Shown here piece by piece: positions 1 through 64,000 of a DNA stretch of 64,000 nucleotides (positions are counted from its first letter, which is position 1; every line of letters begins with the position of its first letter). Position numbers and translations under genes: made by a program. The notes under the pieces were generated by a model. It was given only the letters and a program-made list of their open reading frames with translations, searched no databases and had not been told where the DNA came from. The stretch spans positions 1 through 64,000 of the forward strand of contig NC_014472.1 of NCBI RefSeq assembly GCF_000153165.2, given 5' to 3'. Source of the stretch: Maribacter sp. HTCC2170 (lineage in GTDB: Bacteria > Bacteroidota > Bacteroidia > Flavobacteriales > Flavobacteriaceae).

Positions 1-3000
1 ACTAAAGTCCATGAAGAAGTAGCATTATCCCATTGCATCACTTGTCCATCCGCAGTACCATCTGCTATATTCTCCAACTGTACCGCATTATCTGCAATCT
101 CAGCATTGGTAATGCCATCTGCAGCAACATCCAAAGTATATGGATCGCCTGTAGTGCCCGCTCCTGAACGTGTCAAGGTCGCATCAGTTCCATTTGTCAC
201 CTCATTTCCAATAACCGCATCAGCATCATCGACATTCAATGTAATCGAACTGCCATCATCAATGGAAATATTTCCAGCCGTACCATTTGTACTGATATCT
301 TGATCATCATTATCCAAGGCACTAAAGTCTGCGGTTGCAGTTCCTCCATCTTCCAATTCAATGGTCAATGTATTCGTTCCTGAATTGAATACCGTATTGG
401 TATCGTTCAACTGTTGGTCATCCGTACTACCTGCTGCCAATTCGGCCAAGGCACCCTCTACTTCCGTAGCGGTGAAGTTGCCACCGGCATCCGTTATGTT
501 CACTTCATTTGCTATCTGGTCATCCGTACTCACATATCCACTAAGATCAACGGTTCCACCATCCTCCAAGGTCAAGGTGTTACCCGCCAAGCTCAAGGCC
601 TGGTCGTCAGTACTCACATATCCACTAAGGTCAACGGTTCCACCATCCTCTAAGGTCAAAGTGTTACCCGCCAAGCTCAAGGCCTGGTCATCAGTACTAC
701 CTGCTGCCAATTCGGCCAAGGCACCCTCTACTTCCGTAGCGGTGAAGTTGCCACCGGCATCTGTTATGTTAACTTCATTTGCTATCTGGTCATCCGTACT
801 CACATATCCACTAAGGTCAACGGTTCCACCATCCTCTAAGGTCAAGGTGTTACCCGCCAAGCTCAAGGCCTGGTCATCAGTACTCACATATCCGCTAAGG
901 TCAACAGTTCCACCATCCTCCAAGGTCAGAGTGTTACCCGCCAAGCTCAAGGCCTGGTCATCAGTACTTACATATCCACTAAGGTCTACCGAGTTGCCAT
1001 CGGCAATCGATAGGGTGTTACCGGCCAAGCTCAAGGTCTGGTCATCTGTGTCCGTATCATCCAAGTATCCACTAAGATCAACGGTTCCACCATCCTCCAA
1101 AGTCAAGGTGTTACCAGCCAAGCTCAAGGTCTGGTCATCTGTGTCCGTATCATCCAAGTATCCACTAAGATCAACAGTTCCACCATCCTCCAATGTCAGG
1201 GTGTTACCGGCCAAGCTCAAGGCCTGGTCATCAGTACTGCCCGCTGCCAATTCGGCCAGGGCACCCTCTACTTCCGTAGCGGTGAAGTTGCCACCGGCAT
1301 CCGTTATGTTCACTTCATTTGCTATCTGATCGTCGGTATCAGTTCCCACAAATGTTATTGGACTACCATTTCCATTATCGAATGTATATGTACCATCCCC
1401 ATTGTCAGAAATATCAGCTTTGTTCACTGTTTGAGGGGTGCCATTTTCATTTGTATAAGTGATAGTACCATTGTTATTATCGACAAGGTTGGTAATCGTC
1501 TCAGAAATTGTAACTGAAGCAACGTTCAAGTATAAAGCACCATCTGTTCCAAATCCTATATCATTGTTCAAATCACCACTAATCATATCAACAGTTGCTG
1601 GTGCAACAGCATCATCTTCCAATGAAATATTCAATTCTCCATCAACAATAGATAATCCATCTATTGTTTGATCATCAGTGCCAACAAATGCGATCGGCGC
1701 ACCATCCCCATTGTCGAAGGTGAAGGTGCCATCACCATTATCGGTAAGGTCTGATTTGTTTATTGTCTGTGGCGTGCCATCCTCATTCGTATAAGTGATG
1801 GTACCATCATTGTTGTCAACTAAATTAGTAACCGTCTCAGCGATTGCGGCCAAGTCGGCGATCGCATCCTGTACCGTCGTCTCATCATTTCCGTCACCAT
1901 CTACATCAATAGGACCGTTAAGGTTCACTTCAGTGGCATCCTGGTCATCGGTCCCCACGAATGTGATCGGTGCACCATCCCCATTGTCGAAGGTGAAGGT
2001 GCCATCACCATTATCGGTAAGGTCTGATTTGTTTATTGTCTGTGGTGTTCCATCCTCATTCGTATAAGTGATGGTACCATCATTGTTGTCAACTAAATTA
2101 GTAACCGTCTCAGCGATTGCGGCCAAGTCGGCGATCGCATCCTGTACCGTCGTCTCATCATTACCATCACCATCTACATCAATAGGACCGTTAAGGTTCA
2201 CTTCAGTGGCATCCTGGTCATCGGTCCCCACGAATGTGATCGGTGCACCATCCCCATTGTCGAAGGTGAAGGTGCCATCACCATTATCGGTAAGGTCTGA
2301 TTTGTTTATTGTCTGTGGTGTTCCATCCTCATTCGTATAAGTGATGGTACCATCATTGTTGTCAACTAAATTAGTAACCGTCTCAGCGATTGCGGCCAAG
2401 TCGGCGATCGCATCCTGTACCGTCGTCTCATCATTACCATCACCATCTACATCAATAGGACCGTTAAGGTTCACTTCTGTAGCATCCTGGTCATCGGTCC
2501 CCACGAATGTGATCGGTGCACCATCCCCATTGTCGAAGGTGAAGGTGCCATCACCATTATCGGTAAGGTCTGATTTGTTTATTGTCTGTGGTGTGCCATC
2601 CTCATTCGTATAAGTGATGGTACCATCATTGTTGTCAACTAAATTAGTAACCGTCTCAGCGATTGCGGCCAAGTCGGCGATCGCATCCTGTACCGTCGTC
2701 TCATCATTACCATCACCATCTACATCAATAGGACCGTTAAGGTTCACTTCAGTGGCATCCTGGTCATCGGTCCCCACGAATGTGATCGGTGCACCATCCC
2801 CATTGTCGAAGGTGAAGGTGCCATCACCATTATCGGTAAGGTCTGATTTGTTTATTGTCTGTGGTGTGCCATCCTCATTCGTATAAGTGATGGTACCATC
2901 ATTGTTGTCAACTAAATTAGTAACCGTCTCAGCGATTGCGGCCAAGTCGGCGATCGCATCCTGTACCGTCGTCTCATCATTACCATCACCATCTACATCA

Positions 3001-4193
3001 ATAGGACCGTTAAGGTTCACTTCAGTGGCATCCTGGTCATCGGTCCCCACGAATGTGATCGGTGCACCATCCCCATTGTCGAAGGTGAAGGTGCCATCAC
3101 CATTATCGGTAAGGTCTGATTTGTTTATTGTCTGTGGTGTGCCATCCTCATTCGTATAAGTGATGGTACCATCATTGTTGTCAACTAAATTAGTAACCGT
3201 CTCAGCGATTGCGGCCAAGTCGGCGATCGCATCCTGTACCGTCGTCTCATCGTTACCATCACCATCTACATCAATAGGACCGTTCAGGTTCACCTCAGTG
3301 GCATCCTGATCGTCAGTGCCCACAAATGTGATCGGGGCGCCATCGCCATTGTCAAAGGTGAAGGTGCCGTCAAGGTTGTCCGTAAGGTCTGATTTGTTTA
3401 TCGTCTGTGGTGTTCCATCCTCATTCGTATAAGTGATGGTGCCATCATTATTGTCCACCAAGTTGGTTACAGTCTCAGTGATGGCCGCCAAGTCAGCGAT
3501 TGCTTCCTGTACCGTGGTCTCATCATTACCGTCACCGTCTACATCAATAGGACCGTTCAGGTTCACCTCAGTGGCATCCTGATCGTCAGTGCCCACAAAT
3601 GTGATCGGGGCGCCATCGCCATTGTCAAAGGTGAAGGTGCCGTCAAGGTTGTCCGTAAGGTCTGATTTGTTTATCGTCTGTGGTGTTCCATCCTCATTCG
3701 TATAAGTGATGGTGCCATCATTATTGTCCACCAAGTTGGTTACAGTCTCAGTGATGGCCGCCAAGTCAGCGATTGCTTCCTGTACCGTGGTCTCATCATT
3801 ACCGTCACCGTCTACATCAATAGGACCGTTCAGGTTTACCTCAGTTGCATCTTGGTCAGCCAGGTCTGTTAGATTAACGGAAACTGAATTTCCATTTTCG
3901 ATGTCCAATGATAACATATTGGTCCCAGAATCAAAACTAAAATTCTGAAGTTGCTGATTATCAGAGGATGTTAACTCCCAAGAATCCCCATCCCAAAAAT
4001 AAATAGTACCGGTATTGGTGTTTACATATACATCACCCGTATCTGCTCCTGCCGGAGTTACCATACCTGGTGCGGTGACATCGGTTCCACTAAGAACCTC
4101 ACAATTACACTGATCTTCTAAGTTTACTGTAGTTTGCGCAAAGGCAAATCCTGAGAACAATAGAAATATCAGAATTAATATCTTTCTATTCAT
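1..4193 (-). CDS. Giant repeat-rich secreted surface protein (C-terminus beyond left edge)
   Basis: The minus frame opens with ATG at 4193 and stays open to base 1, giving about 1397 codons with no stop, so the gene is cut by the window edge. The start MNRKILILIFLLFSGFAFAQ is a clear signal peptide ending in FAFA-Q. After a short N-terminal region with two Cys (CNCE, about residues 28-30) come eight 91-residue units (DQDATEVNLNGPIDVDGDGN and so on), a ninth diverged copy near 1340-1673, then a region of 28-residue units (LSLAGNTLTLEDGGTVDLSG) mixed with ITDAGGNFTATEVEGALAEL blocks. Composition is rich in D, N, T and G with almost no Lys or Cys. I do not recognise a named family; similar repeat proteins occur in Flavobacteriia and are probably exported adhesin-like or fibre-like proteins. 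The sorting signal, if any, lies outside the window. Function is inference. Confidence 0.85.
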   Translation of the reverse strand, partial: MNRKILILIFLLFSGFAFAQTTVNLEDQCNCEVLSGTDVTAPGMVTPAGADTGDVYVNTNTGTIYFWDGDSWELTSSDNQQLQNFSFDSGTNMLSLDIENGNSVSVNLTDLADQDATEVNLNGPIDVDGDGNDETTVQEAIADLAAITETVTNLVDNNDGTITYTNEDGTPQTINKSDLTDNLDGTFTFDNGDGAPITFVGTDDQDATEVNLNGPIDVDGDGNDETTVQEAIADLAAITETVTNLVDNNDGTITYTNEDGTPQTINKSDLTDNLDGTFTFDNGDGAPITFVGTDDQDATEVNLNGPIDVDGDGNDETTVQDAIADLAAIAETVTNLVDNNDGTITYTNEDGTPQTINKSDLTDNGDGTFTFDNGDGAPITFVGTDDQDATEVNLNGPIDVDGDGNDETTVQDAIADLAAIAETVTNLVDNNDGTITYTNEDGTPQTINKSDLTDNGDGTFTFDNGDGAPITFVGTDDQDATEVNLNGPIDVDGDGNDETTVQDAIADLAAIAETVTNLVDNNDGTITYTNEDGTPQTINKSDLTDNGDGTFTFDNGDGAPITFVGTDDQDATEVNLNGPIDVDGDGNDETTVQDAIADLAAIAETVTNLVDNNDGTITYTNEDGTPQTINKSDLTDNGDGTFTFDNGDGAPITFVGTDDQDATEVNLNGPIDVDGDGNDETTVQDAIADLAAIAETVTNLVDNNDGTITYTNEDGTPQTINKSDLTDNGDGTFTFDNGDGAPITFVGTDDQDATEVNLNGPIDVDGDGNDETTVQDAIADLAAIAETVTNLVDNNDGTITYTNEDGTPQTINKSDLTDNGDGTFTFDNGDGAPIAFVGTDDQTIDGLSIVDGELNISLEDDAVAPATVDMISGDLNNDIGFGTDGALYLNVASVTISETITNLVDNNNGTITYTNENGTPQTVNKADISDNGDGTYTFDNGNGSPITFVGTDTDDQIANEVNITDAGGNFTATEVEGALAELAAGSTDDQALSLAGNTLTLEDGGTVDLSGYLDDTDTDDQTLSLAGNTLTLEDGGTVDLSGYLDDTDTDDQTLSLAGNTLSIADGNSVDLSGYVSTDDQALSLAGNTLTLEDGGTVDLSGYVSTDDQALSLAGNTLTLEDGGTVDLSGYVSTDDQIANEVNITDAGGNFTATEVEGALAELAAGSTDDQALSLAGNTLTLEDGGTVDLSGYVSTDDQALSLAGNTLTLEDGGTVDLSGYVSTDDQIANEVNITDAGGNFTATEVEGALAELAAGSTDDQQLNDTNTVFNSGTNTLTIELEDGGTATADFSALDNDDQDISTNGTAGNISIDDGSSITLNVDDADAVIGNEVTNGTDATLTRSGAGTTGDPYTLDVAADGITNAEIADNAVQLENIADGTADGQVMQWDNATSSWTL
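533..1230 (-). repeat. Seven 28-31-residue repeats (SLAGNTLTLEDGGTVDLSGY)
   Basis: On the minus strand the motif SLAGNTLTLEDGGTVDLSGY recurs seven times, mostly with 84-bp spacing, linked by STDDQA or the longer DDTDTDDQT linker. One copy near 967-1040 is diverged (TLSIADGNSVDLSGY). A block with ITDAGGNFTATEVEGALAEL interrupts the array near 704-785 and recurs at its flanks, near 428-510 and 1246-1327. These repeats belong to the same open frame as the 91-residue array. Confidence 0.9.
1674..3857 (-). repeat. Eight tandem 273-bp (91-residue) in-frame repeats
   Basis: Exactly 8 x 273 bp fit between the first DQDATEV (codon starting 3857) and the last FVGTD (ending 1674). The copies in the middle and C-terminal part (about 1690-3240) are almost identical at nucleotide level, differing at a few positions such as taccat/tgccat and cagtgg/ctgtag. 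The two N-terminal copies (about 3290-3850) form a second subtype, nearly identical to each other (for example DNLDGTF instead of DNGDGTF). This pattern indicates recent duplication or gene conversion. Each unit contains the acidic DVDGDGNDETT and DNGDGTFTFDNGDG stretches, which could bind calcium (inference). Copy number can change without breaking the frame. Confidence 0.95.
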
Positions 4194-4720
4194 GACAACG
4201 TCTTTACTAATAATGGTTTGGTGTTTCAAAATCTTTTAGTTAGTTGGTGGTTGATGTCAAACATTTAAAAAATGAACAACATCATACTAGCTGAACAACT
4301 ATTATCTATCATTTAGGAGTAAATCTTCAGTTTGTTCAAAACAAAGCGATAATAATCGCTGTTCCTCATGTAGAAAGTCATCATGTTTTTTGTTACTTAA
4401 AAACATTGATAATTTGGTTAAGTTGTTCATAATCTGGGTTTGTTTAATTTGAATCGGCAAAATTGATTTCAACGAGACATAATAATTACACTTTACAAAA
4501 TTAACTCTATACCTACCCTAGGAAAATAATTGTTGTGAAAGGGTCATTAAGTACTGTCAAGCTCTTAAAATTTGAGGTTTTCATCGACGAAATGCATTCT
4601 TTTTTAGACAATACGTTGGTCGATTACATTCATTATAGCAATACCTTACAAAGGTTTTTGTCGTAAGATATTTCCTAAAATCATTGATTTTCATAGATTG
4701 TTTTTAGTTGGTTTTTTCAA
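4194..4720. other. Gene-free spacer upstream of the giant repeat gene
   Basis: This AT-rich spacer has no coding frame I can support. It should hold the promoter of the repeat gene on the minus strand. A TAATTTTG (minus strand, 4496-4503) matches the TAnnTTTG element but lies about 300 bp from the start codon and lacks a TTG at the usual distance, so I do not call it. A small inverted repeat agcgat-aata-atcgct is at 4345-4360. No clear terminator is seen after the gene ending at 4721. Confidence 0.6.
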
Positions 4721-7700
4721 TTAGTTTTTGTTAACTCTATGGGTGATTCTTCTGTTGGTAATAATGGTGTTTACCCTTAGGGTCAAAACAGCGGAATTTG
4801 AAGTTTCAGAACTACAAATGAACATCGTATTGGATACTATTACCCTATACTCATTTCCATTGTCAGGAGCAGTTGCATTTGTAATGGTCAAAATACTCGT
4901 TGATGTATCACTATAGATCCCTGAATCGGTCAGATCTACCCAGCCTGAACCATCATCTAACTGCCATTGATAGGTATCTGAATTCGAGGCTATTACCTCT
5001 ATTGTTATATCACAACCCGGACAAACATTGGTATTTGGTGGTTGGGTGCTGATACTGGGAGCAAGACCTACTTCCAGATGGTCATAGGTACTGTCTGTAT
5101 CAATATCCGCAGGAACAGGGTAAGTTGCTCCTGTTACACGCCCAAAACCGTCTGTTGCTGGTGGATTACCTGTCGCATAGTATTCATTGTCCCCTCCGTC
5201 GGCATTTGCGTTATTATAGGCCTCATTCGCATCACTACAGCCATCATCATCACTATCCGTATCCAAAAAATCCGCGGGATCGGTACCATCAGTATCTAAA
5301 ATTGTATAATTTATGGCTCCACTTTCTGCTGCAGTTTCTACAACATTGGCCAATCCATTGGCCCCGTAAGGTCCATTGACCACACCATTGGAATGTGATT
5401 GACTGTGTCCTGCTTCTACTGCATCATAGATTCCGTCATTATCGCTATCCAAATCCAAGTGATTGGCAATCCCATCAGAATCGGAATCTATTCCATAGGT
5501 TTCCGGGTTTACATAATTGGTGAGGCAACTAAATTCTATATTATGCTGCCTACCCGAGGCTGAGGCACCTGCAACTCGTGCTACCGCACCAACGCGAATG
5601 GATATTTCGGATTGGGAATTATAATTTACCCCATAATTTACCTCCGGAAAAGTATTACCAGCTCCTGGAAATTCATTGATTCCAGCCGTTCCCAGGACCC
5701 ATGAACCATCTGTGGACATTGTCAATTCCGTAGGATTGGAAATGATATAACTTGTGGGATTATCACTCCAAATTTGTTCTCCATAGTTGGAGTTACCGTC
5801 AATATCATTGAAATTGGTAAAGAATTTAGAAATGACTACTGGCGCACTACCTCCAGAATTCACAAATTGAATCCTATACTCGATATACCCTTGGTCCCCT
5901 ATATTTGTAAGGTTAAAGGCTGTTTGTGGTCTGAATGAGGCCGGCTCCGAACCATTATTATCAATATTGGCAACTGTTGCATTGAAAGTTTGATCAATTG
6001 TTACCAAGGCATCTGTGCCTGTAGTAATATTTGATATTCTATAAACAGCACCTAATTGCAAGGCGGTACCAGAAACCAAGGTGGCAGCGGAGCTAAAATC
6101 CAATGTCGTTTCCCCAGTACAATCCTGTTGTGAGTTACTGATTATGGTATTAAGCTCATCAGCATCTAGTAAACCATCATTATCATCGTCAAGATCAACC
6201 CTGTCAGCCACAGTATCATTATCAGAATCAGGGAAAACGGTAATATAGATTGAGCCAGTAGCCTCTTCTGAGGTAAACGTACAATTGGCGTTATCCCTCA
6301 TGGTGTAGGTAAAACTGTCATTCCCAAAAAAACCAGTTGTTGGAGTATATGTTACTGTACCATCTCCATTCAATACCGATACTCCATTAGATGGTTGTGT
6401 AACGGAGATTACCTCCAAAGGTTCTCCTTCGGGGTCAGAATCGGCACCATTTCCATTATCAATCAATGGATCTAACGATACAAAGCTATTTTCCACAACC
6501 GTTGTATATTCATCGGTTGCCGTGGGCGGTTGATTGGCTGAATCTGGAAATACATCCAATAGATTGATAGAACCGTTATTATAATCATTAGGTATTAATT
6601 GTTGTCTTACCACCACCCTGCCTGAAGCCGTCCTTGGAAATGATACCTCAACAACAATAGGGGTCAAGGGACCACTTGGTAGTCCAAAATGAATTCTTCC
6701 GGGGCCCTGTGTACCATGGCCAAATCCACCATTTACCTCTCGGGTACCAGAAATTACATTTCCATCACAATCCAATATTTTTGCAGTTGCCCCAACACCA
6801 AAACGTTCTTCTGTATTAATCAAACCAAATGCATCACGATCTTCAACAATATCGATATATAAATGATTGGCCTGATTTGCCATTAAATTATTTATGTACA
6901 ATCTATTATTTCCTGAACGATTTGTGTACAAATCCAAATCGCCATCTTGATCAATATCAATAAACGTACAACCTTCACCTCCAGAATTGCTAAATGTTAG
7001 GCCAGAATCCACAAAAGACATTGCTCCACCTCCATTGTTTATTTGGTTTAAGAACAACTTATTGGCACCTCCTGCCAAAAAAATATCGATATCCCCATCG
7101 TTATCAACATCACCACAGGCCAGACCTTCAATTTGACCTGAAAAACTAATTGGAATTCCAGTCGCTGCGCCTAAGCCCGTCCATGTGCCGTCACCATTGT
7201 TTCTATGTATTTGGTTGTTCCCATTTTCAGTCCAATACATATCAAAATCGCCATCATTATCAAAATCATAAAAAGCTACGGCACCTTTGTTGTTATTGTT
7301 GGCATCATCAATATTTACCCCATTTTGGAAAGTTCCGCCAACATTCGTGAATAAATCGACCTGATCTCTTTTCCGTACCACAATGTCTACCCAACCATCA
7401 TCATTAAAATCAGTTGCCGATCCATAATCACCATCAGTTGCATCCTGTACTAATCCCAGTGGCCATGTAGTTGAATTTAAAACATCATAGGGCGGATTGG
7501 GACTATCTGCTTTTCTGGTAACATGGGTAAAATTACCCGTACCGTCGTTTTGTAGAATATCAATCCCAAAATTATGATTGTCAACAAACAGATCTAGATC
7601 ACCATCACCATCATAGTCCAATGCCCCAGCACCTTCAGTATTCATACCGTCGGTCATAGATGTAAATCGTTGATTTGGAACTGTACCTCCTGTTCCATTC

Positions 7701-8113
7701 CCAAACCTATTGGTAGCCGGGTCTTGAAGATAAATTCTTAAATCATTATGCTTATTTCTGAAAACGTCTGGATAACCGTCGTTGTTGAAATCAACGAACA
7801 ATACTGTTCGTTCTAGACTGCCACCATTAAAATCAGGGGCAAGTGTTCCTGTAACATCTGTAAAGCTTCCTCCATCATTTCTATAGAGCTTTCCATTTCC
7901 CTGTGTATTGACTACAAGATCAAAATCCCCATCCAGATCATAATCTGCCCAAGCATGTCCACCATCCTTATTGCCGCCTAAATTCAAGCCATATGCGGCC
8001 GCACTTTCAGTAAATGTCGTTTGAGAAAAGGTTTCTCCATGATAAAATATGAGTAAACTCAATATAATACCAAAAGTTAACTTGGATAAAAATGATTGAG
8101 AATTTCTTCTCAT
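4721..8113 (-). CDS. Secreted FG-GAP/VCBS-repeat protein with ASPIC/UnbV, TSP3 and Ig-like domains
   Basis: This 1130-residue protein begins with a signal peptide (about residues 1-31, ending ETFSQ). Residues ~32-430 hold repeated D-x-D-x-D-G-D-x-D motifs (DYDLDGDFDLV, DFNNDGYPDV, DVDNDGDIDIF) typical of FG-GAP/VCBS beta-propellers that bind Ca2+. An ASPIC/UnbV domain follows (~440-520, FGVGATAKI...GRIHFGL), then a cadherin-like/Big_9 domain (~526-628, NQPPTATDEYTTVVEN), TSP3 repeats, a ~205-residue domain bounded by two Cys (~665-870), more TSP3, and an Ig-like domain (~1018-1110). It ends TIITNRRITHRVNKN, not in a recognisable T9SS type A or B sorting domain. Likely an exported, calcium-rich surface protein; the ligand is unknown. 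It lies 201 bp downstream of the next gene upstream and may be transcribed separately. Confidence 0.88.
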   Translation of the reverse strand: MRRNSQSFLSKLTFGIILSLLIFYHGETFSQTTFTESAAAYGLNLGGNKDGGHAWADYDLDGDFDLVVNTQGNGKLYRNDGGSFTDVTGTLAPDFNGGSLERTVLFVDFNNDGYPDVFRNKHNDLRIYLQDPATNRFGNGTGGTVPNQRFTSMTDGMNTEGAGALDYDGDGDLDLFVDNHNFGIDILQNDGTGNFTHVTRKADSPNPPYDVLNSTTWPLGLVQDATDGDYGSATDFNDDGWVDIVVRKRDQVDLFTNVGGTFQNGVNIDDANNNNKGAVAFYDFDNDGDFDMYWTENGNNQIHRNNGDGTWTGLGAATGIPISFSGQIEGLACGDVDNDGDIDIFLAGGANKLFLNQINNGGGAMSFVDSGLTFSNSGGEGCTFIDIDQDGDLDLYTNRSGNNRLYINNLMANQANHLYIDIVEDRDAFGLINTEERFGVGATAKILDCDGNVISGTREVNGGFGHGTQGPGRIHFGLPSGPLTPIVVEVSFPRTASGRVVVRQQLIPNDYNNGSINLLDVFPDSANQPPTATDEYTTVVENSFVSLDPLIDNGNGADSDPEGEPLEVISVTQPSNGVSVLNGDGTVTYTPTTGFFGNDSFTYTMRDNANCTFTSEEATGSIYITVFPDSDNDTVADRVDLDDDNDGLLDADELNTIISNSQQDCTGETTLDFSSAATLVSGTALQLGAVYRISNITTGTDALVTIDQTFNATVANIDNNGSEPASFRPQTAFNLTNIGDQGYIEYRIQFVNSGGSAPVVISKFFTNFNDIDGNSNYGEQIWSDNPTSYIISNPTELTMSTDGSWVLGTAGINEFPGAGNTFPEVNYGVNYNSQSEISIRVGAVARVAGASASGRQHNIEFSCLTNYVNPETYGIDSDSDGIANHLDLDSDNDGIYDAVEAGHSQSHSNGVVNGPYGANGLANVVETAAESGAINYTILDTDGTDPADFLDTDSDDDGCSDANEAYNNANADGGDNEYYATGNPPATDGFGRVTGATYPVPADIDTDSTYDHLEVGLAPSISTQPPNTNVCPGCDITIEVIASNSDTYQWQLDDGSGWVDLTDSGIYSDTSTSILTITNATAPDNGNEYRVIVSNTMFICSSETSNSAVLTLRVNTIITNRRITHRVNKN

Positions 8114-8314
8114 GGTTGTGTTTTTTAAAACCGAAGCTCTTATGAAATAGGCAATTACAGTTTTATTGGTCTTATAAAGATTAAATCTTTTTCGGATGTG
8201 TTAAAATTATTGTTGTGAAGTTTCAATAATCAGACACTACGTCCTTAAAACATGTTGTTTGTCGATTAGGCCCCTACAAATAAGGCTTGGGTAAGAATTG
8301 GAAAGTAGATACTA

Positions 8315-11300
8315 TTAATTACCACTAACCCTATAAGTTATTCTGCGATTAGTGATTATTGTTCTAACCTTTAGAATACTCATCGGTGAAAACTCAGATG
8401 TTGAATTTGAGATTGTCGCCGTTGCGGTAATATAATCCCCAATTGATACTCCTGAAACTATAGGAGTACTAAACTCAAACAGATTGGTATTATCGGTATT
8501 ACCATCAACATCTGTATACGAAGATGTTCCAGCTGCCAAATCAGCTCCACTACCTTCAATAACCGTACCTAGATAGATTTGCCCCTCACCGTAATCTGTG
8601 GATAAACCCAGTTCGTTATCCCCTTCAGTTGCTGTACCTTCATTTACATCGGTCAAAAAGAATTCTAGGGTTGCACCAGGTCGTGCCCAGCCTTTAACAA
8701 CAAAATTTGAACCAGAAATATAAGCAGTTGTTATAATTGGGAAATTGAGACCTCCGTTGGGTCCATTATCTGAGTCACCATTATCGTTCAATGTTACACC
8801 ATCCTGATCAAAGTCGATTCCAAGAGCGGGAACGGAGGTACCATTCGCATAAAAAGAATTTTGTGAGATCAAATTCCCTGAACTGTTATTTACCAACTCT
8901 AATCCTGCTCCTCCATTGGTATGGATTATGTTTCCCGTAACAACGGCATCGTCATCACCCAAAATAATTCCTGCTAGACATCCCCCTCCCATAAACCCAG
9001 AAGTAGTTACGGTATTCTGGTCAATGGTTATAGCAGTCGATACATTTTCCGCATCGACCCCAAAACCTCCTGAATTTTCGATCAAATTAGTCTGAATCAC
9101 AATGCCATCCCCATTTTTCACTTCTATCGAAGGCTTACAAGCAGAATCACCATTATTCGTAAAATGATTGTTGGTAATTGTTGTAGATGTACCTCCGTCT
9201 ATTAATATGGCCGCTTCACCAGAGCCACTAAAATAGTTCTGAGAAATAGTCGCCTCTCCATCTTTGATTTCAACCCCGTATTCCATATCCCCTGTATTAA
9301 CTCCCAAGGCATTTACCGCTATCAAATTCTCTAAGATGTTTAAGGAACCATCATTAACTTGTATGGCCGTTTTGTCGTCTAGATATACAGCTAAACTCCG
9401 TATGGTATTCATAGTACCATCATTTCTAAATACCTCTTTTGTATCTCCTCGAACTTGTATTTCGGGTAGATTATAGTTTGGTAGTACGGTGGCCGAAATT
9501 CCAACAACGGATCCACCGGAGCCAATTGTACCCGAATTTGAATCACCAGAATAAGCTGTTTGTGTCCTTCCGTCTATAATAGTATTCGAACCGGTTAATT
9601 CAGTTAGCTGCGCTCCATTTGATATAAAAATATCAAAATATCCACTGGCATAATTGGTATCTGGGGTTCTTCCCAATGGGTCGCCCGATGGAGGAATCAT
9701 GAATATAGAAGTATCTTCCCCTGCAACAGGATCAAAAATGGCATTGGCTTCAATGTCCAATCCAGTTTCCCCAATTTCATTGGAATTCACAATAAACTGC
9801 TCCAAGGAACCTTGACCAGATTCATTCGTATTTACAATGGTATTAAAGTTGAATCCAAAATCTAGCCCTGCGACACCTTCATTTGTAATAGTTGCCGCCC
9901 CTATTGTTTGAGCACCTGTTAATACACCGGCTCCTGTATCTGTTGCCGAAGGATCGGCACCACCAACTTCATTGGGCCGTTCAACTAAAGTGCTCGCTAT
10001 ATATTCTGTTTTAAACGTTTGTACAGGTAAACAACTTCCACAACCACTACCACCAGGCCTTGATGATGCTACAGTACTGCTTACTACACGTATACTATAC
10101 GTACCGTTAATCATCCCAGCAAAGACATAGGTTCCACTGGCATCAGTAATTTGAGTGTCTATCAAGGTACCTACATTGTTATAAAGCTCAACAGTAGTAC
10201 CTGGTAACCCCACTCCAGACGCACTGGCATAATTTCTACCAGCACCACCACCGTAATTCACATCCTCAAAAACACGACCTGTTATTAAATTTGAAGGTAC
10301 TTTAAGAACGACCGCATTCATAATCACAAAATCCTGACCAACATTAACTTGGGTGGTTGCACTCGTTTCTCCCGGGAGTATATAGGCTGATACATCATAA
10401 GTGTCCAAATCAACCCCATAGGTTGCTGTGTTATTTACAATAGGCAAGGTAGTATTATCATAATTCGTAGAATTAAACGGATTATTTACAGTAGTACCGT
10501 TATTATCACCATCACCAGCCAACCTATTGGTACCAACAAGTGGCGTTGTAAATTGCAAGGATTCATTGTTCGCCAAAGTCTGATCCCCTTCCCAAGAAAG
10601 TGCCGTTGTTTTAGATCCTGTTGACCCAATAGCATAAAATCCGCTTAATGTAAATGTTGAAGAGGAATTGCTATTACCATCAAAACCCTGGTACAGGTTG
10701 ATAGTTGATGCCGGTAAACTGGTATCAGTGTAAAAAATCATTAAGGACCACCCTCCTAATACCGTAGCTGAATTACAATAAGTACTTGAGGTGTCAACTG
10801 TTAGTCCTGAAAAGTCGTATACATTAGTTGATGGATTGGCAATACCATTAATAAGACCCGTAACATCAGCATAATAACCATGAAAAGTACGTGTCGTCAA
10901 TGTAGTCATATATACAAGCTCAGCATTGATGGTAGCACCTTCAAATGTCACCTGGGTATCCATTGCTGCCCCGGAGTGCGCCCAGTACAAAATCGCTTTT
11001 TCAATAGTACCTGCAGCTGGTATTGGTGAGGATAACGTATTTGATGAAGTCGTAGTTATTGCACAAGGATTACCTGTATTTGGTGATGTCCTCAATGTTC
11101 CCCCAGTTGATGTATAATCCATATAACCATCAAGTTCCTCGAAAAGGGCCAAAGGCGTATTTCCCAAAACCACTTCATCGTCCACAATTGTTCCTGTGGC
11201 TGTATCAGTTATAATAACCGATGGGTCTGAAACCGATGTGAATTGAATTGAAAAGTTCTTATCACCATCAAAAGAAGTATTGTCTAGAATCGGAACTGTT

Positions 11301-11920
11301 ATTAGTTCGGTATCCCCACTCGTTCCATTAAAACTTAAAATGCCCGTATTCAAGGTATAATCAGTACCCGCTATGGCCGTACCATCATTGGTAGTAAAAT
11401 TAACCGTGAAAGAACCACTTGCGTCCAATCCTACATGAGTTGCTGTGAATGTTGCCGTTCCGGCGTTTTCGTTTACAGACACATCTGCAATTGAAATTGT
11501 GGGACTTGGTGCAACGATATCAAAGGATACAGTAGAATTTGACCCTCCTCCTAAATCAGAATCAACAATTAAAATGCCATCTTGATATACCCTTACGTAG
11601 GATCCACCTCCATTCCAACCATCACCATACGTATCCTGCAAATAAATATCATAATTGGTACCATAAGGTACGCCAGTATAAGTCTGTGGGCTACCAATGT
11701 TATTGTAAGAGTTGTTTCCTGAACCATTATAACAAGCGGCCGGATTACAGATCCGCGACCCAATCTGGGTATTAGATGGATCCCTAAAGGTAACTCTATT
11801 TTCCGATGACCAATTGGGCCAATTTACCTCAATAGTAATAGTTGCTTGAGCATTCACACCAGCAGCTATTAACATGAAAAGTAGAACAATACTAAAATTT
11901 GGAAACTTTAATCCCCTCAT
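8315..11920 (-). CDS. Secreted Calx-beta / SdrD-B-like / parallel beta-helix surface protein
   Basis: This 1201-residue protein has a signal peptide (about 1-24, GVNA-QA). An N-terminal beta-rich region contains the DTYGDGWNGG motif often seen in flavobacterial exoproteins. A Calx-beta domain (~138-249, ISIADVSVNENAGTATFTAT ... GTIVDDE) follows. Residues ~250-540 form an unnamed beta-sandwich region, ~543-690 a SdrD-B/Cna-B-like domain (GRVFEDVNYGGG), and ~780-1020 right-handed beta-helix repeats (NHFTNNGD, NLIENSGG, NIIHTNGG). The C-terminus is TIITNRRITYRVSGN, closely matching the neighbouring FG-GAP protein. Probably an exported surface protein or adhesin; no enzyme motif was found. The 228-bp gap upstream, which contains a terminator, suggests its own promoter. 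Confidence 0.87.
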   Translation of the reverse strand: MRGLKFPNFSIVLLFMLIAAGVNAQATITIEVNWPNWSSENRVTFRDPSNTQIGSRICNPAACYNGSGNNSYNNIGSPQTYTGVPYGTNYDIYLQDTYGDGWNGGGSYVRVYQDGILIVDSDLGGGSNSTVSFDIVAPSPTISIADVSVNENAGTATFTATHVGLDASGSFTVNFTTNDGTAIAGTDYTLNTGILSFNGTSGDTELITVPILDNTSFDGDKNFSIQFTSVSDPSVIITDTATGTIVDDEVVLGNTPLALFEELDGYMDYTSTGGTLRTSPNTGNPCAITTTSSNTLSSPIPAAGTIEKAILYWAHSGAAMDTQVTFEGATINAELVYMTTLTTRTFHGYYADVTGLINGIANPSTNVYDFSGLTVDTSSTYCNSATVLGGWSLMIFYTDTSLPASTINLYQGFDGNSNSSSTFTLSGFYAIGSTGSKTTALSWEGDQTLANNESLQFTTPLVGTNRLAGDGDNNGTTVNNPFNSTNYDNTTLPIVNNTATYGVDLDTYDVSAYILPGETSATTQVNVGQDFVIMNAVVLKVPSNLITGRVFEDVNYGGGAGRNYASASGVGLPGTTVELYNNVGTLIDTQITDASGTYVFAGMINGTYSIRVVSSTVASSRPGGSGCGSCLPVQTFKTEYIASTLVERPNEVGGADPSATDTGAGVLTGAQTIGAATITNEGVAGLDFGFNFNTIVNTNESGQGSLEQFIVNSNEIGETGLDIEANAIFDPVAGEDTSIFMIPPSGDPLGRTPDTNYASGYFDIFISNGAQLTELTGSNTIIDGRTQTAYSGDSNSGTIGSGGSVVGISATVLPNYNLPEIQVRGDTKEVFRNDGTMNTIRSLAVYLDDKTAIQVNDGSLNILENLIAVNALGVNTGDMEYGVEIKDGEATISQNYFSGSGEAAILIDGGTSTTITNNHFTNNGDSACKPSIEVKNGDGIVIQTNLIENSGGFGVDAENVSTAITIDQNTVTTSGFMGGGCLAGIILGDDDAVVTGNIIHTNGGAGLELVNNSSGNLISQNSFYANGTSVPALGIDFDQDGVTLNDNGDSDNGPNGGLNFPIITTAYISGSNFVVKGWARPGATLEFFLTDVNEGTATEGDNELGLSTDYGEGQIYLGTVIEGSGADLAAGTSSYTDVDGNTDNTNLFEFSTPIVSGVSIGDYITATATISNSTSEFSPMSILKVRTIITNRRITYRVSGN

Positions 11921-12090
11921 TTGATTTTATAATATTTGGCTAAAAATACTTACACCATCCCCTAAGAAGTAAAAAATGTTGTGTATTCTAAAATATAGCC
12001 AGTAAACTATCCTAAAATTGATGTGACCTACAATGTGAAAAGTGCATTTCATAGAGAAACCCAATGATCTTCGGCAGTATCAAAGCATCA

Positions 12091-12132
12091 AAAAAAAGAT
12101 GGCACCCATAATTATGGGTGCCATCTTTTTTT
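12091..12132. terminator. Bidirectional intrinsic terminator (28-nt perfect palindrome)
   Basis: A perfect inverted repeat (arm GATGGCACCCATAA, 12098-12125) is flanked by seven A on the left and eight T on the right, so it terminates on either strand. It lies 16 bp past the stop of the OmpA-family gene and closes the three-gene T9SS operon on the minus strand. Confidence 0.9.
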
Positions 12133-12148
12133 TACTTTATTCTTTATT

Positions 12149-14089
12149 TTACTCTAAAATAATAAACTCAGATCTACGATTCTTCTCATGTTCTATCCCA
12201 AAACAACGAACTCCGTTTGCACATTTGTTTATCAGTTTAGTCTCTCCGAAACCTTCACCTAGCAAACGACTTTCTAAAATGCCTTTAGATATCATATAAT
12301 TCACAGTGGACTCAGCTCTTTTTTGAGATAACCAAAGGTTGTAAGCATCTCGTCCACGACTATCTGTGTGCGAATTCACCTTTATCTTTAGACTGGGATA
12401 CTTCTCCATAGCCGCAATAACTTTTTGTATTTCGATTTCAGAATCACTACGGATGTTATATTTATCAAAATCAAAGTATATGGTACTTAATTGCAACAAT
12501 TTGGCCAAATCATCACCAAAACCAGCTGATACCCGGTCTCTTTCTAGATAGAAATCTATAATATTTGCTTTTCCTGCCGATTTTCCCAAATACTCCTCTG
12601 AAGGAACATACCCTTGCATTAAGGCCCTTACAAAATTACCTCTATTACAATCTAAGGACAGATTGTATTTACCCTCCGAATCTGTTATGGTTGTTAGGAT
12701 TTCTTCATTATCCTCATTGATAACTTTTACGGTAGCACCGACCAAAACCTCATTGGTTATTTTATCCCTTACTGTTCCAGTAACTGCCTGTACACATTCA
12801 AGTTTCAAAGGTATATTTTCAATAAATGCATAAATGTCATCTGACCCTACTCCATTTTCTCTATTAGAAGCAAAATATCCTTCCCGAGAATCTTCTTTAA
12901 AAATAAATGTAAAATCATCCATTTTGCCATTAACTGGTTTGCCTACGTTAACAACAGCGCCATCATATTTGTTGAATTTTATCTTTGTTGCAAAAACATC
13001 AAGCCCTCCAAGTCCGGGATGACCATCTGAAGATAAGTACAAGATTTCCTCTGATGTAACAAATGGGAACGTTTCTCTTGCCTCAGTATTAATATTACTC
13101 CCCAAATTCTCAGGTGTCCCAAAGTTTCCTTCACTATCGATAGCCACCTTAAAAATGTCAGATTCTCCAACGGTTCCAGGCATATCCGAGGCAAAATACA
13201 ATGTTTTTTCATCTGGACTGAATGAGGGATGTGCAGTTGAATAGGAGTCACTATTAAAGGGTAACTCCTCAATATTTGTCCATTCGCCATCGACCAGAGT
13301 TGCTCTTAACAGTTTGAGTCTAACCATACCCTTTTCATCTGTAATGTACTTGCCATCCTTGAAATTATTTCTTGTAAAGTACATGTACTTTCCATCGGCT
13401 GTGGTAATGGAGGTTGACTCATGTAATCTTGTATTAAGATTCTCTCCAAATTTCAAAACCAAATTATCATCCAAACTATCTGTATTAACACTATACAAAT
13501 CCAAAAAATCTTTTGAATTCCATGTATGTCTATACTTAGCTAAATTTCCTGTGTCGCGATCTGAAGAAAAAATAAGTCCCTTTTTATAATAGGTAGGTGC
13601 AAATTCAGAATAGGGAGAATTGTATTTAAAAGAAGTAATTTCATATCTGCCTGAATTTTTCTTTATTTCCTCCAAGTAGTCCTCCTTGCTACTATAAACA
13701 CCCGCCCGGACGTCGTCAGCAGTTATTTTACTGAATTGAGCCATCAACTCTTTTGCTCCTTTGTAATCACCTAAGCTTTTTAGGGTTTGAGAATACCTGA
13801 AATAGTATTCGGGGCCAGTTTCTGAACTATATTCGGCTAAAAGTCTTTTATAAATCTCGGAAGCCTCTTTATAATCAGCATTAAAATAATATGAATTGCC
13901 TAGATTCTTTAGTAACTCAGAAGAAACAAATCCTTTATCAAGGACCTTCTTATATATATCTATCGCCGGACTAAACGAATATTCATTATATTTTTCATTG
14001 GCCTTCGTATATAACCTTTCTTGAGCATTTGAGAAGTATCCTACAAAGATCACTACAACAATAACAACTAAGAGTTTTCTTTTTATCAT
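12149..14089 (-). CDS. OmpA-family protein with TPR, PD40 propeller and carboxypeptidase-regulatory-like domains
   Basis: This 646-residue protein has a signal peptide (about 1-22, YFSNA-QE). TPR-like helices follow (~25-130: TKANEKYNEYSF, LLKNLGNSYYF), then PD40/WD40-like propeller repeats (~165-430: APTYYKKGLIFSSDRD, HPSFSPDEKTLYFASD), a CarboxypepD_reg-like beta domain (~440-515, VTGTVRDKITNEVLVGATV), and an OmpA C-terminal peptidoglycan-binding domain (~530-640, NSHTDSRGRDAYNLWLSQKR). It starts 11 bp after the PorP/SprF gene and ends at a strong terminator. This architecture resembles flavobacterial OmpA proteins co-encoded with PorP/SprF, thought to couple secretion or surface proteins to the cell wall. 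Membership in the T9SS module is inferred from context. Confidence 0.92.
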   Translation of the reverse strand: MIKRKLLVVIVVVIFVGYFSNAQERLYTKANEKYNEYSFSPAIDIYKKVLDKGFVSSELLKNLGNSYYFNADYKEASEIYKRLLAEYSSETGPEYYFRYSQTLKSLGDYKGAKELMAQFSKITADDVRAGVYSSKEDYLEEIKKNSGRYEITSFKYNSPYSEFAPTYYKKGLIFSSDRDTGNLAKYRHTWNSKDFLDLYSVNTDSLDDNLVLKFGENLNTRLHESTSITTADGKYMYFTRNNFKDGKYITDEKGMVRLKLLRATLVDGEWTNIEELPFNSDSYSTAHPSFSPDEKTLYFASDMPGTVGESDIFKVAIDSEGNFGTPENLGSNINTEARETFPFVTSEEILYLSSDGHPGLGGLDVFATKIKFNKYDGAVVNVGKPVNGKMDDFTFIFKEDSREGYFASNRENGVGSDDIYAFIENIPLKLECVQAVTGTVRDKITNEVLVGATVKVINEDNEEILTTITDSEGKYNLSLDCNRGNFVRALMQGYVPSEEYLGKSAGKANIIDFYLERDRVSAGFGDDLAKLLQLSTIYFDFDKYNIRSDSEIEIQKVIAAMEKYPSLKIKVNSHTDSRGRDAYNLWLSQKRAESTVNYMISKGILESRLLGEGFGETKLINKCANGVRCFGIEHEKNRRSEFIILE

Positions 14090-14100
14090 TTATAGTTACT

Positions 14101-15054
14101 TTAAAAGAATCTAGGTGATACCAAATTCCGAAATGATTTCACCAATTCATATCTTAAGAACACCTCAAATGATCCATCATTAAACTGAGTTCCTCCTAAG
14201 TCCGTTGTTTCCCTATCATAAGCCAATCCAAGCATCAACTGATCAGAAATCTGAAAACCAACCATTCCACTTATGGCAGCATCCCATCTATAGGCTGCTC
14301 CAAATGTGAATTTGTCATTGAACATAAAACTAGCCGATAAATCAACTTGCAGAGGAGCTCCACCTACTACCTTTGTCAAAACGGCCGGTTTAAATTTTAG
14401 ATTGCCATTAAGGTCAAGAACGTAACCAGTTATCATATAGAAATTAATACGCTCCTTGGACAAAAATTGAACACTATTAGAGTCTGTTTGACCATTATCA
14501 AAATGCTCTGTTTGTAATAGATTCGGCGCCGACAAGCCTGCATAAAAGGAATTTGTATGGTAATAAACACCAACACCCACATTAGGGGAAAATTTATTTT
14601 CAATATTGTCAACACTAATGGGTTCAACATCAAAATTGCGGAGGCCTTGAAAATCAAGATTCAATAAATTACCTCCTGCCTTCAGACCAAATGAGAGCTT
14701 ACCATCCAAAGAAACATCTATGGTATAAGATACAATCGCATCGAAATAGGTCTCTTGTACAACCCCATCACCAATTTCATCATTGACTATTGAAATACCA
14801 TATCCTAATTTACTGTCTCGAATAGGAGAATGAAGATTCAAGGTTTGGCTCTTTGGTGCACCATTTAGGCCTACCCATTGGGATCTATAGAGCGCTGCAA
14901 TACTCAATTGTCCTCTTGATCCTGCATATGCTGGATTTACACTCATTGTATTGAACATGTATTGAGTATATTGAGCATCTTGCTGAGCAGTAATTTCATG
15001 TAAGGATAATATTACAACCAATATAAATCCTAAAATGCTATTTCTTAACCTCAT
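14101..15054 (-). CDS. PorP/SprF family type IX secretion system outer-membrane protein
   Basis: This 317-residue protein has a signal peptide (1-23, LHEITA-QQ) followed by the family hallmark QYTQYMFNTMSVNPAYAGSR and alternating beta-strand segments typical of an outer-membrane barrel (FGAAYRWDAAISGMVGFQIS, LMLGLAYDRET). The length matches the PorP/SprF family. It sits 15 bp after the TSP3/type-B-CTD gene and 11 bp before the OmpA gene. SprF-like proteins are known partners for secretion of proteins with type B sorting domains, so this copy probably serves its upstream neighbour (inference from context). It is likely a paralogue rather than the core PorP, since the core gliding/secretion genes are not here. 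Confidence 0.95.
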   Translation of the reverse strand: MRLRNSILGFILVVILSLHEITAQQDAQYTQYMFNTMSVNPAYAGSRGQLSIAALYRSQWVGLNGAPKSQTLNLHSPIRDSKLGYGISIVNDEIGDGVVQETYFDAIVSYTIDVSLDGKLSFGLKAGGNLLNLDFQGLRNFDVEPISVDNIENKFSPNVGVGVYYHTNSFYAGLSAPNLLQTEHFDNGQTDSNSVQFLSKERINFYMITGYVLDLNGNLKFKPAVLTKVVGGAPLQVDLSASFMFNDKFTFGAAYRWDAAISGMVGFQISDQLMLGLAYDRETTDLGGTQFNDGSFEVFLRYELVKSFRNLVSPRFF

Positions 15055-15069
15055 AAGTAGTTTAAATAA

Positions 15070-18000
15070 TTATTCACTAACATAAATATACCCACTATCG
15101 GTAATATTTTTCATATCATCATTTTGGTATTCAAAGATATAAAAATATACGCCCGAAGGGAGATATTCACTGGCACTTACGGTTGACCTGCCTTTAGATC
15201 TACCATCAAATATATTATTCTGATTGTTATAATTATTACCCTCATAAACTGCAACGCCCCATCTGTTGAAAATCTTGAGGGAATTATTCTTAGCATTTTC
15301 AACACCCCTAATGAATAAAAAGTCATTCTTGCCATCATTGTTGGGGGTTACCATCTGATTAATTTCTATTCCTATTTGGATAACTTCACTGACCAAAACC
15401 ATGACCCTTGCTTTGTCACAATTATCCGAATTGGCTATTTCGCAGATTGTATATTCAATAGAATATGAACCAGTAGGGGTAAGAGGTGTCACAATCACGT
15501 TTCCATCTGAATCTATTGTCAAAGTGCCGTTTGGCTCTGAACTAATTATCACATTATCTAGATTGACAGGTTCACCATTCAGAGTATCATTATCCAACAC
15601 ATTAATATCTGAAATAACTCCTCCAATAAGACCATCAACAAAAATATTGGTATAATCATCATCGACGGCATCTATCGGTATGACGACTGGGAATATAAAT
15701 ACAGTAGGGTCATCAGGATTACCATCTCCATCTATGTCAACATTTGTAGGGTTATCTGGATCATCTGAAAGGCTGCTTATTGGACCTATATCCGGAATTG
15801 TTCCCAAAACCGTTGCAGAATTACTAAAACTGCCATTATCAACATCTTCTTGTGTAATGATATAAGTTGCCCTAAATGTAGTATCATCGATGGCTCCTGG
15901 CTCTAATATAGCTAAAGGACCTCCCAAAACAATGACCAGTGGATCGGTAATGGTAATACTACTAATAGGTACAGTACCTATATTTGTTATTATAAACGAA
16001 TAATCTATTGTTTCCCCTACTTGGACAAGGCCATCGCCATTCTCATCGTAAAACTCGTCAACTTTTAAGACGGTTATATTTGCCATATCGTCGGTAGGGT
16101 CTAAGTAATTCGGTGTGCCATCACCATTGCTATCATCATTTGTTGGATTACCATCACCATCAGAATCCTCATCAGGCGTTTCTATCCCATCACCGTCATC
16201 ATCAAGATCCCTATAATTTACATCCTCTGTTCCATCTGTATCAGGCAAATCATTCTTGGGATCATCGATTTCATCATTAACATCGAAACCATCATTAACA
16301 TCTGCGCCTTCATAACCATCATCAAGACCATCACCATCAGTATCAACACCCGTATAAACTTGGTCGGGAAGTCCATCAAAATTGAAGTCATTACCTTCAT
16401 TATTGTCTGGAACCAAATCATTATCACTGTCCATGTCAAGATAATCAGGTACATCTGTACCATCGGTATTGACCGGAATCAAACCATTTGGATAAGCAGA
16501 ATTAACACCATTATTTGCAGCATATGTAACCTCATCATCATCATTTGGAGCAATATAACCATCTGTTGTCTGCATCTCTACATTATCAGGAATACCGTCA
16601 TTATCTGCATCGATGTCCAAATGGTTCGGGACGCCATCAGCATCGCTATCCGTTGGATCTGTCAATGGATTATTATCATTGTCAAAGTTTGGATCCTCGG
16701 TTGTATCCAATATACCATCATTGTCATCGTCCAAATCCACTTCATCAGGAACTCCATCACCATCAGTATCAAGTCTATCATCTGTAGGGTCTAAATAATC
16801 AGGTGTGCCATCGCTGTCAGTATCATCATTTGTGGGATTACCATCACCATCAAAATCTTCTTCAGGGGTGTCTATCCCATCCCCGTCATCATCCAAATCT
16901 CTATAGTTCACGTCCTCAGTACTGTCGGTATCCGGTAAATCATTGGCAGGATCATCAATCTCGTCGTTCACATCGAAACCGTCATTCACATCAGAGCCCT
17001 CATAACCATCGTCTAGGCCGTCTCCATCTGTGTCAATACCCGTATAGTACTGATCAGGAACACCATCAAAATTGAAGTCATTACCCTCATTATTATCTGG
17101 CACCAAATCATTATCACTGTCAGAATCTAGATAATCAGGTTCATCAGCTCCATCAGTGTTCACAGGGGTCAAACCATCGTCATCGACACCTTCATAGGCA
17201 TCATCAAGTCCATCTTCATCACTATCATTCCCTGTAGGAGGAACATAACCATCAGTTGATTGACCTTCTACGTTATCCGGAATTCCGTCATTGTCAGCAT
17301 CTAAGTCAACCCTATCAGGTAATCCATCATTATCACTATCAACATCAGTACTAAAAGTAATTGTCTGTGGATCAACAAAATTATCAAGGCAAGAAAACTG
17401 AATTCCTGATTGCCTAACAATGGTAGAGAAATTAACAGGGTCTTCAGTCTTGATTCCAAATCTAAAAACGAATGTCGATATATCAAGAAACTCAACTGCA
17501 ACATTTACAGTTGGGTGCGTATTAAATATTCCGGAATATTCTTTAGAACCCCCATTTATCAACAATCCCCCCGAGGTATTGTTTACATCTATCTCATTGG
17601 GATTATCTAATGTATAACTGGCAGGGTTATCAAATCGATTGAACTCCTGGTATTGTCCATTACCGTCCACATCAATGAAGTTCGCAATCAATTCTTCCAG
17701 AACATAAGGTTCTGTTGTCCCAGTACTCACGAATGAAATCCTTAAATCAACATAAGGCATTTTATTGTCGTCTGTAGTAGTAAATTGAATTTCTGGTTTA
17801 AAAAATTCTGAATCTATTGAATTCTGATCCAAAACATCTATTCTTGCACTATTTATTTTCTCAATATCAATTAGAGCATCTATTCCGTTTGCCACATTAC
17901 TTATTCTATAAATCGCACCTTCGCTATATGCGGAACCAGATTCGAGTACGGGAGGTGAAGAAAAAGCTAGTTTTGGTACTGTATCACAATCAAAATCAGT

Positions 18001-18543
18001 TTTAATTATGCTTGATTCGTTTTTATCCAAAATCCCATCATTATCTGAATCTAAATCCAAGTAATCAAATACGCCGTCATTATCTGTGTCTATGGGATCC
18101 AATCCAAGATTGCTACCAGGAGTTATTTCATAAATATCATCAATACCATTACCATCAGAGTCAATCCCTGACAATTCAACATAACCGGCTATTGATTGTG
18201 CTTCAATATTATCCAACATGCCGTCATTGTCAGAATCAATATCAAGAAAATCAGGTATGCCGTCCCCATCCGAATCCGTCGGATTCGTCACAGGATTATT
18301 GTCAAAATCAAGATTGGCATCTTCTACAGAATCAAGTATACCATCATTATCATCATCGATATCAACGGAATCTAAAACGCCATCGCCATCAGTATCAATA
18401 TCAATATCCATCATACTGATATCCATACTTTCAGAACTAGCATATACAGAACTCACACTAATAGCAAGCGAACCAAAAGCCATAAAAAACTTCAGACTTC
18501 TTCTAAAAATTTGTTTAATAAAAGGGTATGTATAATTTTCCAT
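15070..18543 (-). CDS. Secreted TSP3-repeat surface protein with T9SS type B sorting domain
   Basis: I chose ATG at 18543 ([16 protein letters not shown]...). A TTG four codons upstream is possible but less likely. The 1157-residue product has a signal sequence (~15-36, [17 protein letters not shown]), then many thrombospondin type 3 repeats ([19 protein letters not shown]), a two-Cys domain at ~186-394 homologous to one in the 4721-8113 protein, and long acidic TSP3 arrays including a duplicated ~115-residue block. A DUF11-like domain ([17 protein letters not shown]), an Ig-like domain ([17 protein letters not shown]) and the C-terminal type B/gliding-motility-associated domain (~1059-1157: [32 protein letters not shown]) follow. 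It is the first gene of the operon with PorP/SprF and OmpA. Predicted Ca2+-binding cell-surface protein exported by T9SS. Confidence 0.93.
16088..17130 (-). repeat. Two ~350-bp imperfect copies of a TSP3 block
   Basis: Within the type B protein, the block from [20 protein letters not shown] to [10 protein letters not shown] (about 115 residues) occurs twice, at about 16776-17130 and 16088-16440, roughly 689 bp apart. The protein sequences are near identical, while the codons differ at many synonymous sites, so this duplication is older than the 273-bp array near the left edge. Confidence 0.85.
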
Positions 18544-18942
18544 AAGTGTCAGCAATTAATTACTTATCACCATGGCAAAAGAAGTAAACTAGCTCAAGAT
18601 GTGGGGCTCTCACAAACTAATTGCAAGATATATTTAAAAATCCGATAGACAAATAGTTTGTAAGGCATTAATATCAAATATCTTTTAACAACCAGAATTA
18701 TCGATAAAGTGCAATAACTATATTTTCATTTCACTTTTAATCGAAGTAATCAATCATTTTATTCATCATAAAACGCTAGTAATCAGCATAACACATTAAA
18801 ACAAACTCATTAATCACAATAATTCACAAATTGAAACCTTTAAAAATTCTTAAAGTCTTATTCTAAACTTTTCTTTCTTAATAGATATGTTATTCAATCA
18901 AGATATCTTACATTTTACACTATTTTTGCCCAAAATCTAGGC
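18544..18942. other. Divergent gene-free region between the T9SS operon and prfC
   Basis: About 400 bp of very AT-rich DNA between two divergently transcribed units. It must carry both promoters. A short inverted repeat ACAAA-tag-TTTGT lies near 18650-18663. I see no RNA gene or coding frame. The prfC-side promoter element is listed separately; I found no convincing TAnnTTTG for the minus-strand operon. Confidence 0.6.
18921..18928 (+). promoter_or_regulatory. Putative -7 element TATTTTTG of prfC
   Basis: TATTTTTG matches the Bacteroidota TAnnTTTG consensus and ends 14 bases before the prfC ATG. No TTG is found at the usual -33 distance, so this is a partial match and implies a very short 5' leader. 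Confidence 0.45.
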
Positions 18943-20532
18943 ATGAGTTTTCAGAACGAAATAGAAAGACGACGGACCTTCGGAATAATATCGCACCCAG
19001 ATGCAGGTAAAACAACTTTAACCGAAAAGTTATTGTTGTTTGGCGGTGCGATTCAAGAGGCCGGCGCTGTAAAAAATAATAAAATAAAAAAGACTGCGAC
19101 CAGTGACTTCATGGAAATTGAGCGACAGCGTGGTATTTCCGTTGCAACTTCAGTTTTAGCCTTTTTATATAAAGACAAAAAAATCAACATCTTAGATACT
19201 CCAGGTCACAAGGACTTTGCAGAAGACACCTTTAGAACTTTAACAGCCGTTGACAGTGTTATTGTGGTAGTGGATGTAGCAAAAGGTGTTGAAGAGCAGA
19301 CCGTAAAACTAGTTGAAGTCTGTAGGATGCGTAACATTCCAATGATTGTTTTTATCAATAAACTTGATAGAGAGGGTAAAGACGCATTTGACCTTTTGGA
19401 TGACCTTGAGCAAAAACTCGGGCTTACGGTTACCCCTCTAAGTTTTCCCATTGGCATGGGGTATGATTTTAAGGGAATCTACAATATCTATGAAAAAAAC
19501 ATCAATCTATTTAGTGGGGATAGTAAAAAGAACATTGAAGACACCATAGCTTTTGATGATATCGAAAATTCAGAATTGGATGATATTATTGGAGCAACTT
19601 CTGCCGAAAGTTTAAGAGATGATCTTGAATTGGTTAGTGGAGTGTACCCCCCCTTTAACAAGGAAAGCTACCTAAAAGGTGACCAACAACCGGTCTTTTT
19701 TGGGTCAGCACTTAATAATTTTGGGGTTCGAGAACTTCTTGATTGTTTCATTGAAATTGCACCTTCTCCTCGAGCCAAAATGGCCGAAGAAAGATTGGTT
19801 GAAGCGGACGAAAAGAAATTGACTGGGTTCGTTTTTAAGATTCATGCCAATATGGATCCAAAGCATCGAGATAGATTAGCATTCGTTAAAATAGTTTCTG
19901 GAACTTTTGAAAGAAACAAGCCGTATCTGCATGTTAGACATGGGAAGAATTTGAAGTTTTCCAGTCCAAACGCCTTCTTTGCTGAAAAAAAAGAAATAGT
20001 CGATATTTCATATCCAGGTGACATTGTTGGTTTACATGATACCGGGAATTTCAAAATTGGGGACACTTTAACGGAAGGTGAACAACTTAACTATAAAGGC
20101 ATTCCTAGTTTTTCTCCAGAACATTTTAGATACATCAATAATGCGGACCCAATGAAATCCAAACAATTGGGCAAAGGGATTGATCAATTAATGGATGAGG
20201 GAGTCGCACAATTATTCATTCTAGAAATGAATGGTAGAAAGGTCATTGGTACGGTTGGAGCTTTACAGTTTGAAGTTATTCAGTATAGATTGGAACACGA
20301 ATATGGAGCTAAATGCAGTTATGAGAATTTTCCAGTACATAAGGCTTGCTGGGTGGAACCTCAAGACGAAAAAAATGAAGAATTTAAGGAGTTTAAAAGG
20401 GTTAAACAAAAGTTCTTGGCCAAAGATAAACGAGGGCAAATGGTATTCTTGGCAGATTCTCAATTCTCTCTTCAAATGACCCAACAAAAATACCCATCGG
20501 TTATTCTACATTTTACTTCCGAATTTAAATAA
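18943..20532 (+). CDS. prfC: Peptide chain release factor 3 (RF3)
   Basis: This 529-residue translational GTPase frees RF1/RF2 from the ribosome after termination. The G1 motif is [16 protein letters not shown] (about 17-32), with RQRGISV in switch I, DTPGHKDF (G3), NKLDREG (G4), and a C-terminal RF3-specific domain ([12 protein letters not shown]). The length matches the family (~530). It is a single-gene unit divergent from the T9SS operon, with a bidirectional terminator 20 bp after its stop. Confidence 0.97.
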
Positions 20533-20552
20533 TAAACAGAATAACACAAAAT

Positions 20553-20585
20553 AAAAATCCCATGATTTTTATCATGGGATTTTTA
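20553..20585. terminator. Bidirectional terminator between prfC and the rpoC operon
   Basis: Stem ATCCCATGAT (20557-20566) and ATCATGGGAT (20571-20580) enclose a TTTT loop, with A-runs on the left and T-runs on the right. It serves prfC on plus and the end of the rpoBC-DUF3467 operon on minus. Confidence 0.92.
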
Positions 20586-20589
20586 TTAT

Positions 20590-20901
20590 TTAAGCTTCTC
20601 CGGTAGGACCAAAATTAATTGGTATCGGAGGTTGCTCATAATCCTTAATCGTGCCATGGGCCTTTTCAAACCTACTCACATTATCCCCTAAAGCCTTCAA
20701 AAACTTCTTGGCATGTTGAGGTGTAAGAACAATTCTACTTTTAACCTTAGCTTTTGGAGCTCCGGGCATCATACTGATAAAGTCAACAACAAACTCAGAA
20801 ACCGAATGATTTATAATGGCCAAATTGGAATATGTTCCCTCAGCCGTTTTTTCATCCAATTCTATATTAATCTGCTTTTGTTTCTGATCTTTATCGCTCA
20901 T
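20590..20901 (-). CDS. DUF3467 family protein
   Basis: This 103-residue protein (QINIELDEKTAEGTYSNLAI ... SEFVVDFISMMPGAPKAKVKSR ... LTPQHAKKFLKAL) matches the DUF3467 family, whose function is not established. It starts 9 bp after rpoC and ends at the operon terminator, so it is almost certainly co-transcribed with rpoBC. This adjacency hints at a role linked to RNA polymerase or growth, but that is inference only. There is no signal peptide or membrane segment. Confidence 0.92.
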   Translation of the reverse strand: MSDKDQKQKQINIELDEKTAEGTYSNLAIINHSVSEFVVDFISMMPGAPKAKVKSRIVLTPQHAKKFLKALGDNVSRFEKAHGTIKDYEQPPIPINFGPTGEA

Positions 20902-20910
20902 AACAATCGA

Positions 20911-23900
20911 TTAAAATTTTAAAGCTTCTTTTCGTGCCATTATTTCATCATACTCCTCTTTGGAACCTACTATAATGCTTTCATAATCACGCATACCAGT
21001 ACCAGCCGGTATCTTATGACCTACAATTACATTTTCCTTTAATCCTTCAAGAGTATCTACTTTACCGCTAACTGCAGCTTCGTTTAATACTTTTGTCGTT
21101 TCCTGGAATGAGGCAGCAGAAATGAAAGATTTCGTCTGTAATGAAGCTCTTGTAATACCCTGAAGAATTGGTGTGGCAGTTGCAGCTACAGCATCTCTGG
21201 CTTCTACCAAGGTCTTATCAGATCTTCGAAGCACCGAATTTTCATCTCTTAATTCACGTGCTGTTATAATCTGGCCAGCTCTTAAATTCTCTGATTCACC
21301 AGCTTCGACAACAACTTTTTTACCAAAAATCTCATCGTTTTCCTTGATGAAATCAGATTTATGAATCAATTGATTCTCTAAGAAAATAGTATCTCCCGGA
21401 TCTTGAATACGTACTTTTCGCATCATTTGCCTTACTACAACCTCAAAGTGTTTATCATTGATTTTCACACCCTGTAAACGATAAACCTCCTGTACTTCGT
21501 TCACCAAATATTGCTGAACAGCTGAAGGACCTTTGATTGAAAGAATATCTTCTGGAGTTATTGAACCATCTGAAAGTGGCATACCTGCGCGTACATAATC
21601 ATTCTCCTGAACCAAAATTTGGTTAGATAATTTAACCAAGTATTTCTTGATCTCGCCTAACTTGGATTCTATGATTATCTCACGGTTACCTCTCTTTATT
21701 TTACCAAAAGAAACTACACCGTCAATCTCAGAAACAACTGCTGGGTTAGAGGGATTTCTAGCTTCGAATAATTCTGTCACCCTTGGAAGTCCACCTGTAA
21801 TATCACCCGCTTTAGCCGATTTACGGGGTATTTTTACCAAGATTTTTCCTTCCTTAATCTTATCCCCATCATCCACCATAAGGTGAGAACCTACAGGTAG
21901 GTTATATGAACGAAGCACTTCATCCTTATTGTTCATAATCAACAATGTTGGAATAAGTTTCTTATTCCTAGATTCAGAGATTACTTTCTCTTGGAATCCA
22001 GTTTGCTCATCAATTTCAACCTGGTATGTAACTCCTTGTTCAATATTCTCATATGCTATTTTACCAGGAAATTCAGAAACGATTACACCGTTATATGGAT
22101 CCCATTGACAAACAACATCTTCACTCTTTATTTTGGCTCCGTTCTTAATGAATAATTGCGAACCATAAGGAATGTTGTTGGTACTTAGTGTTATACCAGT
22201 TTTTGCATCCACTATTTTTATTTCAGATGTTCTTGAAATAACAATTGTTGCTGCTTTACCTTCACCATCTTCTCCTTTAACTGTTCTCAGGTCTTCGATT
22301 TCTGCAACACCATCGAATTTGGCAACCAATTTATTATCCTCAGAAATGTTACCGGCAATACCTCCCACGTGGAAAGTACGAAGTGTTAACTGTGTTCCTG
22401 GTTCACCAATAGATTGTGCGGCAACAACACCAACTGCCTCACCTCTTTGTACCATTTTATTGGTAGAAAGGTTTCTACCATAACATTTGGCACAAATACC
22501 TTTTTGAGCTTCGCAAGTTAATGCAGAACGTACTTCAATTTTTTCTATCGGAGATGCCTCAACTTTCTTAACATCTTCTTCCATAATCTGCTGTCCGGCA
22601 GTCAATAAAAGCTCATCTGTCAATGGGTTATGAACATCATGTAAGGAAACCCTACCAAGAATTCTCTCCCCTAAAGTCTCAACAACTTCTTCATTTTTCT
22701 TTAAAGATTCAACCGCAATTCCTCTTAAAGTCTCACAATCGTCAATGTTAATAATAACATCCTGTGAAACATCAACCAAACGACGTGTTAAATATCCCGC
22801 ATCAGCCGTTTTCAAGGCGGTATCTGCAAGTCCTTTACGTGCACCGTGAGTTGAGATAAAGTATTCCAAAATCGAAAGCCCCTCCTTAAAGTTAGAAAGA
22901 ATCGGGTTTTCAATAATTTCTCCACCTCCTGCAGTAGACTTTTTAGGCTTGGCCATTAATCCACGCATACCGGTCAACTGGCGAATTTGCTCTTTAGAAC
23001 CCCTCGCACCTGAATCCAACATCATATATACAGAATTGAATCCTTGTTGATCTTCGCGAATACGTTTCATTGCCAACTCTGTCAACATTGCATTCGTTGA
23101 AGTCCAAACATCAATTACTTGATTATAACGTTCATTGTTGGTGATAAGACCCATATTATAGTTAGCCATAATACCATCAACCTGACCATTGGCGTCATCT
23201 ATCATGCCATGTTTTTCAGGTGGAATTATAATATCGCCCAAACTGAAAGAAAGACCACCTTTAAAGGCGAAGTCATATCCCATAGTTTTGATCTTGTCCA
23301 AGAAATCAGCTGTCGTAGGGACATCAGTAACGGCAAGAATCTTACCGATGATATCTCTTAATGATTTTTTGTTCAAAACATCATTAATGTAACCAGCCGC
23401 TTCAGGAACCTCCATGTTGAACAAAACTCTACCAACAGTTGTTGGAATAATTTGGTTCACTAATTCTCCTTCTTCATTAAAATCCATGGCCCGTACCTTA
23501 ATTCCGGCATTGAGATTAACCTTGCCTTCATTAAAAGCAATTTCCACCTCTTCATACGAGTAAAAGGTTAATCCTTCACCTATAACCGGTACTTCTTTGG
23601 TAGATTTTCGCTCCTTGGTCATATAATATAGACCCAAGACCATATCCTGAGAAGGTACTGTTATCGGAGAACCATTAGCAGGGTTCAATATATTATGAGA
23701 TGCAAGCATCAATAGCTGAGCTTCCAAAATTGCCTCAGGGCCCAATGGTAAGTGAACTGCCATTTGATCACCATCAAAATCCGCGTTAAATGCAGTACAA
23801 ACCAATGGGTGCAAACGAATTGCTTTTCCCTCGATTAATTTTGGCTGAAAAGCTTGGATACCCAATCTGTGCAATGTAGGAGCACGGTTCAATAATACTG

Positions 23901-25209
23901 GATGCCCTTTTAGAACATTTTCCAGAATATCCCAAACTACAGGTTCTTTCTTGTCTATTATTTTTTTAGCCGATTTAACGGTTTTCACAATACCCCTTTC
24001 AATTAATTTACGAATAACAAAAGGCTTGTAAAGCTCGGCTGCCATATCTTTTGGCAACCCACATTCGAACAACTTCAATTCTGGACCAACAACGATTACC
24101 GAACGAGCAGAATAATCTACACGTTTACCCAAAAGGTTTTGACGGAAACGTCCTTGCTTACCTTTTAATGAGTCAGAAAGTGATTTTAAAGGCCTATTCG
24201 ATTCTGTTTTAACAGCTGAGGCTTTTCTTGTGTTGTCAAACAAGGAATCAACAGATTCCTGAAGCATACGCTTCTCATTCCTAAGAATTACCTCAGGTGC
24301 TTTTATTTCAACCAATCGCTTTAGGCGATTGTTTCTGATAATCACCCTTCTGTACAAATCATTTAAATCTGAAGTAGCAAAACGACCTCCATCCAATGGA
24401 ACCAACGGACGTAATTCTGGTGGAATAACAGGAACCACTTTCATAATCATCCATTCAGGTCTATTTTCCCTATTCTCTTGAGATTCCCTTAAAGCTTCAA
24501 CAACCTGAAGACGCTTTAACGCCTCAGTTTTACGCTGTTTGGAAGTTTCAGTGTTGGCTTTATGTCTTAATTCGTACGATAACTCTTGGAGGTCAATACG
24601 TGCCAATAAATCAATAAGACATTCAGCACCCATTTTAGCAATGAACTTATTAGGATCAGAATCTTCTAAATATTGATTTTCCTGTGGAATAGATTCCAAG
24701 ATGTTCAAGTATTCCTCTTCTGTCAAGAAATCCATCTTATTCACTTCTTCCCCTTCAGGACCTTTGGCAACCCCTGGCTGAATTACGACATAACGTTCGT
24801 AGTAAATTATCATATCCAATTTCTTGGATGGCAATCCTAGAAGGTATCCAATTTTATTTGGCAAAGAACGGAAGTACCATATATGGGCTACAGGAACTAC
24901 CAAATTGATATGCCCTACCCTATCTCTACGTACTTTTTTCTCGGTAACCTCTACCCCACAACGATCACAGACGATACCACGGTAACGGATTCTTTTATAT
25001 TTACCACAAGCACATTCATAATCCTTTACAGGACCAAAAATTCGCTCACAGAAAAGACCGTCACGCTCAGGCTTGTGTGTTCTGTAGTTAATAGTTTCAG
25101 GTTTTAAAACTTCTCCTCTTGACTCCGCCAAAATTGCTTCTGGAGAGGCTAAACCGATTGAAATCTTATCGAACCTTTTTATTGGGTTATTATCTTTTAT
25201 TCTAGCCAT
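20911..25209 (-). CDS. rpoC: DNA-directed RNA polymerase subunit beta'
   Basis: This 1432-residue protein has the Zn-binding motif near the N-terminus ([20 protein letters not shown], about 65-85), the catalytic [12 protein letters not shown] (three Asp that bind Mg2+), the second Zn site with [13 protein letters not shown], and the trigger-loop/bridge-helix region ([20 protein letters not shown]). Length and order fit Bacteroidota beta'. It lies 59 bp downstream of rpoB in the same operon. Confidence 0.99.
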
Positions 25210-25268
25210 AATATAATGGTGATACTAAATTAAATGTGTTCTAAAATCTTTTTAAAAAATAGATTTAA

Positions 25269-28200
25269 CTATTCCTCCAATCTAATGTCCAAACCTAATC
25301 CCTTAAGTTCGTGCATCAATACATTGAAAGATTCTGGCAAACCAGGTTCTGGCATTGTTTCACCCTTAACGATTGACTCGTAAGTTTTCGCCCTACCAAT
25401 AACATCATCAGACTTAACGGTCAATATTTCACGCAAAGTCGCAGATGCTCCATATGCTTCAAGAGCCCAAACTTCCATCTCTCCAAAACGCTGACCACCA
25501 AATTGTGCTTTACCGCCTAAAGGTTGCTGCGTTATTAAAGAGTAAGGTCCTATTGAACGCGCATGCATCTTATCATCTACCATGTGACCTAATTTCAACA
25601 TGTAAATAACACCTACCGTCGCAGCCTGATCAAATCGCTTACCTGTACCACCATCATATAAGTGTGTATGTCCAAAGCGTGGAATTCCAGCCTCATCGGT
25701 GTAAGCATTGATTTCATCTAAAGTTGCGCCATCAAAAATCGGAGTAGCATATTTTCTACCTAATTTAAGACCTGCCCAACCAAGAACAGTTTCATAAATC
25801 TGGCCAATGTTCATACGCGATGGTACACCCAATGGATTCAATACGATATCAACCGGAGTACCGTCTTCTAAGAAAGGCATATCCTCTTGACGTACGATTC
25901 TTGAAACAATACCTTTGTTACCGTGACGACCAGCCATTTTATCACCAACCTTAAGCTTACGTTTTTTAGCAACATAAACTTTGGCCAACTTCATGATTCC
26001 TGCAGGCAATTCATCGCCAACAGAAATTGTAAACTTATCTCTTCTCAAGTTTCCTTGTAGGTCATTAAGCTTAATCTTATAGTTGTGCAATAAATCAGCA
26101 ACAGAATGATTTACATCTTTATCTGTTGTCCAAGTTCCTGCAACCAAGTGCGCAAAGTCATCAACAGAGTTAAGCATCTTCATGGTATACTTCTTCCCTT
26201 TTGGAAGAACTTCTTCACCCAAATCGTTCAATACCCCTTGCGAAGTCTTTCCGTTTATCAAAGTGAATAATTTTTCCACCAAGACATCTTTAAGCTGTTG
26301 GAATTTAACTTCGTACTCCAACTCCAATGTTGAAATTGCCTCTTTATCCTCAGAGCGCTTGCGCTTGTCTTTAATAGATCTTGAAAATAATTTCTTATCA
26401 ATTACAACACCTCTTAGCGAAGGAGAGGCTTTAAGTGACGCATCTTTTACATCACCTGCTTTGTCACCAAAAATAGCACGCAACAATTTTTCTTCGGGTG
26501 TTGGGTCAGATTCGCCTTTTGGAGTAATCTTACCAATAAGAATATCTCCAGGTTTAACCTCCGCACCAATACGAATCATCCCATTTTCATCAAGATCTTT
26601 TGTAGCCTCTTCAGAAACGTTTGGAATATCATGCGTTAGTTCCTCAGCACCTAGTTTGGTATCCCTTACTTCTAAAGCGTATTCATCAACATGTATTGAA
26701 GTAAAGATATCTTCACGTACAACTTTTTCAGAAATTACAATCGCATCCTCAAAGTTATATCCTTTCCAAGGCATAAAAGCTACAGTAAGGTTTCTACCCA
26801 AGGCCAGTTCACCTTTTTCAGTAGCATAACCTTCACATAGAACTTGTCCTTTTTTAACTTTATCACCTTTCTTAACGATTGGTTTTAAGTTAATACTGGT
26901 ACCTTGGTTTGTTTTTCTAAACTTAACCAAGTTATACGTCTTTTCGTCTTCATCAAAACTGATTAATCTTTCAGCGTCAGTTCTTTTGTACTTAATGGTG
27001 ATTTTTTGTGAATCAACATACTCAATAGTACCATCGCCTTCTGCATTTATCAATACTCTAGAATCGGAGGCAACTTGTCTTTCAAGACCAGTACCTACAA
27101 TCGGTGATTGAGGCTTCAGCAATGGAACTGCTTGACGCATCATGTTAGACCCCATCAATGCACGGTTCGCATCATCATGTTCCAAGAATGGAATCAACGA
27201 AGCTGAAATCGAAGCAATTTGGTTAGGAGCAACATCAGTATAGTTTACCTCTTTAGGGTCAACAACAGGGAAATCACCTTCTTCCCTGGCAATTACTTTT
27301 TCAGAATCTATTGCACCATTGTCCTTAAGGGGAATGTTAGCCTGAGCAATTTTCATTCCTTCCTCTTCCTCAGCACTTAGGTACATATACTCTTTAGTAT
27401 CTACTTTGGCTCCATCTACTTTTCTATACGGAGTTTCCAAGAAGCCCATTGGGTTCACTTTCGCAAAAACAGCGAGAGAAGAAATCAAACCAATATTTGG
27501 CCCTTCAGGAGTTTCAATAGGACATAACCTTCCATAGTGTGTATAGTGAACATCACGAACCTCGAAACCTGCTCTTTCTCTAGATAGACCTCCTGGCCCT
27601 AATGCAGACAATCTACGTTTGTGGGTAATCTCAGCCAATGGATTCGTTTGATCCATAAACTGTGAAAGCTGGTTTGTTCCAAAGAAAGAGTTGATAACTG
27701 AAGACAATGTCTTTGCGTTAATCAAATCAATCGGAGTAAACACCTCGTTGTCACGTACATTCATACGTTCACGGATAGTTCTCGCCATACGTGCCAAACC
27801 AACACCAAACTGAGAAGACAATTGCTCACCAACTGTTCTTACACGACGGTTAGAAAGGTGGTCAATATCATCAATCTCTGCTTTAGAATTAATTAGCTCG
27901 ATTAAATATTTAATTATCGTAATGATATCTTCTTTGGTTAAGACCTGCTTATCCATTCCAATATCCAACTGTAATTTTTTGTTCATTCTATAACGACCAA
28001 CTTCACCTAAGTTGTAACGTTGATCAGAAAAGAACAATTTATCAATTATACCACGTGCCGTTTCCTCATCTGGCGGCTCAGCATTACGTAATTGACGATA
28101 TATATGTTCAACAGCTTCTTTTTCAGAGTTTGTTGGATCTTTTTGTAACGTATTATGGATAATGGCGTAGTCAGATTGCGCATTATTCTCTTTATGTAAA

Positions 28201-29078
28201 AGAATAGTTTTGACATCAGTACCCAAAATCTCCTCGATATGGTCTTTTTCTAAAACCGTATCACGATCTAATATAATTTCGTTTCTTTCTATTGAAACAA
28301 CCTCTCCAGTATCTTCATCAACAAAATCCTCATGCCATGTATTCAATACCCTAGCAGCCAATTTACGACCCAATACTTTTTTAAGACCTGCCTTTGAAAC
28401 TTTCACTTCTTCGGAGAGGTCAAAGATTTCAAGAATGTCTTTATCACTCTCAAAACCTATTGCCCTGAACAACGTTGTAACAGGTAATTTTTTCTTTCTA
28501 TCGATATAGGCATACATAACACCATTGATATCGGTAGCAAATTCTATCCAAGACCCTTTAAAAGGGATAACCCTGGCAGAATACAACTTGGTTCCATTGG
28601 CATGAAATGATTGTCCAAAGAAAACACCAGGTGAACGGTGTAACTGTGATACAACCACACGCTCTGCCCCGTTGATAACAAAAGTACCACTAGGAGTCAT
28701 ATAAGGAATTGTACCTAGGTACACATCTTGTACGATGGTCTCAAAATCCTCATGCTCAGGATCAGTACAATATAATTTTAACCTAGCTTTTAGCGGAACG
28801 CTATAGGTAAGACCACGCTCTATACATTCTTGGATGGAATATCTTGGTGGATCTATAAAATAATCTAAAAATTCCAACACAAACTGGTTACGCGTGTCTG
28901 TAATTGGAAAGTTCTCCATGAAGGTATTATACAATCCTTCAGTGCCCCTTTGATCAGATTTAGTTTCAAGTTGAAAAAAATCTTGAAATGACTTAATCTG
29001 AATGTCCAAGAAATCCGGATACTCCGGCGTGTTCTTAGCGGATGCAAAATTTATTCTCTCAGTCTGATTTGTGAACAT
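25269..29078 (-). CDS. rpoB: DNA-directed RNA polymerase subunit beta
   Basis: This 1269-residue protein has the rifampicin region [20 protein letters not shown] followed by [20 protein letters not shown], without an obvious resistance change by eye. It also has the C-terminal [20 protein letters not shown] and the active-site segments [10 protein letters not shown] and GPNIGLI. It is the second subunit gene of the rplKAJL-rpoBC operon, separated from rplL by 130 bp that include a terminator-like hairpin. Confidence 0.99.
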
Positions 29079-29142
29079 CTATGGACAAAATTTTGATCGT
29101 GAATACTAATGGGTAGTATATAGCTTTATATACTTAATGCAT

Positions 29143-29183
29143 AAAAAGGCTTAGGTCTAACCGCAAATAACGGTAAGACCTAA
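29143..29183 (-). promoter_or_regulatory. Terminator-like attenuator hairpin between rplL and rpoB
   Basis: Read on minus, a 13-bp stem with one mismatch (TTAGGTCTTACCG / CGGTTAGACCTAA, 29151-29183, 7-nt loop) is followed within a few bases by TTTTT (29143-29147). A partial terminator at this place would set the ratio of L7/L12 to RNA polymerase subunits, as known for the rplL-rpoB space of other bacteria. Whether it terminates here is untested. Confidence 0.6.
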
Positions 29184-29208
29184 ACCCAAAGTGTTATGGT
29201 AGTTGCGA

Positions 29209-29589
29209 CTATTTAAGCTCAACTTCTGCTCCTGCTTCTTCCAATGATTTTTTAATACCTTCGGCTTCGTCTTTAGAAACACCTTCCTTAACGGCTTTTG
29301 GTGCGCTATCAACGATATCCTTTGCATCTTTCAATCCTAAACCAGTTAACTCCTTAACCAATTTAACAACTGCAAGTTTAGAACCACCTGCTGCAGTCAA
29401 AATTACATCGAATTCTGATTGTTCCTCAGCAGCCTCACCACCTTCAGCGGCTCCACCACCAGCGGCAACAGCTACAGCTGCAGCTGCAGGTTCAATACCA
29501 TATTCATCTTTTAATATATCAGCCAACTCATTAACCTCTTTTACGGTCAAGTTAACCAACTGTTCTGCGAAATCTTTTAAATCTGCCAT
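29209..29589 (-). CDS. rplL: 50S ribosomal protein L7/L12
   Basis: This 126-residue protein has an N-terminal dimerisation domain ([20 protein letters not shown]), a flexible Ala/Gly-rich hinge ([20 protein letters not shown]), and the C-terminal factor-binding domain ([35 protein letters not shown]). It forms the ribosomal stalk that recruits translational GTPases. It follows rplJ by 50 bp. Confidence 0.98.
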
Positions 29590-29639
29590 TTTTCTATCGT
29601 TTAATAAAATTTTTAAAAATATAATTGTTTAAGTGCGTA

Positions 29640-30155
29640 CTATTTTTCTGATAATGTTTTCAAGATACCTGCAAGTTTACCACCACCAGATTTAAGACCA
29701 GAAATAACATTTTTGGCTGGTGATTGTAACAAGCCAATAATTTCTCCAATCATTTCTTCTTTGGATTTAATACTTACCAAAGTATCTAATTTATCATCAC
29801 CAACGAAAACTGCCTCCTCAACGAAAGCTCCTTTCAACAAAGGCTTATCTGACTTTTTTCTAAAAGTTTTGATAAGTTTTGCCGGACCATTACCTGCTTC
29901 AGCAAACATCAAAGATGTATTACCTTTTAAAACTTCTGGTAGTTCCCCGAATTCTTTATCAGAGGCCTCCATTGCTTTAGCAAGTAAAGTATTCTTAACT
30001 ACTGATAGTTTAACATTGGCCTTGAAACACGCTCTTCTCAAATTTGAAGTTGTGGTCGCATCCAATCCTGAAATATCAGCTAAATAAATAGTTGAATTTT
30101 CAGCTAACTGAGCAGTTAAATCTTCTATAACGTTTAATTTTTCTTCTCTTGTCAT
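29640..30155 (-). CDS. rplJ: 50S ribosomal protein L10
   Basis: This 171-residue stalk base protein binds 23S rRNA and carries L7/L12 dimers on its C-terminal helix. It has N-terminal TREEKLNVIEDLTAQLAENS and the family core SNLRRACFKANVKLSVVKNTL. It starts 22 bp after rplA, which leaves no room for a long L10 autoregulatory leader directly upstream. Confidence 0.98.
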   Translation of the reverse strand: MTREEKLNVIEDLTAQLAENSTIYLADISGLDATTTSNLRRACFKANVKLSVVKNTLLAKAMEASDKEFGELPEVLKGNTSLMFAEAGNGPAKLIKTFRKKSDKPLLKGAFVEEAVFVGDDKLDTLVSIKSKEEMIGEIIGLLQSPAKNVISGLKSGGGKLAGILKTLSEK

Positions 30156-30177
30156 AATTAAAATTTTGAACTACCAG

Positions 30178-30870
30178 TTAATCAACTGTTTTTGGATCTA
30201 ATTGGACACTTGGGCTCATAGTGCTGGACATGAAAATAGATTTCATATACACCCCTTTAGCCGAAGAAGGTTTCATTTTATTCAAAGTTTCCAATAATTC
30301 TTTGGCATTACCTGCAATTTTATCCGCTGAAAAAGAAGCTTTTCCAATTGCTGCATGAACAATACCCGTTTTATCTACTTTGAAATCAATTTTACCTGCC
30401 TTTACTTCAGTTACTGCTTTAGCAACGTCCATAGTAACTGTTCCAGTTTTTGGATTGGGCATTAAACCTCTTGGTCCTAAAACACGACCTAAAGGCCCTA
30501 ATTTACCCATAACACTTGGCATGGTGATGATTACATCAACATCTGTCCAACCACCTTTGATTTTATCCAAATACTCGTCCAACCCAACATAATCTGCTCC
30601 AGCTTCTTTAGCCTCTGCTTCTTTGTCTGGGGTCACCAAGGCCAAAACCTTAACATCTTTACCTGTACCGTGTGGTAATGTAACCACCCCACGAACCATT
30701 TGATTTGCTTTTCGCGGATCAACACCCAAACGAACAGCTAAATCAATAGATGCATCAAATTTTGCATTGGTTATCTCTTTTATTAAAGCTGAACCCTCAT
30801 CAACTGAATAAAGTTTTTCTCTATCAATTTTAGCGTGGGCTTCTTTTTGCTTCTTTGTTAACTTTGCCAT
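30178..30870 (-). CDS. rplA: 50S ribosomal protein L1
   Basis: This 230-residue protein forms the L1 stalk that helps release deacylated tRNA. The signature [20 protein letters not shown] is present (about 125-145). It is 18 bp after rplK. L1 commonly represses its own operon by binding mRNA; no matching site was identified here. Confidence 0.98.
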
Positions 30871-30888
30871 TTAATTGCTTTTAAGATT

Positions 30889-31326
30889 TTAAAAAGGTCT
30901 CTTGCCTGCTACCTTCATTCCCATTGACCGTGCAGTACCAGCTACCATACTCATAGCCGATTCCACGGTAAATGCATTAAGGTCAACCATCTTATCTTCG
31001 GCTATTGCCTTGATTTGGTCCCAGGTTACACTACCTAATTTTACTCTGTTAGGTTCGCCAGATCCTTTTTTAATCTTAGCTGCTTCCAAAAGTTGAACTG
31101 CCGCTGGCGGTGTTTTTACGATGAAGTCAAATGACTTATCTTTATATACCGTGATAACAACTGGTAAAACTTTACCTGGTTTATCCTGCGTACGAGCGTT
31201 GAACTGCTTGCAGAACTCCATGATGTTAACACCGGCAGCACCTAAGGCGGGTCCAACCGGTGGCGATGGATTCGCTGCACCTCCCCTAACTTGTAGCTTA
31301 ACTACTTTACCTACTTCTTTTGCCAT
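30889..31326 (-). CDS. rplK: 50S ribosomal protein L11
   Basis: This 145-residue protein has [20 protein letters not shown] at the N-terminus and TARSMGMKV at the C-terminus, both family hallmarks. It binds the GTPase-associated region of 23S rRNA. It heads the ribosomal protein part of the operon, 67 bp after nusG. Confidence 0.98.
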
Positions 31327-31393
31327 TGTTTAAAATTAAATTGAAAGTGTGTTTTTAGGAAGCAACACAACTTTTAAATATGTAACAATATTA

Positions 31394-31945
31394 TTATACT
31401 TTTTCTACTTGCATATAACTTAACTCCAATGGTGTTTTTCTTCCAAAAATCTTAACCATTACCTCGAGTTTACGCTTTTCTTCATTTATTTTCTCAACAG
31501 TCCCATTGAAACCATTAAAAGGCCCATCAATAACCTTAACCGTCTCTCCATGCACAAATGGTATCGCAATACTATCAGTATTCACAGCCAATTCATCCAC
31601 TTTACCAAGCATTCTGTTAACTTCTGTTTTCCTCAACGGAACAGGGTCACCACCTTTTGTTTCACCCAAAAAACCAATTACATTGGTTATTGAACGTATT
31701 ATATGAATCATTTCTCCACCCAAATTGGCTTTGATCATGATATACCCAGGAAAATAAACTCGTTCCTTATTTATTTTCTTTCCATTTCTGATTTGTATGA
31801 CCTTTTCTGTAGGCACCAATACATCTTCTAAATAGTCAGAAAACCCAAGTCTCGTTACTTCACTCTCAATATAGCCCTTGATTTTATTCTCTTGACCACT
31901 GACAGCTCTTACCACATACCATTTTTTTTCCAATACTTCTGACAT
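31394..31945 (-). CDS. nusG: Transcription termination/antitermination protein NusG
   Basis: This 183-residue protein has an NGN domain (KKWYVVRAVSGQENKIKGYI) and a C-terminal KOW motif (VKVIDGPFNGFNGTVEKINE). It binds RNA polymerase and links it to Rho or to the ribosome. It is 10 bp after secE, the canonical secE-nusG pair. Confidence 0.98.
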   Translation of the reverse strand: MSEVLEKKWYVVRAVSGQENKIKGYIESEVTRLGFSDYLEDVLVPTEKVIQIRNGKKINKERVYFPGYIMIKANLGGEMIHIIRSITNVIGFLGETKGGDPVPLRKTEVNRMLGKVDELAVNTDSIAIPFVHGETVKVIDGPFNGFNGTVEKINEEKRKLEVMVKIFGRKTPLELSYMQVEKV

Positions 31946-31955
31946 AAGGCTCGAC

Positions 31956-32144
31956 TTAGTTTAAAACGTTGCTGAAATAAAGCTTGATCAATTTACTGAA
32001 AACAGAATCCACACCCCAAGTTGCCAATGCGAACAATATTGAAAATACTGCAACAACAACCATTAAGTTAGACGATTCTGCCTTAGAAGGTAAAGTAACA
32101 TTGTTCTTTAACTCTTCTATTGATTCCTTTATATAAGTCAACAT
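31956..32144 (-). CDS. secE: Preprotein translocase subunit SecE
   Basis: This 62-residue protein has an N-terminal amphipathic helix (TYIKESIEELKNNVTLPSKA) and one transmembrane segment (LMVVVAVFSILFALATWGVD). The short single-span form is usual outside enterobacteria. It forms part of the SecYEG inner-membrane channel and is located between tRNA-Trp and nusG as in many bacteria. Confidence 0.97.
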   Translation of the reverse strand: MLTYIKESIEELKNNVTLPSKAESSNLMVVVAVFSILFALATWGVDSVFSKLIKLYFSNVLN

Positions 32145-32217
32145 TTGTTTTAATCTTTTAATTAAACAGAAAGAACATTCTAAATGAACTTTACCTTAAC
32201 TTCTTTCTCCTTTTTAG

Positions 32218-32290
32218 CACGGGAGGAGAGGCTCGAACTCCCGACACCTGGTTTTGGAGACCAGTGCTCTACCAACTGAGCTACACCCGT
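32218..32290 (-). tRNA. tRNA-Trp (CCA anticodon)
   Basis: A 73-nt cloverleaf with anticodon loop CTCCAAA (CCA). It sits between tuf and secE, a common location. The 3' CCA is not encoded. The acceptor stem as read (ACGGGTG with CTCCCGT) has a U-U mismatch at pair 6-67; the other pairs are Watson-Crick. Confidence 0.96.
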
Positions 32291-32306
32291 TTATATTTAC
32301 ATTGAA

Positions 32307-32332
32307 AGGTATCCCGCCGTAGCGGGACACCT
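32307..32332 (-). other. GC-rich hairpin between tuf and tRNA-Trp
   Basis: On minus, AGGTGTCCCGC and GCGGGATACCT pair over 11 positions with one mismatch around a 4-nt loop. No T-run follows, so it is not a normal terminator. It may protect the tuf mRNA end or guide processing away from the tRNA (inference). Confidence 0.6.
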
Positions 32333-32357
32333 CAAATGCAAAATCTTATATTTAACC

Positions 32358-33545
32358 TTAGTCTATGATTTTGGTCACCTGACCAGCACCAACTGTTCTA
32401 CCACCCTCACGGATAGCAAAACGTAGACCTACACTCAACGCAATTGGCTGAATCAAATCTACAGTAATAGTAAGGTTATCCCCAGGCATTACCATTTCAA
32501 CTCCACTTGGAAGTGCGATATTACCCGTAACATCAGTAGTTCTTACATAAAACTGTGGACGATAGTTATTGTGGAAAGGAGTGTGACGACCACCTTCTTC
32601 TTTCTTAAGGATATAAACCTCAGCTTCAAATTTCGCGTGTGGCTTAACAGAACCTGGCTTACAAATTACCATACCTCTACTGATATCTGATTTTTCAATA
32701 CCTCTTAACAAGATACCTACGTTATCACCAGCTTCACCTCTATCCAAAATCTTACGGAACATTTCAACACCAGTTACGGTAGAAGCTAATTTCTCAGCAC
32801 CCATACCAATAATATCAACTGCGTCACCTGTGTTAGCAACACCAGTTTCTATACGACCGGTTGCAACAGTACCACGACCAGTAATCGTAAATACATCTTC
32901 AACAGGCATCAAAAAGTCTTTATCAATATCTCTCTTTGGAAGCTCAATCCACTCATCAACAGCTGTCATCAATTCCATTACCGTATCTACCCATTTTTGC
33001 TCTCCATTAAGCGCGCCTAAAGCAGAACCAGCAACAACAGGTCCGTTATCACCATCGTATTCATAAAAAGAAAGCAATTCTCTTATTTCCATTTCAACTA
33101 GCTCCAAAAGCTCTTCATCGTCAACCATGTCGACTTTGTTCATGAATACAACGATTCTTGGAATACCAACCTGACGTCCCAAAAGTATGTGTTCACGTGT
33201 TTGTGGCATAGGACCATCTGTCGCCGCCACAACCAAGATAGCACCGTCCATCTGTGCAGCACCAGTTACCATGTTCTTAACGTAATCCGCGTGACCTGGA
33301 CAATCTACGTGCGCGTAGTGACGATTAGCAGTTTGGTATTCAACATGCGAAGTGTTGATAGTTATACCTCTTTCTTTTTCTTCAGGAGCGTTATCGATAG
33401 AATCGAAATCTCTCTTTTCTGAAAGCCCTGCATTTGCTAAAACTGTTGTTATAGCAGCAGTCAATGTAGTTTTACCGTGATCTACGTGTCCAATGGTACC
33501 TATATTTAAGTGCGGTTTGGAACGATCAAAAGTTTCCTTTGCCAT
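32358..33545 (-). CDS. tuf: Elongation factor Tu
   Basis: This 395-residue GTPase delivers aminoacyl-tRNA to the ribosome. It has [15 protein letters not shown] (G1), ERGITINT (switch I), [12 protein letters not shown] (G3), [20 protein letters not shown] (G4) and SALGALNG (G5). Flanked by tRNA-Thr(GGT) and tRNA-Trp, it is part of a mixed tRNA/protein operon whose tRNAs would have to be cut out of the transcript. Confidence 0.99.
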
Positions 33546-33600
33546 TTTTAATGAATTTTAATCTTAGTTTATATTAGTGTACAATTATATGCCAAAATTG

Positions 33601-33672
33601 AGCCAACGACGAGATTTGAACTCGTGACCTCTTCCTTACCAAGGAAACGCTCTACCCCTGAGCTACGTCGGC
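33601..33672 (-). tRNA. tRNA-Thr (GGT anticodon)
   Basis: A 72-nt cloverleaf with acceptor arms GCCGACG and CGTTGGC (one G-U pair) and anticodon loop TTGGTAA (GGT). It lies 55 bp upstream of the tuf start. The 3' CCA is not encoded. Confidence 0.96.
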
Positions 33673-33869
33673 TTGTTGGGTTCCTGGTTGATGTCACACG
33701 TTTTTGGATAAACCAAAACAACATCGAAATTACAACAAACGTCAACCCAAGGTCTTTGAGCTCCAGATCAAGTTTCCTTGACTTTGCCCAGGACAAATTC
33801 TAAATTCATCCTTAATATTATTCAATATCCAAAGAACATATCAAAAGATTTTTTTCTTTTGATAATCAG

Positions 33870-33942
33870 AGCGGGAGACCGGGTTCGAACCGGCGACATT
33901 CAGCTTGGAAGGCTGACGCTCTACCAACTGAGCTACTCCCGC
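33870..33942 (-). tRNA. tRNA-Gly (TCC anticodon)
   Basis: A 73-nt cloverleaf with perfectly paired acceptor arm GCGGGAG/CTCCCGC and anticodon loop CTTCCAA (TCC). It is separated from tRNA-Thr(GGT) by ~200 bp of AT-rich spacer in which I see no gene. Confidence 0.96.
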
Positions 33943-34070
33943 ATTTTTAATTCAAAATTTCAATTCAAAATCCTTTTTTTGGATTTTTACTCAAGTTCTC
34001 ATAAACAAAAAATCGTTTTCATCAGAATTTCACATAACTGAATTTCTGATTTTCGTTTTTCAAAATATAG

Positions 34071-34152
<82 letters not shown>

Positions 34153-34177
34153 AATACCTTATTTTAAAGAACTTTCG

Positions 34178-34251
34178 AGCCGATGGAGGGACTCGAACCC
34201 ACGACCTGCTGATTACAAATCAGCTGCTCTAGCCAGCTGAGCTACATCGGC
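34178..34251 (-). tRNA. tRNA-Thr (TGT anticodon)
   Basis: A 74-nt cloverleaf with acceptor GCCGATG/CATCGGC and anticodon loop TTTGTAA (TGT). It is the first tRNA of the Thr-Tyr-Gly-Thr cluster, about 100 bp after hpf. Confidence 0.96.
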
Positions 34252-34352
34252 CTATCAACACTTTTTTACGCATAAAAAAGTCCGCTATTTCTAACGGACT
34301 GCAAATGTATATATTTATTTGTTTAATCAAAATAATTTTGACAAAATTTTCA

Positions 34353-34655
34353 TCACACTTTCACCCGCTGCATTTCTTTCATTTTTTTAAGTTTCCTCTG
34401 CAAAGAACTACAAGCCGAATCAACTGCTTCTTCGAACGATTTGCATTGTTTTTTAACAACGAATTTATCTTTGGGCACATTTAACTTAATCTCAACAATC
34501 TTATTTTCTTTTGAACTTGTATTCTCTACTTTTAAATAAACATCTGAACTTATCACTTTATCATAAAATGTTTCCAACTTATCCATTCGGTTCTGAACAA
34601 AATCCAAGAGCTTTCTATCCGCATTAAAATTAACTGATTGAGCGTTTACTTTCAT
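34353..34655 (-). CDS. hpf: Ribosome hibernation-promoting factor, short HPF/YfiA type
   Basis: This 100-residue protein (KVNAQSVNFNADRKLLDFVQ ... VEIKLNVPKDKFVVKKQCKS ... SFEEAVDSACSSLQRKLKKM) has the beta-alpha fold signature of short HPF/RaiA proteins, which block the decoding centre of idle ribosomes. It lacks the C-terminal dimerisation domain of long HPF. It starts 38 bp after the recombinase gene and is probably co-transcribed with it. Confidence 0.93.
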   Translation of the reverse strand: MKVNAQSVNFNADRKLLDFVQNRMDKLETFYDKVISSDVYLKVENTSSKENKIVEIKLNVPKDKFVVKKQCKSFEEAVDSACSSLQRKLKKMKEMQRVKV

Positions 34656-34693
34656 AGATTAAAATTTTAAATGTTAAACGATGTAAATTGACC

Positions 34694-35587
34694 TCACAAT
34701 TTTTTACCCCTAGGGTGGGCAGATGAATGTACTTTTTTAAGTTCGGCTATACTATTGTGTGTATAAACTTGGGTCGAAGCCAAACTTGAATGACCCAGCA
34801 ACTCTTTTACCGAATTTAAATCTGCTCCTTTATTGAGTAAATGGGTTGCAAAGGTATGTCGTAATATGTGCGGGCTCCTTTTCACCTTGGAGGACACCTT
34901 ACTAAAATACCCCTTTATAATTCTATAAACAAGAGTTTCATATATTTTATTGCCCGAAATGGTCAGAAAAATATATTCATCATGTGTAATATTTTCAAGC
35001 TCTTTTCGATAGCGAAAATAAGCTTCAAACAAATCAATTGTTGGTAATAGTAATGGCACAATACGTTCCTTGTTTCTTTTACCCAAAACCTTCATTGACC
35101 TCTGATTAAGATCAACTGAATTGGTTCGGAGATTAATTAATTCAGATCTTCTTATTCCTGTCGTATACAGCAACTCAATAATAAGTTTATCGCGACTACC
35201 TTCAAAATCATCCTCAAAAGGTAACTGCAACAAAATCCGTTGCATTTCTTCCTCAGAAAATGGCACCTCAATTTTTTTTGACGTTTTAAGTGCTTTATGT
35301 TTCGCCAAAGGGTTTATGTTAATGCTGCCCACTCGCTGTAGAAATTTATAATAAGCTTTTAAGCTGGCAATCTTTCTATTTACCGATCTATTTGAAATAC
35401 CCGTATTAACAAGTGTCACTATCCAATTTCTTATGATATTGTATTCGACATTGTTGATACTTTCTAGTTTAAGCTCTTTGTCACAAAAGTCAATAAAAGA
35501 TTGTATGTCTTTTTCATATGCGTTTACCGTATGCTTCGAATAATTTTTCTCTAACAATAGGTATGAGGTAAAGGACTGTACGGACAT
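34694..35587 (-). CDS. Tyrosine recombinase of the XerC/XerD family
   Basis: This 297-residue protein has an N-terminal SAM-like core-binding domain (SFTSYLLLEKNYSKHTVNAY) and a C-terminal catalytic domain with all the expected residues: Arg in TTGIRRSEL, Lys in VLGKRNKERIVPL, His-x-x-Arg in HILRHTFATHLL, His in LLGHSSLAS and Tyr in TQVYTH. The length fits chromosome-dimer-resolving Xer enzymes. Location between rpsU and hpf suggests a housekeeping Xer rather than a phage integrase; which of XerC or XerD cannot be decided here. Confidence 0.93.
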   Translation of the reverse strand: MSVQSFTSYLLLEKNYSKHTVNAYEKDIQSFIDFCDKELKLESINNVEYNIIRNWIVTLVNTGISNRSVNRKIASLKAYYKFLQRVGSININPLAKHKALKTSKKIEVPFSEEEMQRILLQLPFEDDFEGSRDKLIIELLYTTGIRRSELINLRTNSVDLNQRSMKVLGKRNKERIVPLLLPTIDLFEAYFRYRKELENITHDEYIFLTISGNKIYETLVYRIIKGYFSKVSSKVKRSPHILRHTFATHLLNKGADLNSVKELLGHSSLASTQVYTHNSIAELKKVHSSAHPRGKKL

Positions 35588-35591
35588 AGAA

Positions 35592-35599
35592 CAAAGTTA
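35592..35599 (-). promoter_or_regulatory. Putative -7 element TAACTTTG of the xer-hpf unit
   Basis: The TAnnTTTG match lies in the only 46 bp between the rpsU terminator and the recombinase ATG, so a promoter is expected here. It is 4 bp from the ATG, which would give a near-leaderless mRNA. No -33 TTG is evident. Confidence 0.35.
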
Positions 35600-35630
35600 C
35601 TAAAGTTGAGTCGTGAATTAGTGAAAATAA

Positions 35631-35660
35631 AAAATCCCATCGTAACTGATGGGATTTTTT
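35631..35660 (-). terminator. Intrinsic terminator after rpsU
   Basis: Stem ATCCCATC / GATGGGAT with a 6-nt loop (35634-35655), followed on the minus strand by a T-rich run. It separates rpsU from the recombinase gene. Confidence 0.88.
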
Positions 35661-35689
35661 TCAATAATTGTACACTTTAATAACAGGTT

Positions 35690-35884
35690 CTAGATTTCTT
35701 CTTGATCTCTTAAACCTTGTATGTATTGTGCTTTTTGTATCTGAGCTCTTCTAGTAACAGAGGGTTTCGTGAATTGCTGACGTTTGCGCAATTGACGCAT
35801 TGTACCTGTCTTATCGAACTTACGCTTAAAACGTTTTAAAGCTCTATCTATGTTTTCTCCTTCTTTTATTGGTATAATTAACAT
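35690..35884 (-). CDS. rpsU: 30S ribosomal protein S21
   Basis: This 64-residue basic protein has LIIPIKEGENIDRALKRFKR (N-terminal hallmark) and KFDKTGTMRQLRKRQQFTKP. In Bacteroidota ribosomes bS21, with bS18 and bS6, sequesters the anti-Shine-Dalgarno end of 16S rRNA. The gene has a strong Shine-Dalgarno sequence, unlike its neighbours, and its own terminator, so it is a monocistronic unit. Confidence 0.98.
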   Translation of the reverse strand: MLIIPIKEGENIDRALKRFKRKFDKTGTMRQLRKRQQFTKPSVTRRAQIQKAQYIQGLRDQEEI

Positions 35885-35891
35885 GGGCTAC

Positions 35892-35901
35892 AACCTCCTT
35901 T
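35892..35901 (-). promoter_or_regulatory. Strong Shine-Dalgarno sequence of rpsU
   Basis: AAAGGAGGTT on the minus strand, with GGAGG 9 nt before the ATG, is the full anti-SD complement. Other genes in this window lack such a site, as is normal in Flavobacteriia. It decides the rpsU start at 35884 and fits a feedback model in which ribosomes short of bS21 translate rpsU best. Confidence 0.92.
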
Positions 35902-35919
35902 CTTTAGTGATTAAGGGCG

Positions 35920-35927
35920 CAAATATA
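35920..35927 (-). promoter_or_regulatory. Putative -7 element TATATTTG of rpsU
   Basis: Perfect TAnnTTTG on minus, 35 bp before the rpsU ATG and upstream of the SD. A -33 TTG is not evident. Confidence 0.45.
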
Positions 35928-35953
35928 AAACGAATATCTGGAATAGATTGAAT

Positions 35954-37093
35954 CTATTTTAAAATAATTTTAGAAATTACCACTTTTTGTATCTCGGTAG
36001 TACCTTCTCCTATTGTACATAGTTTTGAATCCCTGTAAAACTTTTCTACCGGAAAATCTTTAGTGTACCCATAACCGCCGTGTATTTGAACGGCTTCATT
36101 AGCTACCTTAACACAAACTTCGGATGCATACATTTTACACATGGCCCCCAATTTGGTCATGGGCCTACCTTCATTTTTCAAAAATGCCGCTTTATGCAAC
36201 AATAATTCGGAAGCTTCAATTTCAGTCACCATATCTGCCAATTTAAAAGATATACCCTGAAATTGACTGATGGGCTTACCAAACTGAATGCGCTCTTTTG
36301 AATATTTCAATGCCGCCTCATAGGCACCTTTCGATACCCCCAGGGACAAAGCTCCGATAGAGATTCTTCCCCCATCCAACACTTTCATTGATTGAATAAA
36401 CCCTTCACCTACTTTACCTAATCTATTCTTATCAGAAACTCTACAATTGTTGAATATAAGTTCAGCTGTTTCACTGGCTCGCATTCCCAACTTATCTTCT
36501 TTCTTACCACTTGAAAAACCGGGAGTACCTTTTTCAATTGCGAAAGCCGTCATGCCATGACTATCTCCTTTTTCGCCAGTCCTAGTAATTACCACTGCAA
36601 TATCACCACTAATACCATGGGTAATAAAGTTCTTGGCCCCGTTCAATACCCAATCATCACCATCCTTGACAGCGGTTGTACTCATGCCTCCGGCATCAGA
36701 ACCTGTATTATGTTCAGTTAGTCCCCATGCACCAATCCACTCGCCGCTTGCCAGTTTTGGAATCCAGCGCTGCTTTTGTTCTTCATTACCAAAGGATAAA
36801 ATATGGTTTGTACATAAGGAATTGTGAGCAGCTACGGAAAGCCCTATAGCAGGATCTACCTTTGAAATTTCTTCTATTATTGCAATGTATTCATGGTATC
36901 CTAAACCTGAACCACCATATTCTTCAGGAACCAAAATACCCATAAAGCCCATTTCACCTGCTTTCTTAAAAAGGGCAACAGGAAATTCCTGGGATTCGTC
37001 CCATTCCATAAAATGAGGCCGTATGTGCTGCTCTGCAAATTGTTTTGCTGAGGCGGCAACATGTTCTTGGGTTTCCGAGTAATCAAAACACAT
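35954..37093 (-). CDS. Acyl-CoA dehydrogenase
   Basis: I chose ATG at 37093 (MCFDYSETQEHVAASAKQFA), which gives 379 residues as usual for the family; ATG at 37108 or TTG at 37117 would add a few residues. Flavoprotein that oxidises acyl-CoA to enoyl-CoA in fatty-acid or branched-chain amino-acid breakdown. Family signatures are ALTEHNTGSDAG-like GLTEHNTGSDAGG (FAD/substrate site) and IHGGYGYTKDFPVEKFYRDS with IGEGTTEIQ at the C-terminus. It follows the helix-hairpin-helix gene closely. Chain-length preference cannot be read from sequence. Confidence 0.95.
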   Translation of the reverse strand: MCFDYSETQEHVAASAKQFAEQHIRPHFMEWDESQEFPVALFKKAGEMGFMGILVPEEYGGSGLGYHEYIAIIEEISKVDPAIGLSVAAHNSLCTNHILSFGNEEQKQRWIPKLASGEWIGAWGLTEHNTGSDAGGMSTTAVKDGDDWVLNGAKNFITHGISGDIAVVITRTGEKGDSHGMTAFAIEKGTPGFSSGKKEDKLGMRASETAELIFNNCRVSDKNRLGKVGEGFIQSMKVLDGGRISIGALSLGVSKGAYEAALKYSKERIQFGKPISQFQGISFKLADMVTEIEASELLLHKAAFLKNEGRPMTKLGAMCKMYASEVCVKVANEAVQIHGGYGYTKDFPVEKFYRDSKLCTIGEGTTEIQKVVISKIILK

Positions 37094-37119
37094 AATTTCT
37101 TTGAACATTCGAATCAATT

Positions 37120-38010
37120 TTAGAGGGACAAATATAATTGAATTCTATTGATCTTATCAGTTGGGAAACCTTCAATATTATTTAATTCTTCGAAGGATGC
37201 GAAAACCCCGTTCACTTGCCTATATTCCACAATTTTGCTTGCAAGTTCATATCTTAAGTAAATTAATTTTGAAATCTCTTGAGCAGAAGCTGTGTTAATA
37301 TCGATTTTTGAAATGCTTGGCTCGCTTAAAACCTTGAATCTTTCAAGCGCTCTCTTTACCACTACAGGCTCAAGTCCGTATACATCATAAAGCTGTTCGT
37401 TGACCATAAAACCCCCAAGCCTGTCCCTGAATTTTATTATCCTGTTGGAAAGTTTATCTCCAATACCACTTACGGTTTGGAGCTCTTCGGCGGTAACGCT
37501 GTTTATTTCCTTGATTTCAAAGTTCTTTATGGTAGTTTCGAATTGGCTCTTATTTTGAAAAAGACTCCTACCTGTTTCAGAATCTTTATTCTTATTTGAA
37601 ACCCAACTTGGAAACTTAAAGTTGGGAGATATCAACTTCAGTAAAGAATCAGATATTTTGGTAACCATCTGGAATTCCAACGCACTGTTTATAAACTTTC
37701 CATCAGACCTAAAGGCATGAAGTCTATCAATCTCTTTCACTGACATGCCCAATGTATATCCTTTATAATCTGAAATAAAATTGGGATTAAAAGGGTAAAT
37801 GGTTATTGAATCCCTGATGGCCAGCTCCTGTTTCAAAGAATCTATTTTTGCCTGAGTCTCCTCATCCAAAACAAGACTTGATTCTTCGTTTTTGAAAGTA
37901 TACTTGAATATGAAGAAGCAAACCTGCAAAAAAACTATAATCAATAACAAAAAGAAAATCCCACTTCGTTCCTGTTTAGAAAACTTAAAGTGGGATTTGA
38001 ATTTCTTCAT
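37120..38010 (-). CDS. Membrane-anchored helix-hairpin-helix (ComEA-like) protein
   Basis: This 296-residue protein has one N-terminal membrane segment (SGIFFLLLIIVFLQVCFFIF, about 17-36) and helix-hairpin-helix motifs: VTAEELQTVSGIGDKLSNRI, and SKIDINTASAQEISKLIYLR followed by FEELNNIEGFPTDKINRI near the end. HhH domains of this type bind DNA non-specifically; in ComEA they take part in DNA uptake. A role in competence is possible but not shown by context. The first codons contain an 11-bp inverted repeat that looks like a terminator (separate entry). Confidence 0.88.
   Translation of the reverse strand: MKKFKSHFKFSKQERSGIFFLLLIIVFLQVCFFIFKYTFKNEESSLVLDEETQAKIDSLKQELAIRDSITIYPFNPNFISDYKGYTLGMSVKEIDRLHAFRSDGKFINSALEFQMVTKISDSLLKLISPNFKFPSWVSNKNKDSETGRSLFQNKSQFETTIKNFEIKEINSVTAEELQTVSGIGDKLSNRIIKFRDRLGGFMVNEQLYDVYGLEPVVVKRALERFKVLSEPSISKIDINTASAQEISKLIYLRYELASKIVEYRQVNGVFASFEELNNIEGFPTDKINRIQLYLSL
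37956..37998 (-). other. Terminator-like inverted repeat inside the start of the helix-hairpin-helix gene
   Basis: Perfect 11-bp arms AAATCCCACTT and AAGTGGGATTT with a 21-nt loop lie at codons ~5-18 of the gene; on the mRNA the second arm runs into TTTTCTTTTTG. The same arms form the terminator before DUF2851 at 42268-42296. Confidence 0.6.
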
Positions 38011-38021
38011 TTAAAGATTAA

Positions 38022-39632
38022 CTAACCTTTGACGAACTTTTTAATATCACCTAAATATTTATCCAATTCCTCTTTAACTCGCGGGAACAAGAATAAAAGT
38101 CCAATCATATTTGGGAATACTAAAGCCAGAATCATTGCGTCTGAGAACTTAATCACCGCATCTAACGTAGCGGCCGCACCAACAACAACAAAAAGTAAAA
38201 ACAATACTTTATAAACGACATCTGCTCTTTTACCGCGACCAAAAAGGTATTTCCAAGATTGTAGACCGTAATACGACCAAGAAATCATTGTTGAAAAAGC
38301 AAAAAGAATAATTGCAATAGTCAGTATATATCTAAAGCCTGGTATTACAGAATCATAAGCCATTGAAGTTAAATCAACCCCTCCTACATAGGTCCCTGAC
38401 TCATTCAAAAGCACTGTGCTACCTACTGCGTTACCATAGTCAAAAGCGCCAGCATCCATATTAAAGAAAATAATTACCAGTGCTGTCATTGTACATATAA
38501 CAACTGTATCAATAAAAGGCTCTAATAAAGCAACAACCCCTTCGCTTGCAGGATATTTTGTTTTTACTGCAGAGTGTGCAATAGCCGCAGAACCTGCTCC
38601 AGCCTCATTAGAAAAAGCTGCTCTTTGGAATCCTACGATTATAACACCAACTATTCCGCCTAAGCCCGCTTCAGGGGAAAAAGCCCCGGCAAAAATCATA
38701 GAAAAAGCATCTCCGATGTATTCAATATTTGCGAAAATAATAACCAACGAAGCCAATACATATACACCCGCCATGAACGGCACTATTTTCTCAGTTACAC
38801 TTGCTATTTTTTTAATTCCACCAATAATTACTATGCCTACTAAGATTGCTAAAATTACCCCTATGATAACACCCGTAGCACCACCTTCCAAATTAAGCAT
38901 TGTAGATAATTGTACCGCAGCCTGGTTCGACTGAAACGCATTACCACCACCAAACGAAGCTCCAACACACAATACTGCAAAAATACCTGCAAGCACTTTA
39001 CCCAATCCGGTAAAACCCCTCTCCTTTAATCCTCTTGACAGATAGTACATAGGACCGCCATAAACAGTCCCATCCTCACCAACATCTCTATATTTTACAC
39101 CCAAAGTACACTCAACAAATTTAGTTGACATACCAATAAGCCCACATATAATCATCCAAAACGTCGCTCCAGGGCCACCAATAGCTATCGCAACGGCAAC
39201 ACCTGCAATATTTCCTAAACCAACTGTACCAGAAACTGCTGTGGCCAAGGCCTGAAAGTGACTAACCTCACCTTCTTTACTTTCATCACCAATGGTATCA
39301 ACTAAATCACCATCAACAATATTTAAGTCAGCTTTTTCAACACCATGGTGATCTAATTCATCATATTTACCTCTAACCGTATTTATGGCCAAGGAAAACT
39401 TACTGATATTTGGAAATTTAAAATAAATAGTAAAAAATGTAGCTCCAAGAATCAATAAAATAAGTACAACCGGCAAATTATAACCTGCTATAGGAATAGA
39501 GGTTAAAACGAAACCTTCCCACCAAACAGCAAATGGCATAAATGCATCATTGACCTTTTCATCAAGCCCCTTTTCTTGTGCACTCGCTAATAATGGTAAA
39601 ATGGTAAATAATGAAAGAAGTTTGTACTTCAT
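38022..39632 (-). CDS. Alanine/sodium symporter (AGCS family)
   Basis: This 536-residue inner-membrane protein has about ten hydrophobic segments. AGCS signatures include ALATAVSGTVGLGNIAGVAV, GPGATFWMIICGLIGMSTKF and AAFSNEAGAGSAAIAHSAVK. An N-terminal segment (MKYKLLSLFTILPLLASAQE) looks like an additional signal peptide, and an acidic insert of ~40 residues (about 95-125, VEKADLNIVDGDLVDTIGDE) precedes the first signature. It imports alanine or glycine with Na+. It starts 12 bp before the helix-hairpin-helix gene on the mRNA, so they may be co-transcribed. Confidence 0.95.
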   Translation of the reverse strand: MKYKLLSLFTILPLLASAQEKGLDEKVNDAFMPFAVWWEGFVLTSIPIAGYNLPVVLILLILGATFFTIYFKFPNISKFSLAINTVRGKYDELDHHGVEKADLNIVDGDLVDTIGDESKEGEVSHFQALATAVSGTVGLGNIAGVAVAIAIGGPGATFWMIICGLIGMSTKFVECTLGVKYRDVGEDGTVYGGPMYYLSRGLKERGFTGLGKVLAGIFAVLCVGASFGGGNAFQSNQAAVQLSTMLNLEGGATGVIIGVILAILVGIVIIGGIKKIASVTEKIVPFMAGVYVLASLVIIFANIEYIGDAFSMIFAGAFSPEAGLGGIVGVIIVGFQRAAFSNEAGAGSAAIAHSAVKTKYPASEGVVALLEPFIDTVVICTMTALVIIFFNMDAGAFDYGNAVGSTVLLNESGTYVGGVDLTSMAYDSVIPGFRYILTIAIILFAFSTMISWSYYGLQSWKYLFGRGKRADVVYKVLFLLFVVVGAAATLDAVIKFSDAMILALVFPNMIGLLFLFPRVKEELDKYLGDIKKFVKG

Positions 39633-39725
39633 AATATTTGATTTTGGTTTTTTGGTTTAATTGCTAAGACAGCAATATCCAAAAAATAATCTATCCAATC
39701 AAATATTGGTGTAAAAGAAAAGTAT

Positions 39726-40730
39726 TTAGATATTGAACATTTCGTTCAATTTTATAATCTGTTCTGGTCTTCCCAGTACTATCACCCTACTTTTTGGCTG
39801 CAACTGCATATCAGCCTCGGGATTTATGGTGTATTTGCCATCTGGAGCTATATATCCAATAATAGTACAACCGGTTCTTCTTCTTAAGTCCAAGTCTCTA
39901 AGTGAATTGCATTCATCATCTCCAGCAATAACCTCTATGGCGACTTCCTCCAAATTTGTTGTATGTTCTCCCTCCAATGATAATTCATCCATAAAAGAAA
40001 TCAAATCTGGCATAACAACCAATGAGGCCATATGATCACCTCCTATTTTGTCTGGCATTATCACTTGGTTCGCACCTGCTAACTTTAATTTTTTTTGTGA
40101 AGTGATTTGGGAAGCCCTGCTAATAATATTTAGTTTTTTGTTCAATTGTCTTGCTGATAAAACTACAAAGAGATTGGCAGCGTCATCTGGCAAGGTCGTT
40201 ATAATATACTGCGCTCGTTCTATTCCTGCAGCGATTAAAACATCATCCTCATTGGCGTCACCTTCTACAAATAATACGCTATCGCCATATCTTTCTATTA
40301 CCTCTTTATGCTTTTCGACAACAACATAAGGTTTTTTATATGCTTTGAGTCTTGCAGCAGCTTGATTCCCGTTTCGTCCAAATCCACAAATAATCACATG
40401 GTTCGATAATGTACTGATTTTGTTTTTCACTTTTTTCTTTTTTAATACGTCTAAAGAGTTTCTACTCAAAATATATTCTGTAATTACCGAAATAGCGAAT
40501 GCAAATATGAAAACGCTGGCAATTATTAAAAATATGGTGAATATCTTTGTTTGCGAGCTCATTGGGCCTACTTCGGTGAACCCAACTGTTGTAACGGTAA
40601 TAACCGTCATGTAAAAAGCATCTACCCAAGAAAGATCCGATAGATTTCTAAAACCAATAACGCCAGTAATCAAAATAGCTACCATTAAAGAAACTGCTAT
40701 GTATATTTTAGAACGAAAGAGTCTTAGCAT
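39726..40730 (-). CDS. Potassium channel family protein with RCK/TrkA domains
   Basis: I chose ATG at 40730 (MLRLFRSKIYIAVSLMV), which avoids an 11-bp overlap that a TTG at 40745 would create. The 334-residue protein has two transmembrane segments with a pore loop between (VDAFYMTVITVTTVGFTEVG), a TrkA-N NAD-binding domain (HVIICGFGRNGNQAA, GxGxxG) and a TrkA-C domain at the C-terminus. The pore reads TTVGFTEVG rather than TVGYGD. Likely a K+ or cation channel gated by nucleotide binding at the inner membrane. Confidence 0.92.
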   Translation of the reverse strand: MLRLFRSKIYIAVSLMVAILITGVIGFRNLSDLSWVDAFYMTVITVTTVGFTEVGPMSSQTKIFTIFLIIASVFIFAFAISVITEYILSRNSLDVLKKKKVKNKISTLSNHVIICGFGRNGNQAAARLKAYKKPYVVVEKHKEVIERYGDSVLFVEGDANEDDVLIAAGIERAQYIITTLPDDAANLFVVLSARQLNKKLNIISRASQITSQKKLKLAGANQVIMPDKIGGDHMASLVVMPDLISFMDELSLEGEHTTNLEEVAIEVIAGDDECNSLRDLDLRRRTGCTIIGYIAPDGKYTINPEADMQLQPKSRVIVLGRPEQIIKLNEMFNI

Positions 40731-40734
40731 ATTT

Positions 40735-40962
40735 CTAAAGGTCAAAAACAGAGGTTCTCTTGGTATGTACCAAATCTTTGATTTTTAGCCAAAATGCTAA
40801 AAAAAGATATAAGGCAAAACCAAATCCCAGGGTTACGAATGTAAGGTAAATGAATGACGTTCTAACAACCCTTGCACGAATACCTATTCGTTCAGCAATA
40901 CGTCTGCAAACTTCAAAGCCTCGTTTTTGAAAATAGTATAATGGTTGGTAGAAAACATTCAC
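40735..40962 (-). CDS. PspC-domain small membrane protein
   Basis: This 75-residue protein resembles the flavobacterial PspC family (YYFQKRGFEVCRRIAERIGI, then one membrane helix FIYLTFVTLGFGFALYLFLA). The start codon is GTG at 40962: an in-frame TAG lies two codons upstream and no in-frame ATG exists. It sits 9 bp after DUF2851 and 4 bp before the channel gene, clearly in one operon. In enterobacteria PspC senses membrane stress; a similar role here is only inference. Confidence 0.85.
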   Translation of the reverse strand: MNVFYQPLYYFQKRGFEVCRRIAERIGIRARVVRTSFIYLTFVTLGFGFALYLFLAFWLKIKDLVHTKRTSVFDL

Positions 40963-40971
40963 AGTCTAAAA

Positions 40972-42255
40972 TTAAATATTTCTATTTAATAAACTACTAC
41001 CTATGGCACATTGTAAGCACTTATTTTTGGTACAGTACTCGTTATAAAGCTGCAAAATGGCTTGACTGTCTCCTGCGGTTTTAATAGAAATACCCAAATC
41101 AGCAAATCTATTTGAAACGCTATTATCCTCCCCTCTTAAACTGTTGACAATCGAAAGCAAGGTTTCGTTTGAGTCTTTTCCCAGATGCTTTGCGTGGTAA
41201 AATTTAATTGGGAGTATAGTATTAATGATCAATAGATCGATAAATTGTTTGGTAAGTTTCTTAGTGCTTCTTTTAGATACTTTCCCAAATGTAAAATGAT
41301 TGTCCCAATAGCTGCTCGCCGAAATTTCAAAGATTTCATATAATTCTGCTTTGGTTGTAGCACCAATAATCTTATGAAATAAATTTGTGTTTTTATTATA
41401 TAAATTGGAAAATTGAGATAAGCGTATTGTTGGAAAATTAGATGGGCGAAGTTTAAAAAAACCAGGAGTTAAAACACCAGTTTCATCTAAGTTGAATTTG
41501 TGTTTTAGATAGTGATATTCTTTTTTCATTGATAAATAATATGAATCTACACAAGACACATCTTCCAATATACCTGTCATTCCAAATAAAGTGCTTTCCA
41601 ATTGCAATGGGTCTTTACGAAACTTACGAACAACAGAATAATCCAAAGATTTACCTAAGCTTAAGAACGACTCGCCGTTGATTTTGAGACCAAAATTCTT
41701 CAAAAGCAAAGTATACAACACACTTTCCCAATCATTCTTGGAAGTTTTCAATAGTTCATTTACGACAACCGTTTTTTGCATTAAACGTTCAAAATAAAGG
41801 CGTTCTAGCCAATTGTTTACTACAAAACCTTCGACAGCCGCCATATCATTTTCACAATTGATGAACTTGTGGTTATCCTTATCAAATAGTTTTTGATAAC
41901 TGTTTAGCACTTTTTTTGGAACATATTGCAATAACTCCAATGTAGGGATTTCCGAATTGTCCTTTCTATATATGGTCGCATCATCATTCCACACCACATG
42001 AAGAATAACATTGTCATAATTGGAATCTTGTTCATGATGATGGGCATACCAATCAGATGAGTTTAAATGTATTTCAACATTTCCTGCCCAAAGTTGACTG
42101 CCAATCTTAATTTTAGCATTAAAAAAATCAGGACCAGCATAATGATTGTGCTCACCAACTTCGAGAACTTCTATCAGCTCATTTTGAGTTGAAGACAGGT
42201 CATCTAGCTGTAATCTTTTATACTTCCAAATGAAATGGAGTAAATCTTCGCGCAT
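40972..42255 (-). CDS. DUF2851 family protein
   Basis: This 427-residue soluble protein matches DUF2851 (MREDLLHFIWKYKRL ... EVGEHNHYAGPDFFNAKIKI ... AGNVEIHLNSSDWYAHHHEQ), conserved in Bacteroidota and of unknown function. Several clustered His and Asp residues (VEIHLNSSDWYAHHHEQDSN, VILHVVWNDD) recall metal-dependent nuclease-like sites, but that is my inference. A C-terminal CTKNKCLQC motif has three Cys. Its ATG lies only 12 bp after a strong terminator. Confidence 0.9.
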   Translation of the reverse strand: MREDLLHFIWKYKRLQLDDLSSTQNELIEVLEVGEHNHYAGPDFFNAKIKIGSQLWAGNVEIHLNSSDWYAHHHEQDSNYDNVILHVVWNDDATIYRKDNSEIPTLELLQYVPKKVLNSYQKLFDKDNHKFINCENDMAAVEGFVVNNWLERLYFERLMQKTVVVNELLKTSKNDWESVLYTLLLKNFGLKINGESFLSLGKSLDYSVVRKFRKDPLQLESTLFGMTGILEDVSCVDSYYLSMKKEYHYLKHKFNLDETGVLTPGFFKLRPSNFPTIRLSQFSNLYNKNTNLFHKIIGATTKAELYEIFEISASSYWDNHFTFGKVSKRSTKKLTKQFIDLLIINTILPIKFYHAKHLGKDSNETLLSIVNSLRGEDNSVSNRFADLGISIKTAGDSQAILQLYNEYCTKNKCLQCAIGSSLLNRNI

Positions 42256-42267
42256 TCCTCTAAAATA

Positions 42268-42296
42268 AAAAATCCCACTTAAAAGTGGGATTTTTC
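42268..42296 (-). terminator. Strong hairpin terminator just before the DUF2851 start
   Basis: Arms AAAAATCCCACTT and AAGTGGGATTTTT (42268-42295) give a long perfect stem, followed on minus by a T-run and then ATTTTAGAGGAATG of DUF2851. It ends the rhodanese transcript, or acts as an attenuator for the downstream operon, because no room is left for a promoter after it. Confidence 0.85.
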
Positions 42297-42314
42297 TCTA
42301 ATATTTTATTTGGT

Positions 42315-42626
42315 TTATTGCTCGACTTCACCCTGCCAAGCCATCATTCCACCCTCTAAGTTATAAGTGTTCTCAAAACCTATACTTTTCATGACGGCAC
42401 AAGCTTGTCTACTTCTATTCCCTGATCTACAATAAACGTAGTAGTTTTTGGTTTTATCCAATTTATCTAGCTCTTGTAAAAAACCTTGGCCTAAGTATAT
42501 ATCGATATTAATAGCATTTGCGATATATCCCTCCTCAATTTCTGCCTTTGTTCTTACATCTAAAACAAAAGCATTACTATCTGCCTTAAGCTTAGTTCTC
42601 CATTCTTCTTGTGTTATATCTGCCAT
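42315..42626 (-). CDS. Rhodanese-like domain protein
   Basis: This 103-residue single-domain rhodanese has the active-site loop YVYCRSGNRSR with the catalytic Cys and a C-terminal YNLEGGMMAWQGE. It probably carries sulfur as a persulfide. There is no signal peptide, so it is cytoplasmic. It stands alone between a TATTTTTG promoter element and a terminator. Confidence 0.93.
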   Translation of the reverse strand: MADITQEEWRTKLKADSNAFVLDVRTKAEIEEGYIANAINIDIYLGQGFLQELDKLDKTKNYYVYCRSGNRSRQACAVMKSIGFENTYNLEGGMMAWQGEVEQ

Positions 42627-42644
42627 TGTATTTTATTAAAGGTT

Positions 42645-42652
42645 CAAAAATA
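42645..42652 (-). promoter_or_regulatory. Putative -7 element TATTTTTG of the rhodanese gene
   Basis: TAnnTTTG match on minus ending 18 bp before the ATG. No clear -33 TTG at standard distance. Confidence 0.4.
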
Positions 42653-42766
42653 ATACATTTTCTAAAATGAATAGTTGAAATCACAAGGTGCTACTCCTTA
42701 TTGAATTAAACTTTAACAAAACTTTATTGATCAATACTTTGGCACAATCATATCAATTATAGATAT

Positions 42767-42786
42767 TTGTATATACAATTATTGTA
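42767..42786 (+). promoter_or_regulatory. Overlapping palindromes, likely MarR operator
   Basis: TTGTATATACAA (42767-42778) is a perfect 12-bp palindrome, overlapped by TACAAT-T-ATTGTA (42774-42786). They end 5 bp before the marR ATG. MarR dimers bind such palindromes, so autoregulation of marR-yceI is likely (inference). Confidence 0.65.
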
Positions 42787-42791
42787 TCGAC

Positions 42792-43238
42792 ATGAATATA
42801 AACGAACGTATTAAAACAAAAGAAAAGCTCTCAATTGAAAAGGAGACGATTATTCATTTAATGCTGGTTAATAATATCATCAATGAAGGAATTTCAAATG
42901 CTTTAAAACCATTTGATGTATCGATACAACAATTCAATGTGTTACGCATTTTAAGAGGACAGCATGGCAAGCCGGCAAATCTTTCAACGTTGAATGAACG
43001 TATGGTCACTAAGATGAGTAATACCACTCGATTGGTTGACAAACTAATACTAAAAGGGTATGTAGACCGAATAACTTGCCCATCAAACAGAAGAAAAGTG
43101 GAAATCAGCATCACTAAAAAAGGAAAAGAAAAACTGAAGAAAATGGACGTTATCATTTCTGAAATAGAAAACAGCATAGTAAAACGATTATCAAAAAGGG
43201 AATTGGAACAATTAAACTTATTATTAAATAAATTTTAA
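42792..43238 (+). CDS. MarR-family transcriptional regulator
   Basis: This 148-residue winged-helix protein has the MarR core: helix-turn-helix LSTLNERMVTKMSNTTRLVD and wing VDRITCPSNRRKVEISITKK. It probably represses itself and the following yceI-like gene (35 bp downstream) and is released by a ligand or oxidant; one Cys (DRITCPSNR) lies in the wing. The effector is unknown. Confidence 0.94.
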   Translation: MNINERIKTKEKLSIEKETIIHLMLVNNIINEGISNALKPFDVSIQQFNVLRILRGQHGKPANLSTLNERMVTKMSNTTRLVDKLILKGYVDRITCPSNRRKVEISITKKGKEKLKKMDVIISEIENSIVKRLSKRELEQLNLLLNKF

Positions 43239-43272
43239 TCATTAAACAATAACAAATAAACATTTTAAAAAC

Positions 43273-43851
43273 ATGAAAAAGAACTTATTAACATTGGCAT
43301 TGGCAATAATATTGGGATTCACGGCTACCGCCACTGAACCAATTGATGGAGAAAAAAAGGAAGTCAAAACTGAAGAAAGCACGGTAACTTGGAAAGCTTA
43401 TAAAGTTACAGGATCACATACTGGAACGGTGAATCTAAAAGAAGGTTCACTAATGTTTGACGAAGGCAAACTTACTGGCGGCGAATTCGTAGTGGACATG
43501 ACATCGCTTATAAGTACTGATATGGAAGGTGAATACAAAGGAAAATTGGAAGGACATCTAAAGTCGGATGATTTCTTTGGTGTAGGAACACACCCCACCT
43601 CTTCCTTGGCTTTCACTAAGGTAGAGGCATCTGGCAAAAACTCTTATAAAGTTACAGGTGACTTGACCATTAAAGGTATTTCCAAACCAGTAACTTTTGA
43701 TGTATCCATTTATGGAAGTAAGGCTACCGCTACTATGAAAATAGATCGAGCCCAATATGATGTGCGCTATGGATCAGGTAGTTTCTTTGATAATTTAGGT
43801 GACAAGACAATCTATGATGAATTTGATCTCGTTGTAGACTTGGTATTTTAA
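43273..43851 (+). CDS. YceI family periplasmic protein
   Basis: This 192-residue protein has a signal peptide (1-20, FTATA-TE) and the YceI lipocalin-like fold signature: VTWKAYKVTGSHTGTVNLKE, GKLEGHLKSDDFFGVGTHPT, and VTGDLTIKGISKPVTFDVSI. YceI proteins bind isoprenoid-type lipids. It is the second gene of a marR-yceI unit and ends at a hairpin terminator. Confidence 0.95.
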   Translation: MKKNLLTLALAIILGFTATATEPIDGEKKEVKTEESTVTWKAYKVTGSHTGTVNLKEGSLMFDEGKLTGGEFVVDMTSLISTDMEGEYKGKLEGHLKSDDFFGVGTHPTSSLAFTKVEASGKNSYKVTGDLTIKGISKPVTFDVSIYGSKATATMKIDRAQYDVRYGSGSFFDNLGDKTIYDEFDLVVDLVF

Positions 43852-43871
43852 TAAACTTGACCTCACAAGTT

Positions 43872-43910
43872 AAGCCCCATATGTTCAAAAACATATTGGG
43901 CTTATTATTT
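43872..43910 (+). terminator. Terminator after yceI
   Basis: Stem aagccccatatgt / acatattgggctt (one mismatch, 43872-43903, 6-nt loop) followed by a T-rich ATTATTTT run. Confidence 0.8.
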
Positions 43911-43923
43911 TATAAAAAACGTA

Positions 43924-43954
43924 TTTGTTGTTTTAAAAATCATTTCTATATTTG
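43924..43954 (+). promoter_or_regulatory. trp operon promoter (TTTG ... TATATTTG)
   Basis: A -33 TTTG (43924-43927) and a perfect -7 TATATTTG (43947-43954) are separated by 19 bp, the best full match to the Bacteroidota consensus in the window. The expected transcription start is at or just before the leader peptide ATG at 43960. Confidence 0.75.
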
Positions 43955-43959
43955 AGGCA

Positions 43960-44016
43960 ATGAAAAACAGAACAAATAATACATGGTGGTGGAGTAACTT
44001 ACGAAAAACGTCGTGA
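43960..44016 (+). CDS. trpL: trp operon leader peptide
   Basis: An 18-residue frame, MKNRTNNTWWWSNLRKTS, with three consecutive Trp codons (TGG TGG TGG, 43984-43992) and a TGA stop, lies between the promoter and a terminator hairpin ahead of trpE. This is the classical ribosome-stalling leader of trp attenuation: when charged tRNA-Trp is scarce the ribosome stalls on the TGG codons. The stop codon lies within GTCGTGA (44010-44016), which is complementary to TCACGAC (44059-44065) in the terminator loop and 3' arm. Confidence 0.92.
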   Translation: MKNRTNNTWWWSNLRKTS

Positions 44017-44044
44017 GCAAAGCATCATTGTAGTAAAACTATAT

Positions 44045-44076
44045 AAAAGGCTTGTCTATCACGACAAGCCTTTTTT
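44045..44076 (+). terminator. trp attenuator terminator
   Basis: Perfect 12-bp stem AAAAGGCTTGTC / GACAAGCCTTTT (44045-44056, 44063-44074), 6-nt loop TATCAC and a T-run. It lies 14 bp before trpE. Pairing of TCACGAC with GTCGTGA in the leader would compete with its top and form an antiterminator. Confidence 0.9.
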
Positions 44077-44090
44077 AATTATAAAAACAC

Positions 44091-45491
44091 ATGTCGAAAT
44101 ATCAATTTAAATCACATCACAAGAAAATACTTGCAGATACTATTACACCTGTAAGTGTCTATTTGAAAATACGGGATCGATTTCCAAATAGTATTCTTTT
44201 GGAAAGTAGTGACTATCATGCCAATGATAACAGTTTTTCTTATATCTGCTGTAACCCGATTGCATCGATTAAGATTGAGGACGAAACGATAATCGAGCAA
44301 TATCCAGATGGAAAAAGCGCTTCAAAGGAAATTGGGCCTGACACCGATGTGGTTAAAACCATTCATGATTTTAGTCAAAAATTTGTAGCCGATGACAATT
44401 CGTTCAAATTTATAAACAACGGTCTCTTCGGTTATATGGCTTATGATGCTGTTCGGTACTATGAAGATGTACAGGTAAGCAAAAAAGAAGGTGGTGTGAG
44501 CATCCCAGATATTTACTACGCTGTTTATCAAAATATAATTGCCATTAATCATTTTAAGAATGAAGCCTACTTATTCGCTCACTGTTATGAATCTGATAGC
44601 AATATTTCCGAAATTGAGCATATCCTGAACGTGAAGAATTTTGCCTCTTATAATTTCAACAAAGAAGGCGAAGCAACTTCCAATCTTAGAGATGACGAGT
44701 ACAAAGAACATGTTGCTTTGGCTAAAAAGCACTGCCAACGTGGTGATGTTTTTCAGTTGGTATTATCCAGAAGGTTTTCACAAGGTTTTAAAGGAGATGA
44801 ATTTAATGTGTATAGGGCATTGCGCTCTATAAACCCATCACCTTACTTATTCTATTTTGATTATGGTGATTTTAAAATATTCGGAAGTTCTCCTGAGGCC
44901 CAACTGATAGTTAGTGAAGGAAAAGCCGAAATACATCCTATTGCCGGGACATTCAAAAGAACAGGAAATGATGAAAAAGACGCCGAATTGGCAAAGAAAT
45001 TAACTGAGGACGACAAAGAAAACAGTGAACATGTAATGTTGGTTGATCTTGCCAGAAACGATCTCAGTAGAAATGGCAATATGGTAAGTGTAGACAATTA
45101 TAGAGAAGTTCAGTTTTTTTCCCATGTTATTCATTTAGTTTCTAAAGTGACTGGGCAAAAGAAAAAGGATATCACGACTATGAAGGTAGTTGCTGATACT
45201 TTCCCTGCAGGAACATTGAGCGGAGCTCCAAAACATATGGCAATGCAACTCATTGAAAAATATGAGAAAACCAATAGAGCCTATTATGGTGGAGCAATAG
45301 GTTTTATGGATTTCAGTGGGAACTTCAACCATGCTATCATGATTCGGACCTTTCTGAGCAAAAATCATCAATTACATTATCAAGCAGGCGCGGGATTGGT
45401 TGCCGCTTCAAATCCTGAAGATGAATTACAGGAAACATATAATAAATTAGGGGCATTGACCAAAGCCTTGGAAATAGCAGAAACAATCTAA
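44091..45491 (+). CDS. trpE: Anthranilate synthase component I
   Basis: This 466-residue protein makes anthranilate from chorismate with ammonia from TrpG. It contains the N-terminal feedback motif NSILLESSDYHAND (LLESS, tryptophan-binding) and the chorismate-binding core: IHPIAGTFKRTGNDEKDAEL, VDLARNDLSRNG, TFPAGTLSGAPKHMAMQLIE and HYQAGAGLVAASNPEDELQE. It is the first structural gene of trpEGDCFBA, behind the attenuator. Confidence 0.98.
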   Translation: MSKYQFKSHHKKILADTITPVSVYLKIRDRFPNSILLESSDYHANDNSFSYICCNPIASIKIEDETIIEQYPDGKSASKEIGPDTDVVKTIHDFSQKFVADDNSFKFINNGLFGYMAYDAVRYYEDVQVSKKEGGVSIPDIYYAVYQNIIAINHFKNEAYLFAHCYESDSNISEIEHILNVKNFASYNFNKEGEATSNLRDDEYKEHVALAKKHCQRGDVFQLVLSRRFSQGFKGDEFNVYRALRSINPSPYLFYFDYGDFKIFGSSPEAQLIVSEGKAEIHPIAGTFKRTGNDEKDAELAKKLTEDDKENSEHVMLVDLARNDLSRNGNMVSVDNYREVQFFSHVIHLVSKVTGQKKKDITTMKVVADTFPAGTLSGAPKHMAMQLIEKYEKTNRAYYGGAIGFMDFSGNFNHAIMIRTFLSKNHQLHYQAGAGLVAASNPEDELQETYNKLGALTKALEIAETI

Positions 45492-45512
45492 AATTTCCAA
45501 AAGAATATAATT

Positions 45513-46082
45513 ATGAAAAAAATATTGGTAATAGATAACTACGACAGTTTTACGTATAACCTTGTTCACTATTTGGAAGATTTGGATTGCGAAGTTGTAG
45601 TCAAAAGAAATGACCAGCTTAACATAGAGGAGGTTGACGCTTTTAATAGGATTGTACTTTCCCCGGGTCCGGGAATTCCTGATCAGGCTGGTCTTCTCAA
45701 AGAAATCATCTCAACATATGCCTCAACCAAAAACATTTTTGGTGTTTGTCTGGGACAACAAGCCATCGCAGAGGTATTTGGGGGTTCATTGATCAATCTT
45801 GATGAAGTATATCATGGCATAGCAACAAAAATAAAAGTAACTAAAGATGATGTACTTTTTGATGGATTGCCGCGGGAAATTGAAGTCGGGCGATATCATT
45901 CATGGGTTGTAGACCCAAATATTCCAGAAGAGTTAATGGTAACCTCAATTGATGAAAATGGTCAAATAATGTCTTTGCGACACAAAAAATATAATGTTAG
46001 TTCGGTACAGTTTCATCCTGAATCGGTTTTAACACCTCAGGGTAAGAACATCTTAAAAAACTGGTTAAGAGACCGTGAATAA
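45513..46082 (+). CDS. trpG: Anthranilate synthase component II (glutamine amidotransferase)
   Basis: This 189-residue class I amidotransferase has the catalytic Cys in FGVCLGQQAIAE, with His and Glu in VQFHPESVLTPQG. It has the start KILVIDNYDSFTYNLVHYLE and the oxyanion region LSPGPGIPDQAG. It supplies NH3 to TrpE. It may also serve p-aminobenzoate synthesis if no separate PabA exists. Confidence 0.98.
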   Translation: MKKILVIDNYDSFTYNLVHYLEDLDCEVVVKRNDQLNIEEVDAFNRIVLSPGPGIPDQAGLLKEIISTYASTKNIFGVCLGQQAIAEVFGGSLINLDEVYHGIATKIKVTKDDVLFDGLPREIEVGRYHSWVVDPNIPEELMVTSIDENGQIMSLRHKKYNVSSVQFHPESVLTPQGKNILKNWLRDRE

Positions 46083-46110
46083 AATGAACACTCAAATAAT
46101 CTCAACATAA

Positions 46111-47103
46111 ATGAAGGATATTTTAAATAGATTGATCAATCATGATATCTTGACCAAAGAAGATGCAAAACAGGTTTTGGTCAATATCGCCAAAGGAGAA
46201 TATAACACCAGTCAGATAGCGGCTTTTTTAACCGTTTATATGATGCGAAGCATTACCATTGAAGAGTTGGAAGGCTTTCGCAATGCATTATTGGAACTTT
46301 GTTTGGCCATCGATTTATCAGATTACAATCCTATTGATCTATGTGGAACAGGTGGCGATGGGAAAGACACTTTTAATATTTCTACACTAGCATCATTTGT
46401 AACGGCAGGTGCAGGAGTAAAAGTTACCAAACATGGTAATTACGGGGTTTCATCTAAATGTGGAAGTAGCAATGTAATGGAATTCTTAGGAATAAAGTTC
46501 AGCAATGAAGCCGATTTCCTCAAAAAGTCAATTGATGAAGCTGGAATTTGCGTTTTACATGCCCCATTATTTCACCCTGCCATGAAGAATGTAGCGCCAA
46601 TTAGAAGAGAGCTTGCAGTTAAAACCTTTTTCAATATGTTGGGACCCATGGTGAACCCTGCTTTTCCAAAAAATCAAATGGTTGGGGTTTTTAATTTGGA
46701 ACTTGCACGAATGTATGGGTATCTATATCAAAACACTGATAAGAATTTCACTGTACTACATGCTTTGGACGGTTATGACGAGATTTCTTTGACCGGTGCG
46801 ACCAAAACAATTTCCAATAACTCAGAAGGCATTTTAAATCCAGAAGATTTTGGAATAAAAGGTGTTACCCAATCTCAAATTGAAGGTGGTGAAACTATTG
46901 AAGAATCAGCAAAAATATTCATGACCATTTTGCAAGGCAAAGGTACAGAAGCCCAAAACAATGTGGTTTGTGCCAATGCTGGAATTGCTATTGCGACGGT
47001 AAACGGACTTAATCCCAAAGAAGGTTTTGAGAAAGCGAAAGAATCACTTTTAGGAGGTCACGGGTTAACCGCTTTAAAAAAACTACAGACTTTAAGCGCC
47101 TAA
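46111..47103 (+). CDS. trpD: Anthranilate phosphoribosyltransferase
   Basis: This 330-residue enzyme joins anthranilate and PRPP. It contains the PRPP-binding CGTGGDGKDTFNIST (about 73-87), KHGNYGVSSKCGSSNVMEFL and the anthranilate-site FFNMLGPMVNPAFPKNQMVG. Not fused to TrpG. It lies 28 bp after trpG. Confidence 0.98.
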   Translation: MKDILNRLINHDILTKEDAKQVLVNIAKGEYNTSQIAAFLTVYMMRSITIEELEGFRNALLELCLAIDLSDYNPIDLCGTGGDGKDTFNISTLASFVTAGAGVKVTKHGNYGVSSKCGSSNVMEFLGIKFSNEADFLKKSIDEAGICVLHAPLFHPAMKNVAPIRRELAVKTFFNMLGPMVNPAFPKNQMVGVFNLELARMYGYLYQNTDKNFTVLHALDGYDEISLTGATKTISNNSEGILNPEDFGIKGVTQSQIEGGETIEESAKIFMTILQGKGTEAQNNVVCANAGIAIATVNGLNPKEGFEKAKESLLGGHGLTALKKLQTLSA

Positions 47104-47121
47104 ATATTTCAAAATCAAAAA

Positions 47122-47907
47122 ATGAACATTCTAGACAAAATAATTCTTGATAAACGAAAAGAGGTAGAGTTAAAGAAATCTCTGATTCCATCGCCTCAAT
47201 TGGAAAAATCTTTTCTTTTTGAAAGGAATGGTGCTTCTCTCGCATCTGCTTTAAGAAATAGTTCAACCGGAATCATTGCAGAACATAAAAGGCGTTCCCC
47301 TTCAAAATCAACAATTAATCAAAATACAAATGTTGGACAAGTTGCCAAAGGCTATCAGAATGCCGGTGTTTGTGGAATGAGTGTTCTTACCGATATTAAA
47401 TATTTTGGTGGTTCATTAGAAGACTTGCTGTTGGCACGAGCCTCGGTTGAAATACCTTTACTTCGTAAAGAATTTATTATTGACGAATATCAAATACTTG
47501 AGGCCAAAGCACATGGCGCCGATGTAATACTTTTGATTGCTGCAGTTTTGACCAAATCCGAAATCAAAACCTTTTCAGAATTAGCAAAAAGTCTAGGGTT
47601 AGATGTGTTATTAGAGGTTCATAACGAAGAGGAATTACATAAATCAATTATGCCCAGTTTAGATATGCTTGGTGTAAATAACAGGAATCTAAAAACCTTC
47701 GAAGTTAGCTTAGAAACCAGTAAAACGCTTTCTCAATTGATTCCCCATGAATTTGTAAAAGTATCTGAAAGTGGAATCAGTACTGTTGAGGCTATCAAAG
47801 AATTGAAACCATATGGGTATCAAGGGTTTTTAATCGGGGAGAATTTCATGAAAACGGAGAATCCTGGCAAAAGCGCCAATGATTTTATAAGCGCAATTAG
47901 AAGTTAA
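47122..47907 (+). CDS. trpC: Indole-3-glycerol phosphate synthase
   Basis: This 261-residue TIM barrel has the motifs IIAEHKRRSPSKSTIN (catalytic Glu and Lys), VLTDIKYFGGSLEDL, LLRKEFIIDEYQILEAKAHG, LDMLGVNNRNLKTFEV and VSESGIST. It closes the carboxyphenylamino-deoxyribulose phosphate ring. It is followed by trpF with one base between stop and start. Confidence 0.98.
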   Translation: MNILDKIILDKRKEVELKKSLIPSPQLEKSFLFERNGASLASALRNSSTGIIAEHKRRSPSKSTINQNTNVGQVAKGYQNAGVCGMSVLTDIKYFGGSLEDLLLARASVEIPLLRKEFIIDEYQILEAKAHGADVILLIAAVLTKSEIKTFSELAKSLGLDVLLEVHNEEELHKSIMPSLDMLGVNNRNLKTFEVSLETSKTLSQLIPHEFVKVSESGISTVEAIKELKPYGYQGFLIGENFMKTENPGKSANDFISAIRS

Positions 47908-47908
47908 G

Positions 47909-48571
47909 ATGAGTCAGTATCACCAAAATATAGACACCTCAACTAGGAAACCTTTAAAATTAAAGGTTTGTGGTATGAATCTAAATACTGTTGAAGTAGC
48001 TACACTTAAACCTGACTATATGGGATTTATTTTTTGGCAACCCTCAAAACGATGTTATAATGAGGAATCGACAATAATTCCACATAAGATTAAAAAGGTA
48101 GGTGTTTTTGTGGATGAGGACATTCAAGTGATTATCAAAAAAGTGAAAAAACATCAATTATTGGGTGTGCAGCTACATGGTAAGGAAAGTCCCTCATTTT
48201 GTAAACAACTTAAAACTGAATTAAAGGGAGTGGAAATCATAAAGGTGTTTTCAATTAAAAACGAGTTTGATTTTAGCATTCTTGCTCCGTTTGAAGATGT
48301 ATGTGATTTTTTCCTTTTTGACACAAAAGGAAAGTTACCGGGAGGAAATGGTTACAAATTCAATTGGAAAACGCTAAATGATTATCCATCAACAAAACCG
48401 TTTTTTCTAAGTGGCGGGATAGGTTTGGATGACGCTGATTCAATCCAAGAATTTATGCAACAGCCAGAATCCCAATATTGTCATGCCATTGATGTAAACA
48501 GTATGTTTGAGATAGAACCTGGCCTTAAGGACATTGAGAAATTGAAAGATTTTATAAAAAGATTAAAATGA
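47909..48571 (+). CDS. trpF: Phosphoribosylanthranilate isomerase
   Basis: This 220-residue TIM barrel has the catalytic Cys in LKVCGMN and Asp in [19 protein letters not shown], plus the phosphate-binding [12 protein letters not shown]. An N-terminal extension of ~18 polar residues precedes the barrel. It overlaps trpB by 4 bp (ATGA), indicating translational coupling. Confidence 0.97.
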
Positions 48572-49749
48572 GTTATAACGCAAACGAAAGGGGGTATTAT
48601 GGTGAATTCGGAGGAGCATTTATTCCAGAAATGCTTTATCCAAATACAGAAAAGTTACGCCTTAATTATATTCGAATAATGAATGAACCATCATTCAAAA
48701 AAGAGTTCGACCAATTATTAAAAGATTATGTAGGCCGACCCACCCCCCTCTATTTTGCGGAGCGCCTCTCAAAAAAATACAATACAAAAATTTATCTCAA
48801 AAGAGAAGACCTTTGTCACACAGGAGCTCACAAAGTCAACAATACAATCGGTCAGATTTTAATGGCTAAAAAACTGGGCAAAAAAAGAATCATTGCCGAA
48901 ACAGGGGCTGGTCAACATGGTGTAGCTACGGCAACCGTATGTGCTTTAATGGGGATTGAATGTGTGGTATATATGGGTGAGATAGATATAGCCCGCCAAG
49001 CTCCTAATGTAGCTCGTATGAAAATGTTGGGTGCAGAAGTTAGACCTGCATTATCTGGGAGCAGAACACTTAAAGATGCTACCAATGAAGCTATTCGTGA
49101 TTGGATCAATAATCCAGTCGATACGCATTACATTATTGGATCAGTTGTTGGACCCCACCCCTACCCCGATATGGTAGCGCGATTTCAATCCATCATATCC
49201 GAAGAAATCAAATGGCAACTAATGGAAAAAGAAGGGGTTGAAAATCCTAACTATGTAGTGGCCTGTGTTGGTGGAGGCAGTAATGCCGCAGGTGCATTTT
49301 ACCATTTTCTGGATAATCCAGATGTTGGAATCATTGCAGTTGAAGCCGCGGGCAAAGGAATAGATTCGGGTGAGAGTGCGGCAACTTCAGCGCTTGGAGA
49401 AGTAGGTATCATTCATGGAAGTAAAACCCTCTTGATGCAAACAAAAGATGGTCAAATCACCGAACCCTATTCTATTTCTGCTGGATTGGACTATCCAGGA
49501 GTTGGACCTATGCACGCCCATTTGTTTAAATCTGGAAGAGGAGAATTCATCTCAATAACAGATGATGAGGCAATGAAAGCAGGTTTGATGATTTGTAAAC
49601 TAGAAGGCATAATTCCTGCCATTGAAAGCTCACATGCATTTGCAATTTTAGATGATAAAAAGTTCAAACCAGAAGATGTTGTTGTTATTAATTTATCCGG
49701 AAGAGGGGATAAGGATTTGGACACATTTATTAAATATTTTGATTTATGA
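48568..49749 (+). CDS. trpB: Tryptophan synthase beta chain
   Basis: This 393-residue PLP enzyme has the Schiff-base Lys in [15 protein letters not shown], plus [20 protein letters not shown] and the phosphate-binding [16 protein letters not shown]. It is the TrpB1 type, joining indole and serine. It overlaps trpF and trpA by 4 bp each, and the alpha2beta2 complex is expected. Confidence 0.99.
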
Positions 49750-50528
49750 ACAGAATAAACCAAAGGCTACTTGAGGATGAAAAAATCCTATCTATATATT
49801 TTACAGCTGGTTTTCCAAAGATTGATGATACGGTAAAAATCATAGAAGATTTGGAAAAAAATGGTGTTGATTTGATTGAAATCGGATTGCCTTTTTCAGA
49901 CCCCTTGGCAGACGGTCCTACTATACAGGAATCATCGACAATTGCTTTGAACAATGGAATGCATACCGAATTACTTTTTGAACAGATTAAGGATATTCGA
50001 AATACGGTTTCGATTCCATTGATTATCATGGGATATTTTAATCCTATTTTTCAATACGGTGTTGAGGCATTTTGTAAGCGTTGTAATGAAATTGGTATTG
50101 ACGGACTCATTTTGCCGGATTTACCTCTAGATGTGTATCAGGACGAGTATGCCACAATATTCGAAAAATATGGTCTGGTAAATGTTTTTCTTATAACCCC
50201 GCAGACCAGTGATGAGCGAATTAAACAAATCGATGAAGCATCAAATGGTTTTATTTATATGGTAAGTTCTGCAAGCACAACTGGAGCAACTTCTGGGTTT
50301 GGAAAAGAGCAGCAAGAATATTTTAATCGAATTTCGTCCCTCAATTTAAAATCTCCAAAAATTGTCGGGTTCGGCATCAATAATTCTGAAACCTTTAGGC
50401 AAGCAACAAGAACAACGTCAGGAGCAATTATTGGTTCAGCATTTATCAAACATTTAAGAAAACACGGAACTGATTCAATTTCTAAATTTCTAAAAAACGT
50501 TCGCGAAAGTCATGGAGATAATCAATAA
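49746..50528 (+). CDS. trpA: Tryptophan synthase alpha chain
   Basis: This 260-residue TIM barrel has the catalytic Glu and Asp in [20 protein letters not shown] and [11 protein letters not shown]. It cleaves indole-3-glycerol phosphate and channels indole to TrpB. It ends with a 17-bp overlap with the next small gene. Confidence 0.98.
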
Positions 50529-50736
50529 CTGGAAACTCGTCATTTTACTTTGCTTAACACTGGGTTTAGCACCTTTCTTCCCTGAACCACATATTTGGGG
50601 AAAATTAAGATGGATTATTGGAGGAGCCAACGGGATGGGACCTATGGACTGGTTTGATGTTGTTTTTCATGGTTTACCCTTCATACTTTTATTTCGTTTA
50701 CTAATTTTAAAGTTAATTGGCTTGCTAAAAAAATAG
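50512..50736 (+). CDS. Small two-span membrane protein overlapping trpA
   Basis: A 74-residue frame with two hydrophobic segments (LVILLCLTLGLAPFFPEPHI, and VFHGLPFILLFRLLILKLIG) around a motif WGKLRWIIGGANGMGPMDWFD. Similar ~70-residue proteins with LTLGLAPF..PEPHvW..D.fD..hG.P are common in Gram-negative genomes and are often labelled RND transporter without evidence. The 17-bp overlap with trpA suggests translational coupling with the trp operon. Function unknown. Confidence 0.8.
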   Translation: MEIINNWKLVILLCLTLGLAPFFPEPHIWGKLRWIIGGANGMGPMDWFDVVFHGLPFILLFRLLILKLIGLLKK

Positions 50737-50774
50737 AAAACCCTACTTTTAAGATCTTATCTAACACATACGAA

Positions 50775-52271
50775 ATGAAGAGACTTTTTGCCTTAATTCT
50801 ATGCCTTAACTTTATTAATTCTTTTGCTCAAGACGCTACCCAATTAAAGTCAAAAGTCAGCAACACGATAAACGAACTTCGAGAATTTGTTGCAATCCCC
50901 AATGATGCCTTAGATCATGCGGACATTAATCGAAATATCACATGGTTAACCAACAAGTTCAATGAAAGAGGATTCAACTCTACTGTATTGCCAACTGAAG
51001 GTGAATCTTTGTTTTTTGCTGCCCTTCCTATGGAGGACAACAAACCAACCATTCTTTTCTATATGCATTTAGACGGGCAATCTGTGGACCCATCAAAATG
51101 GGACCAACCCAATCCGTATCAAGTAGTTTTAAAGTCCAAAGTAAAAGGTAATTGGGTAAAAAAACCTTTTGATAGTTTGGCAACAAACCTTAATTACGAT
51201 TGGCGCTTATTTGGTAGGTCAACAGCCGATGACAAAGGCCCAATTGTTATGTTCCTAAATACTATTGACCTTTTAAAAGAAAACAATATCACCTTACCTT
51301 TTAATGTAAAGGTTATTCTGGATAGCGAAGAAGAAAAAAGCAGTAAACCGTTACCTAAGGCTGTTAAAGAATACCGTGATTTGCTAAAGGCTGATTTCTT
51401 GGTCATAAATGACGGCCCGGTTCATGTTTCTGGAAAACCTACCGTTATATATGGATGTAGAGGAATTACTTCATTAACATTAACTGCACACGGGCCCATA
51501 AAACCTCAACATAGCGGACATTACGGTAATTATGCCCCTAATCCTGGTTTTCAATTGGCACAAGTCTTGGCCACAATGAAAGATAGCGATGGTAAAGTTT
51601 TGATTGATGGTTACTATGATGGAATATCAATTGATGCCAAGACCATGGAAATCCTCAAAAGTGTTCCGGATAATGCTGAAATCATCAACGACAACCTTGC
51701 CGTAAAAACTCCTGAAAAAGTAGGTGCGTTTTATCAAGAAGCATTACAATACCCCTCTTTAAATATTAGAGGTCTGGGCTCAGGATGGATAGGTAGGAAA
51801 GCAAGAACCATTGTTCCAGAAAGCGCTACCGCAGAACTTGATTTACGCTTAGTTCCAGAATCTGATGGTAAACGTTTAAAAACTTTGGTAAAGAACCATA
51901 TTAAAAACCAAGGATTTTACATAACTGACAAAACGCCAAGTAAAGAAGAACGAATGGCACATGATAGAATAATGACTATTACAGAAGGTTCGGTCACCAA
52001 CGCCTTTAGAACAGATCTGAATAACCCCTATGGGGCGTTTCTGGTAAAAACATTGAATGATAAATTTGGAGAAGATGTGGTGCAAATTAGAATTATGGGT
52101 GGTACCGTACCCATAGCACCTTTTATAAATGAATTGAATGTTCCAGCATTTATTGTACCAATGGTCAACGCTGATAATAATCAGCATAGCCCAAATGAGA
52201 ATCTTAAAATAAGTCAGATTGCATATGGCATCAAAGCTTTCTATGGGATTTTAAGTACTGCAGTAAACTAA
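50775..52271 (+). CDS. Secreted M20-family metallopeptidase
   Basis: This 498-residue protein has a signal peptide (1-18, INSFA-QD). Metal ligands and catalytic residues are visible: His-x-Asp in FYMHLDGQ, bridging Asp in STADDKGP, catalytic and metal Glu in LDSEEEKSS, and C-terminal His in NNQHSPNENL. A lid domain with RGLGSGWIGRKARTIVP and ELDLRLVP lies between. Probably a periplasmic or exported dipeptidase/carboxypeptidase. It is 38 bp after the small membrane gene and may be a weak tail of the trp transcript. Confidence 0.94.
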   Translation: MKRLFALILCLNFINSFAQDATQLKSKVSNTINELREFVAIPNDALDHADINRNITWLTNKFNERGFNSTVLPTEGESLFFAALPMEDNKPTILFYMHLDGQSVDPSKWDQPNPYQVVLKSKVKGNWVKKPFDSLATNLNYDWRLFGRSTADDKGPIVMFLNTIDLLKENNITLPFNVKVILDSEEEKSSKPLPKAVKEYRDLLKADFLVINDGPVHVSGKPTVIYGCRGITSLTLTAHGPIKPQHSGHYGNYAPNPGFQLAQVLATMKDSDGKVLIDGYYDGISIDAKTMEILKSVPDNAEIINDNLAVKTPEKVGAFYQEALQYPSLNIRGLGSGWIGRKARTIVPESATAELDLRLVPESDGKRLKTLVKNHIKNQGFYITDKTPSKEERMAHDRIMTITEGSVTNAFRTDLNNPYGAFLVKTLNDKFGEDVVQIRIMGGTVPIAPFINELNVPAFIVPMVNADNNQHSPNENLKISQIAYGIKAFYGILSTAVN

Positions 52272-52999
52272 TTTCCTAAACCGGATTCCAAGAGGTCTTT
52301 GGCCTTCTTAATCAATATTTTATTCTGTTTATAGCTGGTTTTCGACATTCCTACGGACTCTTCTTCAATCTCCTTTAAAAGCGCACGTGCTTTATCAATA
52401 GAATCAATTCTTATATAGAATTTTGCGAGCTCTAGCCGCTCTTGATAACGTGAATAAGGAGCATCAAACTTGATTAAATACTCCTCAGCCAAGGCAATAT
52501 CACCCGTTTTCTCCAAGGCAAGGGCATATAAAAATGAAGCTCTTGACTTTTTGAACTTTGGTGAATCTTTGATTGAACCAACATGTGATAAGACCTTTTC
52601 GAATTGTGATGAAAAATATAAGGTTTCAAGGAGTTGTGTATTTACATAATAGTCATTTTCAAATGTCCCTTGCAAGGAAGTCCGATAATGACCCTCTGCT
52701 TCATCGAACATTTTCGCTTTCAAATAGGCATCGGCAAGAGCAACTCTATTTTCAAAAGTTTCTGAAAACATTAATTTTTTTTCAAGGTCGGTTATTATTT
52801 TTGTCGGATTAATTACTGTGGTAATTTCTTCTTGGACCTTCTCAATATCCTGCTTCTGAAAAACATTCAAGAACAAGTATAGTATAGAACCGAGAGCTGG
52901 TAAAAACAGTATTACAAAAAACCAATAGTATTGGTTTTTATTCACGAAACAGTGATATAAGCAAAAACCTTGAAGCGCAACAATTAAGTAAAAGTACAT
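52268..52999 (-). CDS. Membrane-anchored TPR protein
   Basis: This 243-residue protein has two N-terminal membrane segments (YFYLIVALQGFCLYHCF and YYWFFVILFLPALGSILYLF) resembling the PLDc_N segment. A cytoplasmic TPR-like domain follows (RVALADAYLKAKMFDEAEGH, RASFLYALALEKTGDIALAE, RLELAKFYIRIDSIDKARAL). Probably a scaffold; partner unknown. Its end overlaps the convergent M20 gene by 4 bp. Confidence 0.85.
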   Translation of the reverse strand: MYFYLIVALQGFCLYHCFVNKNQYYWFFVILFLPALGSILYLFLNVFQKQDIEKVQEEITTVINPTKIITDLEKKLMFSETFENRVALADAYLKAKMFDEAEGHYRTSLQGTFENDYYVNTQLLETLYFSSQFEKVLSHVGSIKDSPKFKKSRASFLYALALEKTGDIALAEEYLIKFDAPYSRYQERLELAKFYIRIDSIDKARALLKEIEEESVGMSKTSYKQNKILIKKAKDLLESGLGN

Positions 53000-53166
53000 G
53001 TGACTAATATAGTAACTTCTACGAATTCTGTAAGAGTTTTATAAATATATAATCTGAATAAATACCCATTATGTGAGCGCTATTTGAGTTTGACCAATTG
53101 AATTTAAAAGACAAGCGAATTGACCCAATCATTTTCAGAAAGAATCAACACCTTATATATTGAAAC

Positions 53167-55710
53167 CTAAGCCGAATTCCTACTTGCGTTAATGTTACCA
53201 TAAAGTGACCGTGTTACTATTTTTTCATACAATTCTTTGTATTCTGTTGATTGTCCTATTTTCTGTAAGGCATACTGTTGAATTACTAATAAGGGCAATA
53301 CTATGTTCTCACGAATCTCAATAGACTCTCTAGAAATCGCCTCATTTTCCATCAATATATTCGAACCAGAAATCTGTAATAACATATCAATAGACAACTG
53401 ATATTCCTCGTGAAGAATTTGCCAAAATTCACCATACTTCTGGTCTTCCTTCATATAACTTGTTAGCTCAAAATAACACTTGGTCAAAGACATCATACTA
53501 TTGAGCATCAAAGCCTTAAAGAATGGAACTTCTTTATACATTTTTTTCAACTGGCGTAACTTTCCTGTTTCTTTTAAAGACTTAATGGCTGTACCAATTC
53601 CAAAATAACCAGGTACGTTTTGTTTTAATTGACTCCACGACCCCACAAAGGAAATAGCTCTTAGATCAGTTAATTCCAACTGCTTTTTATTACCTCGTTT
53701 TCCAGGTCTACTGCCTATATTGGCCTTTTGGTAATATTTAAGTGTACTTCGGTTTTCCAGATATGGAATAAACATTTCATGTTTTTTTAATGCATCATAT
53801 TTGTTAAAACTCAATTCTGATAATTCCTCAAGTAACTTTCTATACTCTTTAGAGATTACATTTTCCTTCCCAAAAAGATTGTTGGATAACCCTGCTGTTA
53901 ACAATTGTTCGCTGTTATGCATGAACTGTTCTTTAGTACCGTAGGTACTGGTAATTGTTTGGCCTTGAATTGTTAACTGAATTTCGTTATTGGCAATGTC
54001 CTTAGTTTGCGCAGCATAAAATCTATGTGTTTTACCACCTCCACGAGCTGGTGGTCCGCCGCGGCCATCAAAGAACAAAGCTTTTATATGTTGTTTTTTA
54101 GACACTTTTGAAAGGACTTCTTTTGTTTTCAAGATAGACCAGTTTGCCTTTAAATATCCACCATCTTTGGTACCATCAGAAAAGCCCAACATCATAGTCT
54201 GTTTATCACCCCGCCTTTCAAGATGCTCTCTATAAATAGGCAAATCATACAAATATTGCATGGTAGCCTCTGCATTGTCCATCCCCTTCATGGTTTCAAA
54301 AAGCGGTATAATATCAAATGTTATTTTGTTGGTTTTCCAACCACACCATCTAAATAGACCAAAAACAAAAAGTACAGAGAAAATATCCTCAGAATTACTG
54401 ATAATATATCTGTTACAACCTTCTTCGCCATTCTTTTCTTGTATTGCGGCCAGCTGCGAAATATTCACAAGGGTATCTTTTATTGTGCCCTCATAATCAT
54501 TGGAATTTACTTTCAGGTCTTTGTTAATTAATACTTTGACCAAATCTTCTTCGCTTAGTTCGCTTATATCTGCTATTATTATTTCGTTCTTCACCAATAT
54601 CTCCTGTACAACCCTTATATGCATACTATGATCTTGGCGAATATCCAATGTGGCAAAGTGGGTCTTGAAAATTTTAACTTTATCAATAAAATGATCTAAT
54701 TCGCTCAAATAAAGTCCGTGGTAATCATCGATTAAAAGCCCTCTAATATTGGAAAGGGTTTCAATGATATTTTCATATTTAACTATGGTTTCAGGATTGA
54801 ACATAGCAGCATAGAATTTATCCCTTAATTCCCTTACATGTACCTGGAGTTCCTTGAAAGTCAATTTCTTTTGAAGCGTTTTGAGATCGTTGTAGTAGCA
54901 CTTCATTAGACTAATACGAAGTTCATCAGAAACATTTCTCGTAATATCTGCAGTAACAAAAGGGTTCCCGTCTCGATCACCACCTGGCCAAAAACCAAGC
55001 TTCATGATATTATGGTTCTGAAAATCCTCATCATCAATGTTCTCTTTAATGTAAGAATATAGGTCACCCATGGCATCGTAATAAACATGTCTTAAAATGT
55101 AGATGATATTCTTGGCCTCATCAAGAGGTGTTGGCTTTTTACTGTTCATCAATGATGTTAGTCCCAATTGCTGTAGCGTGATATCTATATCATCAATTTT
55201 ATTTTCTTCGATTAGCTCACGTAAATCACTCATTATATCCAAAACAGCAGGGGTATAGAACTGCGTTGGATGAGCTGTAAGCACGATTCTTGCACTAAAT
55301 GAAGATAATTTTTCAGCAACTTTATCCCAACTTTTAGTCTTATTCACTAGTTGAAAATAATCTTTGATTGATAGTGATTCACTATGTTCCTGTAGCTTTG
55401 GAAATGCCGCATCCTCAACACTATCATATAAAACAACTTGACGTTCTACATATTGAATTATACGAAACATAAAATCTATACGATCCTTTTCATTTTCTAT
55501 ATTCACATAGTTCTGAAAGAAAGATTCCAAAATATCTTGCGGATTCAATCCTGATTTGAGTCCTTTCACAGATTGATGCAAAAGCAATGGCACAACCATT
55601 CCTACGTTTTCTATATTGCGATATGGCAGGTTCAAAAACAGGCTATTGTAAACATTGAATTTGTTGTTAACCGATTTCTTGAATTCCTCTAATCTTTCAG
55701 TTTTGTGCAT
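53167..55710 (-). CDS. ppc: Phosphoenolpyruvate carboxylase
   Basis: This 847-residue enzyme makes oxaloacetate from PEP and bicarbonate. It has the catalytic His in IVLTAHPTQFYTPAVLD (about residue 147), the WPGGDRDGNPFVTADIT metal-region motif and the glycine/arginine loop FFDGRGGPPARGGGKTHRF. The C-terminus is ASRNSA in place of the usual RNTG, and the loop has Asp where FHGRGG is usual. It may represent a Bacteroidota-type PEPC. Single gene with its own promoter region; none clearly recognised. Confidence 0.95.
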   Translation of the reverse strand: MHKTERLEEFKKSVNNKFNVYNSLFLNLPYRNIENVGMVVPLLLHQSVKGLKSGLNPQDILESFFQNYVNIENEKDRIDFMFRIIQYVERQVVLYDSVEDAAFPKLQEHSESLSIKDYFQLVNKTKSWDKVAEKLSSFSARIVLTAHPTQFYTPAVLDIMSDLRELIEENKIDDIDITLQQLGLTSLMNSKKPTPLDEAKNIIYILRHVYYDAMGDLYSYIKENIDDEDFQNHNIMKLGFWPGGDRDGNPFVTADITRNVSDELRISLMKCYYNDLKTLQKKLTFKELQVHVRELRDKFYAAMFNPETIVKYENIIETLSNIRGLLIDDYHGLYLSELDHFIDKVKIFKTHFATLDIRQDHSMHIRVVQEILVKNEIIIADISELSEEDLVKVLINKDLKVNSNDYEGTIKDTLVNISQLAAIQEKNGEEGCNRYIISNSEDIFSVLFVFGLFRWCGWKTNKITFDIIPLFETMKGMDNAEATMQYLYDLPIYREHLERRGDKQTMMLGFSDGTKDGGYLKANWSILKTKEVLSKVSKKQHIKALFFDGRGGPPARGGGKTHRFYAAQTKDIANNEIQLTIQGQTITSTYGTKEQFMHNSEQLLTAGLSNNLFGKENVISKEYRKLLEELSELSFNKYDALKKHEMFIPYLENRSTLKYYQKANIGSRPGKRGNKKQLELTDLRAISFVGSWSQLKQNVPGYFGIGTAIKSLKETGKLRQLKKMYKEVPFFKALMLNSMMSLTKCYFELTSYMKEDQKYGEFWQILHEEYQLSIDMLLQISGSNILMENEAISRESIEIRENIVLPLLVIQQYALQKIGQSTEYKELYEKIVTRSLYGNINASRNSA

Positions 55711-55887
55711 GTGTTATGTACTAATATTCTTTAATTATTTCCAAGTAGAAAAAATCTCTTATGAGCCCAACAAATATCGTGAAATTACCTTAGCAAAGAA
55801 TATCAAATTGTCCAAATAACAAAAATTGCCATAGAAAGTGCAAAACAAACATGTAGCAATTACACAAAACAGTACTGAAGCATTAAA

Positions 55888-56547
55888 TCAAAAAAATGAC
55901 ATGTATTGCAACACCCTGAAATCAAATGTATTGAAGTTGGGGTTTTCGGCCTTTAATCTCTTGTATTCGTTTATGCTACCCACTGCCCTATTTGCAGCTC
56001 CGGAAGGAGCTGTGAGAGAAACTGTTCTGATAACTCTTGAACTGTCTGAAAGTTCAAATTGATGGATGCGAGGCACATCGTTATTAATCACATCCAGGCT
56101 AATATTATGTTTCTTCAACAGTTGCCTAAAGAAGTACTCTGGACCATTTTTACTGTTTCCGCCGGTAAAGAGTAGGGTCTTTACATTTGGCAAATCCTCT
56201 ACATAAGAAAGAACATTGCGTAGCTTAATATTCCTCATTCCCAAGTCAGAGGCATCGACTTTCAACCGTTCTGCACTTTCAACTATATCACAAACACCAA
56301 TTTTTCGAGTTCTAAGAAAGTTTTTTCGCTGATATATTGCCTCTTCGCTGGTTTCAAACAAAAGATTTAAATCAAAAATGCAATCAAGGATGGGCCACAA
56401 TTGTCCGTCTCGACTCCCATAAGAAAAATCAACATCCCTTTTTTTCAATTCCTTGGTTGTGAATCTGGGAGGTGGCAGCGTACCAACTATAAGTTTGGTC
56501 ACCTCCTCAAAAATAAATGGTTCATATGGGTGGGAATGTAGGAACAA
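55888..56547 (-). CDS. Uracil-DNA-glycosylase superfamily protein
   Basis: This 219-residue protein has the superfamily-type motif LIVGTLPPPRFTTKELKKRD (GTLPP, about 20-30), FSYGSRDGQLWPILDCIFD and a C-terminal TVSLTAPSGAANRAVGSINE. The start codon must be TTG at 56547 (or another non-ATG), because an in-frame TAA lies 15 bases (five codons) upstream and no ATG occurs before the core motif. Whether it removes uracil from DNA is unproven. Confidence 0.8.
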   Translation of the reverse strand: MFLHSHPYEPFIFEEVTKLIVGTLPPPRFTTKELKKRDVDFSYGSRDGQLWPILDCIFDLNLLFETSEEAIYQRKNFLRTRKIGVCDIVESAERLKVDASDLGMRNIKLRNVLSYVEDLPNVKTLLFTGGNSKNGPEYFFRQLLKKHNISLDVINNDVPRIHQFELSDSSRVIRTVSLTAPSGAANRAVGSINEYKRLKAENPNFNTFDFRVLQYMSFF

Positions 56548-56665
56548 AAAATTACCGTTATGTTATTTGCAATATAGGTAATAATACTTTTTGAAATACT
56601 ACCGTAAATTGAATACATTTTTACGGACATATTTCGTAATTTTAAGAGAATCAAACAACTACATT

Positions 56666-56794
56666 ATGGGAAAAGGCGATATCAAGACAAAAAGAGGTAA
56701 AATAGCCAATAAATCATACGGGGCAAGAAGGCCAAGAAAAGCAGTTAAAGAAGCGATTCCGGCCAAGAAAAAAAAGGCGAAAAAGAAAAAGTGA
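56666..56794 (+). CDS. 30S ribosomal protein THX (bTHX)
   Basis: A 42-residue very basic peptide, MGKGDIKTKRGKIANKSYGA followed by RRPRKAV and a Lys-rich tail. I start at ATG 56666, not further upstream, because bTHX proteins begin MGKGD. It ends 3 bp before the convergent yaaA. It sits in the 30S head. Confidence 0.93.
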   Translation: MGKGDIKTKRGKIANKSYGARRPRKAVKEAIPAKKKKAKKKK

Positions 56795-56797
56795 TTT

Positions 56798-57559
56798 TTA
56801 GCGGATAAATACGGGTTGATTTTCCTTCAGGGTATGCTCCTTGCTGAACATATAGTCGTCAAGATTAAATCCTTTGATATCATCCAAAGACTTGGCATCA
56901 TTTTCAATAATGTACCTGACCATTGAGCCACGGGCTTTCTTGGCAAAGAAACTAATGACTTTTAATTTATCATTCTTCCAATCCTTAAAAATAGGAGTAA
57001 TAACAGGTACTTTTAAATTTTTTTCCTCAATGGCCCCAAAGTACTCATTGCTTGCCAAATTAATAAACAATTCTCCATCTTCAAGTTCAGCATTAAGGTA
57101 ATCAGTCAATTGTTTTTTCCAAAATTCATAGAGGTTCTTTCTTCGGGCTATTTTTAATTGGGTTCCCATTTCTAGACGATAAGGCTGAATTAAATCCAAG
57201 GGTTTTAAAATTCCATATAAACCAGACAATATCCGCAATGTGTTTTGAAGTTGGTCTAGCTTCTCCTCAGGAATAGTGTAGGCATCCAGACCTTGATAAA
57301 CATCGCCATTGAAGGCATAAACCGCTGGTCTGGCATTTTCAGGAGAGAACGGTACTGAAAATTTTTGGTTACGTTCCCAATTAAGCTCGGCCAAATTCTT
57401 TGAAATCCCCATTAGTTTAGACAATGCATTTGGCCTTTTCTTTGCCAAAACTTTATTCAACCTTTCGGATTGCTCAATAAAATGAGGTTGTGAATACCTT
57501 GAATTGGGCAATTCACTTTCAAAATTCAATGATTTTGCTGGGGATATAACAATTTTCAT
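56798..57559 (-). CDS. yaaA: Peroxide stress protein YaaA
   Basis: This 253-residue protein has the family start [15 protein letters not shown] and motifs [33 protein letters not shown] and RLEMGTQL, and the C-terminal [18 protein letters not shown]. YaaA limits free intracellular iron and DNA damage during H2O2 stress in E. coli, and carries a DNA-binding HhH. Single gene with a TATTTTTG element upstream. Confidence 0.96.
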
Positions 57560-57575
57560 AGCTTGGTATTTGACT

Positions 57576-57583
57576 CAAAAATA
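57576..57583 (-). promoter_or_regulatory. Putative -7 element TATTTTTG of yaaA
   Basis: TAnnTTTG match on minus ending 16 bp before the yaaA ATG. TTG trinucleotides occur 12-15 bp further upstream, closer than the usual spacing. Confidence 0.45.
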
Positions 57584-57650
57584 ATAAGGATCGAGCAACA
57601 ATCCTAAAGGGTTACTACAGTTGTTTTTATAGGGATATAATGATTACCTA

Positions 57651-58676
57651 TTACATACTATGTTTTGCATAATCCTTCCATTTATCAATACAAAGGCTCA
57701 TATCTTCAGGAATTTCAGAATCAAATCGCATCATTTCACCGGAAACGGGATGAACAAAACCAAGCGTTTTCGCATGCAGTGCTTGTCTTGGTAGTATTTT
57801 AAAAGCATTATCAACAAATTGTTTGTATTTGGTAAAGGTTGTTCCTTTAAGCACTTTATCACCCCCATAGCGCTCATCATTGAACAAGGTGTGCCCTATA
57901 TACTTCATATGTACTCTTATTTGGTGTGTACGACCAGTTTCCAACTTGCAAGAAACCAAAGTAACGTACCCAAGACGTTCTAAAACCCCATAATGTGTAA
58001 CCGCCTCTTTTCCTTGTTCTCCTTCAGGAAAAACCTGCATTTGTAATCGGTTCTTGGGATTTCGCGCAATATTACCTTCAATTGTTCCGCTTTCATCTTC
58101 TACATTACCCCACACCAAAGCAACATATTCACGTTCCGAGGTTTTATCAAAAAACTGTTTAGCCAAATGGGTCATAGCAGCCTCCGTCTTGGCAACAACG
58201 AGTAAACCAGAGGTATCTTTATCAATTCGGTGTACCAGTCCTGGCCGGTCATTACTGTTTACAGGCAAATCTTTACTATGATATAAAAGTGCATTGATCA
58301 GAGTTCCAGTATAATTTCCATGACCTGGATGAACCACCATACCGGCAGGTTTGTTCACTACCAGTAACACATCATCTTCATAAACAATATCTAAAGGAAT
58401 ATTTTCCGGAGTTAGTAATAGCTCATATGGTGGGTGTTCAAACAATACTTTCACCTCATCACCAGCCTTTACCTTATAATTTTGTTTAACGATTTTTTCA
58501 TTGACCCAAATATGGCCATCTTTTGCAGCCTGCTGAATTTTATTCCGAGTTGCATTTTCTATGAAGTTCATCAAAAATTTATCGACACGAAGGGGTTCTT
58601 GACCTTTAGATGCTATGAACTTATGATGTTCATAGAGTTCTTCGTCGTTGAGTTCTGGACCCATGGCGGACTCCAT
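57651..58676 (-). CDS. RluA/RluD-family 23S rRNA pseudouridine synthase
   Basis: This 341-residue protein has an N-terminal S4 RNA-binding domain (LRVDKFLMNFIENATRNKIQ) and the catalytic domain with Asp in GLVHRIDKDTSGLLVVAKTE, VVNKPAGMVVHPGHGN and LETGRTHQIRVHMKYIGHTL. The product most resembles RluD, which modifies helix 69 of 23S rRNA. It is 3 bp after the PASTA gene and co-transcribed with it. Confidence 0.95.
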   Translation of the reverse strand: MESAMGPELNDEELYEHHKFIASKGQEPLRVDKFLMNFIENATRNKIQQAAKDGHIWVNEKIVKQNYKVKAGDEVKVLFEHPPYELLLTPENIPLDIVYEDDVLLVVNKPAGMVVHPGHGNYTGTLINALLYHSKDLPVNSNDRPGLVHRIDKDTSGLLVVAKTEAAMTHLAKQFFDKTSEREYVALVWGNVEDESGTIEGNIARNPKNRLQMQVFPEGEQGKEAVTHYGVLERLGYVTLVSCKLETGRTHQIRVHMKYIGHTLFNDERYGGDKVLKGTTFTKYKQFVDNAFKILPRQALHAKTLGFVHPVSGEMMRFDSEIPEDMSLCIDKWKDYAKHSM

Positions 58677-58679
58677 AAT

Positions 58680-59267
58680 TTATTCAGAATCAGCTTTAAT
58701 CTGGGCACGGGTGGTAATTGAGCCATTTCCACAGATTAATTCTATTTTCGAAGTTTTTGGAAGCTTATCCCCAGGCTTAACATACTTTCCTTTATACTTG
58801 ATTTGGTATACCATGTCCTTGCCCAACTCATCAATATAACTAACCCGTTGTACATCCAACCCTACCGCTTTTAACATCGAGGATGCATTTCTTTGCGTTA
58901 CCTGTATAATATTAGGAACTGTTACCTTTTTATAACCAGACGGATTTACAGTGAAATAAATCTTTCTGTTTTCCTTTACTTTGTTTCCAGCCTTTGGATC
59001 CTGTTCTATGATAGAAAATCTTGGATATTCTGGATTAAAATTAGCAGAATCAAGTACTTCATAACGCAATCCAGCATCCTCCACGGCCTGGCGCATATCC
59101 ATTACCGACATCTTTGCAAAATCGGGAACTTCAACAAATTCACCGTGGTTGGTTGAACCGTTCAACCATCGTAAGGAGAGAAAAACCAAAAGCACAGATA
59201 AAACAAGAGCCAACCCTATTTGAATTAAAAATGTTTTGCTTCTCAAAAAATTGAAAAAATTCTTCAT
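58680..59267 (-). CDS. PASTA-domain membrane protein
   Basis: I chose ATG at 59267 (MKNFFNFLRSKTFLIQIGLA), because a longer frame to 59330 would run through the promoter element at 59286-59293. The 195-residue protein has one membrane segment (FLIQIGLALVLSVLLVFLSL) and two extracytoplasmic PASTA domains (EFVEVPDFAKMSVMDMRQAV and VTVPNIIQVTQRNASSMLKA). PASTA domains bind peptidoglycan fragments or beta-lactams. Unlike Ser/Thr kinases with PASTA domains, there is no kinase. It is divergent from ddl, which fits a cell-wall role. Confidence 0.9.
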   Translation of the reverse strand: MKNFFNFLRSKTFLIQIGLALVLSVLLVFLSLRWLNGSTNHGEFVEVPDFAKMSVMDMRQAVEDAGLRYEVLDSANFNPEYPRFSIIEQDPKAGNKVKENRKIYFTVNPSGYKKVTVPNIIQVTQRNASSMLKAVGLDVQRVSYIDELGKDMVYQIKYKGKYVKPGDKLPKTSKIELICGNGSITTRAQIKADSE

Positions 59268-59285
59268 ACGTTGTAATTGAGGCCA

Positions 59286-59293
59286 CAAATATA
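59286..59293 (-). promoter_or_regulatory. Putative -7 element TATATTTG of the PASTA-rluD unit
   Basis: Perfect TAnnTTTG on minus, 18 bp before the chosen ATG of the PASTA gene. Supports the shorter start. Confidence 0.5.
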
Positions 59294-59473
59294 GGAAATG
59301 AGTCAAAACAATAGAATGCAAGCCTCCCAAATGTTGGTTAAAGTAATGGGGTGTTCATCGATATTTATATTTAAATCCTAAAAAAATATAGAATATCAGA
59401 AGAAATAGATTGCTTTTTTCTTTACTTTGAATACTCAATATTCCTTTTAAACAAGAACTTTCAAGATTTGAAT

Positions 59474-60457
59474 ATGAAGAAAAAAGTGGCCATTATTATG
59501 GGTGGATACTCAAGTGAGTATAAAATATCTCTCAAAAGTGGAAATGTGGTTCATGATTATTTGGATAAAGAAAAATATGAGCGTTATAGAATTCACATAT
59601 TTAAGCAAAAATGGGTGTATGTTGATGATGTCAATGCGGAACATGAGGTGAACAAGGATGATTTCTCTATTCAGGTCAACAATGAAAAGATTGTTTTTGA
59701 TTGTGTTTTTAATGCCATTCATGGTACGCCAGGGGAAGATGGGCTAATGCAAGCTTATTTTGAATTGCTAGGTATTCCACAGACTTCCTGTGGTTATTAC
59801 CAAGCTGCTTTAACCTTTAACAAAAGAGATTTATTAAGCGTTCTTAAACCTTATGGAATAAAATCCGCGCCATCATACTATCTAAATCTAGGTGATGAAA
59901 TAAATGAAGATGCCATAATCGAACAAGTAGGGTTGCCATGTTTTGTAAAGGCCAATAAAGCGGGGAGTAGTTTTGGAATAAGTAAAGTGAATGAAAAGGA
60001 TAGATTAAAAGAAGCCATTGAATTTGCCTATAAGGAAGATGATGAAATAATAATAGAAGGTTTCTTGGACGGAACCGAAGTTTCAGTCGGTGTAATCAAA
60101 TACAAAGGGGAAACTAAGGTTCTACCGATAACAGAGATTGTTACTGAGAATGATTTTTTTGATTACGAAGCCAAGTATGAAGGTAAGTCACAGGAAATAA
60201 CACCCGCCAGGATCAGTTCCCGACAAGAAAAAAACGTGATTCAAGCTGCAAAACGAGCTTATGACGTTCTGAAAATGACCGGATTTTCAAGAAGTGAGTT
60301 CATTTTTATAGGTGATGAACCGTTTATGTTAGAAATGAATACCACTCCAGGCCTTACAACAGAAAGTATATTACCTCAACAAGCTGGCGAAGCTGGAATT
60401 TCATTATCTGAATTGTTCGGAGGTGCTATTGAGGAAGTATTGCCCAAAAACCACTAA
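59474..60457 (+). CDS. ddl: D-alanine--D-alanine ligase
   Basis: I chose ATG at 59474 (MKKKVAIIMGGYSSEYKISL); a TTG two codons upstream is less likely. The 327-residue ATP-grasp enzyme makes the D-Ala-D-Ala of peptidoglycan. It has the N-terminal GGYSSEYKISLKSG, FNAIHGTPGEDGLMQAYFEL, PCFVKANKAGSSFGISKV, and MLEMNTTPGLTTESILPQQA (metal and substrate ligands). It is followed 9 bp later by coaD. Confidence 0.98.
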   Translation: MKKKVAIIMGGYSSEYKISLKSGNVVHDYLDKEKYERYRIHIFKQKWVYVDDVNAEHEVNKDDFSIQVNNEKIVFDCVFNAIHGTPGEDGLMQAYFELLGIPQTSCGYYQAALTFNKRDLLSVLKPYGIKSAPSYYLNLGDEINEDAIIEQVGLPCFVKANKAGSSFGISKVNEKDRLKEAIEFAYKEDDEIIIEGFLDGTEVSVGVIKYKGETKVLPITEIVTENDFFDYEAKYEGKSQEITPARISSRQEKNVIQAAKRAYDVLKMTGFSRSEFIFIGDEPFMLEMNTTPGLTTESILPQQAGEAGISLSELFGGAIEEVLPKNH

Positions 60458-60466
60458 ATTTACATC

Positions 60467-60922
60467 ATGAGACGTGCTATTTTTCCAGGTTCCTTTGACC
60501 CTCTAACCCTAGGTCATCATGACATTATCTCTAGGGGCATTACCCTTTTTGATGAATTGATCATAGCGGTAGGTATTAATGCGGACAAGAAATATATGTT
60601 CACTTTAGATCAACGTCTTGGATTCATCAATGGTGCATTTAAAAATGAACCCAAAATAAAAGTAATGACCTATGAAGGACTTACTGTTGATTTTTGCGAA
60701 AAGATTGGCGCAGAATTTATTTTACGAGGTTTGAGAAATCCAGCAGATTTTGAATTCGAAAAAGCAATTGCCCATACAAATAGAAAATTATCTGAAATTG
60801 AGACCGTCTTTTTACTTACTTCTTCAGGCAAGTCATATATAAGCTCTTCAATAGTAAGGGATGTGATACGAAATGGTGGGAATTATTCAATTTTGGTTCC
60901 AGATAGTGTAAAGGTAAAATAG
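60467..60922 (+). CDS. coaD: Pantetheine-phosphate adenylyltransferase
   Basis: This 151-residue enzyme makes dephospho-CoA. It has AIFPGSFDPLTLGHHDIISR (the T/HxGH nucleotidyltransferase motif reads LGHH), LRGLRNPADFEFEKAIAHTN and SYISSSIVRDVIRNGG. The length matches CoaD. It is co-transcribed with ddl. No terminator is obvious in the 210 bp that follow. Confidence 0.97.
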   Translation: MRRAIFPGSFDPLTLGHHDIISRGITLFDELIIAVGINADKKYMFTLDQRLGFINGAFKNEPKIKVMTYEGLTVDFCEKIGAEFILRGLRNPADFEFEKAIAHTNRKLSEIETVFLLTSSGKSYISSSIVRDVIRNGGNYSILVPDSVKVK

Positions 60923-61132
60923 TCCAATCAACAGTTGTTATTAAATATATAAACACTTTCTCTAAAAGCTTTTTATTGGCTATTAAATTGTAATCATTTT
61001 CTCTCGTATAAACGTTATCGAATTCGTCTTCATACTGAATAAATAAGGTATCACAACTAGTATAGCCCTATTCACAACAAAGGTTAATGAATATTACAAA
61101 ATACTTCTACTTTAGTAAGAAATATCTGTAAT

Positions 61133-64000
61133 ATGATAAAAAGAAGTCAAATAGATCCTAATAATTATTTAATAAAACAGCTGCCACAAGCAACTGCTTT
61201 TTTAAATAAAAAATTAGAAGTAGTACATGCTTCTGATCGGTGGATCAATGCTTTTGATTTCACAGACAGAAAGATTACAGGTAAGAAAATAAATCAACTT
61301 TTAGGAAAAAGCTTTGACAGTCATCAAAAAATTCTCAAAGAATGCCTAAAAGGAATTATCCATGAAGGCCGTATCGAAAACCATATTGATGAAAATAACG
61401 AGGAAAAATGGTTCGAATGGATCGATCTCCCCTGGTATGATGAAAAAGAAAATATCATTGGAGTCATCATACAAATAGAAGATGTAACCCAAAGAGTTTT
61501 AAATGATTTAAAACTAGCAAAACTTGAGGCACTCATAAATGTGCAGTCAGAAACGACAAAAACTGGGACATGGGAATATGATGCAGTAAAAGATTGCCTT
61601 CTTTGGTGCGATATTACCAAAGATATTCATGAGGTAAATACAAATTTTGAACCCAACATTGATACTGCCATTAATTATTATAAAAACGGTCATAGTCGAA
61701 ATACAATATCCATGGCATTTGACTTAGCCATGAGAGAAGGCAAGTCCTGGAATGAAAAATTACAAATCATAACAGAAAAAGGCAATGAAATATGGGTAAT
61801 TGCATCTGGTCAACCCGTTTTTAAGAATAATAAATTCATTGGCCTTATCGGCACATTCAAAGACATTAATGAACAAGTATTATCAGATATAAAAACCAGG
61901 GAAAGTGAACAACTACTTAAAACATTAATAGACAATCTTCCAATTAACATTTATGTCAAAGACATTAATTTACGGAAAATTTTAGTCAACAAGGCAGAAT
62001 GTGAATTCAATGGGGCAAAAAATCCTGAAGAACTTTTAGGGAAAACAGATTTTGACTTTCTAGACAAAAAATCTGCTCAATTATCAGCTGATGAGGAGTA
62101 CAAAGTGATGGACTCGCTTATACCTATATTAGCTAGAGAGGATATCTGTAAAACTAAAGATGGAAAAGAGACTCTCTTTTTGGGCTCAAAAATTCCACTT
62201 TTAAATGAAGATAATGAGGTAGCTGGTATAATCGGAATGTCTTTGGACATTACGGAAAAAAGGGATGCCGAAATAAAACTCGAAGAAAAAGACAGGTACT
62301 TCAGAAGCATTTTTAATTCCTCTTATCAATTTACAGGAATTCTTGACATCGATGGCACTCTTTTAGAAATCAATGACACTGCACTTGATTTTGCAAATAA
62401 AAAATTAGAAGACATAGTAGGTAAAAAATTCTGGGACGCCTATTGGTGGCCCATACCAGATTTTGTAAAAGGAGGGTTAAAACAGGTGGTGAAATCAGCT
62501 GCCAAAGGTGAATTCATGCGAAGTGAGATTAAAGTTCTAGACAAGGATAAAAATCCTATTCCGGTCGATTTTTCACTAAAGCCCATTTACAATGACAATA
62601 ACAAAGTCGTTTCTCTGCTAGCTGAAGGTAGAATGATTACTGAAATGGTTGCAGCCAGAGACAAAATAAAAGAGAGCGAACAAAAATTTAGGACATTATA
62701 TGTAATGTCACCGATTAGTTTCATTTTGTACGATTATGAAACTGGGAGAATTTTAGATTTCAACCCCTCTTTTGAAAATATTTCTGGATATGATAAAACA
62801 AATATTGATGAGATTGTTTTTTGGGATTTTCTAAAAAATACCAATAACCAAAACAAAGAGCAGATTAACCTCGAACTAGAAAACAATGGAGCTTTTGGCC
62901 CATTTGAAGAAAAAATCATCAATAAAGATGGTAAAGAATATTCAGTGATTATAAATAAATCATTGATCGTAAATAGAAAAGGAGAAAAATTAGTTTGGAC
63001 AATAATTCAGGATATTTCTGAATCGGTGAAAAAAGAGCAGCAAATAAGAGAAGAACGAAAACTATTAAAAACACTGATTGACAATTTACCATTAAACGTA
63101 TATATAAAGGATACCCAGTCAAGAAAAATTTTGGTCAATCAGGCAGAATGTGATTATCTGGGCGTGGACAGTGAGGAGGAACTCTTAGGGAAGAGTGATT
63201 TTGATTTATATGATAAGAAAACGGCTCAAGAATTTCGTAATGAGGACCTGGGGGTAATTAGTACCTTAAAACCAATACTTGGACAAGAGACCATTAAAAA
63301 GAAAAAAGACGGGACCATTAGTACTTTTCTAAGCTCTAAAATCCCTTTAAAAGGGGAAGACGGAAGTGTAACTGGATTAGTTGGAATTAGTCTAGACATA
63401 TCTGAGTTAAAGCAAAAAGAGGAAGAACTTAGAGGTTTAATAAATGTTACCTCTTTACAAAACAAGAAACTTTTGGAATTTGCCCATATAGTTTCCCATA
63501 ATTTAAGATCACACTCCGCAAATTTTTCTATGCTCTTAGAATTCTTGATCAATGAGAAAAATGAGACTGAGAGAAACAACATAATTAAAATGCTTGAAGA
63601 TGCATCCAATAATTTACTTGAAACCTTAGAAAACCTTAATCAGGTTCTTGCAATTAGCACAAACATCAACTTAAAAAAGAAATCAATAAATCTGAATAAA
63701 AAAATAAATAAGGTAACGAATAAACTTGATGGGCTACTTAAGAAGAAAAAAGTAAAAATTTACAACAAAATTTCGGATGATGTTTACATACCTACCATCC
63801 CTACATATGTCGAAAGTATTTTGGTGAATTTTATTACCAACGCCATTAAATACAAATCCCCAAAGCGAGACCCGGTTATCAAATTAAGTACCGAAAGTAA
63901 AAATGGGTTTACCATTCTGAGCATTGAGGACAATGGACTTGGAATAGATTTAAAAAAATATGGTGATAAACTATTCGGAATGTACAAGACCTTCCACAAT
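61133..64000 (+). CDS. Multi-PAS cytoplasmic sensor histidine kinase (cut by right edge)
   Basis: The frame starts at ATG 61133 and is open to the end (956 codons shown). Six PAS/PAC-type domains follow one another (about residues 14-125, 130-255, 257-385, 386-515, 516-640, 641-765). The third and sixth are near copies (LLKTLIDNLPINIYVKD and LLKTLIDNLPLNVYIKD). The kinase region has an H-box with phospho-acceptor His ~789 (FAHIVSHNLRSHSANFS), an N-box (VNFITNAIKYKSPKRDP) and a G1 box (DNGLGID). No signal peptide or membrane span is seen, so it is a soluble sensor. Ligand and cognate regulator are unknown; the C-terminus lies beyond the window. Confidence 0.93.
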   Translation, partial: MIKRSQIDPNNYLIKQLPQATAFLNKKLEVVHASDRWINAFDFTDRKITGKKINQLLGKSFDSHQKILKECLKGIIHEGRIENHIDENNEEKWFEWIDLPWYDEKENIIGVIIQIEDVTQRVLNDLKLAKLEALINVQSETTKTGTWEYDAVKDCLLWCDITKDIHEVNTNFEPNIDTAINYYKNGHSRNTISMAFDLAMREGKSWNEKLQIITEKGNEIWVIASGQPVFKNNKFIGLIGTFKDINEQVLSDIKTRESEQLLKTLIDNLPINIYVKDINLRKILVNKAECEFNGAKNPEELLGKTDFDFLDKKSAQLSADEEYKVMDSLIPILAREDICKTKDGKETLFLGSKIPLLNEDNEVAGIIGMSLDITEKRDAEIKLEEKDRYFRSIFNSSYQFTGILDIDGTLLEINDTALDFANKKLEDIVGKKFWDAYWWPIPDFVKGGLKQVVKSAAKGEFMRSEIKVLDKDKNPIPVDFSLKPIYNDNNKVVSLLAEGRMITEMVAARDKIKESEQKFRTLYVMSPISFILYDYETGRILDFNPSFENISGYDKTNIDEIVFWDFLKNTNNQNKEQINLELENNGAFGPFEEKIINKDGKEYSVIINKSLIVNRKGEKLVWTIIQDISESVKKEQQIREERKLLKTLIDNLPLNVYIKDTQSRKILVNQAECDYLGVDSEEELLGKSDFDLYDKKTAQEFRNEDLGVISTLKPILGQETIKKKKDGTISTFLSSKIPLKGEDGSVTGLVGISLDISELKQKEEELRGLINVTSLQNKKLLEFAHIVSHNLRSHSANFSMLLEFLINEKNETERNNIIKMLEDASNNLLETLENLNQVLAISTNINLKKKSINLNKKINKVTNKLDGLLKKKKVKIYNKISDDVYIPTIPTYVESILVNFITNAIKYKSPKRDPVIKLSTESKNGFTILSIEDNGLGIDLKKYGDKLFGMYKTFHN

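Follow-up and report, generated by a model that had tools for sequence, protein, structure and literature searches.

A short conserved C-terminal tail on unrelated secreted proteins of Flavobacteriaceae and its association with a C-terminal F-domain

The tailed genes and their neighborhood

The window examined here is the 64,000-nucleotide stretch at the start of contig NC_014472.1 of Maribacter sp. HTCC2170, and the genes described in it are all encoded on the minus strand. The first of them (3..4229) encodes the N-terminal 1409 residues of a fibre protein, a repeat shaft; judging from the position and the type of sequence, it probably crosses the contig start and is continued by a C-terminal F-domain ending in INVVFVVK, which is encoded outside the window at G000:C1:3863522-3863833. 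Protein 1 (4721..8113, 1130 aa) has a signal-peptide-like start followed by FG-GAP repeats, Big_9 and Ig_3 domains, and its last residues form the tail TIITNRRITHRVNKN (4724..4768, minus strand). Protein 2 (8315..11920, 1201 aa) also has a signal-peptide-like start, matches Calx-beta, SdrD_B and beta-helix models, and ends in the tail TIITNRRITYRVSGN (8318..8362, minus strand). Three genes of types associated with the T9SS complete the neighborhood: a PorE/CHU_0125-like OmpA protein (12149..14089), which scores below both curated cut-offs and is a frequent upstream neighbor of tailed genes, a PorP/SprF family protein (14101..15054; TIGR03519, PF11751), and a protein with a T9SS type B C-terminal domain, or CTD (15070..18555; TIGR04131, PF13585), which served as a positive control for the CTD models.

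The initial annotation described a common C-terminal tail on two neighboring secreted proteins that share no overall architecture, and the domain models agree with this description, the tail spanning 15 residues. It counted 11 identical residues, nine of them encoded by different codons; the pattern stands, while the figures omit the last Asn, with which 12 of the 15 residues are identical and 10 of these 12 are encoded by different codons. Within the window, degenerate DNA for IITNRRI is present at two places, and none of 100 shuffles contained it. The shuffles, the codon differences and the conservation of the tail among protein 2 homologs rule out chance or a recent DNA copy as the origin of the likeness, and the tail is kept at the protein level, as had been proposed. 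A third tailed gene, overlooked by the exact-pattern search, lies away from the window in the same genome (L261:7118-8995) and has the C-terminal end IISNRRITYRVNKN. The earlier observation is correct, and the phenomenon is larger than first described.

The tail across Flavobacteriaceae and known C-terminal signals

The tail is present in 43 of 239 genomes of the family, where it follows the pattern (V/I)-I-T-N-R-x-I-T-(Y/H/F)-R-V, continues for roughly three more residues and ends proteins whose last domains are unrelated, with matches to Ig_3, Ig_7, HYR_4C, DUF11, cadherin-like and beta-helix models. A C-terminal motif search across Flavobacteriia had been suggested as a check; the tail is C-terminal in 97 of 98 ORFs with the pattern, and 96 of 111 tails in the named collection end exactly four residues after ITNRRITYR. 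The residue behind Tyr/His/Phe, a position outside the search pattern, is Arg in 96/96 tails. Homologs of protein 2, collected by a search in which the tail was not used, were found at 28 places in 27 of the 239 genomes; the core of 26 of their tails has an identity of 0.90, versus 0.55 in the preceding 39 residues, and Ile, Thr, Asn, Ile, Thr, Tyr and the second conserved Arg are each present in all 26. In G191 the homolog is longer and the tail is again found at its new end. Neither the Pfam and NCBIfam models nor a comparison of the tail profile with PDB sequences gave a match, and a literature search for the tail and INVVFVVK sequence strings returned no relevant paper, the single listing (PMC4426947) being a review of Trop2 judging from its title.

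Several counts in this survey depend on how loci were chosen. Because the motif was the criterion by which loci L034-L113 and L114-L227 were chosen, the 0.88 identity across 109 tails is inflated, the invariant run in alignment A5 is inflated or arises by construction, and the presence of Asn in 193/193 tails is true by construction, as the counting rule demands it. Only the protein 2 homologs, positions +7 to +9 and the F-domain neighbors are free of motif selection. The 80 regions surveyed were taken from DNA matches after removal of rows whose degenerate codons spell Ser; they leave out some additional hits in G340 and G001, two in G388 and one in G217, and at L068, L080, L101 and L102 the DNA match lies outside any motif-bearing ORF. 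In the locus map 7 of 81 loci are without a tail under the stricter rule, and at least two of these (L070, L105) do hold tails. Names of neighborhood genes (prfC, uvrB, ABC ATPase, permease) were assigned by eye.

Signal-peptide-like starts, which the initial annotation proposed to look for in carriers, were found in 104/107 tailed ORFs by a lax rule that 260/417 other ORFs also pass. An internal motif, which had been named as a refutation of the original proposal, does occur: in eight distinct ORFs the motif, which can lie 120 residues from the end, is followed by a conserved extra domain of ~110 residues. This extra Aquimarina-type domain was considered as a relative of the F-domain and rejected (hhalign probability 0.3%, no similarity).

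The tail is often preceded by a V/L-rich strand, for example that of an Ig-like domain, and it could in principle belong to the domain before it as the final strand, conserved for structural reasons. We consider this very improbable, because the same tail follows all of the varied domains listed above and because in the AlphaFold model of the end of protein 1 it lies outside the Ig fold: the Ig domain is predicted with pLDDT about 95, while the last 18 residues have no secondary structure (pLDDT 63-71).

LPXTG, PEP-CTERM and GlyGly-CTERM signals combine a membrane helix with a protease or sortase partner. The tail resembles them in being short and conserved, in ending many surface proteins that are otherwise unrelated, and in having a partner gene that co-occurs with it. 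It could likewise be a signal for processing or covalent attachment, cut or joined by an enzyme; the F-domain would then mark the same surface structure but have no contact with the tail. The side chains nearly fixed outside the search pattern, such as the Arg, go beyond the apparent need of a loose contact and would suit such a function. However, the tail is followed by no hydrophobic helix, its partner is a stalk-type protein, the eight internal copies show no obvious cut, and no recurring enzyme gene was seen by eye beside the tail and F-domain pair in divergent loci; we therefore regard an enzymatic signal as unlikely.

The tail was also compared with the T9SS signals. Proteins 1 and 2 and the C-termini (200 aa each) of 29 diverse tailed proteins matched neither the type A (TIGR04183/PF18962) nor the type B (TIGR04131/PF13585) models, while the type B control was detected; a type A or B CTD is therefore excluded, as the initial annotation had stated for the two proteins and proposed to test in other carriers. 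For type C (ChiA-type) there was no NCBIfam match in tailed proteins, in a search whose positive control covered type B. Passages of PMC12618676 give sizes of about 100 residues for type A and 150-235 for type B CTDs, and passages of PMC10202324 describe the type A CTD as a region of about 100 residues with five motifs and the type C CTD as a region of about 100 residues. Like types A and C, the tail is C-terminal on Sec-exported proteins, and like the type B CTD with its PorP/SprF shuttle and PorE-like anchor it is a C-terminal determinant in the same bacteria and, in most mapped loci, the same operon. Unlike all of them it has 15 residues, where a T9SS CTD has ~100 or more, and it differs from type B also in that its strict partner is the F-domain.

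The F-domain and its co-occurrence with the tail

The F-domain comprises ~100 residues with the C-terminal end INVVFVVK and is often encoded at the end of a long gene, of repeat or collagen-like type, next to tailed genes; three F-domain proteins scanned are collagen-like, and the last Lys is present in 15/15 sequences. It has no Pfam match above chance level and none in NCBIfam, and among PDB sequences 4j8q alone was returned (E 0.28). The predicted model is mediocre (pLDDT 65). Compared with PDB folds, it placed collagen XV/XVIII trimerization domains (3n3f, 9bnb, 3hon, 3hsh) at ranks 1-3, 5, 7 and 8, with matches over ~50 residues and TM 0.51-0.57 by target length that are not significant (E 0.14 or worse); the F-domain is about twice as long as these domains. 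A comparison with viral folds, which gave one match with E 9e-4 and TM 0.18 and many uncharacterised or tail-fibre-like names, was judged uninformative. Among the 12 papers listed out of 74 literature matches, none contains the term "collagen-like". By eye, a candidate cysteine link between tail and F-domain was noticed in some loci.

Among the 239 family genomes, the F-domain was found in all 43 that carry the tail and in 8 of the 196 others (Fisher p 1e-39, which ignores relatedness and includes no tree correction). This partnership is a new result, and it is partly due to operon linkage and shared descent. At least one tail lies >30 kb from the F-domain on the same contig in 8 genomes, and in G150 and G176 no tail is found within 30 kb of it. 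In a separate genus sample of 12 genomes, the F-domain was found in 8 of 9 tail-bearing genomes, the contig of the ninth (G970) ending inside the fibre gene, and G968 and G971 have the F-domain without the tail. In four of the 8 family genomes with the F-domain alone, the gene adjoining it encodes a variant tail (ITNPM, ITNPH); the tail of G117 and G196 is doubtful (PVNRN-RSYF), and in G103 and G222 no tail was seen. At 14 loci of divergent F-domain genomes, a loose motif composed after the ends had been seen, [VILMA][IV][TS]N within the last 18 residues, occurs in 12/164 closed ORFs versus 1/522 in the background, and 11 of these 12 ORFs are neighbors of the F-domain gene. The Asn is retained in 11 variant tails beside divergent F-domain genes, and pairs of F-domain and variant tail recur in a second family.

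The main rival to a docking function is sorting by the T9SS: the tail would be a minimal signal, another type of CTD read by an SprF-like shuttle of the operon, with the F-domain proteins as separate cargo of the same system. Of the 74 mapped tail loci, 62 contain a gene of the type B, SprF or OmpA kind, which fits this alternative, as do the signal-like starts and missing CTD matches of the tailed proteins; according to passages of PMC12618676, type B CTDs depend on cognate SprF shuttles, often from adjoining genes. The SprA translocon gene was found in 20/20 genomes tested, a result that agrees with this alternative but does not discriminate between the readings. On the other side, the tail is far shorter than a CTD and unstructured in the model, and the motif can stand well inside a protein. 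Additionally, within the stretches covered, the profiles detected none of these three kinds of gene (type B, SprF, OmpA) in the main loci of G143 and G080, in the five second-family stretches or, beside the doubtful tails, in L271 and L274 (G117, G196), which weakens SprF/OmpA as an obligatory neighbor. We consider the sorting signal possible but rather improbable.

Docking as a candidate function

The observations comprise the conserved tail itself, which is free in the model, as well as its co-occurrence and adjacency with the F-domain and the variant tails beside divergent F-domains. Since the tail goes together with the F-domain, docking into the F-domain protein is probable, and we consider it just about probable that the tail acts as a linear docking peptide at the C-terminus, joining diverse secreted proteins to an F-domain stalk. 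The tail would be a free, extended end behind the last folded domain of unrelated, adhesin-like secreted proteins, and its most likely receptor would be the F-domain at the C-terminus of a stalk protein that is secreted and probably forms trimers. In the clade of the window this stalk protein is a long fibre of repeat or collagen-like type, and elsewhere it often has ~200 residues. Tailed proteins would plug into the stalk at the cell surface whether they are encoded in the fibre operon or far away from it, and the type B, SprF and PorE-like genes beside the operon may anchor the stalk in clades that have them. We infer the physical binding, the F-domain trimer, the surface location and the export route. 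In the seven loci read, type B-like and SprF-like genes follow the F-domain gene in every case, and SprF is therefore a possible receptor in that clade.

The initial annotation proposed a distinct sorting, anchoring or processing signal. A distinct signal it is, but sorting and processing find no support here. Because the strict partner is the F-domain gene and not a transporter or protease, sorting is a poorer fit than docking or anchoring. Collagen-tailed acetylcholinesterase with ColQ and the dockerin-cohesin pair dock onto a stalk or scaffold by a C-terminal module, as we propose here for the tail; to our knowledge, neither the tail nor the F-domain is related in sequence to these systems. 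It is also conceivable, though unlikely, that a single fold is split between the tail and the F-domain. The strand of the tail would then complete the tip of the trimeric stalk, and an isopeptide bond between the Asn of the tail and the last Lys of the F-domain might seal the joint. Bacteria could in this way plug any adhesin onto a collagen-type fibre, by a natural counterpart of the SpyTag system.

Since neither element matched Pfam or NCBIfam, the part that matters most in the tailed and F-domain proteins currently has no classification. If docking is correct, a recognition element of surface assembly present in 43/239 sampled Flavobacteriaceae genomes would be identified, and a stalk-docking route would join the known routes of T9SS anchoring. 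The clients of the assembly could then be listed from their sequences, and a short tag with its natural receptor would be useful for protein coupling.

The shared C-terminal tail

Two neighbouring minus-strand genes of the window encode protein 1 (4721-8113; FG-GAP, Big_9 and Ig_3 domains) and protein 2 (8315-11920; Calx-beta, SdrD_B and beta-helix domains), both of which end in TIITNRRIT(Y/H)RV plus three residues. The initial annotation had described a common, mostly differently encoded tail on these proteins of differing architecture, and this description holds: 12 of the 15 residues are identical, and 10 of these 12 are specified by differing codons. Upstream on the same strand are an OmpA protein resembling PorE/CHU_0125 (12149-14089), a PorP/SprF protein (14101-15054) and a type B T9SS domain protein (15070-18555). 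Downstream lies a fibre-type gene that appears to span the contig start and carries tandem repeats of 84- to 273-base units; plus-strand ORFs at 361-4229, five consecutive ones of 90 residues each, are not genes and represent an antisense shadow of these repeats.

A degenerate ITNRRIT pattern matched 77 of 397 Flavobacteriaceae genomes, giving roughly 124 match rows where a reversed control pattern gave roughly 21 (hand counts). When sought in relatives the motif was C-terminal, as had been anticipated: across 80 fetched regions and the window it lies 4-8 residues ahead of the stop in 97 of 98 motif-bearing ORFs, and in the named genome collection at least 111 ORFs stop 2-6 residues past ITNRRITYR. 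The expectation that the motif is never internal did not survive. Eight ORFs among the matches listed in that collection lack the near-stop position: a chance frame in an Oscillospiraceae contig, plus seven ORFs (five from contigs labelled Aquimarina) in which a conserved extra domain of about 110 residues follows the motif. Together with L036, the internal-motif ORFs, from Aquimarina-type genomes, are L160:689-5875, L115:5848-7329, L126, L142, L181, L197 and L211. Most copies of the extra domain end in GC(V/I)(T/S)F(Y/F)(K/E)(L/I), and three proteins scanned gave no Pfam or NCBIfam match to it. When a canonical tail profile was run on 236 genomes of the order, seven were positive: six from the same family, and one from a second family whose match, in a 48-residue frame, is taken as chance.

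Outside the search pattern (n=96), Arg follows the aromatic position in every tail, with Tyr/His/Phe in 90 and Val in 89. The tail identity of 0.88 over 109 ORFs is inflated because most of these loci were fetched with the motif itself. As an unbiased test of conservation, protein 2 was searched without its tail in 239 genomes, 27 of which gave 28 places in total; the tail follows directly in 26. In these homologues the identity of the tail core is 0.90 versus 0.55 for the preceding 39 residues, which bears out the proposal that the tail is kept at the protein level. The Asn, Tyr and last Arg are present in all 26; position 5 of the core is variable (R in 21, K in 2, and N, T and Q). In G191 the homologue sits within a longer protein that has the tail at its own end; in G218 the frame continues into Calx-beta repeats up to the contig end with no tail before it, and profiles detected neither tail nor F-domain (see below) in this genome.

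Domains matched in 29 diverse tailed C-termini include Ig_3, Ig_7, HYR_4C, DUF11, cadherin-like and beta-helix. AlphaFold modelling of the last 120 residues of protein 1 (30 sequences) predicts a well-defined Ig domain (pLDDT near 95) followed by 18 residues without secondary structure (pLDDT 63-71). A conserved peptide that is predicted not to fold with its own domain resembles a binding motif.

Genomic settings and the F-domain

Under a single rule, tails were found in 74 of 81 loci (108 tails in total); these 74 loci include a type B gene in 54, OmpA in 49, SprF in 44 and any of the three in 62. Three settings recur: type B, SprF, OmpA, tail gene(s) and fibre gene; type B (about 2500 amino acids), tail gene, ABC ATPase, permease and uvrB (names assigned by eye); and tail genes alone amid unrelated genes. 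Because of the second and third settings, any partner of the tail must act in trans. The second block, often with another type B protein before uvrB, was seen in L043, L050, L051, L055, L056, L064, L081 and L085.

Many tail genes adjoin a gene ending in a domain of about 100 residues, here called F, which caps long genes, with repeats of collagen or another type, as well as proteins about 200 residues long. In all seven loci of the first setting read across F, a second type B-like and an SprF-like gene follow it. In the window's own genome such a pair, a type B-like protein of 670 amino acids (L262:10977-12989) and an SprF-like protein (L262:10018-10980), lies directly after the fibre gene, as it does in six other F loci. 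In L264:9494-10132 and L269:9685-10320, F forms a separate gene of about 210 residues beside a long repeat protein ending in (I/L)EFMFTV.

Profile searches of 239 family genomes were positive for the tail in 43 and for F in 51; every tail-positive genome is among the F-positive ones. We rely on this pattern and not on Fisher's p of 1e-39, since that test counts related genomes as independent. The 105 tail matches divide into 34 no more than 30 kb from F, 12 farther away on the same contig and 59 on a different contig. A tail is demonstrably distant in eight genomes; G150 and G176 have none within 30 kb of F. Of 12 genomes from the window's genus, nine have the tail and ten have F. In G968 and G971, F lies at a contig start, and both the tail and a protein 2 homologue are missing; in G970 tails are present but F was not detected, and its contig ends within the fibre gene.

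Pfam and NCBIfam gave no match to F beyond chance level, and hhalign found no similarity between F and the extra domain of the internal-motif ORFs. PF01391 collagen repeats are present in all three F proteins scanned, and the last Lys of F is invariant in 15 sequences, some of them chosen by that ending. The structure model of F is only fair (mean pLDDT 65). Run against the PDB, Foldseek ranks trimerization domains of collagen XV and XVIII highest (3n3f, 9bnb, 3hon, 3hsh), at TM 0.51-0.57 by target length and a probability reaching 0.99; with E of 0.14 and worse this is not significant alone. The match accords with the position of F at the ends of collagen-like chains, and we infer that F may be a trimeric stalk tip.

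Variant tails and the smallest recurring unit

The canonical tail is absent in eight of the 51 F-positive family genomes. In G094, G030, G220 and G014 the gene adjoining F ends in VITNPMLPSRAKQ, VITNPMLPSKAK, LITNPHIYQRVKNN or LITNPMIYQKVD; in G117 and G196 it has a doubtful ending, PVNRN(I/V)RSYF; and G103 and G222 show neither a tail nor a protein 2 homologue, with contig breaks within the fibre region. Among 395 genomes of the phylum the F profile was positive in 13, every one in the same order. In the neighbourhoods that this search added, the adjoining gene ends in IITNRGITYRVKN (G689), IITNRMITAKPNSN (G644), VISNPMLPANAQ (G486), VISNKNVTQKIIR (G591), VITNPMIYQRVKSN (G712) and VVSNKMITPTVK or IITNPSLTRKIK (G656). 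In 14 stretches from these divergent F genomes, with 164 closed ORFs, a loose motif, [VILMA][IV][TS]N, defined after these ends had been seen, occurs within the last 18 residues of 12, and 11 of the 12 are neighbours of F, against a background of 1/522. F with a Cys before its last strand seems to adjoin tails with a Cys just before the core (L274, L294, L296, L299 and L300 compared with L271 and L275); judging from the sequences, disulfide pairing between them is possible. Several Cys-bearing tails adjoin F-domains without Cys.

By profile, no type B, SprF or OmpA gene was found in the stretches retrieved from G117, G196, G644, G486, G591 and G656, or in the main loci of G143 and G080. The same profiles did detect such genes in G094, G030, G220, G014 and G712; in G689 they detected a type B gene. 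From the neighbours and the profiles we therefore conclude that the minimal unit to recur is F beside a tailed gene; type B, SprF and OmpA are accessories of some clades. In G656, from a second family, a 658-residue protein (L298:6702-8678) lies 334 bases upstream of the F gene and has, by eye, an end like a type A CTD.

Possible role of the tail

The main rival explanation, that the tail is a very short T9SS signal recognised by an SprF shuttle, draws on the T9SS-related genes in the operon of the tailed genes and on published accounts that pair type B CTDs with SprF shuttles (PMC12618676, PMC9143113, PMC10202324, PMC12635249, PMC10994853). We consider it the less likely reading, given the small size of the tail, its predicted lack of a fold, its internal position in eight ORFs and the occurrence of the tail and F pair with no SprF nearby. 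A SprA gene is present in all 20 genomes tested, so T9SS export of the tailed proteins is compatible with this explanation and with docking alike.

Docking is the most likely reading, and we give it roughly an even chance: the tailed proteins would be clients that attach through their last 15 residues, and their docking partner would be the F-domain of a surface stalk. Neither the tail nor F is named in the Pfam and NCBIfam libraries or in the literature searched by sequence string. Other short tags at the C-terminus, PEP-CTERM among them, are known to co-occur with partners. Tags of that type combine a membrane helix with an enzyme partner, whereas the tail described here is helix-free and its putative partner is a collagen-type stalk, which to our knowledge would make it another kind of C-terminal tag.
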